Shown here: positions 1 to 64,000 of the stretch, piece after piece | Layout: the number at the start of each line of letters is the position of its first letter | Numbering within the stretch: position 1 is the first letter of the stretch | Assembly: GCA_033220425.1 (NCBI GenBank) | Contig: CM065647.1 | Span: 1,984,001-2,048,000 of the forward strand | Direction: 5' to 3' | Length of the DNA stretch: 64,000 nt | DNA from: Lepraria neglecta | Taxonomy: Eukaryota > Ascomycota > Lecanoromycetes > Lecanorales > Stereocaulaceae | Notes under the pieces: generated by a model | What the model was told of the DNA's origin: nothing | The model's input: the letters and a program-made list of their open reading frames with translations, nothing else | The model's database searches: none | Position numbers and translations under genes: made by a program

Positions 1-144
1 TAAGGGTCTTTGGCCGGAGTTTAGAATAGCCGGCGCCGCAAGGGACCTCGTGAAGTTATTTACTCTTTCACAACTACCATTGCTGCTTCAACACTACTCT
101 AAGTCTCTTGAACCAATCCTTACAAGCTATTGGCACGTCTAGAC

Positions 145-1796
145 ATGTCTGAAGATGCGTCTCCTGCAGCTACCGGTGACCGTGACAATGAGGAGTCGTC
201 AGCGGATGACGAAGCAGAGGACGAACCAGCTGTGGAATTTCTGGTTGTTGGAAGAGCGAAACGTGTTACAGCAGGGAATCGACTTACTGCAATCCTCAAC
301 AAGGAGCAAGATGATGACCTCGAGCTACTCTTTGCAGAGAACGAGGAAGAGGAGGATGTCGAATTCGAGGATGAAGATGAAGACGCTTCCGATGCTCAGC
401 TTGACTCGTCCTCCGATGATGAGGACCAGGGTCCTACGAAAGGTGATGATGACTTAGCAGGGGAGAAGGAACTACAGAAACAGGATAGGCTTGAGCGATC
501 GAAGAAGCGCAAGGCTCAGGGAGTGTTCAAAAGACCTTCAGCTCTACGAAAGAAGGTCAAGATCGATCCTTCTGCTACGCCTACAACGCCTGCACCGAGG
601 CCGCGGAAGAAGTCCGAGAGAGTATCTTGGGTACCTACGGAGGCTGATGCACCAGTACGGGCCTCGTCGCGAAAGCAGACCGTGAAAAACAGGGCACTGG
701 TTCGCCAGCGGCTTGTCGAGAGTGAACAGACGCGTATCAAATTACTTCAGCAAATGGAGGCAGCAGCGAAGCGCAAAGAAGCTTTGAAGCCGAAGGCCCT
801 GACCCAAGCTGACCGCATGGAAGAAGCAGCTAAGACGGAGAGGAAGAATGCGAAGAGCTTGAACAGATGGGAGGAATCAGAAAAGAAGCGATCAGAAGAG
901 CAGAAAGCGAAACTCGAAGCTCTACATAACCGGCAGCTGACCGGCCCTGTCGTTGCATGGTGGAGTGGTTTGGCAAGATGGGTCAATGGGAAGATTGGGC
1001 AGCTCGGTGTCAAAGAGATCAGAGAAGCTGGCCATGTTGAGAAACCGACCCTAAAAGAAGACAAAAAGACCACGGAAAACCCTCCAGCAGGCCTCCCGTA
1101 CAACTATCAATATCCAGGGCAAGCCATGTCCGGAATCCTTCATCCTCATTCTTTGACCGAGTCATCAGAGCCACTGCATTTCCAGCACCCTCACCAGACC
1201 TCAACCCAACAGCAGATCACGTTTGCACCGCCGCAAGGGCTTTACGGATTTCTCGATGGCATACACGCTTACGCAGCCTTACCCATGCAGCAGCACCAGG
1301 CCGAGTTTACAGGGACAGCTGATGGAGACTCAGTCCCACACTATCCTCAGCCAATCAGACAGCATGAGCAGAGACCACTTATGCCCATGTCAAACAGGCC
1401 TCTGGGCCCAGAGATCGAGTTTGCGAGCCGAACCCTGGTAGCCCTCAAGAACATTGATGCAAACGCATTGAAGCTGCCCGAACTACAGAATAATGTGCTC
1501 CTCAAGAAGAAAAGTGGCAAGCTGCAAAGTAATTCAATCATCCCCGAAATATGGCTAAGTTACACTCGGCTGACAAATTGGTAGGACCGGTCTCAGAGAA
1601 TTGCGCAATCACGATGCAGCCGGCTAGATTTCGTGATCCCAAGACTGGTCTAGCTTACGCTAACTCGTATGCCTACAAGGAGATACAGAGACTCCGAAGT
1701 GGAGGGTCTCGGTGGAGCAACCTGCTCGATTGTTATGTTGGTCCTGTGAACAGTCCAGCCCGAGGGGTGCCGGAAAGATTCTGGAAAAGGCCATGA
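145..1796 (+). CDS. vps72: Vps72/YL1, SWR1 chromatin-remodelling subunit
   Basis: Two exons, 145-1528 and 1585-1796, give 531 aa; the 56-nt intron has GT..CTGAC..TAG. The first ATG in frame is at 145; the frame upstream of it holds no ATG. The N-terminal half is very acidic (residues about 5-110), followed by a basic, coiled-coil-like stretch (about 115-290), the arrangement of the YL1 family, where this part binds histone H2A.Z-H2B. The last exon carries the YL1_C signature (about residues 465-510), including FRDPKTGLAY and a YKEIQRLR-type core. In yeast the protein delivers H2A.Z to the SWR1 complex for exchange into nucleosomes, so a nuclear location is expected. The assignment rests on both conserved ends; the middle is low complexity. 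Confidence 0.93.
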
Positions 1797-2840
1797 ATAG
1801 ACTAATTAGCAACAACAGCAAGAAACTGCAGAGCAAGTTTTGGCCCGGTTGATGTCCCCAGACTATGCAAGTCACCCCCCTGCATGCACGCTTCCAGAAT
1901 AGCAATGAACCTACCAGGGAAAAGTCAGTACAACCGAGTTATTGGAAAGCCAATGGCTTGAGTCCGTGCGAAGAACGGCGGAAGGTTGAGGTTGAGGTTG
2001 AGGTACGCGCAGAAGTGTGTGGGAAGCGTTAGGAGAGTGATTGGAGGAAGGTGACAACATAGCGGGTAAATGTCGCGATCAAGGAGCCTTCCTTGGCTCG
2101 AGTTTCATCCTAGCCATGTTCTTAGATTACAATTGACGTTGAACCCAAGCCAACGTGTTCGTCGTGCTTTTTGGACGTGAAGGCGTCAGGTGGAGCTGGT
2201 TCCTCAATGACCGAAATGTGTACCCTTGTGGAGTGATGTGATGCCTGCGTGAATGAGGTGATAAGGGGAATAGAGCCCCCGTAACCTGAGTATAAGATAT
2301 CACAGAAACCATTGTTATTGTGATACATGCTTCAAATTAGCAATCCTTTGGAAAAGCCTTCAGGAACAAAGGAAGAGCAGCAAACGTCTCTGGCTTTGAG
2401 CCACAGTCTATTCTTATCAAAGTGGAGCCAGCCCGCCGCTAGCGTCTTCTTTATCGGAGTCAACAAACCACAAGTCCAAATTCATTTTACAACTCTTCCC
2501 CGTATTTCGAAGTGGGGCATGAACAGGGTCAATGATTCAGACTCTTTCCTGACCGAACAATCCCTCCTCATCATCTTCTGCAGGTACCCTTTGATTTCGA
2601 ATTGCTCTAAGCACGTCGATTGCTTCTTCCGCTCTAAAGCGCCAGACCTTTAAACCGCATCCACTCGATAAACGCGAAGTGGGCACTATTTCTCGTACCT
2701 GACAAATACCACTGGTGTCCAGTCAGTGCACGATCTGTTTCAAGGAACAGAGATTGCGTCAACATCCTTCCATTCCACACCGCCAATTGAATTAAGACAG
2801 CACACCCACCGCTGTCTCAGTTCTGAGTCTTATCTACCCG
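1797..2840. other. Intergenic: vps72 3' end and Ecl1-like gene promoter
   Basis: No convincing coding sequence. A short GGTTGA repeat lies near 1983-2003. The open frame near 2327-2653 has no recognisable content and is taken as chance. Confidence 0.6.
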
Positions 2841-3869
2841 ATGTCTAGCAGCCAACATGTCCACGTTACCACTCGTCGTTCTCCCCCTCACGTGAGGAAG
2901 ACTGCTCGCTCTGCCCCATCGTCCAAGAGTGCAGGCACTGCTAAGGCCACCAAGCGCGCTAAGGAAGAAGACGAGGAGATCTTCGAAGACGATAACGACG
3001 ATATGGGCTCGAGCTTTTTGCAATTCTGGTTCGTCGCCAAATCTTCAACAGATTTAGTCAAACACTCACCTCCTGTTACAGTGCTATGTGCGAAAAACAA
3101 ATCGTTGTTCCCAACTCCTCCATACTCTACTGTTCAGAGAGGTACTGCCCTTCCCTTCCTCTCACCTTGCACTCCTCCACTAACACCGCCCTACAGCTGC
3201 CGTCACCGCGACTCCATCATGCCACCCACCCATCCCTACCTCACCCTCGCCCTCAACAGCCCCAACAAAATGATGCCCTCCACCCTCTCCTTCGACATCG
3301 ACGGACCCTTCGGGTCCCGCATCCCTACCTACGTCCCGCGCGCGCAACGGACACCGCGCTCCCTCTACGACGACAGGATACCCCCCATGACCCACGATGG
3401 CACATCCGATCTTGACCCCACTGAATGGAAGCCCGCTGAACCATCCGACACGGAGCGCAAATCTCCAGGAAAGTCGGGAGAGTGGAAGCCCAAGCTAGCC
3501 CACCGCCCCAGCAGCGAGGCTTTCTCCTACCTCAGCAAATTCCACCGCTCTAGCGACTCTCTCGCTTCCAAGCGTCGTCCGGCCCTCGGTCACGGGAGGA
3601 GCACGAGCCGTACCACGCCTTCGTTGAGCCATACCCCTACTGCTAGTACGAGCAGCGAGGAGAGCCTGGTTGGTACTCCATACGAATTCGTGGGTCGTCC
3701 GGCTATCAGCATGCCGACTGTGTCTACTATCACCTCCGCTTCAGAAGGGATTAATGTGGTTAAAGACGGCAACGATCTCACGTATGAGAAGAAGCATGTG
3801 GGCGCGAGCTTTGGGTCTGCTACAGGGAGCTTGAAGAAGCTGTTGGGGACTGCTACGGGCGGGAAGTAG
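2841..3869 (+). CDS. Ecl1-family zinc-binding protein (lifespan regulator)
   Basis: Three exons, 2841-3028, 3082-3141 and 3197-3869, give 306 aa. The reading frame runs open through both introns, but only splicing creates the conserved zinc site: exon 1 ends in the first half of a Cys codon, giving CAMCEKQI, and the second junction restores YCSESC. Together they form the CxxC...YCSxxC pattern of the fungal Ecl1/2/3 family, here at about residues 63-82, followed by RHRDS. In fission yeast these small proteins extend chronological lifespan and respond to nutrient starvation. The rest is Ser/Thr/Pro-rich and low complexity, as in the longer filamentous-fungal members. A predictor that ignored splicing would give a 342-aa protein without the zinc motif. 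Confidence 0.88.
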   Translation: MSSSQHVHVTTRRSPPHVRKTARSAPSSKSAGTAKATKRAKEEDEEIFEDDNDDMGSSFLQFWFVAKSSTDLVKHSPPVTVLCAKNKSLFPTPPYSTVQRGTALPFLSPCTPPLTPPYSCRHRDSIMPPTHPYLTLALNSPNKMMPSTLSFDIDGPFGSRIPTYVPRAQRTPRSLYDDRIPPMTHDGTSDLDPTEWKPAEPSDTERKSPGKSGEWKPKLAHRPSSEAFSYLSKFHRSSDSLASKRRPALGHGRSTSRTTPSLSHTPTASTSSEESLVGTPYEFVGRPAISMPTVSTITSASEGINVVKDGNDLTYEKKHVGASFGSATGSLKKLLGTATGGK

Positions 3870-4688
3870 ATGTTTATGCTGGGAAGGGCTGTTGGGAGAG
3901 TGGATCGCGTGAGATGGCAAGCTACATGCGAATGTGCACTGGTTCCGGTTGTGCACGGCTCTTCATTCCTGCCTGGCCCCCAGCTACTTTTACTCCCTAC
4001 GAATGGCGGATTTCCTTCTTCCATTTTTTTCATGCGGTACAAGGGCTTCTATACGAGGGTGGCATGTCTCTCACCTCTCTCCTAGGAGGGAGATAGATGA
4101 GATGCTGAGGCTTATTTTTCGTTCACTTTCTTTTACTGGAGATACCTCTAAGAGTAGCTTACTAATTACTTTATAGATAGATAGCTAGACAGCTAGACAG
4201 CTAGACTTGAGACAAATGTGGTTTTCATGCAAACCTTGACTACAAGTGCACTGGTGCCACAATATTTTCTTGCTTGGGTGAGATAGGTTTGCATTTTCAA
4301 TCCAGCTCTAACTAACCAACAGCTCCATCCAATCTGCCTTCACCACAATCCTATCCTTAGTCTAAGATACAAGAATCCCGCCACACCATTTCTCTACATC
4401 TCCGAGTCTGGCATGTCTAACGCTACTTCTTTCTTTTCCAATCCTTTTCCAATCGAGTCCACATTCTGCGATCAAATCTGCTCCACTCCGTGATGAAAGA
4501 CGACAATGCTCCGGGCCGGGGTATTAAAGATTATAAATAAAACATTTGCACGAAGTGAAAGTAAACCTTCGGCGAAATTGCTTAACAGAACCGGAAAGAT
4601 GAAACGCCTGAGGTATCCAACCGCACGGACTGGTATCGCACAAAAAGAAATACCGAATGAAAGGTGTGTTGTACAGTGAAGGTATTCT
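3870..4688. other. Convergent intergenic region
   Basis: 3' regions of the Ecl1-like gene (+) and nrd1 (-). It holds a short microsatellite of CTAGACAG-like units near 4170-4206. No gene seen. Confidence 0.6.
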
Positions 4689-7268
4689 TTACTGAACGCC
4701 AGCGCTCTCCTCGGCCCACCCATTAAGGCCCCAGGTATTGTTGCCGAAAGCCCCGAATCCACTCATGCTAGCTTGAGGCCTATGGCTCTGCTGCTGATGG
4801 TGTTGCTGTTGCTGGGCTCCGTGCTGCTGCTGCTGAGAATGCTGGCCTTGGTTGACGCCATTGGTGAAAGGGTCTTGTGTGAATGCAGGTAGGCTGACAG
4901 CACGAGAATGCTGTTGGTTGCGTGAATTTGAGGGAGCGAGCAGTCCGCCAACGGTTGGAGCGACTGTAGACGAGTTCAGGCTGTTCACACCCTGACTGAG
5001 ACTGCTGCTGTGACTGCCTTGCTGCTGTGGAGGGTCGAGCAAGCCATTGGTAAAAATCTCAGTGTTTGAATTGCCGTAAATAGCGGCCTGCTGATTGGCA
5101 AGCACCTGCTGCTGTTGCTGTTGTAGGTTGGCGATAGAGTATGGATCTGCTTGCTGCTGCTGCTGCGAAGCTTGCTCTTGCTGAGTATCTTGCAATGACA
5201 TTTGGCTAAGATACATAGTCAGAGGGTTGCTGCTGCCAGCATTGAGAATAGCGGAAGGCGTAGGCGCATGATTTGCCACGTGGTTGAAGTGCATGCCGTT
5301 CTGGGAGTTGGAGCCTGTGGAGCCTGGAGGCGGTGACAGAGCAGCTCTTGTGGGGCTTACGGAAGAGCCATTGTGGTTCATCGACGGACGCAGATTCCCG
5401 TTCATCATCGACGATGGTGAGCCTATGCTATCCCGTCCCTGCATGCCAAGATGTTGCTGTTGCTGCTGGTGACCCTGATTGTTCTGTCGAGGAGCATTTC
5501 CACAGCGGTCTTTGCCGAAATTCACCTTGAAGTGTTGATAGTCTTCTCGGCTTCGAATGGCCTCGATGGCTTTGATGGCATTTGAAATGTTGGTAAAGTT
5601 GACGAACGCACAGCTCTTCTCTCGTAGAGCATTGACAAGTTCAATTTCACCGTACTCCGAGAAGTCTTGACGCAGGCGCTCTTCTGTCCACGACTCGTCC
5701 AAATTCCCAATGTAAACATTGCGAGAAGCACCACCACTAACAGCTAGAGCAATTGCGGGCGGAAGTGCACCAGAATGCTTGCCCCAGCCAATCTTCAAGC
5801 GTCGGTTGTGGATCATGAGACCCTGCATGTTGCTTAACGCGAAGAACGATGCCGCCGATGTTGGATCAATGAACGTAACGAAGCAGATATGCTTATCAGG
5901 AATATAGCGGATATGATGCAAAAGACCGCCGCGGACAACATTGCAAATTTCTTCGATAGTTGTCTCGGGATGGATATTCCCCAAGTACACTGTACGATTG
6001 CCAAGGTTGCTTACTCCTCCAGCTTGAGTTGCGACAGCTGCTGCAGCGACTGACTGCTGGGCTAGTGCATTAGAAATTAGGTCCCGGTCCGCGCCATTGA
6101 GCATGTGTGCGTAGCCAGGTGCAATACCCAGGTATTGGGCAGCATTCTGCTGTTGTGTCTTTGAAACATAAGCACATCTGTCTTTGCCGTAGTAGACACG
6201 GCGAGGGGCCTGCCACTTAGGTTCTTGAGGGAGTTGCGAGACAGCTTTGATAGCGTTGCCGATCGAGAGAAAGTGAACGAAGCCAATCGCTTTCTCGCGA
6301 ACGATCTTGACAGTATCGATGGGCCCAAACTTGCCAAGATCCTCCCGTAACTCAGCTTCAGTCACTGCCTCTGGCAGGTTACCCAAGTAGACGTTCCTAG
6401 AGGCGCCAGATTGCTGCACCGCAACTTGTACAGATGTGGGAACTTGAGCTGGCTTTCCCCAGCCCACTTTGATGTCTTGACCACGAATAGCGAGCTTCTT
6501 CAGAATGGCATCTGAATGGAAGTGGGTGGCAGAGCTGCCATCAAGGAAGGAAATGAATGCACAATTCTTGTCTGGAAGCAGCCTGACAGACTCAATCTGT
6601 CCGCTTCGAACATGGCCAAGTATTTCTTCAGCAGAAGTTTCCGGTGGGATGTTGCCCAGGTACACTGTTCGACTGCTGGCATTGCCTATGGTCGGTGCCA
6701 TCTGCATCTGAGCTGCGCCTCCAAAGTCTTGGTTTCCAATGTTGCCGAACGTGCCTGTTGGTGACTGGGGTCCACCCAGGAATTGTTGCATCCCATAATT
6801 AGTTGGAGAAACCATAGTTTGATACAGCTGTGGAGAAAATCCCGAATTCTGATTGTTCACAGGGCTGTTCATCTGCGTTTGCTGGTTCTGTTGATGAGCT
6901 GTAGCATTCTGCTGCTGGAATCCTCCAAAGGCGTTGAATTGTGGTGTACCAGGTTGAAATGGACTACCCAAAAGCAGCTGAGAAGGCAGAAGAGGCGTGA
7001 AATTCATGTCCATTGCGGTTCCAGGAGCTGTCATATCACTTGCACTCTGATGATTTGCCTGTCCATAAGCCGCAGTGTTGATCGACATGTTTGCGCGACG
7101 TGGATGCCTCTGGGCGTAGCCTCCGACAGAATGCTGATTTGAGCTGTATGCGCCATGGGAGAAGCCGGTGTCATTGTTGTTGTTGTTTGCCGGCTTCGAG
7201 GACGAGTTTACAAAACGGCCGCCAAGCGTGTTCGGAGCATTGTCCATTGACGATTCTTGATGCTGCAT
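4689..7268 (-). CDS. nrd1: Nrd1/Mrn1-type RNA-binding protein with four RRMs
   Basis: A single 859-aa frame from the ATG at 7268 to TAA at 4689. Four RNA-recognition motifs are visible at about residues 201-273, 292-365, 426-497 and 517-590; each begins with a VYLGN or VYIGN RNP2 motif and has an RNP1 such as CAFISF, IGFVHF, ICFVTF or CAFVNF. The alternating long and short RRM pairs with conserved GWGK and GKDRC tails match fission yeast Nrd1 and budding yeast Mrn1, cytoplasmic mRNA-binding proteins linked to sexual differentiation, stress granules and cytokinesis. N- and C-terminal tails are rich in Gln and Asn, with runs of up to five or six Gln, suggesting disordered, aggregation-prone regions. 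No intron is needed. Expression probably starts from a long leader upstream. Confidence 0.93.
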
Positions 7269-8860
7269 TCCGAGCAGGTGCGGTGGCAGGACGAAGCTGT
7301 CCTGCTGATTCGATATTACGGCAGCCGTGTTGATGGATTATGGTGTTCGGAGAATAATCCGAACGAAGAACTGTGACGTATTGGAATTGTCGGGAGGCGT
7401 GAGATAGTGCCTTGAGGAAAGTAATATAGTACAGGTAGGCAAGGAGATCCAAGCAAGCCTAAATATCTGCGTCTGTCAGGCTGGAGAATGATGATAGGAT
7501 GCGGGCATATGATGAGCCAGGGCTGCTTACTGGAGGTTGAAGAAATAACACACTTGCTGAAAGAGGTGCGAGCAAGCTCTTGGCGCGATGAGCTGTAGGA
7601 ATGGAGGATATCCAAGTCGGTGTCTAGGCTCTTCAAGTTTCCCAGCTCTTGGCTTCGAGCAAGTAGATCTTATCTCGTGGATATCAAACAGGGCAGGTTG
7701 TCCTGTGGATTAGGCCGTTTTCAGGATGTATTGATTTGAGGAATGCCGGATGGGCGAGTGGTGTTGAGCGAACAAATGGCGGAGGAAGCTGTAAGTATTA
7801 GAATTTAGAGAATGTGTGAATGAATGCTATAATTAATTAGAAGTGCGAAGAGGAAGAGGAAGAAAAGAAGGTAGTAGTAGAGCTGGAGCAATGGTTAAAG
7901 TGGTGAAAGTGAAGAGTAATGAGCGTGGTGGAAGTCAGGACTTGGGGACAGCAAATAAAAGTTAACAGGGGTCGGTCGAAATGGGAAAGGGGCCGCGCTT
8001 CTTGGCTGCAGGGACACGCGAATTCGGTCATCGTGCTTCAAGCCTTGTGGATCACAAAATGCCCCCTGCTTGCCTATCATTTGATAAATTAATGGATTGA
8101 CATGCAGAATCTATCTAGATGTTATAGTAATTGTACAGCACATGCCCAAGTAGATCGATTGCCTCCTTCCTGGGGGTTTCCCAAAGCGTGGCATCTGGTA
8201 CCTGGATTACAAGCCAATTGATGCTTAATTTCCCTTAAACCCGGTCACTTTTTATAGTAACTTTAGCCACACCACACCTCATTCAGCTGGCTCTGCCTTC
8301 TCGAAGATGACGGATTGCAGTACAAGAGAACATGTCACGTTGAAGCTCTATGTACAAGTTCTATTACGTGGGGCCTGTTTGAACAGCATTTTTTAGCTCC
8401 TAGCATTTGAACCATCCTATATCAACCCAGGGACATGTTGCATCCCGGCGATGTATCGTAACCTCTCAAAATCTACTCTTCTTTGTGGACATGGATCTAA
8501 TTTGGAGAGATCGCAAGGTCATATACAGCTACAAGTATGAGGGTTCCACCATGGAGGTTGCGAGATTGTGATCAAACCCTATAGCCCGACATAGAGAGCT
8601 GGACTTATTGTTGTCATGGGTCTGCGTCATTCGCCACAGTCTCCGGTCAGAAGGGGAGTGCTGGAGGTGTTTCCCAAACCTGAGTTACGCGACGGGTGTT
8701 TGTTGGGAGATCTAGCATTGTAATGCCTTAGCTTTGTATAAGACAATAGATGCATCGCAAAGTCGATACCAAAGAGGTAGTCAGACTGGGAAGCTGGACG
8801 ACCGTATCGATGAACGGCACTCGTTGAATACCAGCAACGTCGACCTTAGATTGTGTTTTG
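7269..8860. promoter_or_regulatory. Long upstream region of nrd1, no gene seen
   Basis: About 1.6 kb between the nrd1 start and the stop of the CRIPT gene, both on the minus strand. Near 7847-7871 the nrd1 sense strand has a long CT-rich tract, common near fungal transcription starts. No RRM-like or other coding signal was found; a long 5' leader, perhaps with a leader intron, is likely but not proven. Confidence 0.5.
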
Positions 8861-9338
8861 TCATTTAGATGAAAATCTCTGGCCTTGGATGACAGGGCCT
8901 CCCTTTGTAGATGTTCCCTTATTCTGGCTCTTGCCACAAACAGCGCAAGCTATTCAGATTATCAGCACTGCTGCCCACCACCTTCCGGCTGATTGGAGTG
9001 TATGCACCGTTGCCAGCTTTATAGGCACATTTGTTACAAAATTTATGGCCCTGCTCGACCTTTGTCTTGCAAGCATCGCAAGAGCTACTGTACGCAGCGT
9101 AGGGGTTCTTCGCACTTTGGCTGAGGAGCTTACTCTGCGAACGGAAGTCAGCTCCAGCTCAGAGATAAATCAACAACACCTCCCATACTTTGCCTATACC
9201 ATTCTGGCCTAGAGTGGCTGAAGAATTGCTCTTGCTGCCAGAGGCTGAAGAGCCATGATATATGTCATTCTTGCGTTTTACACTCGGAGTGGCGAGTTGG
9301 GTCTTCTTCTGCGTTTTCTGACATTTGGCGCAGACCAT
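8861..9338 (-). CDS. CRIPT: CRIPT homologue (cysteine-rich PDZ-binding family)
   Basis: Three exons on the minus strand, 9338-9189, 9134-9008 and 8949-8861, give 121 aa. The introns are 54 nt (GTATGG..CGCAG) and 58 nt (GTGCAT..AATAG), both with CTGAC- or CTGAT-type branch sites. The protein starts MVCAKCQK, continues with the family's LATPSVKRK and KNPYAAY blocks and ends with four zinc-binding CxxC pairs: CAKC, CDAC, CNKC and CAVC. CRIPT is a conserved eukaryotic protein; in animals it binds PDZ domains and it has been linked to the minor spliceosome, while its fungal role is little known. No single open frame covers it, so it is easy to miss. The match of all four CxxC pairs across two introns makes the call firm. 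Confidence 0.9.
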
Positions 9339-9876
9339 CTTCGAAAGTCGATCCCTCTGATATTGGGATGGATAGAAATAAGGTGAAGTCTCAAGAGTTG
9401 AGATATTAAAACGGTTGCCGGTCAACAAGTTATAGTTGCTGCTTATGTAATATTCAAGGTTCAAACTTCACCGAAGTACTAGCGTGCAGATCAGACCACT
9501 AGCTGCTTTACGGAGTGTCAGGCCGTTTCGAAATAGACTGGAACATTAACGGTAGAGATGGAATCAATCAGAATTCGTCCTGTAGATTATAGACCGTCAG
9601 GCATCTGTAGCAATGTATGAATAGAAACCCGTTTATGCACACAGCGAAAGTTTGTAGCATTGCCCCAGTAGCGAACTCGTAATTGCTGCGGCGGCGGCTC
9701 TTGAGTAGGGATGCTTGTCAAAAAGCGAATCTTCACCTATTCTACAACTAATTGCTGCCAGCCGACATGGACTAATGAACGTTACACATGTATCAAAGCA
9801 AAAGTCACTTGATGTCTGAGCATCATCACTGTCACTCGCTCCGCTACAGTGCTAGTTGCTTACGTCCTGACACAGC
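9339..9876. promoter_or_regulatory. Divergent promoter between CRIPT and drs2
   Basis: 538 bp separate the start codons of two divergently transcribed genes. No coding signal seen. Confidence 0.5.
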
Positions 9877-12800
9877 ATGGCAAGCAGGCCCCCAGGAGGA
9901 GGCAGGCAAGCAGAATCATACCCTGGTGGTCCCCTTCTAGACCTCGAGGACTCGAATCCGATCTACAACGATGGCAGACCCCCCCCTGTCAACGACGAGG
10001 AGCTCCTCCACCAGTACAATATCGACCACTCCGACAGTCCCCAACCTCGCCCTTCAACATCCTACGATGAATTCGTCGGCGCCCAACAATCTACCCATGG
10101 CCTTCCTGGAGGTCCAGGAGCGCCGTACGCTGGCCAGCCGCAGCCTCCATACCTCAGAACTGGCAATTCCCGTACCTACTCACAGACCTCCGATCTAAAC
10201 AACTACGAACGCTATTCGGACATGGACGACCTTCCCGATGATGACCCATCAATGCAGGGAGGATATTACCATACTGCTGGCGCGGTGGAAGGAGGACCTA
10301 CTCCAATGGTTAGTGGACGGCACAAGAGTCGGAACAGTGTACTCAGCATGGGCGGAGGCATTATGGGCAAGGCGAAGAACATGCTTGGAATGGGGCCGGA
10401 GTACTCAGAGATGGACATGCCTCTTCGCGACACTGTTCCCGGTCAGCCTAGGCTCGACAGTGATACAACGGAAGACCATGTGAAGCAGCCAGAGCATAGA
10501 AGATTTGACCCCGGGAACTTCAAGTTTGGGCTGCGTAGGGGGAAATCGGATCCATCGACATTGGGACCGAGGATAATATATCTCAACAATCCTCCAGCGA
10601 ATGCACAGAATAGATACGTCGACAACCACGTTTCTACAGCGAAGTACAACATTGCTACCTTCCTACCTAAATTCCTTTTCGAGCAATTCTCCAAATACGC
10701 CAACTTGTTCTTCTTGTTCACAGCAGCATTACAGCAAATACCAAACATCTCCCCGACTAATCGATATACCACTATTGGACCACTTATCATCGTGTTACTC
10801 GTGTCAGCTGGAAAGGAGTTGATAGAGGATTTCAAGCGGAAAACCTCCGACAAGTCGCTGAATCACTCCCAAGCAAGGGTCCTCAGAGGCTCTAGTTTTG
10901 AGAATGTCAGATGGGTCAATGTGAAAGTTGGAGACATTGTGAGGGTAGAATCCGAGGAGCCGTTCCCAGCCGATCTAGTGCTCCTGGCGACTTCTGAGCC
11001 AGAAGGATTGTGCTACATTGAGACTGCAAATCTCGATGGCGAAACAAATTTGAAGATTAAACAAGCCATCCCTGAGACTGCAAACCTTGTCAGCCCAAGT
11101 GAGCTGAGCCGGCTTTCCGGAAGGGTTCGTTCGGAGCAGCCAAACAGCAGCCTCTATACGTACGAAGCGACCTTAACGATGTCAGCCGGTGGCGGTGAGA
11201 AAGAGCTTCCGTTGGCACCAGACCAGTTGCTCTTGCGAGGAGCAACGCTCCGGAATACGCCTTGGATTCACGGGATCGTCGTATTCACCGGGCATGAGAC
11301 GAAGCTGATGCGCAACGCAACAGCAACACCTATCAAGCGTACACACGTGGAGCGAATGGTCAACATACAAATCCTCATGCTAGTGGCTATATTGGTTGGA
11401 TTGAGCATAGTAAGCTCCGTTGGCGACCTCATCATTCGAGCAACAGCCCATCAGAAGCTTAGCTACCTGTACATTGAGGATACTGGCGTCGCAAAGCAAT
11501 TTTTCTCCGACATCTTTACCTATTGGGTGCTATATTCCAACCTTGTGCCTATATCATTGTTCGTCACGATTGAGGTGGTCAAGTACTACCAAGCTTTCCT
11601 TATCAATTCAGATCTCGACATCTACTATGATCGAACGGACACCCCCGCCATTTGTCGAACATCGTCGCTCGTGGAAGAACTTGGGCAGATCGAGTACATA
11701 TTCTCGGACAAGACTGGAACCCTTACGTGCAATCAGATGGAATTCAAACAATGCACAATAGGAGGCATCCAGTATGCAGATGAGGTTCCTGAAGATAGAA
11801 GAGCGACCGAGCAGAATCCTGTCGGCATTCACGATTTCAAGAAGCTTCACGAGAATCTGAAAACCCATCCGAGTCAGACAGCGATACACCATTTCTTGGC
11901 GCTTTTGGCGACTTGTCATACCGTCATCCCAGAAAGGAGAGATGAAAAGCCAGGTGAAATAAAGTACCAAGCAGCTTCTCCTGACGAAGGCGCTCTAGTT
12001 GAGGGCGCGGTAATGTTAGGATATCGATTCACAGCTCGCAGACCTCGCTCAGTAACTATTACTGTTGAAGGAGAAGACTACGAATATGAGCTTCTGGCGG
12101 TTCTGGAATTCAATTCTACGCGTAAGCGAATGTCCACGATATTCAGGTGTCCTGATGGTAAAGTGCGGTGCTACTGCAAGGGGGCTGATACTGTCATCCT
12201 TGAGCGTCTTGGCAAGAATAATCCTATAGTAGAAGCTACCTTGCAGCATCTGGAGGAATACGCCACGGAAGGTCTACGAACATTGTGTCTAGCCATGCGC
12301 GAGATCCCGGAGCAAGAACTCCAGCAATGGCTTCAAATCTTCGATAAGGCTAATACTACCGTGAGTGGGAACAGAGCCGAGGAGCTTGACAAGGCGGCAG
12401 AAATCATCGAGCATGACTTCTTCTTGCTTGGTGCTACAGCAATAGAAGATAAACTCCAAGATGGTGTGCCGGATACAATTCATACACTGCAAGAGGCAGG
12501 CATCAAGATCTGGGTGCTCACAGGTGATCGGCAAGAGACTGCCATCAACATTGGGATGAGCTGTAAACTTGTCAGCGAGGACATGACATTACTGATTGTC
12601 AATGAGGAGAATTCGACAGGGACAAGGACCAATTTAGAGAACAAGCTCAGTGCTATCCGAAATCAGGCAGCAGGAGGTCATGAATTAGAGACGTTGGCTC
12701 TGGTCATCGATGGAAAGTCACTGACCTTCGCCTTGGAGAAAGATATGGAGAAGATGTTTCTCGAGCTTGCAGTCATGTGCAAAGCCGTCATATGCTGGTG

Positions 12801-14078
12801 TGTATTGCAAGAAGAAAGATCAGGACGGAAGCTGACATGAGCTCTAGTCGTGTGTCACCTCTGCAGAAAGCGCTCGTCGTCAAGCTCGTGAAGAGAAATC
12901 TCAAAGCTATCCTCTTAGCGATTGGGGATGGAGCTAACGATGTATCGATGATCCAAGCTGCGCACGTTGGAGTTGGCATAAGCGGCGTTGAAGGTCTTCA
13001 GGCGGCTCGGAGTGCTGACGTTGCAATTGGGCAGTTTCGATATTTGCGGAAGCTACTGCTTGTGCATGGCGCTTGGAGCTATCAGCGGATCTCGAAGCTG
13101 ATTCTATTTTCCTTCTACAAGAACATTGCGTTGTACATGACACAATTTTGGGTAAGCTCATCCTCCTCTCCTGTCTTGAGGCAAGTCTCAGGCTGACTGT
13201 AAAAATAGTACTCGTTCCAGAACGCCTTTTCTGGCGAGGTTATCTTCGAATCTTGGACCCTATCCTTCTACAACGTATTCTTCACAGTATTCCCGCCATT
13301 CGTGATCGGTATCTTCGACCAATTCATCTCAGCTCGCCTCCTTGACCGCTACCCACAACTCTACCAACTCGGACAGAAAGGCGTCTTCTTCAAGATGCAC
13401 TCTTTCTGGTCGTGGATCCTCAACGGTTTCTACCACTCTCTCCTCGCATATTTTATATCGGAGGCAATCTGGTTCTGGGATCTTCCTCAAAGTGACGGGG
13501 AGATAGCTGGGCATTGGGTTTGGGGCACAGCGCTATACACAGCTGTTCTAGCAACTGTGTTAGGCAAGGCAGCACTTATCACGAACATATGGACGAAATG
13601 GACATTCCTCGCTATTCCCGGAAGCATGGTTATCTGGTTAGCGTTCATCGCCGTCTACGCCACTGTCGCCCCCATAATTGGCTTCTCCACCGAATACCAC
13701 GGAGTAGTCCCACGACTCTTCACCTCGCCTGTCTTCTATATCATGGCCGTTGTCTTGCCGGTCATCTGTCTCCTGCGCGACTTCACCTGGAAATACGCGA
13801 AACGAATGTACCGGCCTCAAACGTACCATCACGTTCAAGAGATCCAGAAATACAACATCCAGGATTACAGGCCCAGGATGGAACAATTCCAAAAGGCGAT
13901 CAGGAAGGTCAGACAGGTACAGAGGATGCGCAAGCAAAGGGGTTATGCTTTCAGTCAGGCGGATGAGAGTCAGAACAGGGTGTTGCAAGCTTACGATACG
14001 ACGAGGGAGAGAGGTAGGTATGGTGAAATGGCCAGCTCAAGGCCGGGGATGGAAAGGGGGAAGTCACGGAGGAAATGA
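9877..14078 (+). CDS. drs2: P4-ATPase phospholipid flippase, Drs2 type
   Basis: Three exons, 9877-12797, 12848-13151 and 13209-14078, give 1364 aa, close to yeast Drs2 length. It flips phosphatidylserine and phosphatidylethanolamine to the cytosolic leaflet of trans-Golgi and endosomal membranes. Visible family features: the A-domain DGET loop (about residues 387-390), the phosphorylation motif [10 protein letters not shown] with Asp about 611, the nucleotide-binding TGDRQETA, the hinge [11 protein letters not shown] in exon 2, and about ten hydrophobic segments (two before DGET, two before DKTGT, six after the hinge). The N-terminal 200 residues are Pro/Ser-rich and disordered, as in Drs2. 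The final exon ends in a basic tail. Introns are 50 and 57 nt. Partner would be a Cdc50-type subunit, not encoded here. Confidence 0.95.
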
Positions 14079-14400
14079 AAATTCGATGACAAAAAGATAG
14101 CAATGCGTTTGTTGGAATGAGCAGTCCTGTCTGTGGAGCAGCATCCGTCTTGTATCATATTGGCGCTCGGGAAGCGCACTCTTACCATTTACTATGGGCC
14201 AGGCATTTAGGAAGAGCGGTGTTTAGTATGAGTAGAGGAACGAACTAAGTGATTATCATTCATGAAATCGACCAAGCCTAAGAGTGATCCGTAGAAGCCG
14301 TAAAAAGCAAATCGTTTCCACAACCCCTCTTCTCATCCATGGTAAATAACCGTTATATAATTTCATAACAATTTCCGAAACCAGTCTCAAGTCTTTGTGA
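14079..14400. other. Intergenic between drs2 and nickel transporter
   Basis: 322 bp; nothing recognisable beyond the drs2 3' end and the next promoter. Confidence 0.5.
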
Positions 14401-16449
14401 ATGGTTCACCAGAGCTATGCTCTTAATCTACACACCAGACTTCAATTCGCCTTTATCGATCCCGTTACAGGCACTCAATTTATCCAAGCGTTAGACACCA
14501 ACATGGCTCTCGTCCATTTGAAAGATGGCATAAATAGACGAGCAGTTGCCTGCTATGGACGTATCCCTGGCCTTAGAAAGCTGCCTCTCCCCGCTGTGAG
14601 CATCATCGTGGGATTAGCAATAGCAAATGCCCTTGTATGGGTTGCTGTGGGAATTGTTCTTGTATGAATACTGCATTTAAATCTCCTTCCTAATCCACTA
14701 ACAGATTGACAGCATTACCATCCGTAAGGAATCCAACAACTAGAGTCTCCTGGCGCCAGGAAAAACTCTTTCTGACACCAATCCCACAGAGCTCTCGTGT
14801 CAACCGCAGTGCTTGCATACACACTGGGTCTACGTCATGCGCTCGATGCAGACCACATTTCTGTATATGCACTCACTCTTTCGTAATTTGAGGAAGAACA
14901 TGTAGCTGATTGGTACGCAAATCAGGCAATCGACCTCATGACTCGTCGGCTCATAGCATCGGGCCAGCGTCCGGTCACTGTTGGCACTTTCTTTTCTCTG
15001 GGTCATTCAACGTACGCTCGCCCGCTATCGTTGGTACCGGAATTTGTGTTCTACGCCTTCAGCCGTTTTTCATAACTCTAACAAACCCTTCTCTACTAGC
15101 ATCGTCGTTGTCACATCCATTGTAGTCGCAGCCACGGCCTCAGCTATCAGCTCGAAGTTCGGCTCTTTCAGCAGGATTGGTGGTATTATTGGGACTTCTG
15201 TCTCTGCTGGATTTCTTATCATACTTGGCCTTATGAATGTTTATATTGGATATAAGCTTGTCCAACAGATGAAGAAGTTGATCGATACGACGCCGGGGGA
15301 AGAGCATAAGTTCGAGCTGAGGGGAGCTGGGTGTCTGTTCTATTTATTTAAGAAGATGTTCAAGATTATTGACCGGTATGAGACGCCCTATTCTTCAATC
15401 TGGACACAAAGCTGACTGGCGTATCAAGACCGTGGAAGATGTACCCTTTAGGTATTTCCATTTCGCCTGAAGTTGTCAAACTATATTAATCGTCTTGAAG
15501 GTGTAATGTTTGGCCTAGGTATGTCTACGTTGATTTTGTCGTTGGCCATAACTAAGCATACCAGGCTTCGATACTTCGTCAGAAGTTGCACTATTGGTAC
15601 AGCCTTCCCAGGGCCACTTTTTCTTCTTAGTTGCTAAATGGATGTTTAGGGAATTGCATCCATCCAAGGGGCAAAAGGAACAAGCATATGGCTCATCCTA
15701 ATATTCCCAATTCTGTTCACTGGTGAATTGTCTTCTCAAAACTCTCTTAACGGATCACCTCAGCTGATGGGCTTTCATAGTTGGGATGTGTCTCCTTGAT
15801 ACCGTTGACGGGGCTCTCATGATGGCTCTTTACACATCGACATCTCTTGCCAAGGATCAGATCGCTATTCTATACTATTCGATAGTATTGACAACAATCA
15901 CTGTCGTTGTTGCAATGGTTATAGGGTTCATCCAGCTCCTAACTCTGATACTCAATGTTGCTAATCCCACTGGCAAATTCTGGGTATGTGATCTATCGAA
16001 CCCTTTCCTAAAGATATTATTCACTAATGCAAATGCACGTAGGACGGTGTGGCCGTTGCCGGCAATCACTATGACATAATCGGTAACTCTCCCTCCCCCT
16101 AACGTAGCCTAAAGGTAGCTGACAAGCTTTTGCAGGTGGTGCGATTTGCTGCTCATTCGTCGTTTTCGGTGCCCTGAGCGTGCTGCTGTACAAACCATGG
16201 CGTAGACGCATCGACCGAAGAAGACAAATCCGGCATCAGCCACAGCAGCTGCAAGAGGACGAAGAAATTAGCACTGTAACGGAGACTGACGCAGCGACGC
16301 ATCCGAAAGGCGTTCAAAAACATGGAGAGGATCAAAGTATTACAGGAGATACTCCGGGAACACCCAGCACCGGCGATGCGATTCTGGATCGGAGCATCAC
16401 GAATAACGATCGACATTCCATAGAAGAGTCTCGGCCAGATCAAACGTAG
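14401..16449 (+). CDS. nic1: NiCoT-family nickel/cobalt transporter, Nic1-like
   Basis: I rebuilt 12 exons: 14401-14661, 14713-14723, 14790-14862, 14926-15011, 15100-15375, 15429-15451, 15501-15518, 15565-15596, 15650-15722, 15781-15983, 16043-16082 and 16136-16449. They sum to 469 codons plus stop with every phase consistent. The protein has eight hydrophobic segments and the NiCoT signature RHALDADHIS in the second (His107, Asp112, His113), plus the family blocks GHSTIVV, LGFDTSSE and DTVDGALM. In fission yeast Nic1 is the high-affinity plasma-membrane Ni2+ uptake carrier that supplies urease. Exons of 11, 18, 23 and 32 nt are unusually small. The hydrophilic C-terminal tail is cytosolic and not conserved. 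The start codon is the first ATG in the frame; an alternative is Met35. Confidence 0.9.
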
Positions 16450-16581
16450 TTCGCAGCATCGACTTCTGCTTTGATGGTATGTATATGGTTGTCAATGAAT
16501 TTATTATTTTTGAGAGAGAATCCGCGCCATGCTATTCTATAAACCCTGCTGTACGTACATACAATATAAGTACATGCCTCC

Positions 16582-17718
16582 TTACCTTTCCGGCAAGATG
16601 TTTTTCACAGCATTCCAATCCCGCGGATGAAACGCTTTCTGTATCTCCTCTTTCGACAACCACTGAAAGTCTTCAGTGCCAAATTTATTATCTTTCAGAT
16701 TCGCTTGCCCGGCCAGTATCCTCGCCTTCATGAAGAAGATCTTCTCTCCTCTTAGCTCAGTGCCTTTATCTTTGTTGACAATAGCTCGCGGGTAATTGAG
16801 AACGTGGTGGCCAATGGGCATATTCCCTACAACCCAAGTATTCATATTGACACCACCCGTCTGAACGATCACGCGTTCCGCGCCCTGCAACACAGTCGTC
16901 AGCAAACCCAAACATAATCTAGACAAGCAAAAGACAAACCGTATGCAAACTCTCCCTCCTCTCCAACACCGCCCCCGGAAACCCCCCACCCCCCCTCAGG
17001 TGTTTTCACAACCAAATAAACCGTCCTCTCCAATCGCCTATCCAAACTCCTCAAATCCCCTATCCTATCCGCCTCACTCACCCTCGGCATCGGCCGCTCT
17101 ACAACCTCCTTCTTAACCACATCCCCCTCCTTACTCTCCACCTCCGCATCCCTCAACAACCTCTCAACCTGCTCCCCGGGCTCACTGGTAGAATCCCCAA
17201 CAAGCACCTCATCATTCCACCCCTCCGTCCCATAAGCATTATACACCCCAATATCCCTGGCGGGAGTTTTCCGCTCTTTTATCTTCCGCTTCCATTCTAC
17301 GTCACCCGGAGTGCCGCGCTGGTAGTAGAAGTAGCGGGTGAAGGGTAGGGCGAGACGTTCGTTTAGGCGTCGTTGGTAGAGGAAGAAGGATTTTTCGAAC
17401 GGTGTTAGGGTGCGGGTTAGGAGGGGGGGACGGGAGAGGAGCACGCAGGCTTTTATTTTGTAGCGCGTGGCGTGGGATTGGGAGGAGGTTAGGGGTGGGG
17501 GGGCGGCGTTTGAGGGACTGGGTTCGATGGGAGCGGTTTCGATTGGGGAGGCGGAGGTGGAGGCGGAGGCGAGGCGGGTTTGCAGGGCGGAGAGACAGGT
17601 TCTGCAGAGGGGGGTGGATGGTTCTATATTTTTGTTAGAATGTAGGGCGGTGGGGAGTTGGGAGGTGCATACTCGATTGCCAGGCTAGTCGCCGGACTGC
17701 ATCTTGGCCACGAGTCAT
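16582..17718 (-). CDS. mrpl17: Mitochondrial large-subunit ribosomal protein mL46 (Mrpl17), with frame break
   Basis: Minus-strand exons 17718-17673, 17623-16940 and 16884-16582, about 343 aa. mL46 is a Nudix-fold protein of the mitochondrial large ribosomal subunit; the typical KTPEGGW...FPGAVLERRESLHT and VNMNTWVVGNMPIGHH blocks are present. Exon 1 (start at 17718) is inferred from a GTATGC donor and a TTCTAAC..ATATAG acceptor; it gives a basic N-terminus fit for mitochondrial import. Between GGW and FPG, near 16980-16998, one extra G in a run of Gs shifts the frame; removing one base restores the family sequence and the phase of the next intron. It is either an assembly error or a real frameshift. 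Confidence 0.8.
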
Positions 17719-17892
17719 TACAAATGGCTGAAATGTTGCGAATGGATTTGAGCGTGAGCTTTGCTTGAGATGGAGCATGGAACATTTCGTTCCATTTTAG
17801 CCTAAACCCAATTTAGACGCGATATAAACTCCCGCCAGGCTTGCACTTTCTCCCACCCCTCTTCGTCGACGTCGAACTTTTGAAAAGATGCA
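17719..17892. promoter_or_regulatory. 174-bp divergent promoter shared by mL46 and cem1
   Basis: The starts of two genes for mitochondrial proteins face away from each other across only 174 bp, so a shared control region is likely. This is an inference from spacing; no specific factor site was identified. Confidence 0.5.
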
Positions 17893-19388
17893 ATGCAACG
17901 AGTTGTGGTCACTGGACTGGGAGCGGTGACACCTCTGGGACTAGGTACTTGGATCCCGTAGCTAATTGAAGTTTGCAAGCTAATATATTTATATGCAGGC
18001 GTCCAACGTTCATGGAAACGCCTAATTGATGGCCATTGCGGCCTTGTTTCCCTGAAGGGAAGAGGCAAAGCCTTCGAGCAGCAGCAATGCCAAGTCGCGG
18101 GTCTCATCCCACAGGGGAAGAAAGAAGATGGCGGTTGGACTGCCAGCGAGTGGCTGAGCGGTGATGTGTGTTGCACATGGCAAGAGCTATGGAAGTTCGC
18201 TGATGATGAACAGGAACAACGAAGAATGTCGACGTTCATGGGCTATGCAATGGCTGCTTCACACGAGGCTCTAGAAGATGCAGGATGGAAGCCTAAGATA
18301 GGTCAAGAGCAGGAAATGACGGTGAGCTTTTACGACCTGAGTTATGATCACACCTCATATTGCGAGATAGGGAATATGTCTAGGCTCAGGAATTGGCAGT
18401 TTGGAAGAACAATACGACACCTCCCTAGCCCTCGACAAAGGTGTGAGTCTCCCATCCCCTCACCATCCAACAAACCCCTAACAAACCCCAGGGTCCTAAG
18501 AAAGTCTCCCCCTTCTTCGTCCCTAAACTCCTCATAAACCTAGCAGCCGGCCACATTTCCATGAGATACAACTTCAAAGGTCCCACGCACGCAGTAACAA
18601 CAGCCTGCACAACAGGCGCCCACTCAATCGGCGACGCATCCCGCTTCATAGCCTTCGGTGACGCAGACGTAATGCTAGCCGGCGGCGCCGAATCCTGCAT
18701 CCACCCCCTCGCATTCATTGGCTTCGAGCGCTCCCGCTCTTTGACCACATCTTTCAACGATACGCCTGAGCAAGCCTCCAGGCCCTTTGATGCTGCGCGC
18801 GATGGTTTCGTTATTGGAGAGGGGGCCGCTGTGCTGGTTCTTGAAAGCCTGCCTCATGCCTTGGCTAGGAATGCAAACATCTATGCTGAAGTTGCTGGAT
18901 ATGGGACGAGTTCTGATGCGCATCATATGACTGCCCCGCCGCCTGATGGGAATGGGGCATTTCGCTCTATGCGGCTTGCGTTGAAGAATGCGTCGATTTC
19001 GCCAGCTAAAGTGGATTATATCAATGCCCACGCTACGTCTACACCTCTGGGCGATCTGGCTGAGAATCGCGCCATCAAGCGCTTGATGTTGGGAGATGAG
19101 AATGGGAAGACCAAGGCAGCAGATGTGAACGTAAGCAGTACTAAAGGCGCTGTAGGACATCTACTAGGCGCGGCAGGGGCTGTAGAAGCATTGTTTTCAA
19201 TTCTGGCTATTAGAGATGGTATCCTGCCGCCGACATTGAACTTGACGGACTTAGATGGGCTGGAGCTGGATTGTAATTATGTTGCGTTGAAGGCGCAGGA
19301 GAAGAGGGTGGATGTGGTTTTGTCGAATAGTTTTGGGTTTGGAGGCACGAATGCGAGTTTGTGCTTCAAGCGGTATGAAGGCAGATAA
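17893..19388 (+). CDS. cem1: Mitochondrial 3-oxoacyl-ACP synthase (Cem1, KAS II)
   Basis: Five exons, 17893-17944, 17999-18165, 18214-18321, 18371-18442 and 18492-19388, give 431 aa. The enzyme condenses malonyl-ACP with acyl-ACP in mitochondrial type II fatty acid synthesis, which feeds lipoate synthesis and respiration. The KAS active site is complete: Cys172 in TACTTG, His313 in HATSTPLGD, Lys351 in STKGAVGH and His356. The start [13 protein letters not shown] is the normal family N-terminus, and an in-frame TGA lies just upstream, so there is no separate long presequence, as in yeast Cem1. The second intron (18166-18213) is 48 nt, divisible by three and free of stops, so unspliced RNA would encode 16 extra residues; family alignment favours splicing. 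Confidence 0.92.
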
Positions 19389-20012
19389 AATCCGAACAAT
19401 AATGAAATGGCTCCATTGTGAAATTTTTGAACTTGTTGTTCTTGAACTTAGCAGTCAGCGAGTTCGATAGCAGCAGATTATCAAATCGAATTCGCCCTTG
19501 AGTATCTTATGTGGAACCTTGGAGATATTGTTCGACATGAATTGCTCAAGCTACACGGAACCCTCCAGAACAGCCGGTCTCTTTCCCGAGCTTGGACAAT
19601 TATTCAAAGGACTCTTGCTAGCTCACAAGTGTATATTAAGCCCGGACCAGCCCGCGAGCATGAATAGAACAAGAATCGGAGAGTGTGACAGAAAGTAGCC
19701 ATAGTCCAGTTGAGCGGACGCATCATCAACTACGACTCTAATTGAATGCTATTCATCTCATCATATCAAAAAAGATCTATCTATCGACGTTAACGCCTTC
19801 GACAGAAGCTCCCATCCAAACCGACGCATTCCCCAATGCTGGCGTCACCAGACTTTTTCCCATTCGTCCAGCGAATCGAGCGACCCGTTCCGACCAAGTA
19901 GCGCCTATAGCCAGTGAGGCCAAAATCCGGTCTATGCATAAACGATAATAGAAAGAAACTTTCTAAAATTGAGAATTGAATACAATAGGGTATCATCAAG
20001 GACCTGAAAATT
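19389..20012. other. Convergent intergenic region
   Basis: 3' regions of cem1 (+) and the Sec7-PH gene (-). Short open frames here have no recognisable content. Confidence 0.6.
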
Positions 20013-23000
20013 TTAGATGGGTAACGTGGTAGCCTTCAGCGCCTCAGTCCGGGGATCAGAGGTTGGCCCTGGCTCTCCTGGAGCTTCTTCGAACGGTTGA
20101 CTCCTTGTAGTGGTCGTGCTTGCACTTATCGTAGAGACAGGTCTAGCAATAGGACCAAAATCCGATCTGATCGAGGTAGCCTCGTCTTCGATTGCTGAAG
20201 GAACGGAAAGCTTGGAGTCATCGGTCTGAGCCTGTTTTCGCAGCTTCAGGCGCTCTTCCGGGGACATGTTCTGCCATTCCGAGCCGAAATTGATGACGGA
20301 TGCCTTCTTTCCATGGACGGTGAAGCTTCCTGTACCACGAGCTAAGCCTTCACTGTCAGCCAGGGACGCACTGTCCTCTGCAAGGCCTGCACTGCTGGCG
20401 GAATCTTTCCCTTTTCTGCTTCGATGATGACTTGGAGGATGGGAATCGCGGAGGGTGCGATGCAAGCTACGGCGGACTTTCGACTTCGCCTCGTTGACCT
20501 CAGACTCCAGGGTCTTCCCTTTGTCTTGAGGTCTCTCTCTACTTTCAGTCGGAGTCTCCGGACGCTTCCCCTTCCCAGCAGAAGGACTGTCAGGTTCAAC
20601 AAGGCCAGCTTCTTGGAGAACCTCTTGCTCGTTGTTATCTATACCTGGAGATGGGGTGGCGAGCTGAGCAGCTATGTCGCTAGGATCCGATACTTTAGCA
20701 ATATCGCTCACACTCCGTGAAGACGGTTGAGGCACAAGTGGATGCCGAGATTGCTGGTCCACTACAGGAGTAGATACAGAGGCCAGTGGTGATCTTGTGG
20801 GCTGGAAATTCAATGGTGGCAGCTCCCACGAGCCCTTTGGCTTGTGGTTGCTATCTATAGGAGTACGCTGAAGTGAAGCGAAGACGTCATCCATATTGAA
20901 TGTCTTTGTTGGCGACGGCTGTGTCGCAGGCCGAGCGGTAGCGTCAGCTCGCGAATTAGATCGAGGACCATCTAAGTAACTTAGACGGGCCTCCGTCTTC
21001 CTGACGTCTTGTCCTCTAGGGGATGAAGCTGGTGGTGTGGAACTGTCACTCTTGAGCTTCAGGTCACCTCCGGATTTAATGTCTTCTTCGAGGTCCATCA
21101 CAAGGATATCCCTGTGACACCGAGTCCGCCAGGTTTCCATTCGCATCCATTGGATCTTTGCGGCCATCCCGCCGGCAGCGAGCACGACTTGTTCCCGGGT
21201 CCTGTTTTGGATAGGGGCCAAAATCTGTAGATGTCTTGCATTGCGCAATTGTATCTCTAGCTGCTTGCTTGCATCGCTCAGCTTGGCGTCTGCTTCAGCG
21301 ATCTTCTGGGCCAGTATTTGTCGCCTTGCCGCCTGAATTTGATGAGCAAGCTGAATATCTTCTTTTGAGTTCGGAACTGTTGTTTCGGAGGCCGAGCTTT
21401 GCGCAGACTGGGCAGAGTTGCTCGAATCCATCCGTCGCATGGCGCGGGTCCTTTCACCATCATTGACGCCTCCGACCAGACCTCGCATCCGTACACCAGC
21501 AGTCCGGAACGCGGCAGCGTAATTCAGCTTGGCAAGCCAATCGTTCACATCGCCTTCGTTGTCAGCCAGGAAGATTTCCTCAAAGCCACCATGCCGCACG
21601 AATACGAAAGCGTGTTTGTGCTTTTTGTAGTTGTTGTCTAACAATGCTACAGCATCTTCTGTAGACATCAATACGTCGGGCTTGAATTGCTCAAGGGGCG
21701 GTTTGAATATGACAGGCCCCCCTGCATAGCCATGCTTGTGGTGAGAATCATGCTGGTGCATAAGGCTCTTTATCCAAGTCGTATTCCGGAAGAAGTACAG
21801 TTGAGCCCCAGTCAAAATCGCACCCCATTCTTGCCATGGTGATCGAGCTTTCTTTTTCTTAGTGTCTTTTCGCCACAGTATTCCTACCTTAGTGATTTTG
21901 ATGTCTACCACTCCAGGGTGTGCTTCAGCTGGGTTTGTCATGGTTTCCGGCGACTTGAATGCCTCGGGTCGAGATCTAGACGAGACTATCTGCAGGATGC
22001 CGGACTTGAAAAAAGTTTTATGAAGGTTCGCTAGGTTGAGCGATGGTGCAGTGCCGAGATACGTATAGTGATCTTCAAGGTTCATCACGTCTTTCAGCGA
22101 CGGCCGAAGAGAGTCTAATCTGTTGTCCAAGATGAGGGTATAAGGATCAACGGGCTCGCGAGAAGGCTTTCCCAGAGAGTCTGTGCTTTGCTTTGTAAAC
22201 AAGTTCTTTTTAGGTTTGCGCGTAACGATTCGCTCTCCGTTGATGTCAATATCATCCTCAACGTGGATGAAAGGAGTGTAGGAGATGTTGTCATAGAAAC
22301 ATTCAAGGATCTCGTCAGCGACTCCCTGGCCCCTCGCATTCTTCGTATAATCGTGTTTCTGCATCTTGTGCTTATTGTTCTTGTTGAAGACGTCAGTGTG
22401 CAGGATCAAAATCGAGAAAGCAATGAAATATGCTTCATCTGGAAACGTAACGTTGTCAGCATAGGAATCGGGAAGGTAGCATGATACGTACCAGGCGAAG
22501 CGTAGACCCCTGGATTGCATTCGTGGTATCTGTTGGCAAAGGCTTGGAGAACCCGATCGATCTGCTGTGTCTCTTTAGGAAGCTCGACTTCCATCAAGAG
22601 CTTTCTAGTTGACATGTCCAAAGGATCGCCAAAGAACTTAAAGCCTCGCATGTAACTCCGCAATACGTTCTTAAAGAACTCATCGTTCGACTGTGACAGT
22701 ATTGTCGCAACAACGCCTCGGCTCACGGCTTCTTCGAGACGAATCAGGTACTTCGCAGGAGTGTCTCCTTCTTGGCGCTCAGGGACTACGGTAGGCTCTC
22801 GGGTTAGGTTAAAAGAATGTGCTTTCGATCCAGCAGATAGAGGAGTGCCCGGCATGGGAGGATGACCAAATGCATGGCGTATTTGTTGAGGCTCTGAGTT
22901 TTGTCTTAGTCGAGACAAGTTGAACAACCCCCCGAGACTTGCCCTTCCTGTAGAGGAAGATGTTCTACCAGATTGGGGGAACGGAGGCGTTGGTAGGGGC

Positions 23001-24188
23001 TCATCATCGATAGACTGCCGGTATGAGCCTTTGGTTGAGGATCGATGACGTCGGTCAAGTGGCGGTGGGTCAACCAGGACAGGTGAAGAGTTGCTAGAAT
23101 CCTTTTGAGCCGTGTCACCGATTACATGGCTCAGAGAGGGAAGAGTGGAAGAGGATGCATTGCCTTCGTGGTTCGCGAAAGGGCGATGGACTGCGGTGAG
23201 GGGTGGAAATCGAGAAGGAGACTGATGGCGTGTTGATTCTGATGAATAGGCACCGGTTGATGCTCGCGGCGTGAGGCTCGCGTTTTGAGATGATTCTGGG
23301 GGCGGTATCTTGACTGGCAAAGGGAATAGAGGGCCTTTGTTTTTGTTCTTGCGCCTTGGAAGGCGGAAGAAGGTCGTTGTGGTTGATACTGTGTGCGTCG
23401 TAGTAGTCGTTGCATATACGCCATGATCTCCGAGGCTTCCTTCAGATCTAGAAGATTCCGAGAGCCTTGAGACTGGCAAAGCTAAGGAGGAATTCGAGTT
23501 GTCACCATACGCGGGAGGTGCATTCAGGCCTTGGAACCTTTCCGGCTCGTCGAAGGTGATGCGAGACTCCCTTGCACTTGGGTTTGCAGAGGTAGGGCCA
23601 GCAATCCGGCCAGAATTTACGTCTGACAGCGATTGGTTTGATGGCTTGGGCGAAAGTGATCTTGGCATTTCTGGAGCTTCGTGGCGACGAGGTAGTGTAA
23701 ATGTAGACTTCTTTTTTGGAGCTACCTCTAAGCTATCCGTGGGTGCAGTAGTGATGATGGATGGCGCTGTCCCATTCATTAGCATTGAAGGTTCCTTAGG
23801 CAAACAACTTCCCATTCAAGGTCTTACCTGCTGGCATTGGGGGAGTAGCTGCAGCTGCGTGCTCCTTGGCTGTCTTCGATATCTGTGGGTCTGATTTGTG
23901 TCGATACTGAAGCATGCTGAATCGCTGGCGCTTGGGTTGAACCTCTAGCTGGGCAGGAGTTCGCGGTCTTTCTATGGAAGGGGCACCATACCCTCCCGGA
24001 GGCTCGAAAGAGTTCCTGAGTGGAGAGGGCGACATGACAGATTCATGATTATCGTGACCGAGGTGATTGGCATCGTTGCAAACGGGTTGGTCTGTCTGAT
24101 CATTTGGCATCATTGGCTCAATAGTGCTGTGTCGCCGAAGACCTCCAGAGTCTCCGCTTTTGTTTGTCCGCAGACGGCTCGGAGGCAT
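20013..24188 (-). CDS. sec74: Sec7-PH Arf guanine-nucleotide exchange factor (Sec74/Syt1-like)
   Basis: Three minus-strand exons, 24188-23828, 23766-22492 and 22438-20013, give 1353 aa. The long Ser/Pro-rich N-terminus is disordered. A Sec7 domain spans about residues 453-602, split by the second intron; the region LPKETQQIDR keeps the catalytic Glu (about 519), and HTDVFNKNNK is the second Sec7 motif. A PH domain follows at about 720-856 (KVGILWRKD start, DWLAKLNYAA end), then a predicted helical stretch (about 900-960) and a disordered tail. Such proteins activate Arf GTPases on Golgi or plasma membrane; the order Sec7 then PH matches fission yeast Sec74 and budding yeast Syt1. Introns are 61 and 53 nt. 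Confidence 0.9.
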
Positions 24189-24529
24189 CTTGCAGCTGTT
24201 GCAGATTTACCATTGGGAAAATTATCGGAATGAATGTTCAGCTATGTCATCTCGTATTTGGAGGTATTTCGAGGATTCCTGCAACGCCGAAAGGAGTAGA
24301 TGAAACAGCTGAAAGGGGCAATTGGTAAACGAGTGACAGTGGAGCTGAGAATAAGCATGGGAGGGAGCAGTCAGGGCAGAGCTATGTGGCGTCGAGGGCG
24401 TGATAAGACAGCTTCATGAAGCTGTCCTTGCTGTTGAACATCTCCTCCCCTTTGAGCCTTGCGTCTTATCGGTTTTCTGCAGGGCCGACGGGTACGTAAC
24501 TATTACGCCAAGGCCCTAAACGCCTTCCC
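24189..24529. promoter_or_regulatory. Upstream region of the Sec7-PH gene
   Basis: 341 bp between the Arf-GEF start and the left end of the MULE remnant. No gene seen. Confidence 0.4.
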
Positions 24530-24607
24530 CTGCGCGTACACCCCAACTCACTCCGCGTACACCCTATCCTACTACGCGTACACCCCATGATTCACTAGGC
24601 GTACACC
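24530..24607 (+). repeat. MULE left terminal inverted repeat
   Basis: Starts CTGCGCGTACACCCC and contains four copies of GCGTACACC. It matches the reverse complement of 25686-25764 with three differences. Confidence 0.9.
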
Positions 24608-24929
24608 TCTCCAAAGCAAATCTCGGTGCACGTCGCGTTGGGAGAGGTACATAATTCCTCTACTAAATTGCTAGTAAACAGATGTATTTCTTACGCTGGA
24701 AGTGTAGCCCCAAGTCCAGGTCTGAGAGGAGAGAATACTATATATATTCAAAGAACGAGGTACATAATCTACTACCTAAATCGCTCCTAAATAGAAGTAC
24801 CCCGTTCGCCGCAGATCACTAAGGTTTCCGCACATATGATATCGATCCATCACAGTCCCAATCGTTTAAAAACGACGTCTTTGCAGTTGAAACTTTTCTC
24901 CCAGCATACGATCTGATTGGTCGGAGCTT

Positions 24930-25500
24930 GCATACAAGCTTGCTACCATGCGTCAGCGTCGTAAGCACCCCAATATGTATAGCCACCGTAGATGTTGACC
25001 GTCGACTCGTTGCCCCGAGCTCTCCCACCGCGGGTGAGACCTAGTGCTTCTGACCGTGCCTTAGCCTTGATGTTGTAGACGTCGGAGGGCTTAAGCATGG
25101 GGGTTTTCTTCGTCCAGACCGAGACGTAGGGAGGAGAGGACCTTAGACGGCTTAGATCCTGTTCGTGATTGGTTGATAACAGTATCTTCAACGTCTGTTG
25201 TCCTCGCAATCTTCCGTAGAGATATATGGGACCCCTCTATAGTAGGACCGTGATTATGTTGCCCATGAATAATCTCATAAGTCCATAGATCTGACTCGGT
25301 GGGACGTGCAGCGATAATCAGGAAAGGACAGTCCATAAGCCTACTGTCAGTTATTCGTTTTCCCTTGCTTTTACTGTTCTTCTCTGGCTTGCCCCCGCGG
25401 TCACATCGTATCTAAGCACGGCGGTCTACTTTGGTCTTCTTGAATTTTTTGGTGCGGGCTTTGAGGACAGCGTAGCCCTACGGGCCCGTATACTGTTGCA
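24930..25500 (-). pseudogene. MULE transposase N-terminal zinc-binding remnant
   Basis: Minus-strand reading from about 25500 downwards shows the FAR1/WRKY-GCM1-type DNA-binding start of fungal MULE transposases: GYAVLKARTKK, an in-frame TAG where the family has Trp, RCDRGGKP, then MDCPFLIIA and a HNHGPT zinc ligand pair. After a frame break the family's KPSDVYNIKAKAR block follows (about 25030-25100). The DDE catalytic region is absent, so the copy cannot move itself. Internal deletion plus point mutations explain its state. Confidence 0.75.
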
Positions 25501-25685
25501 TCGGTAGTACAAGGCTATCGAGGAGAGCTGCTTGCCAGCCTTCTGGCGGTGGTTGTAGGGGCATAGTGGTGGTGGCGGTGGGGGAGGACTATTTTGCAAA
25601 TAGTAGTGTTTTTGCTTATGAGATCTTTTGAAATGTTTACTCGTGCGTCGATTGGTTCGGATAATGCGGAAGCTAGTACTCCCGC

Positions 25686-25764
25686 AGGGTGTACGCGTAG
25701 TGAATCATGGGTGTACGCGTAGTGGGATAGGGTGTACGCGGAGTGAGTTGGGGTGTACGCGCAG
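25686..25764 (-). repeat. MULE right terminal inverted repeat
   Basis: Inverted copy of 24530-24607, ending GGGGTGTACGCGCAG, with the same four spaced boxes. Confidence 0.9.
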
Positions 25765-25887
25765 GAGAAGCCATCCAAGCTCAACGCCTCGACCGGTCCA
25801 GGCACCCAATTCATTATCACTTGCGTCTGTCCGCTTTTCTTCTCTATTCCTTTCATGATATGATTCTTTGGAAACAATAACGCAAAT

Positions 25888-27756
25888 ATGCGTGTTTCTT
25901 CCAATCTCTTTTCGCTTAGCCCAGCGCTGCTACTATGGACGTTGACCACTCTCGTCAATGCCTCCTCACATACCCTTCTTCACCCAGCTCCACAACTTCC
26001 CTTCCAAATACCACCACAAGTCTCGCATGACACCAATGGCAGGTCATGGTTATCGCATGTTAGAGACAGCCTCATCCAGACCATTTGGCGCGTCCCTTCT
26101 GAAAATGGCGAGACCAAGGTCGATTGCAAATCGTCAGCGACGTCTGGCCCTCCGTCAACGCTTGTTGCGAGGTATGGGGGGGATCTAGTTCTGCGCTTCG
26201 AGATCAATTCAATCGAAGAGGCTGAGGCGCTTGCTGAGGCTGTCAATGTACTCTTCTTAGACGTGTGGGAATTCACTACAGAATGGGTTGATATCCGCTT
26301 GAGCAAGGACGTTGTGAGTGCCGTTCGTTACAGGATTTACAATCAATTGGCCGCTAATGTCTTTCTCCAGGTTCCTTCGCTGCTTGGACTGTTACCCCCT
26401 TCGCTTCAGCATGCACACACCCCTCTGATGCATGATCTCGCTCAAGCAATCTTCGAATCATACCCTTCTCTAACCTTCGTCGACCCCTCTCCCCCAGCAC
26501 ACGAAGCTTCTCGTCCATTTAGTCCCGAGCTTCGCCCAGCAAGGGACGAGACGAATATCTTTTTCCAGGAATACCAGCCCCTTTCCGTCATTGCTCCATG
26601 GATGCGTCTTCTCCAGTCTCTCTTCCCCACCCATACCCGCATGATCAACATTGGCATGACCTACGAAGGCCGTGATATTCCTGCTCTTCGCGTTGGTGTG
26701 CACCCTACTAATTCGGAGAAGCCTTCTGGTCCTCGGAAGACAATTATCGTTGTCGGTGGCTCCCACGCGCGAGAATGGATCAGCACAAGCAGTGTCAATT
26801 ACGTGGCTTACTCCTTCATTACCGCCTATGGAAGGGACAAATCCATAACGAAGCTGCTGGAGAAGTTCGATTGGATCTTCATCCCCACTCTCAATCCTGA
26901 CGGATACATCTACACCTGGGAGAACGACCGTCTATGGCGTAAGAACCGCCAACAAACAGCCCTCCGGTTCTGTAAGGGTGTTGACCTCGATCGTTCATAC
27001 GGCTTTGAATGGGATAGCGACGCCACGAAAAGTAACCCCTGCTCGGAAAGCTTCGCAGGCGAAAGCCCATTCGATGGTGTCGAGGCTCGACGATTTGCAA
27101 ATTGGGTCCGCAATGAGACCGAGAAGAACAACGCTGAATTCGTTGGCTTCCTTGACTTCCATAGCTACTCCCAGCAAGTGCTCTACCCATACTCATATTC
27201 CTGCACCTCAGCTCCTCCATCCCTAGAGAATCTAGAAGAGCTAGCAATTGGCCTCGCAAAAGCCATCCGTGTTACCAATGGCGAAATCTATGGCGTCACT
27301 TCGGCCTGCGAGGGTAGCGTAGCGATTCCGCATGGTGAAGACTGTCAACCTGGGCAGGAGAAGTCAAGGGAGGAGAAAAAGCTCTGGCCACGCATGGAGA
27401 CTGGCGGTGGCAGTGCCTTGGATTGGTTCTATCATGAACTCAGAGTCTCCTATGCTTACCAAATCAAGTTGCGGGACACTGGTAGCTATGGCTTTTTGCT
27501 GCCAAGCAAGAACATTGTGCCAACAGGGAAGGAGGCATTCAGCGCTGTGAAGTATTTTGGACAGTTCCTGCTGGGAAATAAAGGAATTGAGAAGTCTGAG
27601 CCCGGTGTGAATGAGGCGGCTGAGATCTCAAAGCCGGAGGAGGTGGAGAATGGGGAGGAAGAGAAATGGGTGATGGTCGAGAAGATTGGGGAGGAAGATT
27701 TGGACGTACAGGATGCTGCCACTACTTCCGAATTACGCCGACGGCGGAGGAGATGA
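25888..27756 (+). CDS. ecm14: ECM14-like inactive M14 metallocarboxypeptidase
   Basis: Intronless, 622 aa. A hydrophobic signal peptide occupies about residues 8-25, followed by a propeptide-like region and an M14 peptidase fold from about 235 to 565. The zinc ligands are kept: His293 and Glu296 in GSHAREWIS, and His425 in FLDFHSYSQ. The general-base Glu of active carboxypeptidases (Glu270 in bovine CPA, in an ELRDTG context) is Lys527 here, in [11 protein letters not shown]. This loss defines the ECM14 family, secreted or vacuolar pseudo-enzymes linked to cell-wall phenotypes in yeast. The C-terminal acidic tail is low complexity. The start ATG lies 124 bp after the MULE remnant. Confidence 0.93.
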
Positions 27757-27906
27757 TTTGAGAAAAATTCTGAGCGTCAACCGCTAATGGTTTTCGGAGT
27801 TTGACGACCGGTGGGACGGCGCTCAGGAGCAATCTTGTCCACGCCATTTGGAAAGTTTATAATCAATGAATCGTTCGTTCCATGCTCCATCTTTCATACG
27901 TTATAC

Positions 27907-28486
27907 CTATAACTTCTCCCTCTCCTCCCTCACAGCCTTCATACACCAATCCCCATCAACAAGCACACACCAGCCCTCCCCGCCTCTCCCTCCGTCCCCG
28001 CCTACCCCAGCCTTGAACTCCCGCTTCGCATACTCCAATCCCTCGTCATCAAAGCTGCCCGGTTGTAGCCAGACAGCAGGCACGCCTGCCTCCTTAGCTT
28101 CTTTCAATACTTGCTTGGTGACTGACGGCTGAGTGATTATACTGAGTGAGGTTTCCGTAGGATGGGGGAGCGCTGAAGGCGAAGGTATGGTGGGATAGCT
28201 TGTTGAGGAGATGGAGATGGAGGGGCGGGAGGGCGTGAGGGGGGTCACTGGGAGGGAGTGGGCGTGGTACCAGTATAGCACTAGGGTAATTCGTCAGGAG
28301 TCGTCTTCAGTCGGTGTTGCCCAGAAGAACTTGCCTTTGTAGCCGAACTTGTGGGGAGATTGACTCGCGCCTGAAGCGGAGGCATGTCAGTATGTTAAAA
28401 CTGTGAGATCTTATACTGGAGCAGGAGCTCTGACCTGCGACGGCGAAATACTTGGAGCTGAAGAATGTTTTGGCTGCTGCTTCCAT
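27907..28486 (-). CDS. CoA-binding domain protein (CoA_binding_2)
   Basis: Three minus-strand exons, 28486-28435, 28370-28335 and 28280-27907, give 153 aa. The N-terminus MEAAAKTFFSSKYFAVAGAS has the start of a Rossmann-like CoA-binding fold, and VPAVWLQPGSFDDEGLEYA is the family's conserved C-terminal block, as in bacterial YccU. Small proteins of this family are thought to bind CoA or NAD; no reaction is known. Intron 2 (28281-28334) uses a GC donor (AAAG before GCAAGT) and a CCCTAG acceptor; the conserved sequence on both sides supports it. The gene faces the methyltransferase gene across 189 bp. Confidence 0.85.
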
Positions 28487-28675
28487 CGTGATCTTTCGAG
28501 TCCGAGACTGTCAGACCGAGCTTCAACGTTGACCAGAAACCCACAGCTCTGGGTTGGTCGGTACGGCCCGCTAGTGTGCTGCAATGTGATGTATTTGGCA
28601 GATGCTGTGACGTAGAGCTCGTTGCTTTGAAGGCAAGAGCGTCTTCTCTCTCAAAGCGATTGCCCAGTTCTTAGA
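28487..28675. promoter_or_regulatory. 189-bp divergent promoter
   Basis: Lies between the start codons of the CoA-binding gene (-) and the methyltransferase gene (+). Shared control is inferred from spacing only. Confidence 0.4.
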
Positions 28676-29615
28676 ATGGCACAATTCGCGTGCGTTCCTC
28701 CTTCTACTTGTTGGCCACAAGTACTGATCCCCACACAGGAAGTCTACTTTCTCGCATGCCTCGTATGCCGCTTTCCGTCCATCGTATCCTCCATCTCTGT
28801 ACAATACCGTTTTGGCCTATCATCATGGCCCAAGGAGCAGATGCGTTGATCTTGGCTGCGGCCATGGAGTCGTTGCTCGCTACTTGTCAGGTTCTTTCTC
28901 GCAGGTCATCGGTACAGACCCATCGGACGGTATGATTGAGCAGGCTCTAACTTCCACATCACGAGCGGAATATCCGAACGTCACCTTTAGAAAGTCAGCA
29001 GCAGAGAGCTTAGCATTCCTCGAGGATGAAAGCGTGGATCTTGTCGTAGCAGGACAAGCAGCACATTGGTTCGACCAGACCAAATTATGGCCAGAGATGA
29101 AGAGGATCTTAAGGAAAGGCGGCACTGTGGCATTTTGGGGATATAAAGATCACGTCTATGTGGATTACCCCAAAGCTACCAAGATACTCGACGAATTTTG
29201 TTATGGTGACAATGCTCTGGGCCCATACTGGACACAACCAGGCAGATTTATAGTCCAGAACAAGCTGCGAGACCTCCAGCCGCCTGTCAGCGACTGGGAC
29301 GATATCCAGAGAACCGAGTATGAACCTGGAACGGAAGGACCACGGAGTGGAGAGGGTACAATGTTTTTGAATAAACGGATGAAGCTTGGAGAGAGCATGG
29401 CCTATGTAAGGACGTGGAGCTCTTTTAGTGCATGGCAAGACAAGTTCCAGAAGAAGAAGCGAGATGACGGTCGAGAAGGAGACATTGTGGATGATGTGTT
29501 CGAGGAGATGAGATCTGCAGAGCCAGATTGGAGGAGAGATGGAGAGTGGAAAGAGAAGGAGGTTGAAATTGAGTGGGGGAGTGGCTTGTTGCTGGCAAGA
29601 AGGAAGTATAAGTAG
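28676..29615 (+). CDS. SAM-dependent methyltransferase, Tmt1/Crg1-like
   Basis: Two exons, 28676-28689 (14 nt) and 28739-29615, give 296 aa. The tiny first exon encodes MAQFA and joins to KSTFSHASYAAFRPSYP, the normal family start. The class I methyltransferase fold is clear: motif I VDLGCGHGVVARYL (about residues 42-55), the acidic loop TDPSDGMI, and VDLVVAGQAAHWFD. Fungal relatives include the trans-aconitate methyltransferase Tmt1 and the cantharidin methyltransferase Crg1; the substrate cannot be read from sequence. The C-terminal third (WSSFSAWQDKF, ending LLLARRKYK) fits this group. The intron is 49 nt. Confidence 0.88.
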
Positions 29616-29889
29616 AAAAAGGCTCCTTCTCTGAGGCTATGATATGGGAGATCGAGATATGTTGAATGAATGATAGAAGAATGTGATCTTAGCTTAGTCT
29701 TCGGAAATAGCGCTGTATTACGGCGTTCCATATTAGCCAGTCAGACCGTGAAGATGTGTGTTCCACGTATTTCGAGGGGCTTGGCGTGGGTATGGATACA
29801 GGCCGCTACCTTGAGAGACCCAAATCCTCTTCTTTTGGTCTCAAAACACATCCTCTCCTCCGCGAATCTCGCAAAGCCTAGTGGATATC

Positions 29890-31351
29890 ATGTCGTCCAT
29901 CGCCACATATACAGGCGGCACGACAGCAGACCAGCCTCCAAGTTTTGGCGTTTTCCTGGAATTATCTCATTGCGAGTTGCTCTCCTTTCTGATGGTGGCT
30001 CAGACAGAATACACTCCCCGCTACGAAGTCAGCAATAACGGACGCGGTGGTGGCAACGCGCTCGTCCAGATGATATATCTCGACAAGCACCGCGAGGAAT
30101 TACAATTCGCCTTCAAGAGATCCCGTTCAGATGCGATTTGGGGCCAGAAGGAGAGGCTTCGAAAAGCAATCTACGAATTGGCTGTTTACGACAACGTCAT
30201 TGTCAAGAAGCATCCCAATATCGTCGATCTGACCGGTATCACTTGGTCTATTGACGTTGAGACTGACTCAAATAGGGCTGGAAGCCGTATTGTTTACCTG
30301 TGCTGAGATTTCGTCCAACAGAGCTTGGCAATCTTGCCGAGGTTTTGACTGCTCATCGCGAGGTATGATTTGCTCAGAGGCTACATCTTTGTCTCCACAT
30401 TGGGCGTGCCATAGAGACATTGCACTCCCTGAGTAAGCTGACACTTTTCCCCATCTGTCGTTCGAACGCTGGGAGCATTGGAGAGGCGCTTTCTTCCAAA
30501 CGTAATATTCAGCTTTGTAGTCAGTATCCGGTAAACAAACCATTGAACTGATGGAGTCGATTTTCATATTGGCTCCTGCGCTGGTACCGATGGGAAAGGA
30601 TTGGTGGCGGTCATGTTTCATTCAATCCAGCGCTCACATTTAGTGCTACATAGCCTTAATGTGTAAGGAACTAGCAACGTTCCCTTTGGCAGATATTGTG
30701 TACGGCGACTTGAAGCCGAAGAATGTACTCGTCTTCGAAGAAAACGGTCACCCTGTAGCCAAGCTGATCGACTTTGATTGCTCATGCTTCGGCTTGACGG
30801 ATTGTAGTCTTGTATCAATCGCAGGCACTCCTGGCTGGTTGGCTCCCGAGTTCGTTCGACGGAATCCGCATTGTACTCTCGGAGAAGCAAGAAAGGCAGA
30901 TATATACTCCTATGGGAAGTTGTGCGCCTGGATCCTATATATGCACGTATTAGATATCAAAGACTTCACCAAGAATCAGGGCCGTGTGTCTGGCCTTGAC
31001 TACGAGTACTTCGACTTTGTCGGAGTACTAAATCAGCTAGAACTTCCGCAACGCTCCCCGAATAGCACCCAGGGCGTGCGGAGTTTGGGTACTAAGGTTT
31101 TGTCATTACTCGAGAGGGTTTTTGCAAGTACATTTATCGGAGACCCTGCAAGACGATTCGACGAAGTCTTTCAAGCTGTGGCGATGTTGAAGCGTATGAT
31201 ATACCAATTCGAGACCGCGAACGTAGTTGAACTAACGTGTGTATCACTAATTGAGCCGTTCGGGGCGTATGAAATACCAGATCATGCTGATACCGACCCA
31301 GAAGCGATTGCCACCGTTCTCAAGATTATATCCGAGCCACAAGCATTCTGA
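29890..31351 (+). pseudogene. Broken protein kinase gene
   Basis: Kinase subdomains occur in order but in shifting frames. From the ATG at 29890: a Gly-rich stretch, AFKRS with the ATP Lys, an alpha-C Glu and HPNIVDLTGITWSID. A one-base shift near 30270-30285 moves the frame to LPVLRFRPTELGNLAEVL; an in-frame TGA at 30366-30368 follows (a CGA could have become TGA), then RLHLCLHIGRAIETLHSL. A 260-nt gap (30433-30692, GTAAGC..GGCAG, five times the local intron size) precedes YGDLKPKNVLVF, IDFDCSCFG (DFD for DFG) and GTPGWLAPEF. The last 220 residues are intact to the TGA at 31349. A GTCGAT donor near 30221 could avoid the shift but would remove conserved residues. The family resembles kinase-like proteins common in fungal accessory regions. 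Confidence 0.7.
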
Positions 31352-31444
31352 GAACGAGCATGGGTATGCTTTCTAAGCTATGGCAAGTCTTAGCCTACTA
31401 TGTATGACCCTTGAACTATCGATCATACCTTGAGTGAGACGCTG

Positions 31445-33093
31445 ATGTCTTCAAGCTTTTGTCCAGGAGATCAGTGCAGACAGCGCATAGCGCAAAAATC
31501 TTCGCGACGGCTGAAACATCTCATCTCCTCCCAGCCTTTGACTTTCGGGCAAAAACAGATGATCTTCCTCACTAAAGGGGTGTTGGTCCAGGTTGTCCCG
31601 CTTCTGTCTTTTCTGATTTTGCTACTCGTGTTTACTCTTTTCTGGGCCACGGGCCGCCTGGTCTTCGATTCTCCCTCTGGCTTATTTCTAATCTTCCTGT
31701 GCGGTGCGGTGATATATTGCTATTTTTTCATTGGTCTGACTATCGTTATGATCTTCCTTCAGGACCACGTGCGCGTGAAATTGCTCCCTGAGACTCTTGA
31801 GGAGGATCTTCGTACATTTGAGCTCGGTAGTATTCGAAAGTGCAATCGAATCCTCGAATCTTTCACTAAGGGGGCACACGTGCCGTCTATGCCAAAGGTA
31901 CAGTTGTGATCTGTCCCTTGACGTGGCAAATGCTAATCAAGGCCTCAAAGTTGCCTGAAATCTTCCCATTACTGAATCGGCTCCATTACCTTATTCGAGT
32001 TCAGATAGTGAGCGAGCTGACGGAACGAGTCGAGTGCTTCAAGTGTCGACAGCTAGCTAAGCCTTATTTACACCTTTGTGAGGAACATGCATTAGGGACG
32101 TCAAGACCAGAACCTGTGGCTCGGACTGACACTTCTAAGCGACTCTTCAGACTCCTGGGGCGGACTAAAGATTATGACAATGACTACTACGTTTCACTCC
32201 CGGATCTGCCTCAAGAAGTAGTGTCTTCCCTCCTAGTCGATCGTGTGGATCAATATACCGTCGACGAATTACCCAAAGCGATCCAAATTCTGTTCCAAGA
32301 AACAAAAGGCAAATTAGACAGTGGATACACTCCCAGGTCTATTCAGGTCCTTTACAGGCTCTTTAGTCTCATTGGGCGCTATGAAGAATCAGAAAGATGC
32401 CACAAGAATGCACTAGGTATGAAAAAGCCTTCAGAATGGAGGGTTGGGTAGTCTTCCGCCGCTAGTATGCGCGACGCAGAAAATGCTACTAGCGGTAAAA
32501 AGATAATGAGGCGAAAGCGAAGGCGAGTCCAACTTGAGGAAGCAGAGAGCAATCTGTATACTTTCTCATTGGTTGAGACTTTGGAGACTCAATGCGAATT
32601 TGACGACGCAATCGAAGTTCTATTAAAAACTAGATCGATCACTGTTGGGCCCAATGGCCTTTACATAGAGCGTGAGACCGGTGGCGAAAGGTTTCATACC
32701 CACCAGATTATCGATGCTCTCAACCTCCTGATTCGACTCTTCATCGAACAAAGCAACTTGGAGAAAGTGAGAGACATGGGCCAACATCTAGATCTGCAGG
32801 ACACTCTGCATTCTCATCCAATTTGGGATAGCAAAGTTCTCGACTGTTTCAAAGGTGCAGAAAAATTAGCTTCTGCTAAGCTCGCTCAGAGACAGTATCA
32901 AGGTGCCGCTGAGATCCAGAGACGACTGTTGCAGACGTCGCTGGAATTCTTTCCCAACGACAATGACAGGATCAGAAACATCGAGGCTCAGCTGGCTTTG
33001 AGCTTATCACATTACAACGAGGCTCGCGCGATCGAAGAGGCAGAAAGACTCCAGCTCAAGTTTATTATCGTAACTTCCAAAAACCTGTTGTAG
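31445..33093 (+). CDS. Membrane-anchored TPR-like protein, function unknown
   Basis: Inferred exons 31445-31897, 31942-32416 and 32480-33093 give 513 aa. Introns are 44 nt (GTACAG..GCTAATC..AAG) and 63 nt (GTATGA..GACGCAG); the second acceptor is weaker but keeps the phase. Residues about 45-70 and 80-105 are two hydrophobic segments. From about 240 the sequence reads as degenerate helical pairs (RYEESERCHKNAL, CEFDDAIEVLL, YQGAAEIQRRLL), typical of TPR-like repeats in fungal kinases and NLR proteins. It starts 93 bp after the kinase pseudogene in the same direction, and the two could be parts of one ancestral gene. I recognise no named family. Alternatively exon 3 is a separate gene starting at 32467. 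Confidence 0.5.
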
Positions 33094-33945
33094 CGCCAAT
33101 TGCATCGGTAAATAGCGCGTGTACATACCAAAAATCCGACAATATCGGCTTTTTGAAAGGTATCTGTTATTCTACCATATAGAGTATTATAAAGCTTCCC
33201 AGAAAGGAAATTATGACTCTATAGTTTAGTGTAGCGACTATCCAGAGCCCTAGTACTAATTGCTACGTCCCTGTCACCCGAACCTCGCTGTCACCCCCTA
33301 CTATGCCCCTATATAGTAACCTTCCACCGCCTATGAACACTCGCCGCTATAGGCTCCCTACTTCGCCGTCTATAGCCCCCTCCGCTACTTCGAACCCCCT
33401 AGCAGCCCGCCCTAAGCCCTCCCCTAAGTATCTAAGCCGAGTGTCCAAGGTAAAGAAGCCCCTACTAGCAAAATAGAAGAAGGCACCCTTATCCAAATCA
33501 GCTACTACTATTACCCCTACAGGTTAGAGTTAATAGGAAGCTCAGATCTAGAAGGATAATAAAGAAGACGTTATAGCTACTGCCTAGGAGGAAGTCCTCC
33601 GCCTGGAGTACCAGAGCTTCTATAAGAAGTACCGCTATATAATTAATATAGACTTACAGGATATATCTGGTGAACTGGGCCCCTTATAGATGTTATCTAG
33701 GGGGAAAGAACGATATAATAAGGTATTTACTAAGGCGGAAAAGATATATATAGCAGCGCGGGCTACTGCTATATAGGATGAATTCAAAATAGTAGGATAT
33801 TTAGTAGAGTAGTTAGTCTATTTTGAAAAGATCGAGCTCTTTAGAGACTCTACTATATATACTATAGGAGGCGAGGAACGTCTAGACTAGGAACTCTGGT
33901 ATACTAAGCTTTATATAAGGGTCTAGAGTATATATAGGCTCCCCT
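33094..33945 (+). pseudogene. RIP-degraded coding-like stretch of unknown origin
   Basis: Marks the sharp start of RIP-type sequence. On the plus strand a frame broken mainly by TAG and TAA runs from about 33290 to 33940 and reads as a Pro/Ser/Lys-rich head and a helical, charged tail. I do not recognise the family; it may be a transposon ORF. Confidence 0.35.
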
Positions 33946-35095
33946 TACGCGTACACTCCAATTCTATAGGCGTATACCCTATTATACTACGCGTATACCC
34001 TCAGAACGAGATATATAATCTACTATATAATTTACTCCTAAATAGAGATACCTCGTTCGCCGTAGATTAACAAAATTCCGAATATATAATATCGATCTAT
34101 TTCAGTCCAAATCGTTCAAAAACGACGTCTTTGCAGCTAAAACTTTTCTCCTAGTATGCGATCTGATTGGTCGGAGCTTGTATATAAGCTTGCTACCATG
34201 CGTTAGGGTCGTAAGCACCCCTATATACTACCCTATAGCTACTGTAGATGTTGACCGTCGACTTGTTGCCACGAGCTCTCCTACTGCAGGTAAGCCTCAG
34301 CGCTACTATCGCCGCCCCCCGAATACGCTGACTCTGAGGGCGCTGTCGAGCTGGCTGGCTTGGTGGAGCACTAGCTCCGCCCCGCCCTCCACCGTAGGCC
34401 TGCCCTAGTCGAGCTCTCTAGCTTGGTAAAGTACCTCTACCTCCTCTTAGTATAGATATAGTAGTGCCTCCTCTTTTAAAGAACGCGTCAGCCTTAGTAT
34501 TTACCTCTTCGCGAGCTATCTAGCTTACTATAAAGGCGGTGTTTATCCTAGCTATAGCAGCTTAGCTAGCGGTAATTATATCCCGTATATCTTTAACGTA
34601 TTTAAATCTAAACGGTTATCGCTAAGTAGATTCTTTAAAAGCTTATAACTAAGTACGCTTTCTCTTCGTTGGACTCTTCTTATTATACTTCTTATTAAAT
34701 ACCCTAGATAGTCTACCTTTAGGCTTAATAATAGCTAGCTTAGTAACTTATAGATATACTTCTACCTCTTCTTCAGCGATAAGCTCTAACTTAGAAGTCT
34801 CTAACTTAGCGGAGAGGTAAGGGGCGGAGGGAGGAGGTAGGCTTACTAGTAGTAGGCTTAGTAACGGAAAGCTTATTAGTAGGCGAGGGCTTGGTAGTAA
34901 AAACCTCGCTGGTATAGTTATCTTAGTAAGGCCTAGACTAGAGTCAATATACCTAGTACTTCTGCCTATTCTTTCGCCTTAATATTATAGATATCGGAAG
35001 CTTTAAGGAGAGGGTTTTCTTTATCCGTTCCGAGACGTAGAGAGGTAAGAATCTTAGATAGCTTAGAGCCTACTAGGCTACTAGAAGATTAGGGA
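33946..35095. mobile_element. RIP-degraded, longer MULE copy
   Basis: Starts with a decayed left inverted repeat (GCGTACACTCC, GCGTATACCC boxes, 33950-34000) and then follows 24750-25200 closely: shared blocks include ATCTGATTGGTCGGAGCTTG and AAAACGACGTCTTTGCAG. Differences are largely C-to-T or G-to-A. It carries about 0.7 kb (roughly 34300-34970) that the first copy lacks, so that copy is an internally deleted relative. The right inverted repeat was not found; similarity stops where the NLR remnant begins. Confidence 0.75.
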
Positions 35096-35099
35096 ATAG

Positions 35100-35890
35100 C
35101 TATACAACTCTATAGATAACGGCGTTAAAGATATACGGACCCTAGTTATCTAGGAGCTCGGCGGAGCGGGGAAATCGTAGCTAGTACTTAACTATATCTA
35201 GGAGTATTAATAAGATTACTTAGCTATTTTCTAGATTAAAGACGGATCTAAAGAGTTAATCGAACGTAACTATATCTAGATCTATCGGCTACTATATAAT
35301 CGCCTACTCGGTATAGACTAAAAGATAGTAAAAGTTAAAGATACGGTACCTATAGTAAAGAGCTAGTTCTACGGGCGAGAGGGGCGATAGCTAGTCGTTC
35401 TAGATAGTATAGATACTATTAACAACGATTAAGATAAATTCTATATCGACCTAGAATATTTCCTGCCTGACACGTCTAGAGTATATATTATAATTACCTT
35501 ACGGAGCTTAATAGCTAAGGAGATAATAGCGCTAGAAGCCGTCGAGGTAGCGGATATAGAGCTACTAGAAGCGATAGAGCTATTCTAATAATACGCGAAG
35601 ATAATAGAGAAGAGCCAAGATATTATAATAGAAGTAGCTTAAATTATAAAAGAGCTGGGATACTTAGCCTTAGTAATTACCCTAGTAGGTTTATATATAT
35701 CGGTAACGCCTTATTTATTATCTAATATCCGGAGATATCTCCCTAAGTACTAGTAGCGGCGAAAAGAGCTACTCCGCTAGCGGCCTTAATAGTATATCTA
35801 CCGGTATAGAGAGAGCGTTTTAAGCACGTAGGAAGTATCCTTTAATATAAATACCTATTAATACCTAGCGGTATCTCGATTACTTAGTAT
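35100..35890 (+). pseudogene. RIP-killed NLR nucleotide-binding (NB-ARC) domain
   Basis: One frame reads through a whole STAND/NB-ARC domain if TAG and TAA are taken as former Gln or Trp codons. Walker A is LGGAGKS at about 35157-35177; Walker B is LVVLDSID near 35400; then IIITLRS (sensor), EVADIELLEA, KELGYLALVITLVGLYISV and a SVLST[stop]EVSFN motif whose stop fits the conserved Trp. These are the family landmarks of fungal NB-ARC/NACHT NLRs that control heterokaryon incompatibility and other immune-like responses. More than fifteen stops rule out function. N-terminal effector and C-terminal repeats are not joined to it. Confidence 0.8.
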
Positions 35891-36038
35891 ATGTCATGGT
35901 TCTACATACATACCTCATGGGCGCATATCTCAGTCTACCATGCGGTACATCTCAGCACTAGCTTGGCGCATGCTTATATACAGAATTTGCTCCATAGATT
36001 TCTCATCATCATATATATTCAATACATTATTCAAAACA
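35891..36038 (+). repeat. 148-bp direct repeat, copy 1
   Basis: Two or three mismatches from 36336-36483. Starts ATGTCATGGTTC and ends ATTCAAAACA. Counted from the second base it has TG..CA ends, as an LTR would. Neither copy shows RIP. Confidence 0.85.
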
Positions 36039-36335
36039 AACGCCAAGCACTGACGCCATTGGCTATCCCCGAAGACATGAGCTTATGCATCCTACTATTA
36101 GTGGTGGTGCCTGGACCTCAGTGCTAGTCGCCAGATTCAGTGCATTTGGCTGAGTCTATATGAGCGATTTGGCTACACGTATACTTCTGCAATTGCAAGC
36201 TCGCGCTATGCCATATACCGCTTGAGCATATATATGAGCTGGAATACTATGATATGATTGGTCAATCTATGCTATGGACCTCTGCTATCGCTGTGGCAAC
36301 GAGGACGTCGCCATTTTTTCTCTTTTTGGCGGCAA
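36039..36335. other. Spacer between the direct repeats
   Basis: About 300 bp without coding content. A T-rich tract (near 36313-36327) precedes copy 2. If the repeats are LTRs this would be the interior of a TRIM-like miniature element, but no primer-binding site or target duplication is convincing. Confidence 0.4.
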
Positions 36336-36483
36336 ATGTCATGGTTCTACATGCATACCTCATGAGCGCATATCTCAGTCTACCATGCGGTACATCTCAG
36401 CACTAGCTTGGCGCATGCTTATATACAGAATTTGCTCCATAGATTTCTCATCATCATATATATTCAATACATTATTCAAAACA
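36336..36483 (+). repeat. 148-bp direct repeat, copy 2
   Basis: Same sequence as 35891-36038, offset 445 bp, same strand. Confidence 0.85.
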
Positions 36484-36699
36484 TCTGCATAGAGAGCTCT
36501 TTTGCTTCTTTCTCCTGACAAATCCCGTTTCCTTCATTTATTTGCTAAGGAGTACTCTAGAGATTTTCAGAGTGAGGCCTGTCTTTGTATTTAAGACAAG
36601 AAGGGTTTACCCTCCTACCGTCCAAACCGCCCAACCGGCCAGCCTTGTAGGGCTGCCGCCCGGAATTATCGATATTTCTGCTCCGGGGCACAACGCTAG

Positions 36700-37367
36700 A
36701 GCTCTCCTAGGGGCGCAGGCAGCGAAAATTTGCAGAGCTCTACAATTCATTCTCCCCTGACGGCCGACTTCTGGCCCATGTATCTGATGACAGCACTGTC
36801 AGACTCTGGGACCCGGCTATAGGAGCCTCCCGAGGCACGCTCGAAGGTCATTCAGATTGGGTCACTGCGGTTGTCTTCTCTCCTGTCAGACTCTGGGACC
36901 CGGCTATAGGAGCCTCCCGAGGCACGCTCGAAGGTCATTCAGATTGGGTCAGGGCGGTGGTCTTCTCCCCTGACGGCGGGCTTCTGGCCTCTGCGTCTTC
37001 AGACAATACTATCAGACTCTAGGATATTAAAACAGGGACTATAATTCAGCAAATTGAACATAATTATAACGGATATCTCTCCTTTAATCAGGATGGGTCC
37101 CAGCTGGAGATAGACGGGAGACTTCTTCAGATACCAGCATCTTCTCTAGAAGTTTCTCCCTATATGCAAGGTCTAGCTGATACGTCATACACAATAGATG
37201 TCAAGAGGGAATGGGTGACTTATAAGGGTTATAATGTTCTTTGGCTTCCACCTAACCGCCGTCCAGGTGTGTACACCATCCGCAATAATATCCTAGCGCT
37301 AGGAAATGGGTCTGGTCGAGTTACATTTCTTAAATTCAGTGTGATGGTTGCTCCGTCCTGTACCTAA
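36700..37367 (+). pseudogene. WD40-repeat C-terminal fragment of an NLR-type protein
   Basis: Reads as WD40 blades: FSPDGRLLA, VRLWDPAIGASRGTLEGHSD (at least two copies), and a last blade ending near a RIP-type stop (36,840-37,030 region), followed by the non-repeat tail typical of fungal NACHT-WD40 proteins (REWVTYKGYNVLWLPPNRRP) with a normal TAA at 37365. Two blades are nearly identical in DNA (36796-36864 and 36883-36951, 87 bp apart), the pattern of recent repeat shuffling; the spacing is 29 codons, not 42, so 13 residues of a blade are missing. No start or NB domain in frame precedes it. Confidence 0.75.
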
Positions 37368-37667
37368 ATCTTATACATAACGAGCTGTTTCTAGCTACTT
37401 GGGATATTCTCATATATATGCCACTATGACGCCTCCTTGAGGTTACTAACTTAGAAGACTATATCTCTGGTTTCCGTGTATGAACCTACTCTAGTAATGT
37501 ACTGCGTACTTATTTTGAGGGACGACGCTTGATTGGGCAGCGGACGATTAGTTAGCGCCGTACCGCGGTACTTATAATTAATCAATCAATTCATCTATCG
37601 TCATGTCCCATATTTTCTGCTACCAGGAGCACAGTTTGACTTCACTCGTTTCTATTGTTAGTAGCAT

Positions 37668-38527
37668 CTAGAATTGGAAGTGGGTGCCCGAACTAGAGGG
37701 GGGCATGCCAGAATTAGGGAGGAGGTTACCAGAATTGGGGGGAAGGGCGCCAGAAAGGAAGGGCGTGCCAGTTCTGGAGCTGGTGAGCCAGTGTTGGGGA
37801 TTTACCCTATAACGAACTACGGAAACGCAATGAGAGTCTTGGATGTGGTTTTTTCAACAGAAATATGTTCGATCTGACAATTCAAAGTTCGAACATCCGA
37901 TCGGCTCTCTCGATTGACAGGCCGTTATTAAGACTTAAAGATCCGCGTACCCTTTTCTCCGTATATAAACCGCTGGTCTAATGTCCACACTTCGGTCAGT
38001 CTTGCGCGGAGGCGATGCCTTGCCAGGAATATTCAATGAGCCACGCAATCGACGTGATGTTTACTGGTTCCTTGTTGCCTATATAAGAAACGGTGGTGAT
38101 CCGGCATGGCTCTGGGCGTCCGGTTCTTGCATAATCTTTTTTCGTCTTGGTGCAGTCATTGTTATTAACCACCCTGGACAGGCCCTTCTGTCGGAGAAAA
38201 TTATGTTTGTCGATTAAAGATACTTTTGTCGAGGTTCGGGGAGAACGGCTGATATCCTTTCGAAAGCCTGTATAATTCAACGCTTTAATTTATTGAATTT
38301 ATCAAGTGGCCAAGGCTCTGTTCTGGAGGCGCTAGCAAAACTTCCATTCTCTCGACAGAGCGAGTCTTTGTTCAAGGTTCGCGACGCAGATCGCATTCCG
38401 AGATATACCTTCTTCTTGGAGACAAAGAAGCCTGTCTCCATTAATAGAGACCTCTAAAGGAAAAGAGCAATAGGACCTCCAAAGTGTAAACGAGACCCTT
38501 CCCCAGTTCTGGACTTACCAATTCTAG
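37668..38527. mobile_element. Possible small element with G-rich inverted ends
   Basis: The left edge has CTAGAATTGG and CCAGAATTGGGGGGAAGGG-type units repeated about every 20-25 bp (37669-37800). The right edge has the inverse, CCCTTCCCCAGTTCTGG then CCAATTCTAG (38497-38527). An 860-bp non-autonomous DNA element is the simplest reading. No transposase is inside. Confidence 0.35.
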
Positions 38528-38945
38528 AACTCTTAAGAAGTTCTGATCCCTTTTGTCTACTTGAAGTTCACGTGATGAACGAGCAAAAAATGAGCCACCT
38601 TTACGGGGTCAAACGCGTGCCCAATTTCTTTCCCGTCAGCAGACTTTTGTGGTTGATAACTCACAGGGAAGGGTCGGTGACTGAGGAACCCTTTCTAAAA
38701 AAGACTACCTTCCGCTTGGCAGCAACATGTCGCGGTTGTGTGAAAGAGCGTGATGGACATTGTGAAGATTTCATAGCCTTTCCAATCCTCGTAGTACTGT
38801 TCATCGAAGAAATCTTTAAAACTTTGAATAACCCTACGTCCCTGGCCTCGAAATCCTGCCACGGACTCAGGACCTTGTGGCTGCCCTGCGACTGACTGCT
38901 TGCTAGTATCCGGACTCCAATATCGCAGCTCCTTCCAATCGACCG

Positions 38946-39413
38946 ATGGACTCAAGTCAATCGGGTTCCAAGAAACGAGCCAACTCGAGCAAAGAATCGG
39001 AGGGTTCCTCGAAGACCAGGAAATCCTCTGCCTATGATGGTGACTTCGAGCAGCATCTCATTGACCATGGCATACACATGAACAATCGTGCTCCGAAACC
39101 AAGAAATTGGGCAGAAATCAACAGCAGAATGGCACAGCCAAGGCCGTCTCTTTCGCCATCGCGCTTCTCTGAGACCGCATTTGAAACCTTCCAGCAGACC
39201 AATGAAGAAGCTTTGACCGAAAACACGGTTATGTACGCGCGTCGTTCACGGTGTTTGAAAGCCGCATATCGACGCATGCGGGGGAACCCATCGGATCGGT
39301 TATACGCAAGACATTGGTGGAGGAAGATTGCGGAGGACGCAGAACTGGAACCAGGGAGGGAGCAGTCAAGTCGGGCTGGGGTTTACGGCGTGGACAACCC
39401 ATATAATAAATGA
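38946..39413 (+). CDS. Hypothetical protein, N-terminal part of a fungal DUF family
   Basis: 155 aa from the ATG at 38946. After a Ser/Lys-rich start it has FEQHLIDHGI, PKPRNWAEI and the motif PRPSLSPSRF, which I associate with a widespread family of large fungal proteins of unknown function, often in accessory regions. Full members are several hundred residues; this copy diverges after residue 85 and stops early. A second short open stretch (39427-39591, another frame) follows directly and could be a spliced or shifted continuation. Base use is normal, with no RIP signs. Probably a truncated family member; activity unknown. Confidence 0.5.
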   Translation: MDSSQSGSKKRANSSKESEGSSKTRKSSAYDGDFEQHLIDHGIHMNNRAPKPRNWAEINSRMAQPRPSLSPSRFSETAFETFQQTNEEALTENTVMYARRSRCLKAAYRRMRGNPSDRLYARHWWRKIAEDAELEPGREQSSRAGVYGVDNPYNK

Positions 39414-40362
39414 GTATTGAAAGTTGAACAAAGAATACACGTGCATGTACGAGGGGATGAATGATCTGGTGTTCGAGCGGAGCGCGGAGATGATTTTGTA
39501 TGTGGATTACCTATCGCTGGAGGCAAAGGAGATCATTGAGGGGGTGCCGTTAGTTGGGGCTGTTGTGCGCAAAGTGATTGTAGATATATAATCTTCTAAT
39601 AAACAGGATGAAATAAAAATGACAGCTTAGTGGTGAAGATATACGTGCACGGTATAGTAGAGACGCGAGTAGGAGATATGATGATGAGATAGACAACGAG
39701 ATAGATTGAAGTTAGACCGCCGGGAGGGAGAGTCAGACTAAGATGGCGTGAGCAAGGCGGGCGCCCCCACGGCAGTTAGGGGGTCGAAGGTCCAATGAGG
39801 GAGGCACGAGCGAATATAGGCACGAAGGAATGGTGGGTGGAGCGCCAACGGTACCCACTGCGTTTCAGGGAGAAAAGGTGCCAGCCTTTTCTATATCAAT
39901 ATGGGAGCGGAGAGAACCGGTCGGTCTCGTCAGAGCTGGCGCAACGGCTGAGTCACAAAAGCGTAGCTCCCTAGCATAGCATACGGATCAACGACTTGTC
40001 CTCGCTCCAAGGCTTCGGGCACGTACGAAATGCAATTGTTTTTTAACCCACTCTTGGATGCATGAGGTTGATACCAAGAGTGTAGCATTGTAATGATCGA
40101 AAAGGATTGTAGGATTATGTTCTTTGAGTACACTGAGGGCATACAGGTCTCCCGAATCGAGTACTCGCTTTCACACTACCGCATCTTTAGACGCCATCAT
40201 CAAGACGGAAAAGTTGTCGTCAGATTGATCGCGTTCGCAACTCTTGCCCGGATGATGAGGGGGAAAATTGAGTGGGAAGCGAGCAGAGCCTAAGGTTGTT
40301 AAAACTAGAATAATATAGCACTAGATTGGCTGTTGTATAGATATTGGTATTCTAAGTACGAG
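39414..40362. other. Intergenic stretch without clear genes
   Basis: Apart from the short open stretch near 39427-39591, only chance-level frames. No RIP pattern. Confidence 0.4.
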
Positions 40363-42230
40363 TCATGGTGCATCTTGTGTATTGCTTTGGACGTAACCGG
40401 CCCTCCTCGGTTGCAGGGGAAACTCATTTGGTTGTGTAGCAGTCTCAGTAATTGATTCCGTATCATAGTCATCGCGCTCGGCTGCATGTGCATATCCTTG
40501 ACTTAAGCGGTATGAATTCGAACCATCGTCTGTGGACAGAGGTTGAAGGTCTTGGGAGGAGTCCGCTCTTAGTCTCGGCGTCTTCGTCTTGCTAAGGGTT
40601 AGAGCTGTGACCATTAGCTTCTCTTTTCAGCTTCACGGGACGATGGGCTTACCTGTTTGCAGGTGAAGGTAATCAACAACAGGTGGTACCCAAACCGCAA
40701 CGGCAACGATTTGTCCGAAAGTCCACGTATGAAGGTCGACCAATCCCAGGCCAATGAAGCTGTAGAACATCACGGCTTGGTAAACCAATCCCACAAAGAA
40801 GATAGCCGATATAACTAAATATGCGGGGGAACTACGGAGTACCTGGAGCATCCACTCTGGTACGGATGCAATGTGTGGAATGTCCAAAACTTTGTGGGGT
40901 CGATTTCCTCCCCACCCTTTTCCTGACCATGATAATCGGAATTGGGAAAAAGCCAGAACGAGCAGGGAAATTGTGCACCATGCCCAGATCCAAGGTGCAA
41001 GCTTGATGCCCGTCCAAGCGGCTGTACCATATCTTTGAATCAAGAAGGCAGGCGGGCTGTCATCCTGAAACGGTAGACAGATTCCAATACCAGTCATACC
41101 GCCACAGGATTGTATACCTCCAAGAGATTTGTAAGCCGGGGCCTTCAGAGCAGTTCCATGCCCTTTGATCCCATTGAGGTAAGTGATGCCAGCCCAAAAG
41201 ATGACAGTGTTGAGGAGGTAGCTGACGCTTGTCAAAACCAAGGGGTACCAGGATTCGAGATCGTGGTTGTTCATGATCATTAAGGTGAAGATTTGAGGTA
41301 GGAAGCCGTTGATGGAAACTGGAAGTAGACCGAAGGCGTTCAGTGGATCCAGGGTGAATGGATTGGAGAAGAAAGCGGCCACGGCCAGCGGAATGCTAAA
41401 ATAGCACTGAGCAGCGTGGAAGGCAGTAATGCTTTGCAGCAGACTTTCACGGAATTTCGAAGTTTGAGGCTTTTGTAGTCGATGACGATTTCGCCAAGCC
41501 AAAAAGCTACCGACAGCCAAAGCCACCCAGCAGAGAATGACTATTGACGATTGGATGACATACGAAGTTGTCACCTATCTCAAATCAATATCCGAGCATA
41601 TACATCCCATTCTAGACTCACCCCGATGCCAACAATATCTTGATTTCCAAACGGAAGGCCTGTGATGTTTAGGCATAGACTTCGTATGCATTCACGAGTC
41701 CCGGCTAGCTGCGTCACTGTTCGTTTCTCGAGGAGATTTACGGCCGCGCAAGGATCAGTGCAATTGTCCGGATGTCTAGCTTTCGCACATGTGTCCGTCC
41801 AGCATTGAGTTGAAGCAGCAGCAACAGCTCTGAGATTTTCCTGAGTACTGTTGGTGAAAAAGGACCGAAATTTGTCAGCCTCCACTTTGGGAGCGATTTC
41901 GTCTTGGAGAGCCTGAGTGATGTTCGCGAGACCAGCGCAGAGTGGCCAAAGTGTGATGTTAGGCGGAGTGCCGTAAGCGGTCTGATTTGCAATGGCTATC
42001 CCGCCCGGTAGTGGTGCGTACAGTCTTTCAAGGTCCCGACAGTCCGTCCAGCAGTCCCCAGATGGACACAGCTGGTCGAATGGTTGAGCAGCAAACTGGG
42101 CCGAACTCACACATCGAACGTCTTTTTTGGTCATCTGGCAAAAGAATTGGTCGGGTGTGGGCAAGTATATCCCCGTTGGAGGTATACTGGTGGTGTTGAA
42201 CGTGTGGTCAACATCGTCGACCGCACTCAT
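40363..42230 (-). CDS. Multi-spanning membrane protein with Cys-rich ectodomain
   Basis: Three minus-strand exons, 42230-41622, 41574-40653 and 40604-40363, give 590 aa; introns are 47 and 48 nt (GTGAGT..GATAG, GTAAGC..CACAG). Residues 1-203 form a Cys-rich, N-glycosylation-rich region (NTT, NIT, NQT, NST, NCT sites) that looks extracellular. Seven or so hydrophobic segments follow from about 208 to 505, with a charged cytosolic tail of 85 residues. No signal peptide is seen at the assigned start, although the ectodomain needs one, so an upstream coding exon may be missing. I do not recognise a characterised family; relatives are found as hypothetical proteins in filamentous ascomycetes. No RIP signs, so it may be active. 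Confidence 0.7.
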
Positions 42231-42699
42231 TCTGAAGTTCGGCTCAATGACGACTGGAGGTTCAAGGCTGCTGTCACAGAAAAGAATTTTGGAAGTATTT
42301 CGAGAGACGCAAAGTCAAACACAAGCGCGATGAAAGCTATGTGGCAATGTTTGACATAACTCAACGGGTTGAGGCACAGAGTGAGGCGTGGTGCATCAGA
42401 CTTCAGCCCTAGCCTTCAGCCCTAGCCTTCAGCTTCTTCTTGTTATTTCAGAACCCAATGAAAAGGATAGTAACTAGTAAGTGCAAGCGCCAAGTGTTAG
42501 CTGAAACAGTGGCGCCGTCAAACGTCCGCCATTGGTAAGTGTCACGTCACACCCTGCAGGGTGGACAAGCAAGTGGTTTTATGCCCTACTCCACCCAGGG
42601 AGAGCTAAGACTCATCACAGGCACGCCTCAGGGCCGCTCACCCCCGCCTTAAAGCAGCCGCTGCTCACCTACGAGGCTAGAAGCGGAAGGGAAAACGTT
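42231..42699. other. Intergenic, with a short direct repeat
   Basis: A 15-bp unit, TTCAGCCCTAGCC-like, occurs in tandem near 42405-42433. A missing first exon of the membrane-protein gene could lie near 42240-42360. Nothing else seen. Confidence 0.4.
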
Positions 42700-43057
42700 A
42701 GTGTAAAACAGGCGAGAATGCCCAGTCTCCTGTCTGCACTCACTTCGAGGACCGAAGGCGATATGGACCGATACGCTTGCTCAGAGATTCTCGATTGTAT
42801 GGAAGCCTATTATAAGGTAGGAACGCTTCATCTGATACCTGGAAAGCTGACTTACAATCGGTCAGGTTGCGATGAAGTCAGTCATCGACAACGTGGCAAT
42901 CCATGCAATTGAATGCTGCCTCATTGCTTGCATCAGTGACCTACTCTCGCCGTCACACGTTCTGCAGATGGATCAAGAGCTTGTCCGTGGGATAGCAGCC
43001 GAATCTCGCCAAAATCAGGCCCTCCAAAACCACGACTTGACCTTTCGAACCGCATAG
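42700..43057 (+). pseudogene. Orphan dynamin GTPase effector domain (GED) fragment
   Basis: Exons about 42700-42816 and 42866-43057 around a 49-nt intron (GTAGGA..CTGAC..GTCAG) read as a dynamin-superfamily GED: DRYACSEILDCMEAYYK joined to VAMKSVIDNVAIHAIE, ending with IAAESRQNQALQNHDLTF and a stop at 43055. The GED normally closes an 80-90 kDa dynamin or Mx-like GTPase, but no GTPase or stalk region lies upstream. The frame is open and the splice site intact, so the 5' part seems to have been lost by deletion or insertion rather than by point mutation. Confidence 0.75.
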
Positions 43058-43410
43058 CAGATTTTGAATCAAAATGTGGTAGACAGCTCGACAGCTCATC
43101 AGCCTGATGAATGGTGTAGAAGGCTATGCTCCATGAACGTAACGCGCCCCGCAGGTCGCCCTGGCGTTTTTGCCGCGCTGGGGTTCAAGGACGCTAGAGG
43201 CTCAGCCGTCGCGTGAATCCTGCAGCAGCATCCACCTGTAACGATAATATAAGTCTTCCTCTGCCGCTGAATTAGTAGCGTCACAGCTTATCAGAGCGAA
43301 GCTCTAGAGCGTCTCGGGGCCTTGTGATCAGCTACCCAAAGCCAAGGCCTCAGAAAGTGACCAAGCAGTAAACAACTCCTATATACCTATATGATACGCC
43401 TTGATAAACG
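43058..43410. other. Short intergenic stretch
   Basis: About 350 bp; upstream region of the NLR remnant. No gene seen. Confidence 0.4.
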
Positions 43411-44940
43411 ATGGAGCATGGAGACTATACCGTAGGATGGACATGCGCGTTGCCGACGGAGCTGGCTGTAGTAGTAGCCATGCTAGACGAGCGCCATAAC
43501 CCTCTCCCGCAGGACTCTCACGACTATAACAATTATACGTTAGGACGGATCGGTATGTATAACGTGGCTATTACGTGTTTGCCATCCGGTATAACGGGGA
43601 CTACTTCTGCTGCGATCGTGGCGAGTTATATACGTTCTACATTTCCCTCGATCAGGTTTAGACTGATAGTTAGTGTCGGTAGTAGAGCTCTAAGCGCGAA
43701 GAATAACATTCGACTGGGCGACGTAGTGATTAGCAAGCCGGATTAGACGTCTGGAGGGGTAATCTAATACGACTTCGGAAAGATGGTTCAAGAAGGTCGA
43801 TTCGTACGGACAGGGTCATTGAATCGACTACCGATCGTATTACTCAGTGCGGTGAACACCTTATAGGCTAGATATAGAATGGACGAGCCGGAGCTCACAA
43901 AATACCTTGCAGATATAACGTTGAAATATCCAAAAATGCAGGAAGATAGAACGTATCCGGGTCTATAGCATAACCCGTTATTCGAGGTATAGTATAATCA
44001 TCAAGAAGACGACAATACGTATACCAGTTGTGATCGCCTTCATATAGTATCTCGATCTATCTAGAGCGACGGTATTTCTACAGTTTATTACGGCTTGATT
44101 ATATCAGGGAACTAAGTAATAAGGGATAGCGTAACTCGAGATAGATTACGACGAGAGCTCGATATACTATACTTTAAGATAGAGGCGGCGGTCTAATAGA
44201 TAACTTTCCGTATCTAGTAATCCGAGGGATATACAATTATACCGATACACACAAAAACAAGCGTTAGCAGCCTTATACGGCGGCGGTAGCGGCGGCGTAT
44301 ACGAAGGAGCTCCTCTGTGTTATACCGGTAAACCGGGTAGTCCGCACCTGTACCATTAGGGAGACGAATATATAAATATATAAGTAGATTTATATAAGAT
44401 CTTCTTGATAATATAAAGGGAGGAGGAGGAGGAGGGGGAGGAGGAGGAGAAGAAGATAGATCTAATTAGAGAATTAAAGTTATTCCTATTAAGATAATAT
44501 AGTACCGGTAGACTCAGTATAGCGCTGATTCACCTTACCAGCTCAATCCCCTTCGATTAAACCTATATTCACGGTACTATTTCGAAAAGATAATAAGTTT
44601 GTGGATCGAAAATTCATCTTCTTGTAAATCGAGGAGCGACTTTACTTGTATTATTATATATTACTAAGCGGGATAGGAGGGATTAGATATTATCTCTTCT
44701 ATAGATAGTTTCTTATCTATACTAACTATAGTTATTAGAAAGTCTCAGATCGCTATTAAATACGCGTATCGATTCCGGTAGTCTTATCTGCAGAGCCATA
44801 TCTTCTAGATATATATAGCCAATCCAACGCAGTTTGTATAGGCATATCAAGATATTGTACAAAAGCTTAGCTTTAGTATATATACTTGCTAATTAGTTTA
44901 TATAAGAAGAACTATATTTATTATATACTATTACTAACTC
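43411..44940 (+). pseudogene. RIP-killed NLR: PNP_UDP head plus NB-ARC
   Basis: Starts with an intact ATG and 111 codons of a nucleoside-phosphorylase-like domain (TVGWTCALPTELAVVVAML, GTTSAAIVASYIRS, RLGDVVISKPD) before a TAG at 43744. The frame then continues to about 44340 through TAG/TAA codons, with YDFGKMVQEGRFVRTGSLNR, SCDRLHIVSRS and RDSVTRDRLRREL visible, ending KELLCVIPVN. From about 44570 an NB-ARC start follows: FRKDNKFVDR, GIGGI, a roughly 55-nt decayed intron, KSQIAIKYAYRFR (Walker A, with Gly changed to Arg as RIP would do), and ANPTQF. This layout is a common fungal NLR class in which the PNP_UDP domain is the effector or ligand-processing head. Confidence 0.82.
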
Positions 44941-45039
44941 TATAGAGTCGCGTGCAGAAAGTAAATACACTTTTCGTGCGCGAAATACTACGCTAACCGC
45001 TTTAGGCTTAGTGCAAGGGCTATCGCTAGAGATTCTACT

Positions 45040-45426
45040 ATATAATACTAACGCTCCTATTTGAAATCGACGGCGGTAAGGTCCACTACAACATCTAAAT
45101 CCCTATCCAATTATACTCGAAGATAGTCTAAGCTTGTATCTAAAAGGGAAGTCGTTTGGGGCAATTGGTTTGGTTATTCCGTTAGTAACTATATCTAAGG
45201 AGTTGATATAATCGACGGTGAGTTCGCCGGTTTCTGAGACCATTTCGCGTACCAAATGGAACTTATTGCGTATATACTTTGTTCGAGTATGATTCACCGG
45301 GTTTGTAGCAAGCTTGATCGCTAATTAGTTGTCTCCTATTAGCCTTATAGGCATTAAGTCGTCTTTATTATAGGCGTTTACTTAGGCTATATATTCAGCC
45401 TCTACAGTTGAGTCGGTATATAGTAT
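45040..45426 (-). mobile_element. Ty1/Copia RNase H C-terminal fragment
   Basis: On the minus strand STVEAEYIA, RTKYIRNKFHLVREM and DYINSLDIVTNGITKPI are the end of a Copia polyprotein, terminating at 45103. It is cut at 45427 by another sequence that starts TGTCAAGGGCC like an LTR. Confidence 0.75.
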
Positions 45427-45550
45427 CTGTCAAGGGCCGGCCTAGAGTCAAGTTATAGGGGTAGAATAGACGATAATATAGAATCTAAGGAAGGAAGGCC
45501 ATATAGGCGCGACGAAGGATCTATATAGATAGGCGGCTACGGTAGCCCCT

Positions 45551-46014
45551 TGTTACGATCAGGAAATATAATCAAGGATGCGCCCAAGGAGCGTAGCGCC
45601 CGTCATGGTCCGAGTCGGCGAATTAGTATCCGACTCGGATAGGACTCTGAAAGATTGGCATATTAAGCGATAAGCGTAGGGAGCGCAATAAGCGTAGTAT
45701 AATTAGTACGATCAAAGCGATTATAGATAATAAGCGCAATAAGCGCAATAAGCGCAATAAGCGCTTGGTATAGATTTCGTATATCTATATATATAGAGTA
45801 CTACTTACTACTTAGAGTATCGTGCTTAACTTCCTATTTATTATTTACTATATACGATAGATCTCTTAGGCTAGGCACTAAATATATATTATCTAATTAT
45901 ATACCAGACCTACTTAGTATCGCTTAAAGCCTACTTTACCTCTTATTAGTTATACCTCTATCCCTATTAAGAATTAATCCATAAATATAATACTAGAATA
46001 TATAGTTTATAATA
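45551..46014 (+). repeat. LTR of Gypsy element A, left copy
   Basis: 464 bp starting TGTTACGATC, closely similar to 53590-54070 in direct orientation, with mostly C/T and G/A differences. Contains a 9-bp tandem (ATAAGCGCA) of about four units near 45730-45765. Its end is RIP-mutated. Confidence 0.85.
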
Positions 46015-46706
46015 CTTTAAATGCTCTTAAGGATAAATACTATACTAAGAGACCCTAGGGCTAATACCCTAAGCTCCTTAGGAGGGAGCGGATAATAATA
46101 ATAGAGACACCCGACTATTATTAAAGGAACTAGTATATATATTAAGATAGCCTAGCCCGACTTATACTATAGAGAAAGAGATAAGCTTAAGGGATAGCTA
46201 TCTCAGGTTAGTCTATACCTAGCTTTCTAGGGAGACTATATACCTACTTAGTAATATCTAACCTTCGCTATTACTTACTTATATAGAAGAGCCTAGAAGT
46301 AGATCGATATATTCCTAAAGAAATATATAGAAGAACTAGAAGATAACGATAATATAGAAGTTAAGTAGTAGATATAGAGTATAGCTATATTTAGACTCGA
46401 AATCCGCTATATATTTAGATCGTCTAATAAAGTTAATATAGTAATATAAACTATCTAGTACTTAACTTAGAAGAAGTCTATATTAGAGTATTCGACTTAG
46501 TTTTAGTAGTATATAGTAAAGACTAACTAGAATAATAATATATTAATAACTATATACTAAAGAGGTCTAAAGGATAATATTAAGGATAAACTTATAAGAT
46601 TAGGGATTATCTTAGATACCCTTAATAAGCTAATTAAAGAAGTAATTCAAATTAATAATAAGCTATTTAAAAGGACTAGAGAGAAAAGGTATAATAGAGG
46701 AGTCGA
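46015..46706 (+). mobile_element. RIP-degraded gag (capsid) of Gypsy element A
   Basis: Plus-strand reading with TAG/TAA as former Gln codons gives a capsid-like helical sequence up to about 46700, where a reverse-strand Gypsy LTR interrupts it. Confidence 0.55.
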
Positions 46707-46920
46707 TGTCAGGGGCCTGCCTAGAGCGAGTCGATAGGGGTGTAATATAACTAGAAGAACATATCTAAGGAGAGAAGATAGATATATGAAGCCTGCGCGT
46801 CTTAGAGGCGCGCTAAGCTGCTAGCCATGAGCGCTGAGCGATGATCGAACGTTCGATAACCATACTCCATACTACGCGTATCGATAACAACAGTAAGCAA
46901 GCAATGGCCAAGCCGTGACA
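46707..46920 (-). repeat. LTR of Gypsy element 1
   Basis: 214 bp with TGTCA..TGACA ends, next to the polypurine tract of the element. Confidence 0.75.
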
Positions 46921-49900
46921 CTACCCCCCCTTCAAGCAAGCATCGTCCCTAATGCGGAAGGCAAGGCGACTATAGCCGACTCGGACTACCTAGTTTATTC
47001 GGGTAGCGCGCATAGAAGTCGTCGACTATATCCTGAGCGTTACCAAATTCGCCGCCATCCGCATAGTACTATTGGTAGTCCGGTTGTTGCTTATTCTTCT
47101 ATCGGACCCGGAACTATAGACGGCAGCCGCGACCGAATAGTCTAGTATCCAAGATATCGTCGATCTTCTACTCTTCCTAGTTATCTACTATAACAGGTCT
47201 TAGCGGCTCCGTTCGCTAACTAGGTAAAGGGTCCGTAGATACTTTTCGTAGTAGACTAGGGTAGAAGACATTATATATTTGTATACTAGATAGGAGTTCT
47301 AGGCGGTAAGATAATCCAACTTTATCTGATATCTTAAACGGTCCTAGTATCTTATTATCCAGTTTCCTACTCGGACGTTCTATACTTATATTCCGACTAG
47401 ATAGGAATACTATATCTCCTTTATCGTATATAATATTAGACCGCTTCTTATTAGCTTAATCTATTATTCTCCTGCGGCTTATAACGGATTACTTAGTTAT
47501 AAAGTCTAAGACTCTCGTTATACGGTCTACGATATCGTTCGCCTTAGTATACTAGATACGCTTATAAGCCGTAGATCTAGTATCTATAGATAGAGAGAAA
47601 GATATCTAAGGGTAGAAACCTTTATTGGTAAAGAAGGGAGTTATTCCTATAGTACTAGTAATAGAGTTATTATCTATAAATTCGGCTATAGGGAGAAGTC
47701 GGAACTAATCATCTTGTATATACGAGTAATACGTTCTCAGGTAACGCTCGACATCTTAATTAGCCTGTTCTGTCTAACCGTTAGTTTCCGGATGGAACGC
47801 CGTAGATAGCTTAATATTAATCTTTAGTCGCTAATATAGTACCTTCTATACTAACAATACGAACTATAGCCCTCGATTAGAGATAATTAACTCTAGGAGA
47901 CTATGCGAGCGGAAGATATATCTCATTAGGATATCAGCCGTAGCTTCCGTAGACGTGCCTTGATTAGTTATAATATATAGAGCATAGTGGCGCTCTTTAG
48001 AAAGCCGGTCTACTATAGTATATATAGTATTATACCCTTCCGAGACGGGAAGTCCAGTAATAAAGTCTATTGAGATATCTTGCTAGCGTTACTCCGGTAC
48101 CGGTAAAGCCTATAGTAGCCCATTATATTGGTCTCGAGGGGCCTTACTTCGTTGGCAGATATAGTAATTACGGATATAGCGGGCAATCTTATCTTTCATA
48201 CTACGCCAGTAGAACTATCTCTTTACTAACTCAAGCATCCTATCTCTGCCAGGATGGCCGTATACGGGTTAGTTATAGCTTTCCTTGATTAGGTCTATAC
48301 GAAGCTCAGCTATTACTAGAACCTAAAGATAATCCTTATAGAAGAGTGTATTATTATGACTAGAGCAATAATATAGGTTGATTATCTCGAACATCTGAGA
48401 CGGATCCTTCGCGAGGGTATTACGGATATACCGACAGTTATCGTCTTCCTTATTTACTAGTACTACCCTTATATATAGAGGTAAATCTTTATCAGCTATC
48501 GCGTTGATCCGTTCGTCTAATATAGTATTATTACCGCTACCTCCCTCTTTAAGGTCTCTATCCTTAGAGAATTTCTAAAAATACTCTAGAGATAGTAGAG
48601 CACGGTATTAATGCTTTTGACGCTTATCTTGGTTATTAGTAGGTACTAAGTTCGGTATATATATCAAGGCGTCTGCTTTGCCGTTAGATTTACTACTCCG
48701 GTATATAATTTTAAAGTTGAAATCAGCTAATTTCTCTACCTATCGAGCTTGACGGCGCGTTAGCTCCTTTATCTATATAAAATATTCAAGGCTCTTATAA
48801 TTAGTAAATATTTGGATAGAGATATTAGTTAATTCTAATTTAGGGCGCTAGTATTCTAGGTAGCGGACGATTATAAGTAGCTCCTTATCGTAGATCTTAT
48901 AGTTATACTCCGTAGGTAGTAGGTTCTTACTATAGAATATAACTGGATAAAGGACTCCGTCATCGTCAGCTTGGGATAGGATACCGCTATTAACGTAATC
49001 GGACGAATCTATCTCTAGCACCGCTAGTTAGGATCTATCGTAATACCAAAGTACTAGGGCACTAGTAATCGTGCTCTTAAGACGCTCGAAGGCCGCCTAA
49101 TATACTTTAGACTACTAGAATAGACAATCCTTTCTAGTAAGTGATACTAAGGGTCTAACTATTTTTGAGAAGTCCTTTATAAACCGGCGGTAGAAGTTAT
49201 AGAAACTAACGAATACTTATACCTCCTTTAGACGAGTTAGGGGTTCCTAGTTACTAATAACCTTAACCTTAGAAGGGTCTATATATAGACCTTCTATTAA
49301 TACGATTAGTCTAAGGAAGGTTATCTCTTAGATATAGAATTCGTATTTCTCGATATTAACTTGTAGTCCTACCTCCCGAAGCTTCAGTAAGACCTTTTGT
49401 ATATATTACTTATACTCTTTTTCCGTCTTACTATAGATTAGGATATTATCTAGATAGACTTGGCAGAAATCGTTTAGGTATTCGAAGAGGGTATTATTTA
49501 TATATTACTAGAAGGACGTAGGTCTATTAGTTAGGCTAAATAGTAGGATATAGTATTTAAACGCTCCGAAGGAGGTAGTAAATGTCGTAAGATCTTCGCT
49601 GTCTAGATATATACGAAGCTTATTAAATACGGTAATAATATCTAGCTTCGTAAGATATTTATATCCGATAACGCAAGCAAGCGTTTCCTTAATAAGCGGT
49701 ATAGGATAGCGGTTCCGAATCGTAAGGGCATTAAGTTTCCGATAGTTAACGCAGAAACGGAGACTTCTATTATACTTTTAGACGAAAAGGACTAGTAACG
49801 CGTAGGGAGCCGTACTAGGTAAGATAAAGCCCTTCTTAAGATTATCGTCTAAGTATTCCTTTACCTTCTAGAGCTTGAATCTAGATATCAAGTATAGGCG

Positions 49901-51130
49901 ACTCTAAGGGGGCTTCTTTCTAGATTCTAGTTTAATCTTATAATCGTATAACTAATACGGCGGTAGTTCCTTTACTTTACTCCGGTTAAAGATATTAATA
50001 AGATTATAGTATTCCTAGGGAAGCTTCTACTCGACTATCCCCTCCGTTGCTTCCGATACCTTATAGATCTAGTCTAGTATAGATCCCTTCTAGATAGCCT
50101 TCTCTAACTTAGCTATTATTATAGAGAAGTATTAGATATCGCGCTTCTTTTGATTCCTTGTATATATATAGAATATAGTAGCGCTAATCTTAGCGATATT
50201 AAGTACCTTATTTTCTTTAGGCGATAGGAGTAGTAGTAGAGGTTCCTTCGAAGCCTTTAGGCGAGCCTAAGGAGCTCCGGTATAATCATAACGGCCAGGC
50301 AAGAAGACGATACGGTCATCCGCTATATCTAGTAGGACCTTATACTTATTCATCTATAGCTTGCTAAGGATAATATATTAGTTACCTAGGTTGGCAATAA
50401 GTATAGGTACGGTCGACTCGAGATGATCGCAGACTTTTATAGAAGGGTAAATAGTATAGATAACGGGTTTCTTTCGTATCTTGCGTTATAGCTATAGAGG
50501 TAATATAGTTTAGCGAGAGGTATAGGAACGATATCAAGGTAATCGGATAGGAGTTACGCTTCCTTTTCATCAATGAATGAATATACTATAGTATCCGTAT
50601 CAGTAAAGGCTTTAGATTAGTATTCTTTTCCTTGAGCAAGTAATATAATAGGGTATATAAATAATCTTCTTCTATATAGATCGCTAATATCTACTAATAA
50701 TAGGAATAGTAGGTCCTTAAGGGCGACTTCCCTGAGGACTTCTAGTTTTCCGAAACCTCTAACCGATTTATCTTATTTCCGCTGGCTCTAAGCTTATCCT
50801 TAGAGCTCGTCGAGTCTTCGCTATTAGTAGCGATTTTCTAGATTCCTTCTTTCTTTGGAATAGGGCAGTCCTTAGTATAATACTAACTATTATATTGGAA
50901 GGGGTCTACCTTGTTAGTGAAGCTATTCCGATATCTCTTAGTGCGCGGAGCGCTGGCGTAGATCGGAATGATATTCGACCGACTTGGCAGCTGTCAGGAG
51001 CTAGGTTCTCAGTGGTGCGCTAGCTGCCTAATAGCGGCTATATATTACCCGCAGGAAGAAGCTTAAGGAGCGGTCTACCTACTTCTTTCCTGAGGATCCT
51101 TAGTAATTAGTTCTAATATAGAACCATCTA
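46707..51130 (-). mobile_element. Nested Ty3/Gypsy element 1, minus strand, RIP-degraded
   Basis: Its 3' LTR lies at 46707-46920 and is bordered by a polypurine tract on the minus strand (46921-46937). Going right, integrase, RNase H and reverse transcriptase follow: LNALTIRNRYPIPLI near 49740 and the catalytic YLDN (YLDD with a RIP-type change) near 49445-49460, then a decayed zinc knuckle near 50870. No matching 5' LTR was found near 51 kb, so it is truncated there. Inserted in the gag of element A. Confidence 0.78.
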
Positions 51131-51319
51131 TACTATGCCAGTGATATGACCACTTCACATCTTTGAATACCTTTGTATATAGTAGCGTAACGCTAGCGAA
51201 GAGCTAAGCCGTAGTCCGATATCGTAGCGCCCGCGGGACGTAGATCCTAGGGCGCAGCAACGGTCCGCTAGCGAGGAGCCTAGTTCACGGAGCGATAACG
51301 GCCCGCTGACGGGAGTATA

Positions 51320-53589
51320 CCTTATAGATACCTTTAATTCAATTATAGTTATTATAGATAAACTAATAAAATATACTATTATAGTACCTTTCAAGGAGAT
51401 CTATAAAGTAAATTAGCTAGTATTTATACTATTGGACAGGCTAATTAGAGACTACGGTATACTAAGGTTAATTATATCGGATAGAGATAAGCTCTTTATA
51501 TCTAATTACTAGAAGACGCTTATCGGAGTAATTGGAACGAAGCTAAAAATATTAATAGTATACTATCTATAGATAGATAGATAAATAGAATATATAAATC
51601 AAATAATAGAAGTATATCTTAGATACTATATTAACTAGAAATAGGATAACTAGGTATTACTACTTCTAATCTTTCTTCTAATAATAGATTATGAGGAAAT
51701 TCGGAGCAATTCCGCACTTGCAGCCAATCAGATTGGCCCTATATTCTACATTCCCTCTCTCGGCTAGCGCCTTCAACCACCAAAACTTGAATTCGCATCG
51801 CAACTTCTTCGCACTACTTCCCCGCGCCCCGTACGTCATATGATATCGAGATGATTTCATATATTTTGGAGTCAACTATTAGCTTGCTTGCGCATCAAGA
51901 ATTTTTAGAATCGGCCTATTTACGCAATAGTTATGAGCAAAAGAAGCGTTTTCGCCATGTTTTGTATACACCGCGAGCTCGGTGGCAAATGCCAAGCATT
52001 GAGCTGAATGCGCACCGTAACTTCTTTGCAGTACTTCCCCGCGCCATATACGTTATATGATACCGAGATAATTTCATAAGTTTTGGAACCAAGCATGCGC
52101 TTTCCAACGCCGTTCGAATTTTGAAATTTAGTTGAAATTTGGCTAAGGAAAGCCTCAAAAACATGTTTTTGCCTGCGGAGTTCCCTGAAGCTACCACCGC
52201 AGTCACCCCCGAAGTGCCTCCGGAGCACTCAATTAATTAACCCTTAATAACTTCCGATATATTAGGGCTAGGGCTTAGCTTTATATATATAATATATACT
52301 ATAAATAGAGGGCTTTCTAATTCCGCTTAAATTTTAAAATCGAGTATAAAATAAGCGAGATATAGTAGTTTTTACGGTAATCTTCTATGAAGATTACGGG
52401 TACTAACTTATAGTATAACTAGTATATAATAATAAGATATCGGATATAACAAAGCTAATACTATTCTTTACTAATTATAGAAAGAATATAAATATATTTC
52501 TATAACCTAGAGAGGGACCTAATATAGAAAAAGCCTTAGTAAAGGTAGAGGAGCTAAAGAATTTATATAGAGATATATAAAAATCTATTAAAAGCTCGAA
52601 TAGTAGGTTAAAGGAATAAGTCGATAGGAAAAGAAAGAATATTCCTTAACTAAAAGAGGGAGATAAAGTATACCTCCTAATAAAAAATATAAGGATAATA
52701 AGACTAAGTAAGAAACTAGATTATATTAAGGTTAGACTATTTTTAATTAAACGGGTAAAGGGACCTATTAACTATAAACTTAAACTTCTACCTAATACTA
52801 AGGTATATCTAGTATTCTATATCTTACTCTTAGAGCTAGTAGACTCTAATATACCCTTATAGGAAATATTTTATTATAATATCGAAGAAGAAACGGAGTT
52901 CAAGGTTAAGAGGATTCTAAGCTAGGTTAATTAGAAGTATCTAGTTAAGTAGAAAGGGTACGACGATACCGAAAATACCTAGGAACTACTCAAGAATCTT
53001 ACGAACTACTAGAGACTTCTATAAGAGTTCTAGGAACGTTATAGAAGGAGGACTAATCGGTACTATCTAGGAAGCCAAACTGTTCGGACGAGACGTTGAA
53101 TATCTAATTATTAGGAACGCTTAGGATAGACTACTAGTCTTCTTCTAACTCCTTAATATTCTATATCTCTTAGTCTATAATCTTCCGCTTCTTATTTTTA
53201 AGGTATTTATACTATATCTAAAGGCGTATTAGTATAGTCTAAAGACGTATAGACTCTTCTATAGAACGAGCTAACTCTTTACGCGTAGTTTTTAACTATA
53301 ACTACGCTTTCTTTCGTTCTATCTTAATATAATATATCTTAATAGGCGATACTATAAGGTCGTATTTTCTACCGCTGCCTATATAGTTAGAATATCTATC
53401 GGATCCTGTACCTATCAAATACTATTTACCGCTGGCAATATATCGGGAATACGGCTATATTACGACTTCGGTTAGCTTACTGGCCAGTACCGTTCGGCGG
53501 ACGGTCGGTTTATCTAAACATTTAGTACGTCGAGGTAGTATAAAGGATAGATAGTTTCTCGGGACGAGAAATCTGGGAGAGGGAACTAA
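51320..53589 (+). mobile_element. Integrase region of Gypsy element A
   Basis: Plus-strand integrase core with DRLTKYTIIVPF and LIISDRDKLF (51340-51660), then, after a foreign insert, the C-terminal region with VKVEELKNLY and KEGDKVYLL (52450-53050). A purine-rich tract (GGGAGAGGGAAC) precedes the right LTR, confirming the orientation. The reverse transcriptase region is missing, presumably lost with the insertion of element 1. Confidence 0.72.
51690..52245. repeat. Low-RIP insert with an internal duplication
   Basis: About 555 bp of less AT-rich sequence inside the integrase gene. An 80-bp block starting near 51790 (CGCAACTTCTTCGCACTACT) recurs near 52014 with about ten differences. No protein family recognised; possibly a later, less RIP-exposed insertion. 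Confidence 0.5.
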
Positions 53590-54070
53590 TATTACGATTA
53601 GGAAATATAATTAGGGATACGCCCAAGGAGTATAGCGCCCGTTATAGTCCGAGTTAGCGAATTAGTATCCGACTCGGACAGGACCCTGAAAGCTTAGCAT
53701 ATTAAGCGATGAGCGCAGGGAGCGTAATGAGCGTAGTGCGATTAGTACGATCAAAGCGATTATAGATAATGAGCGTAATAAGCGCAATAAGCGCAGTACG
53801 ATCAATGCGATCAGGAACGCTTGGCATAGATTTCGTATATCTATATATACGGAGTACTACTTACTACTTAGAGTATCGTGCTCAACTTCCTATTTATTAT
53901 AGACTATATACGATAGATCTCTTAGGCTAGGCACTGAATATATATCCTCTAATTATATACCAGACCCGCTTAGTATCGCTTGAAGCCTACTTCACCTCTT
54001 GTTGGTTATATCTCTATCCCTATTGAGAATCAATCTATAAATACGATACCGGAACGTACGGTTCGTAACA
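53590..54070 (+). repeat. LTR of Gypsy element A, right copy
   Basis: 481 bp, direct copy of 45551-46014, ending GGTTCGTAACA. No matching 5-bp target duplication flanks the pair, so the two may come from related but different insertions. Confidence 0.82.
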
Positions 54071-54561
54071 TTATAGACTAGTACTAATAGAACTAGATTT
54101 TACGGAGAAGAAAGGTAAATAGGCCTTTAGAGGGCTAGCTAGAGGTAAGAAATAGTAAGGGGGCAGAAAGAAAATACTTACGTATTATAGCTATAGTAAA
54201 TCGGGCTACTTCGCTAGAGACTATAAGTTAAAAAATATAGTATACCGATAGTAGCTAAACGTACTAGAAAAGGTACGGGACTAGGATAGTAATTCTAGCA
54301 GAATCTTACTAATATAGAACGAAGTCTATAGTTAGCGACTAGAAGAAGAATCTAATTTAGGAGATAAGGAGTTCTCCGACGATAGCTTTATAAACGAAGC
54401 TAATACTTAGATAGGGATACTATATATTAGAGATAGTAGTAATACTTAGAGAAGGTAATCTAAGAAGGATTAGAATAAGAAAGAATTAGAATAGGAGATT
54501 ATAATTAAAAGAAAAGAACTACTAATAGTACCTAAACCTAGATCTACTATATCTAAGGAGA
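54071..54561 (+). mobile_element. Decayed gag zinc-knuckle fragment
   Basis: Plus-strand reading shows a CCHC-knuckle-like YYSYSKSGYFARDY (Cys codons turned to Tyr as RIP does) near 54170-54230 and an acidic tail. Cut at 54562 by the LTR of Gypsy element 2. Confidence 0.55.
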
Positions 54562-54798
54562 TGTCAGGTAGCCAGTATAGAGCGAATTATATAGATATTA
54601 ATTGACTAAGATAACTAAGCTAAAGGAGAAGAAGGAGCATACATACACGATATTTGGTATTACTTCTAGTACCAAGCTACTACGCGGGCTGAGACGTACG
54701 CAGTTATACTAAGAAGTACTATTAAGGCCTGCTATATATATAACGATTAAGGCTTGCGATGCGATAGTGGCTGCTATATATACGCGCCCACAATATCA
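54562..54798 (-). repeat. LTR of Gypsy element 2
   Basis: 237 bp with TG..CA ends (TGTCAGGTAGCC..AATATCA on the plus strand). Confidence 0.7.
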
Positions 54799-57700
54799 CC
54801 CTCCCTCTCTATCAAGCGACGTCTACGGCGCTAGCAATAGAGCAGTTTCCTTATATAGGGTTCCTATTGGACCGGAGGCGGCGGAGGGTAGCGGGTTAGG
54901 CTTCTATAGGTATTTCCTATAGAATTCAGCGACTACCTTAGCCGCTATATCGAATTCGCTATCATCCGCGTTATACTAGTCTAGATCCCTATCTTTATAG
55001 CCTCGCTATTTAATATAGTATTTTAATCGCCTATAGTCTATCTTAGTATCGAGGATATCATCTACCTTATATTACTCTATTCCATCTACTATAACTAGTC
55101 TAGATATACCTATCTTTTAACTAAGTAATAGGTCCTAGGAAGCCTTCTATAAGAGGCTCGGATAGAAAACGTTATAGATCTTTATCGTCGGCGCCAATCG
55201 TAGCCTATAGGAATAGCCTACTTGTTTAACTATAGGGAAGGGTCCTAGTATCTTATTATCCAGCTTTCTTAACGGCTTTGCTATTCTAATATTCTTACTT
55301 AATAGGAATACGAGGTCGCTAGGTTTATAGCTTATATCCTTCCTTCTCTTATTTACCTGCTCGGCTATCCGCTAGCTAGTATCCTTAGCGTTAGTCTTTA
55401 TATAATCTAGTATCTTAGATATTATTCCCGTAATATCTCCCGCCTTCGCGGCTTGTAATCTAGTACGCGTAGAGCTATAGGTTGTAGGATCGGGGCTAAA
55501 GCTTATACGGGGGTAGAAACCCTTATTGGCGAAGAACGGGGTTAGCTTAGTGGCGGAGGAGGTAGCGTTATTGTTAGCGAATTCCGTAATAGGTAACTAC
55601 TATAACTAGTCGTCTTATATATAGGAGTAGTAGATATATAGTTAGCGCTCGATATCCTAGTTCGCTCGTTCTATTTACCTATCCGTTTCAGGGTAAAAAG
55701 CCGTTAAGAGCTTGCTAGTAATACCGAGTCTCCTGTAGAAGGATTTCTAGATATCCGCTGTAAATTGTAGTCTATAGTCCGAGACTATAGAGTCCGGCAG
55801 ACTATATAGGCGGAATACGCCCTTGATTAATAATCTAGCAGTGGCTTCGGCTAAGGTACCTTCTTCTAACGTAGTATACGCGATATAATAGCGTTCCTTA
55901 GATAGTCTATTAATGACTATAAGGATAGTATTACGTCCGTCTACCTCGGGTAGTCCGGTAATAAAATCTATAGAGATATCTTTCTATCTTTACTCTAGTA
56001 TTAGTAGTAGATAGAGCAGACCGTTATACTTGTCCCTAGGCGCTTTAGATCTCTAGTAACTATAGTAGTTATATACGAACTAAGCTACCGTATCTTGTAT
56101 ACGAGGCCAGTAATAGTGCCGTCGTAGTAGGTCCATTATTCTATATACTCTAGGATATCTAGAAGTAGGCAGATTATAAACCTCTCTAATTAACCTTGGG
56201 AGTAGCCGCTCGTCCTTAGGTACCTATAATACATTATTTTTATAGAGAGTACCTTACTTAACCGAGTAATTTTATAGAGAGATCCCCTTCTACGCCTTGT
56301 CTCCTTTTTTAACTATAGTACGATAGCCTAAGTATCCTTCGTCTAACCTGTTAGCCTTAAGGACCTCTTAGTATACTAAGTCCTCCTTTATATCGTTGCC
56401 TAGCTTAATAGGAGTAATATCTAGGCGGTCTAGCGTCAGGATGGTTTAGTATTAGTATTTAATACGCGTATCGTCTTGGCTGGCTAGGGTAGAACCTAGT
56501 ATTCTAGTTAACGTATTAGCGCGCTTATTCTTTCGTCCCGGACGGTATCTAATCTTAAAGTTATAGTCTGCTAGTTTCTCGGACCACCGGGCCTGACGGC
56601 GGGATAGCTCCTTAGTGCTTATAAAATACTCGAGGCCTTTATAGTCTATAACTACCTTAATTAGTATATCGGTAGACTCGAGTTCAGGGCGCTAATACTC
56701 GAAATAACGGATAATAGCGAGTAGTTCCTTATCGTAGATCTCGTAGTTATACTCTATAGGTAGTATATTTTTACTATAGAAGGCTATAGGGTAGAGGTCT
56801 CCCTTGTTATCTTTCTAGGATAGTATACCGCTATTAATATAATCTAATAAGTCTATCTCTAGTACCGCCTTCTTACTACGATTATAATAGTATAGTACTA
56901 GGGCCGAGGTAATCTTTTCCTTTAGACTATCGAAGGAGGACTAATAAGCGGGCGACTATTCAAATAGGGTATCCTTTTAAGTCAGTTTTATTATAGGTTA
57001 GATAATTTTTAAGAAGTCTTGAATAAACCGGCGATAGAAGTTATAGAAGCTAATAAACCCTTATATCTATTTTAGTGACGTAGAAGTAGGCTACTCTATA
57101 ACGACCTATACCTTCTTTAGATCTATCCTCAATCCTTCTATTAATAGTATTATATCTAGGAACGCAGTTTCTTAGATATAGAATTCGTACTTATAGATAT
57201 TAACTTGTAGGCTAGCCTGCCTGAGCTTTATAAGTACTAGGCGGATATAGTTTATATACTCTTTCTTCGTCTTACTATAGATAAGGATATCGTCGAGATA
57301 TACTTAGTAGAACTTATTAATAAATTTAAAGAGGATATTATTTATATAATACTAATAGTTCGACGGGCTATTAGTTAATCCGAAAGGTAATATATAATAT
57401 TTATAGGCCTCTAGAGATATGATAAAGGTAGTATATTCCTTACTATCGGGATATATCCGGAGCTTATTAAATACTATAATAATATCTAGCTTAGTAATAT
57501 ACTTATATCCTACTACCCTCGCGAGGGTCTTATCGATTAGGGGGATTAGATAGCATTTTCTTCGAGTAATAGTATTAAGCTTTCGGTAGTTAATATAGAA
57601 CCTAAGGCTTCTATTTGGTTTCTAGACGAATAGTACTAGTAAGGTATAAGGGGCTGTACTAGGACTGATAAACCCCTTCTGCAGATTCTCCTCTAAGTAT

Positions 57701-57872
57701 TCCCTGACCTTTTAGAGCTTCTTACCCGATATACGGTAAATTCGACTATATAGGGGACGTTTGTTAGCCTTAAGCTCGATCTTATAATTATAGGACCGAT
57801 AAGGGGGTAGCTTATCTACTTAGGTTTTATCGAAGATATCGAGGAAGTCGTAATATTCTAATAGTACATCGC
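54562..57872 (-). mobile_element. Ty3/Gypsy element 2, minus strand, RIP-degraded
   Basis: LTR at 54562-54798, then a polypurine tract on the minus strand and, going right, integrase, RNase H and reverse transcriptase. The RT keeps its catalytic YLDD (about 57285-57300) and has LNTITRRKCYLIPLI near 57570 and FISPSTAPYTLLVLF near 57660. Many TAG/TAA codons rule out activity. Similarity ends at about 57872, so the 5' part is missing. Confidence 0.8.
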
Positions 57873-58024
57873 GCTTTCCCAAAAGTTGCTAGGAAATCCC
57901 GAGTTGCCGAGCGCGCCGGTAGGGCTGATAGTTACGTTCAGCGGAATTAGCAACTCAATATTACTAATAGTATCAAATCAGCTCTATCTGTAACTCAATA
58001 CTACTAATTTAACGATGTTAGATT
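57873..58024. other. Junction sequence after Gypsy element 2
   Basis: Begins CGCGCTTTCCCAAAAGTTGC and is unlike the adjoining element. No coding content. Confidence 0.35.
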
Positions 58025-58155
58025 AGTTAGTAATTAGATATTGCTATTAGTATAATATATAACCAATTAGTAATTAGATATTACTGTTAGTATAATGTCT
58101 AACCAATTAGTAATTAGATATTACTATTAGTATAATGTCTAACCAATTAGCATAT
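58025..58155. repeat. 40-bp tandem repeat (minisatellite)
   Basis: Three copies plus a part of an AT-rich 40-bp unit containing TAATTAGATATT and CTAACCAATTAG; starts of successive units at 58031, 58071 and 58111. Confidence 0.85.
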
Positions 58156-58659
58156 CCATTATGCGTTTAGCCAGCTATTAGCTCAATTAATAATACAACG
58201 CTACTAATATATAGCTACCAGTTTTCTTTTATTATGATTGATTACTTCTTATATAGTCTATATATTTCTACCAATTAGTAGCTATATATCTTCTATACAA
58301 GATGTAAGTAGCTAGTCGAATCTAAATAAAGTCTTCTATATATACAATCCGTTTAAAATATAGCTACTACCGATAGCTCCTTTAGTATATAAAAGCTCGT
58401 TATTAGTAATATCAATACAAGTTTAACTCGCGCTTATACTAATTCTTCTTCAACTTCTTTATAGGTTATTTAACTACGCTTTCCTCGATTCTATAACGAC
58501 CTATTATCCGCTAATCCGACTATATCTTCTACTTCTTATAATTCGAGTAAATAACCGAGATAGAGAGTTACGATATCTAGTTATCGAACTATCAGCGGTA
58601 CCTAGTAAAACTCTAGTAGATCAGAGGCGTATATATTTCGCCCTTTTTTGCCCTTGTCC

Positions 58660-58746
58660 GATTAGTATCCGACTCGGGTTTTATACTATCCGAGTAGTGT
58701 CCGACTCAGGTTTTATACTATCCGAGTAGTATCCGACTCGGGTTTA
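58660..58746. repeat. 32-bp tandem repeat near the end of a DNA transposon
   Basis: Three copies of a 32-bp unit with ATCCGACTCGGG and TTATACTATCCGAGTAG, spaced at 58671, 58703 and 58735. It lies just beyond the 3' end of the Plavaka-type coding region, where subterminal repeats often bind transposase. Confidence 0.75.
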
Positions 58747-58799
58747 CCCTATCTAAGTCGGATAAATATTTGGCTAGACGTTTCTTAATATTTCTTCTC

Positions 58800-61700
58800 G
58801 TAGTTTATAGTCTCGTCGCTATTATTTCAGCAAAGTATTACTATAGATACTTAATATCCGACGAATTTGCTCCCTGTCTTCCCCGATAGACTTTATATAC
58901 GATACCGCGAGCTTAATAACCTCCCTACTCCTTAGCTTACCGAAGTACCCGAATATTAGTAACGTATAAGGGCCGTAGACTCGATAATAAAGCAAGCAAA
59001 TATTATACGCGCAAGATACTATATAGCCTGCTAATATAATATAGCTATAATTAAATATACCGAAGAGAGAATTAATACTGCTATAGTAATTAAAACTATA
59101 GGTTAGTTCTTTATATTAGAGGTTTTCCTTAAGACTAAAGCCTTAACTTTAGATACGGCGAGGGCGGTTAGTAGCAGTATCTCTTCTGCTCTATCGACCC
59201 AGATATATTTATAGTATTATCTCTCTTCCTTTTAAGGGTTTTTACTTAGGTTTATAGCGTTACCTAAGAAGGATTTAGTAGGAATTTAGTATAGATTCGT
59301 CGCGCTGCCTTAGAATTATTTATTAGGAATTTAGGGTAATATATTATAGTATATTAGTCCTAGTCGATAAAACTCTTAATATAGAATATCTCTTTTCCTC
59401 TAACTGTTCCTAGTACTAGATAAGTACTTCGCTCGATATTTAGTAGTCTATAGAAGTAGCGAGCGCCTATTATTCGAGGATTAAGTATAAGCGACGCCTA
59501 TACCTTTTCAACTTCGACTATTCTATAGTAGTCTTATACCTACCCTAGATATTAATAATTAAAGACTTCTATAAGGGTAGCCTATATATAAGTAGATCGT
59601 TACTTAAAGTCCCTATTACCAAGATCCTTTACCTCTATAATAACTAAAACCTTACCGACTAACTTTCCCTCCTATATAGTTTCTGGGTTTTAACTCTTAT
59701 AGTCTTATTCTCGGACCTATATATAATCTCTACGCTAGGTAAAATACTGCGAATATTTATAAGGTCTATAGACTACTAAATCCTTATAGAGACGTCCTAA
59801 ATCAGAGGAGTCCTCTCCTATAGTCTTCTAATATACGAGGCCCGAATAGATATAGACCGAGTAGCTCTTAACCTAGCTGCAGTCTGCCTCCCTTCTGTCG
59901 ATATCTAGGTTCGAGGTTATACTACCTCTACTTAGTATTTTCGCTCGGTATACCTTAAGAAACGCAGCCAGGCTTTAGAGAAACCCAGCTATATTTAGCT
60001 ATTTAGCTATATCTCTTGCCATTCGCTAGTAATAACTATTATATTTATATAGGTATCTTAATATATAGCGCTCTTCTGTATCTACTCGCTATCCTAGTTA
60101 GTATAGATCTAGAAGGACCCCGGCCTTTATACTTTTCTTATCTTCTTATTTTCTCCTCTAACTAAATAATATAGGCTCCGTCTCTTAGAAAATTTTAATA
60201 TCCCGTATAATTATTAACTTGATATAACGTTCGTTATATTCTATTAATTACTCCTAGTAATCTTTATACTTATTTATTCGATTATAGTAATTCTTTAGTA
60301 ATATCGGATATACCCTTTCTAAGGCTTAGGTACTATATCTATCCGGCAGACCGTAGTATCTAATCATATTAATATAATGACTAATACTATGGAATCTGGG
60401 AAAGTTGAAAGTTTGCTCGCCCGTTTTCTTATTGACTAGCCTATATTTTTAAAATACCTCCTTAAGTAGATTAATCCTTTCTAACGTTACGTTTATATAT
60501 TCTAGTATCGCTTCGTTATAGGATTAGTATCTTATAAATATAATAAAGTCAATGATAGCTCGTCCTATATATAGTATATCTAAGTTTTTTTCGGATAATA
60601 GAGGAGCGAAGATAGGTATTATAATCCGTAATATCTCTTTACTCTCCTCTCCTATCTATTAGCTTAGCTTACTAAACTCCCGAAATCGCCTCAGCTTAGT
60701 AAATTTAGGTATAGCTCGAAACCGGGCGTCGATTAAGGCTTGTACCTTAAGCTTTATTCGTCCCTCTCCGATATACTCCCTAAGCTAGTCTAGAAGGTAG
60801 TTCAATAGCCCTTTAACTATTAATTAGTATAATATATTAAATATCTATAGTTAGTAGATATTAACTGCGAAGTGGCTGTCTATAAAGTTAGGCCGGTTAT
60901 ATACTATTATATCTAGTAATACCCTAGGCGTATTCTTATCGTACGTTTTTTGCATCTATAACTACTCTATAGTCTATTCAGGTATTCGCTTTAGATACGG
61001 TTTTTCAGGACGTAGTCGTTCCTATTCATTTAGCGGTACTAAGTAGACCGGATAGTATTTACCGCTCTTGATCGAGGTTATTAAAACTTATTCCTTATAG
61101 TCGTCTAGTATAGACGCGAGTATTAGATAGTATTATTATATTCGTTCGTCTATATATATAATAAGGATCCCCTTTAGTACTAGCTCCTTAAGTACTTTAA
61201 AAGAATATTATTAGTATATTAAGTAAGATCCGTATTTCGGCCGGCTTACCCTCGACTATAAGCCCTATAGTATAGTAATATACCTCGGCTTTCACACTAT
61301 TATAGACTAATAGTACTAGTCCAAGTAATATTATCCCTAGCCGAATCTATACCTACCGAATACCTCGATCGAGGTTACCAATAGTAATATAGACTGGCTA
61401 CGCCTATTAATCTCTGTGTATCCGTGATAAATAGGTCTTATCTAACGATATTATAACCGGTATTACTATTGAGCTATTAGGGAGCTTATCTTGTATCTCC
61501 TACTACTAGCGGGCTATATATATCTTACTAACGATTAGACCCCCGTCGAGGTTTCGCTAACGTATTAGTATATAGTTAATACTCGAATTAAAAGGTTTAT
61601 ATCCGATAAGAGTTCGTATTATACCTATTATATCGAAGTAGAGTATATACTATATTCTAGTCGTCTCGTCCGGTTGAATCGATAGGATACTAAACGCTTG

Positions 61701-62500
61701 CCGAGACTATCTACTAGTAGTAGCAGAATGCTTTATAGTATATAGCTTGGCTTTTAGTTATAGAGCGCTATTAAAGCTATAGGGTCCGTGGAAAGGTCGT
61801 AATCGAGTGTCTTTGAAGAAATTATCTATTATACCGCTAGATAGTCGGGCGTTATATATCTATAAAGCTAGGGTATAATTAGCTTCTAAATAGAAAGGGT
61901 ACTAGTCCGGGTTCGACTTAGGTATCAACTCGGATATCGACTCGGACAGGGGTATAGATAATAACTTAGCCAGGGTTATATCCTCTTCCTCTAAAGGCCT
62001 CCCGGTACCTCGCTCCTATAGGTAGTATTCTATAGAGCTAACGGTCAAGGTAGAGATAGTACCTATAGCACTTGACGCCGTTATCGACTTCGATTAATCA
62101 AGTACTATATCTAGCTTATCTTACTAGTACTAGATCTTGTTAGTAGAGTCGGTGAGTTCAAGTAATCGCCCTAGAGTATCGTTATCTATTAAAATAGTCA
62201 GGTCCTCCTAGAGGACTCATCTACCTTCGCCCTTACAGGGACTATCGCTAATTATATCGACCTCGTCTCTTTAGCGTTTATAAATAGGGCCCTCGACTTT
62301 ATCTTCGTCGAGGCGTGCCTATCTCCTACGCGTCTAATTAGGGTCTCGGCCCTTATAGCGTAGTAGATACCTAGTTAGGCCGCTTCCGCTACTATACTGC
62401 TTCTGGTAACGTTTATACTATTAATCCATCTGGCTCAGGCGTAATATAGAGGTATTATTATCGAGATCAACGCGTCTAGGTAGGTATTAGTAAATATATT
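58800..62500 (-). mobile_element. Plavaka-type (CACTA superfamily) transposase, RIP-degraded
   Basis: Minus-strand reading with TAG/TAA as former Gln shows the family landmark IPVIISLDKTYLSR followed by PVYITIGNLDRGIR (about 61300-61450), where intact Plavaka proteins read as SSDKT and AYPVYLTIGN. Downstream come PKFTKLRRFREFSKL, SEKNLDILYIGRAIIDF, QTFNFPRFHSISHYINMIR and the YGLPDRYST motif (60350-60720), then a long C-terminal region to about 58800. Dozens of stops are present. The upstream acidic and zinc-finger-like part probably occupies 61600-62500 but is too decayed to confirm. Confidence 0.72.
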
Positions 62501-64000
62501 CGCTACTAGATCCTTTAAGCTAACCCGCTATAGATTAGGATAAATCTATCCTTACGTCGCCTTATATAGCCTGTTTTTAACCGTTACTATTAATCAAATT
62601 ATAATATATATATATAGTAGAGTATCGTCCTGTAGAAGGCGTTAATTAATAGGTAGTTTAAGGGGATTTTCTTTCTATACGATATATTTAATAAACGCCC
62701 CGGTTACTTATCTTATTAGGAAATATAATTAGTTATAAACCTTACGGTATATACTTCTATTACTAAAATATACGTCTAAGTCGAACTTAGATTATTTTTA
62801 TAATAGAGTACTTGATTAAGACTTATATTTTAAAGAATAGAAGAAGAAATCTAATTAATCTTTATAAGCAGATAATAAGTTTTAATACTCTATCTTTACT
62901 AGATATTAGGTATTAAGTATAAAGCTAGATATAGTACGTTTAAAATTAGCTATTTACTTTCTACGCACTATATATATATAAGTTCCGCTTTTAATTAATA
63001 TCTTTATCTATTATATTAAAGCTCGCTACTTTCAATCTTTCGATAGCTAAACTTACCTATTTATAACTACTCTAACGTACTACTCTATAGAGAAGGGTCT
63101 ATATCGCCCAATTATATTAAGTATTGAACTATTTCGTAACGTATTTACCTTACTAGTATTATATTTACTAACTACTAACTAATCGCTATTATGAATAAAA
63201 ACCCGGTATAGACCCTACTAGTCGTATTACCTACTTTATCCCTCCAACTTAGTAAAGAATCCTTAACTTCTCCCTATTTTATTCGTCCTATTATTATTCT
63301 TCTTATTATAGATATATTAGAATTATCTATAATATTATCTAATATAGCCGGTCCTTCTCTAATCGACCCTTAGGTTAATATAATACTAGAGCCTACGCTA
63401 ACCGAGGCTAATTTCTATATACTTATTGGCAGGCTAAAGTCTAGTAATCGGCCTGGAATCCTATAGAACCTCCCTAATGTCCGTAGAGGCTTACGGTATA
63501 GTAATAGCTTGTTCAATACCCTCCGTCAAGTACTTAAAGACCGCCTATAGGGTACTACTATTTAGGGCGAAAATCTTCAAGGTTCTAGCTAGGACTTCAC
63601 TAAGGTCCTTAACTCCGTTACTACTGACTTCATTCTACCTAACTATATACTACCTTTTAGAGACGAAGTAATATATATACTCGTAAAACTACTTAATAAA
63701 GTACCTAGAGTAGCCAACCGATATACTAGTAAACGACCCTTAGAGGAGTCTTATAACTCGTTTAGTTCAAAAAAGCCTAGATACGATAATACCTATACTA
63801 AGTAACCCGATTATACTAGACCATTCTTTATACTAGCTCTAGCCCTAGATAATACCTACCTATCTTATATTATCCTTAGAATTAGTTATACGCGCGATAA
63901 TAAATTCTATCTTATCTAACTACGATATATTATATATAATACTTCGCTTACTAACGCCAACTAGCTCTAGGACTAACTTAGTTATAATACTCTAATCCAG
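62501..64000 (+). other. RIP-degraded repeat sequence of unknown family
   Basis: Very AT-rich. From 63192 (an ATG) a plus-strand reading broken by a few TAG/TAA codons runs to about 63918 and resembles a Ser/Pro-rich gag-like protein with NLPNVRRGLRYSNSLFNT and KPRYDN. I do not recognise a family. The element continues past the window end. Confidence 0.4.

What the first reader, a model, noticed from the sequence alone, without database searches (positions are those of the whole stretch)
29890..44940. Graveyard of immune-type genes: kinase, TPR, two NLRs, WD40 tail and dynamin GED within 15 kb
Within 15 kb lie remnants of a protein kinase, a membrane TPR-like protein, an NB-ARC domain, a WD40 tail, a dynamin GED and a PNP_UDP-NB-ARC protein. 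NLRs are known in fungal allorecognition, and dynamin/Mx-like GTPases act in immunity elsewhere. Their clustering suggests a former defence or incompatibility island that was silenced. That the parts once worked together is inference.
Basis: partly seen in the sequence, partly recalled or inferred. Interest (0 to 1): 0.75.

Follow-up and report, generated by a model that had tools for sequence, protein, structure and literature searches.

The report
Fungal immune-gene graveyard beside mutated transposons
A 15-kb strip of a fungal chromosome, lying between ordinary genes and a large mutated transposon block, holds broken copies of several immune-type genes whose closest relatives sit in different places of the genome; it reads as a dumping ground rather than one lost defence system.

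Summary
The listed pieces are real: a broken kinase, a membrane/TPR-like gene cut by a transposon, a RIP-mutated NB-ARC fragment, a NACHT-type WD40 tail, a dynamin C-terminal fragment and a PNP_UDP-type NLR. RIP is shown for two NLR pieces (PNP_UDP-NLR: 165 of 185 differences from its paralog are C>T/G>A).

The pieces match separate own-genome loci: C4:1.780 Mb (WD40 tail, dynamin piece), C4:3.025-3.035 Mb (HET gene, PNP_UDP fragment, two dynamins) and C1:4.265 Mb (PNP_UDP-NLR). Neighbour pairs recur, but the kinase's relatives lie elsewhere and dynamins are not near detected NLRs beyond chance (2 of 21 within 15 kb, 2.3 expected). Best reading: a heterochromatin-edge graveyard of accessory gene copies, not one silenced island.

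A better lead came up: NLRs or dynamins lie within 15 kb downstream of DUF3435 recombinases (the Starship captain family) at 9 of 22 loci (1.5 expected; upstream 2), and the C4 paralog cluster is one of them. No DUF3435 was found in the window. Strains could not be compared.

The parts
112..29615 (.). Core-gene flank: YL1 protein, RRM protein, phospholipid-translocating ATPase, ketoacyl synthase, Sec7/PH protein, M14 carboxypeptidase, methyltransferase (28728-29615)
   Evidence: Pfam hits on all 7 ORFs scanned of 11 listed; composite RIP index negative in 29 of 30 one-kb bins from 1 to 30000
29890..31351 (+). Protein kinase, broken (frame change near 30300, in-frame TGA at 30366; 30433-30692 fits an intron)
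   Evidence: Pkinase 5.5e-13 for 30644-31351; frames and splice test
31445..33093 (+). Two-TM, weakly TPR-like gene; open over 513 aa with two introns (31898-31941, 32417-32479) but its last codons are transposon sequence, so the true 3' end is lost
   Evidence: transposon edge at 33066
33066..33936 (.). Repeat A, six copies listed at 88-93%; two C2 copies end in an 89-bp inverted repeat
33929..35072 (.). Repeat B with 72-bp inverted end at one copy (best copy 92%), RIP-mutated
35080..35887 (+). NB-ARC fragment, RIP-mutated: 138 C>T/G>A against 19 reverse; 58 of 79 CpA sites changed against an NB-ARC paralog
36037..36520 (.). Repeat C (best copy 96%)
36750..37503 (+). WD40 tail and 3' flank of a NACHT-WD40 NLR, cut at its 5' side; not RIP-mutated
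   Evidence: PF00400 4.7e-21; 94.2% over 479 bases after the repeats to C4:1780284-1780762
37997..38649 (+). Dynamin fragment, P-loop side of the GTPase domain
   Evidence: 78% to C6:2194413-2193768, where Dynamin_N scores E 0.0015; 94.9% over 297 ungapped bases to C4:1781169-1781465
38650..38895 (-). Tail of a 3'-5' exonuclease (EXD/RNase D-like) gene next to the dynamin fragment
   Evidence: 91% to C4:3034345-3034586; 26 of 42 residues matched at 38811-38924; paralog at C6 is DNA_pol_A_exo1 2.7e-11
38940..39593 (+). Unassigned truncated ORF
   Evidence: no Pfam hit
40363..42230 (-). Apparently open membrane-protein gene, 591 aa, two introns; no Pfam family
42690..43025 (+). C-terminal (GED-side) dynamin fragment, not RIP-mutated
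   Evidence: 97% to C4:3029206-3028871; tblastn to dynamin residues 688-719, E 0.001
43027..43223 (+). Spacer upstream of the PNP_UDP-NLR; about 1.1 and 1.8 kb of the C4 copy are missing on its two sides
   Evidence: 97% to C4:3027775-3027579, 95% to C1:4268639-4268447; junctions
43220..44870 (+). PNP_UDP-NLR 5' part, RIP-mutated, cut at 44870
   Evidence: 88.7% to C1:4266610-4264970; 165 of 185 differences C>T/G>A; 14 stops
44871..64000 (.). AT-rich RIP-mutated repeat block, running on to at least C2:2077500; 57867-64000 is a 6.1-kb repeat with 19 listed copies at 90-94%

Best explanation
The interval is a heterochromatin-edge graveyard. Between the last core gene (about 29.6 kb) and a block of at least 49 kb of RIP-mutated repeats, copies of accessory genes have collected: NLRs of three kinds, dynamins, an exonuclease, a kinase. 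Some arrived as short segmental duplicates of two adjacent genes (WD40-NLR tail with dynamin; dynamin end with PNP_UDP-NLR). Transposons then cut genes (33066; probably 44870), deletions removed middles, and RIP mutated the pieces next to repeats, fading towards 43220 in the PNP_UDP-NLR. Shown: the homologies, truncations, RIP direction and gradient. Inferred: that the strip is the receiving side, that RIP spread from the neighbouring repeats, and that the pieces never formed one system.
For: Different pieces match different loci at 91-98% once RIP-type changes are set aside. Junctions between differently sourced pieces are sharp at 37548, 38645, 43026 and 43222. RIP: 165 forward to 7 reverse, 126 of 239 CpA sites against 5 of 189 CpT; the C1 copy shows almost no RIP, and RIP-type changes per 275 bases rise 15, 27, 23, 34, 32 (of 260 compared), 34 towards the repeat block while 42690-43223 is clean. 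Left flank is core genes; right flank is RIP-mutated repeats. Dynamin-NLR proximity genome-wide is at chance.
Against: Two neighbour pairs recur at other loci and dynamin, spacer and PNP_UDP pieces keep the order of the C4 cluster (the exonuclease tail is inverted), which is more structure than random dumping. An apparently open gene lies inside. Direction of copying is unproven: one genome only. NLRs cluster weakly. RIP could be direct rather than spread, since the PNP_UDP segment is itself repeated.
Confidence: 0.68

Rival explanations
1. Buried Starship-type cargo: the NLR and dynamin pieces arrived as cargo of a DUF3435 (captain) element, whose captain and boundaries are lost here.
For: The paralogous C4 cluster lies directly downstream of a broken DUF3435 gene (C4:3035563-3036640, -). 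Genome-wide, NLR or dynamin hits lie within 15 kb downstream of 9 of 22 DUF3435 loci (1.48 expected; two of the 9 flank one dynamin fragment) and upstream of 2; HET and P450 hits are at chance on both sides. DUF3435-NLR within 25 kb: 10 of 21, 3.7 expected, p 0.0016. PMC12134995 (passages) reports an NLR in Gaeumannomyces Starship cargo, and a table row in its cargo section lists a dynamin.
Against: No DUF3435 match in the window at E 0.01 or better; pieces of the C4 captain find only one weak hit, inside the core-gene flank (E 0.057). The nearest C2 hit is 1.2 Mb away. No element boundaries were sought. DUF3435 genes and NLRs may simply share accessory regions.
Confidence: 0.17
2. One former incompatibility island (kinase, NLRs, dynamins working together) was silenced in place.
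For: Density of immune-type remnants; recurring pairs at two C4 loci; a HET gene in the C4 cluster; dynamins near HET hits 6 of 21 within 15 kb, p 0.014 uncorrected.
Against: Pieces match separate loci; none of 12 kinase relatives is within 15 kb of a listed dynamin; dynamin-NLR proximity at chance; an unrelated open gene interrupts the strip.
Confidence: 0.1
3. The strip is chance company only: common accessory families that fell together, with no duplication of neighbouring pairs.
For: NLR and HET families are large (163 and 143 loci).
Against: Segmental matches carry two adjacent pieces in the same order at C4:1.780 Mb and C4:3.025-3.029 Mb.
Confidence: 0.05

Closest known systems
RIP-mutated, transposon-rich compartments with RIP reaching neighbouring genes (e.g. 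Cladosporium fulvum, PMC9453070, passages seen)
   Same: AT-rich RIP-mutated repeat block with C>T changes at CpA reaching an adjacent gene copy
   Different: Here the affected piece is itself a duplicated NLR fragment, so direct RIP cannot be excluded; no effector gene is claimed
PNP_UDP / NB-ARC NLRs such as Aspergillus fumigatus hetA (PMC11138114, passages seen)
   Same: PNP_UDP-type N-terminus; the C1 paralog continues into a TPR array
   Different: The window copy is dead (14 stops, cut); no incompatibility function is shown; the paralog's NB-ARC was not found by PF00931
NLR clusters of Sordariales (PMC12258605, passages seen)
   Same: NLRs within 40 kb of each other; the paper reports 602 of 2349 NLRs in clusters
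   Different: These are fragments from different source loci, mixed with dynamin and repeats
Mx proteins and fungal Mx-like dynamins
   Same: The open C4 dynamin (C4:3031909-3034077) has its nine best solved relatives all named Mx (129 bits; best non-Mx 94 bits)
   Different: Only fragments in the window; no antiviral function known; the other C4 dynamin was not searched against solved structures
Starship elements (DUF3435 captains)
   Same: NLR or dynamin hits downstream of DUF3435 genes in this genome
   Different: No captain and no tested boundary in the window

Membership tests
Fungal PNP_UDP-NB-ARC NLR | PNP_UDP domain at the N-terminus | tested here: met
   E 0.007 (below cut-off) in the window piece, 7.5e-12 in the 88.7% identical C1 paralog
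Fungal PNP_UDP-NB-ARC NLR | Intact NOD domain and repeats in one open gene | tested here: not met
   14 stops in 327 codons; sequence switches to another repeat at 44871
NACHT-WD40 NLR | WD40 repeats | tested here: met
   PF00400 4.7e-21
NACHT-WD40 NLR | NACHT domain in the same gene | tested here: not met
   Present in the C4 paralog (NPHP3_N 7.5e-33), absent from six-frame scans of the strip
Mx-like dynamin | Complete GTPase domain, stalk and GED | tested here: not met
   Two separate fragments only
Mx-like dynamin | Closer to Mx than to classical dynamins | tested here: inconclusive
   Shown by sequence search for one open C4 dynamin; the window fragments are too short, and no tree was made
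RIP-mutated locus | C>T/G>A excess at CpA against a less mutated copy | tested here: met
   43220-44870 and 35080-35887; not at 36750-38649 or 42690-43223
Starship cargo | DUF3435 captain at the element's 5' end | tested here: not met
   None in the window; one beside the C4 paralog cluster
Starship cargo | Element boundaries and presence/absence between strains | not tested
   No strains available; boundaries not sought
Single silenced incompatibility island | Intact syntenic kinase-NLR-dynamin cluster in relatives | not testable with these tools
   No relatives held; within the own genome none of 12 kinase relatives is within 15 kb of a listed dynamin

The most novel reading that the evidence does not exclude
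Mx-like dynamins, an EXD-type 3'-5' exonuclease and PNP_UDP-NLRs form a mobile nonself-recognition module of this fungus, carried behind DUF3435 captains; the window holds the RIP-buried remains of one such load, and the C4:3.023-3.037 Mb cluster is a younger, less decayed one.
Probability: 0.12. Interest if true: 0.7.

Novelty: new member of a known kind. Interest (0 to 1): 0.35.

Why it matters
As it stands, the strip is a well-resolved example of how fungal NLR copies die: segmental copying, transposon insertion and RIP, with a long-open paralog to compare against. If the DUF3435 lead holds, NLRs and Mx-like dynamins would be travelling together on giant mobile elements in this fungus, which would give a mechanism for the fast turnover of fungal nonself-recognition repertoires that strain comparison can test.

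Tried and rejected
Rejected: (a) genome-wide dynamin-NLR linkage: 2 of 21 dynamin loci within 15 kb of an NLR locus, 2.33 expected. One of the two is a Sey1-like GTPase by my reading of its sequence (recalled), not a dynamin. (b) My first control for NLR clustering (11 pairs against 9.2) was unfair, because only the real loci had been merged; with random loci merged the same way it is 11 against 6.2, p 0.04, and 30 against 20.8 within 40 kb, p 0.02. DNA search found no copy of 29700-33063. (d) A splice that rescues the kinase: 717 two-intron models are open, none keeps both hinge and alpha-E residues. (e) A plasmid-collection search with the membrane protein found nothing, as expected for a fungal gene. 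(f) tRNA and Rfam scans were empty. (g) The ORF at 38940 reminded me of a fungal family (DUF7924, recalled); Pfam does not support it. (h) Whether the AT-rich block is a centromere was not tested.

Limits of the counts: family hits are lower bounds (the tool scored 150 NPHP3_N and 151 HET matches); positions were typed into scripts as start coordinates; three HET rows and exon-level P450 rows lying within 5 kb of a kept row were left out; the unlisted HET match is missing; C5's length was set to 4.95 Mb from what remained of the total. The DUF3435 test was one of several looked at after the fact (16 distance tests), and two DUF3435 rows are below the curated cut-off. Papers: passages only (PMC12134995, PMC12258605, PMC11138114, PMC9453070); others only as listings. 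I found no paper joining fungal dynamins and NLRs; the library lacks most subscription journals.
Full report
Setting. The window is C2:1984001-2048000 of an unnamed 42.0-Mb genome in 11 contigs. RIP, HET genes, many NLRs and DUF3435 genes point to a filamentous ascomycete (inference). Positions 112-29615 hold core genes: all 7 ORFs scanned of 11 listed have clear Pfam hits. From about 44 kb the sequence is AT-rich and RIP-mutated to the window's end and on to at least C2:2077500, with normal composition at C2:2086001 (samples). It includes a 6.1-kb repeat with 19 listed copies at 90-94% identity. The finding lies between these two worlds.

What is in the strip. The kinase C-lobe is clear (5.5e-13). 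Its N-terminal part has a frame change near 30300 and an in-frame TGA at 30366. I take it as broken because none of 717 open two-intron splice models keeps both the hinge and the alpha-E residues. The next gene is open over 513 aa with two introns and two hydrophobic segments, has only sub-threshold TPR hits, and its last codons lie inside repeat A, which begins at 33066. Repeats A, B and C fill most of 33066-36520. Among them 35080-35887 matches NB-ARC loci at 73-76%, with 138 C>T/G>A changes against 19 reverse and 58 of 79 CpA sites changed.

The WD40 tail and dynamin pieces. 36750-37503 is the end of a NACHT-WD40 gene whose fuller copy lies at C4:1775098-1780623. A dynamin fragment follows at 37997-38649. 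It contains the P-loop side, by homology to C6:2193768-2194413, where Dynamin_N scores E 0.0015. The same two neighbours, WD40 tail then dynamin piece, recur at C4:1779970-1781465, so they were duplicated together. At 38650-38895 the match changes to C4:3034345-3034586 (91%), which is the tail of a 3'-5' exonuclease-like gene on the minus strand (26 of 42 residues). Its 36% paralog beside the C6 dynamin fragment is a DNA_pol_A_exo1 protein (2.7e-11).

The open gene. 42230-40363 (-) gives a 591-aa open frame with two introns and no Pfam family, so the strip is not dead throughout.

Dynamin end and PNP_UDP-NLR. 42690-43025 is 97% identical to the 3' end of a dynamin gene at C4, and 43027-43223 and 43221-43739 match the next C4 segments in the same order, with about 1.1 and 1.8 kb missing in the window. 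43220-44870 matches a paralog at C1 with two long open frames, a PNP_UDP domain and a TPR array. Of 185 differences in 1636 aligned bases, 165 are C>T/G>A from C1 to the window, 7 the reverse and 13 transversions; 126 of 239 CpA sites are hit against 5 of 189 CpT. Without the RIP-type changes the two are 98.8% alike. RIP-type changes rise from 15 to 34 per 275 bases towards the repeat block, and 42690-43223 is clean. Since the C1 copy shows almost no RIP, spread from neighbouring repeats is the simplest reading; direct RIP of the duplicate cannot be excluded.

Was it one island? The pieces have best matches at C4:1.780, C4:3.025-3.035 and C1:4.265 Mb, and the junctions between them are sharp. 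The C4:3.02-3.037 Mb locus holds a HET gene (1.4e-15), a PNP_UDP fragment, two dynamins, an exonuclease fragment and a broken DUF3435 gene. It keeps the order dynamin end, spacer, PNP_UDP seen in the window, with the exonuclease tail inverted. So real neighbour pairs lie behind the remnants. The kinase does not belong: its best own-genome relative is 36% identical, and none of 12 relatives lies within 15 kb of a listed dynamin, one of 12 within 15 kb of an NLR locus. Genome-wide, 2 of 21 dynamin loci are within 15 kb of an NLR locus (2.33 expected) and 6 of 21 within 15 kb of a HET locus (2.1 expected, p 0.014 uncorrected). NLR loci cluster weakly (11 pairs within 15 kb against 6.2, p 0.04). 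I therefore read the strip as a graveyard of accessory copies at the edge of heterochromatin.

The lead worth following. DUF3435 genes (38 matches, 21-22 loci) lie near NLR loci more than chance: 7 of 21 within 15 kb (2.4 expected, p 0.006) and 10 of 21 within 25 kb (3.7, p 0.0016), while HET and P450 show no excess. Orientation matters: 9 of 22 have an NLR or dynamin hit within 15 kb downstream (1.48 expected; two of the nine flank the same dynamin fragment), 2 upstream. That is the layout of Starship captains and cargo (PMC12134995, passages), and a table row in that paper's cargo section lists a dynamin. The dynamin family here is Mx-like, at least for the one open C4 gene tested (nine best solved relatives all Mx, 129 against 94 bits for the best non-Mx). 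The window itself has no DUF3435 match, so this stays a rival for the strip and a lead for the genome.

Verdict. Observation partly confirmed, with additions and corrections; interpretation partly supported; a new member of a known kind. The most novel reading, a mobile module of Mx-like dynamin, exonuclease and PNP_UDP-NLR carried behind DUF3435 captains, is not excluded (0.12).

Noticed in passing
own genome, e.g. C1:4646831, C3:1061438, C6:3007792, C8:441004, C4:3035563: NLR or dynamin hits lie within 15 kb downstream of 9 of 22 DUF3435 loci (1.48 expected), upstream of 2; HET and P450 do not.
   Followed up: partly
L034 (C4:3034502-3034930), L039 (C6:2192439-2193185), window 38811-38924: An EXD-like 3'-5' exonuclease or its remnant lies beside a dynamin gene or fragment at three loci; window and C4 are copies of one another, C6 is a 36% paralog.
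   Followed up: partly
own genome, DUF3435 hits: 18 of 22 DUF3435 loci lie on the minus strand of the assembly; unexplained, perhaps chance.
   Followed up: no
L035/L036, C4:1780762-1781119: The C4 copy of the WD40-NLR flank carries about 356 extra bases flanked by a 5-base repeat (37499-37503 matched on both sides), like a small insertion.
   Followed up: no
L048 (C1:4059001-4069000) and L034 (C4:3028871-3034077): Two head-to-head dynamin pairs, partly alike at 77-83% DNA identity, suggest the pair duplicated as a unit.
   Followed up: partly
L038 (C1:4268803-4269201): A second PNP_UDP-like reading frame, divergent from the long-open PNP_UDP-NLR at C1:4266425 (by eye).
   Followed up: no
window 45729-45764 and 58027-58150: Short tandem repeats (9-bp and 40-bp units) inside the RIP-mutated block.
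   Followed up: no
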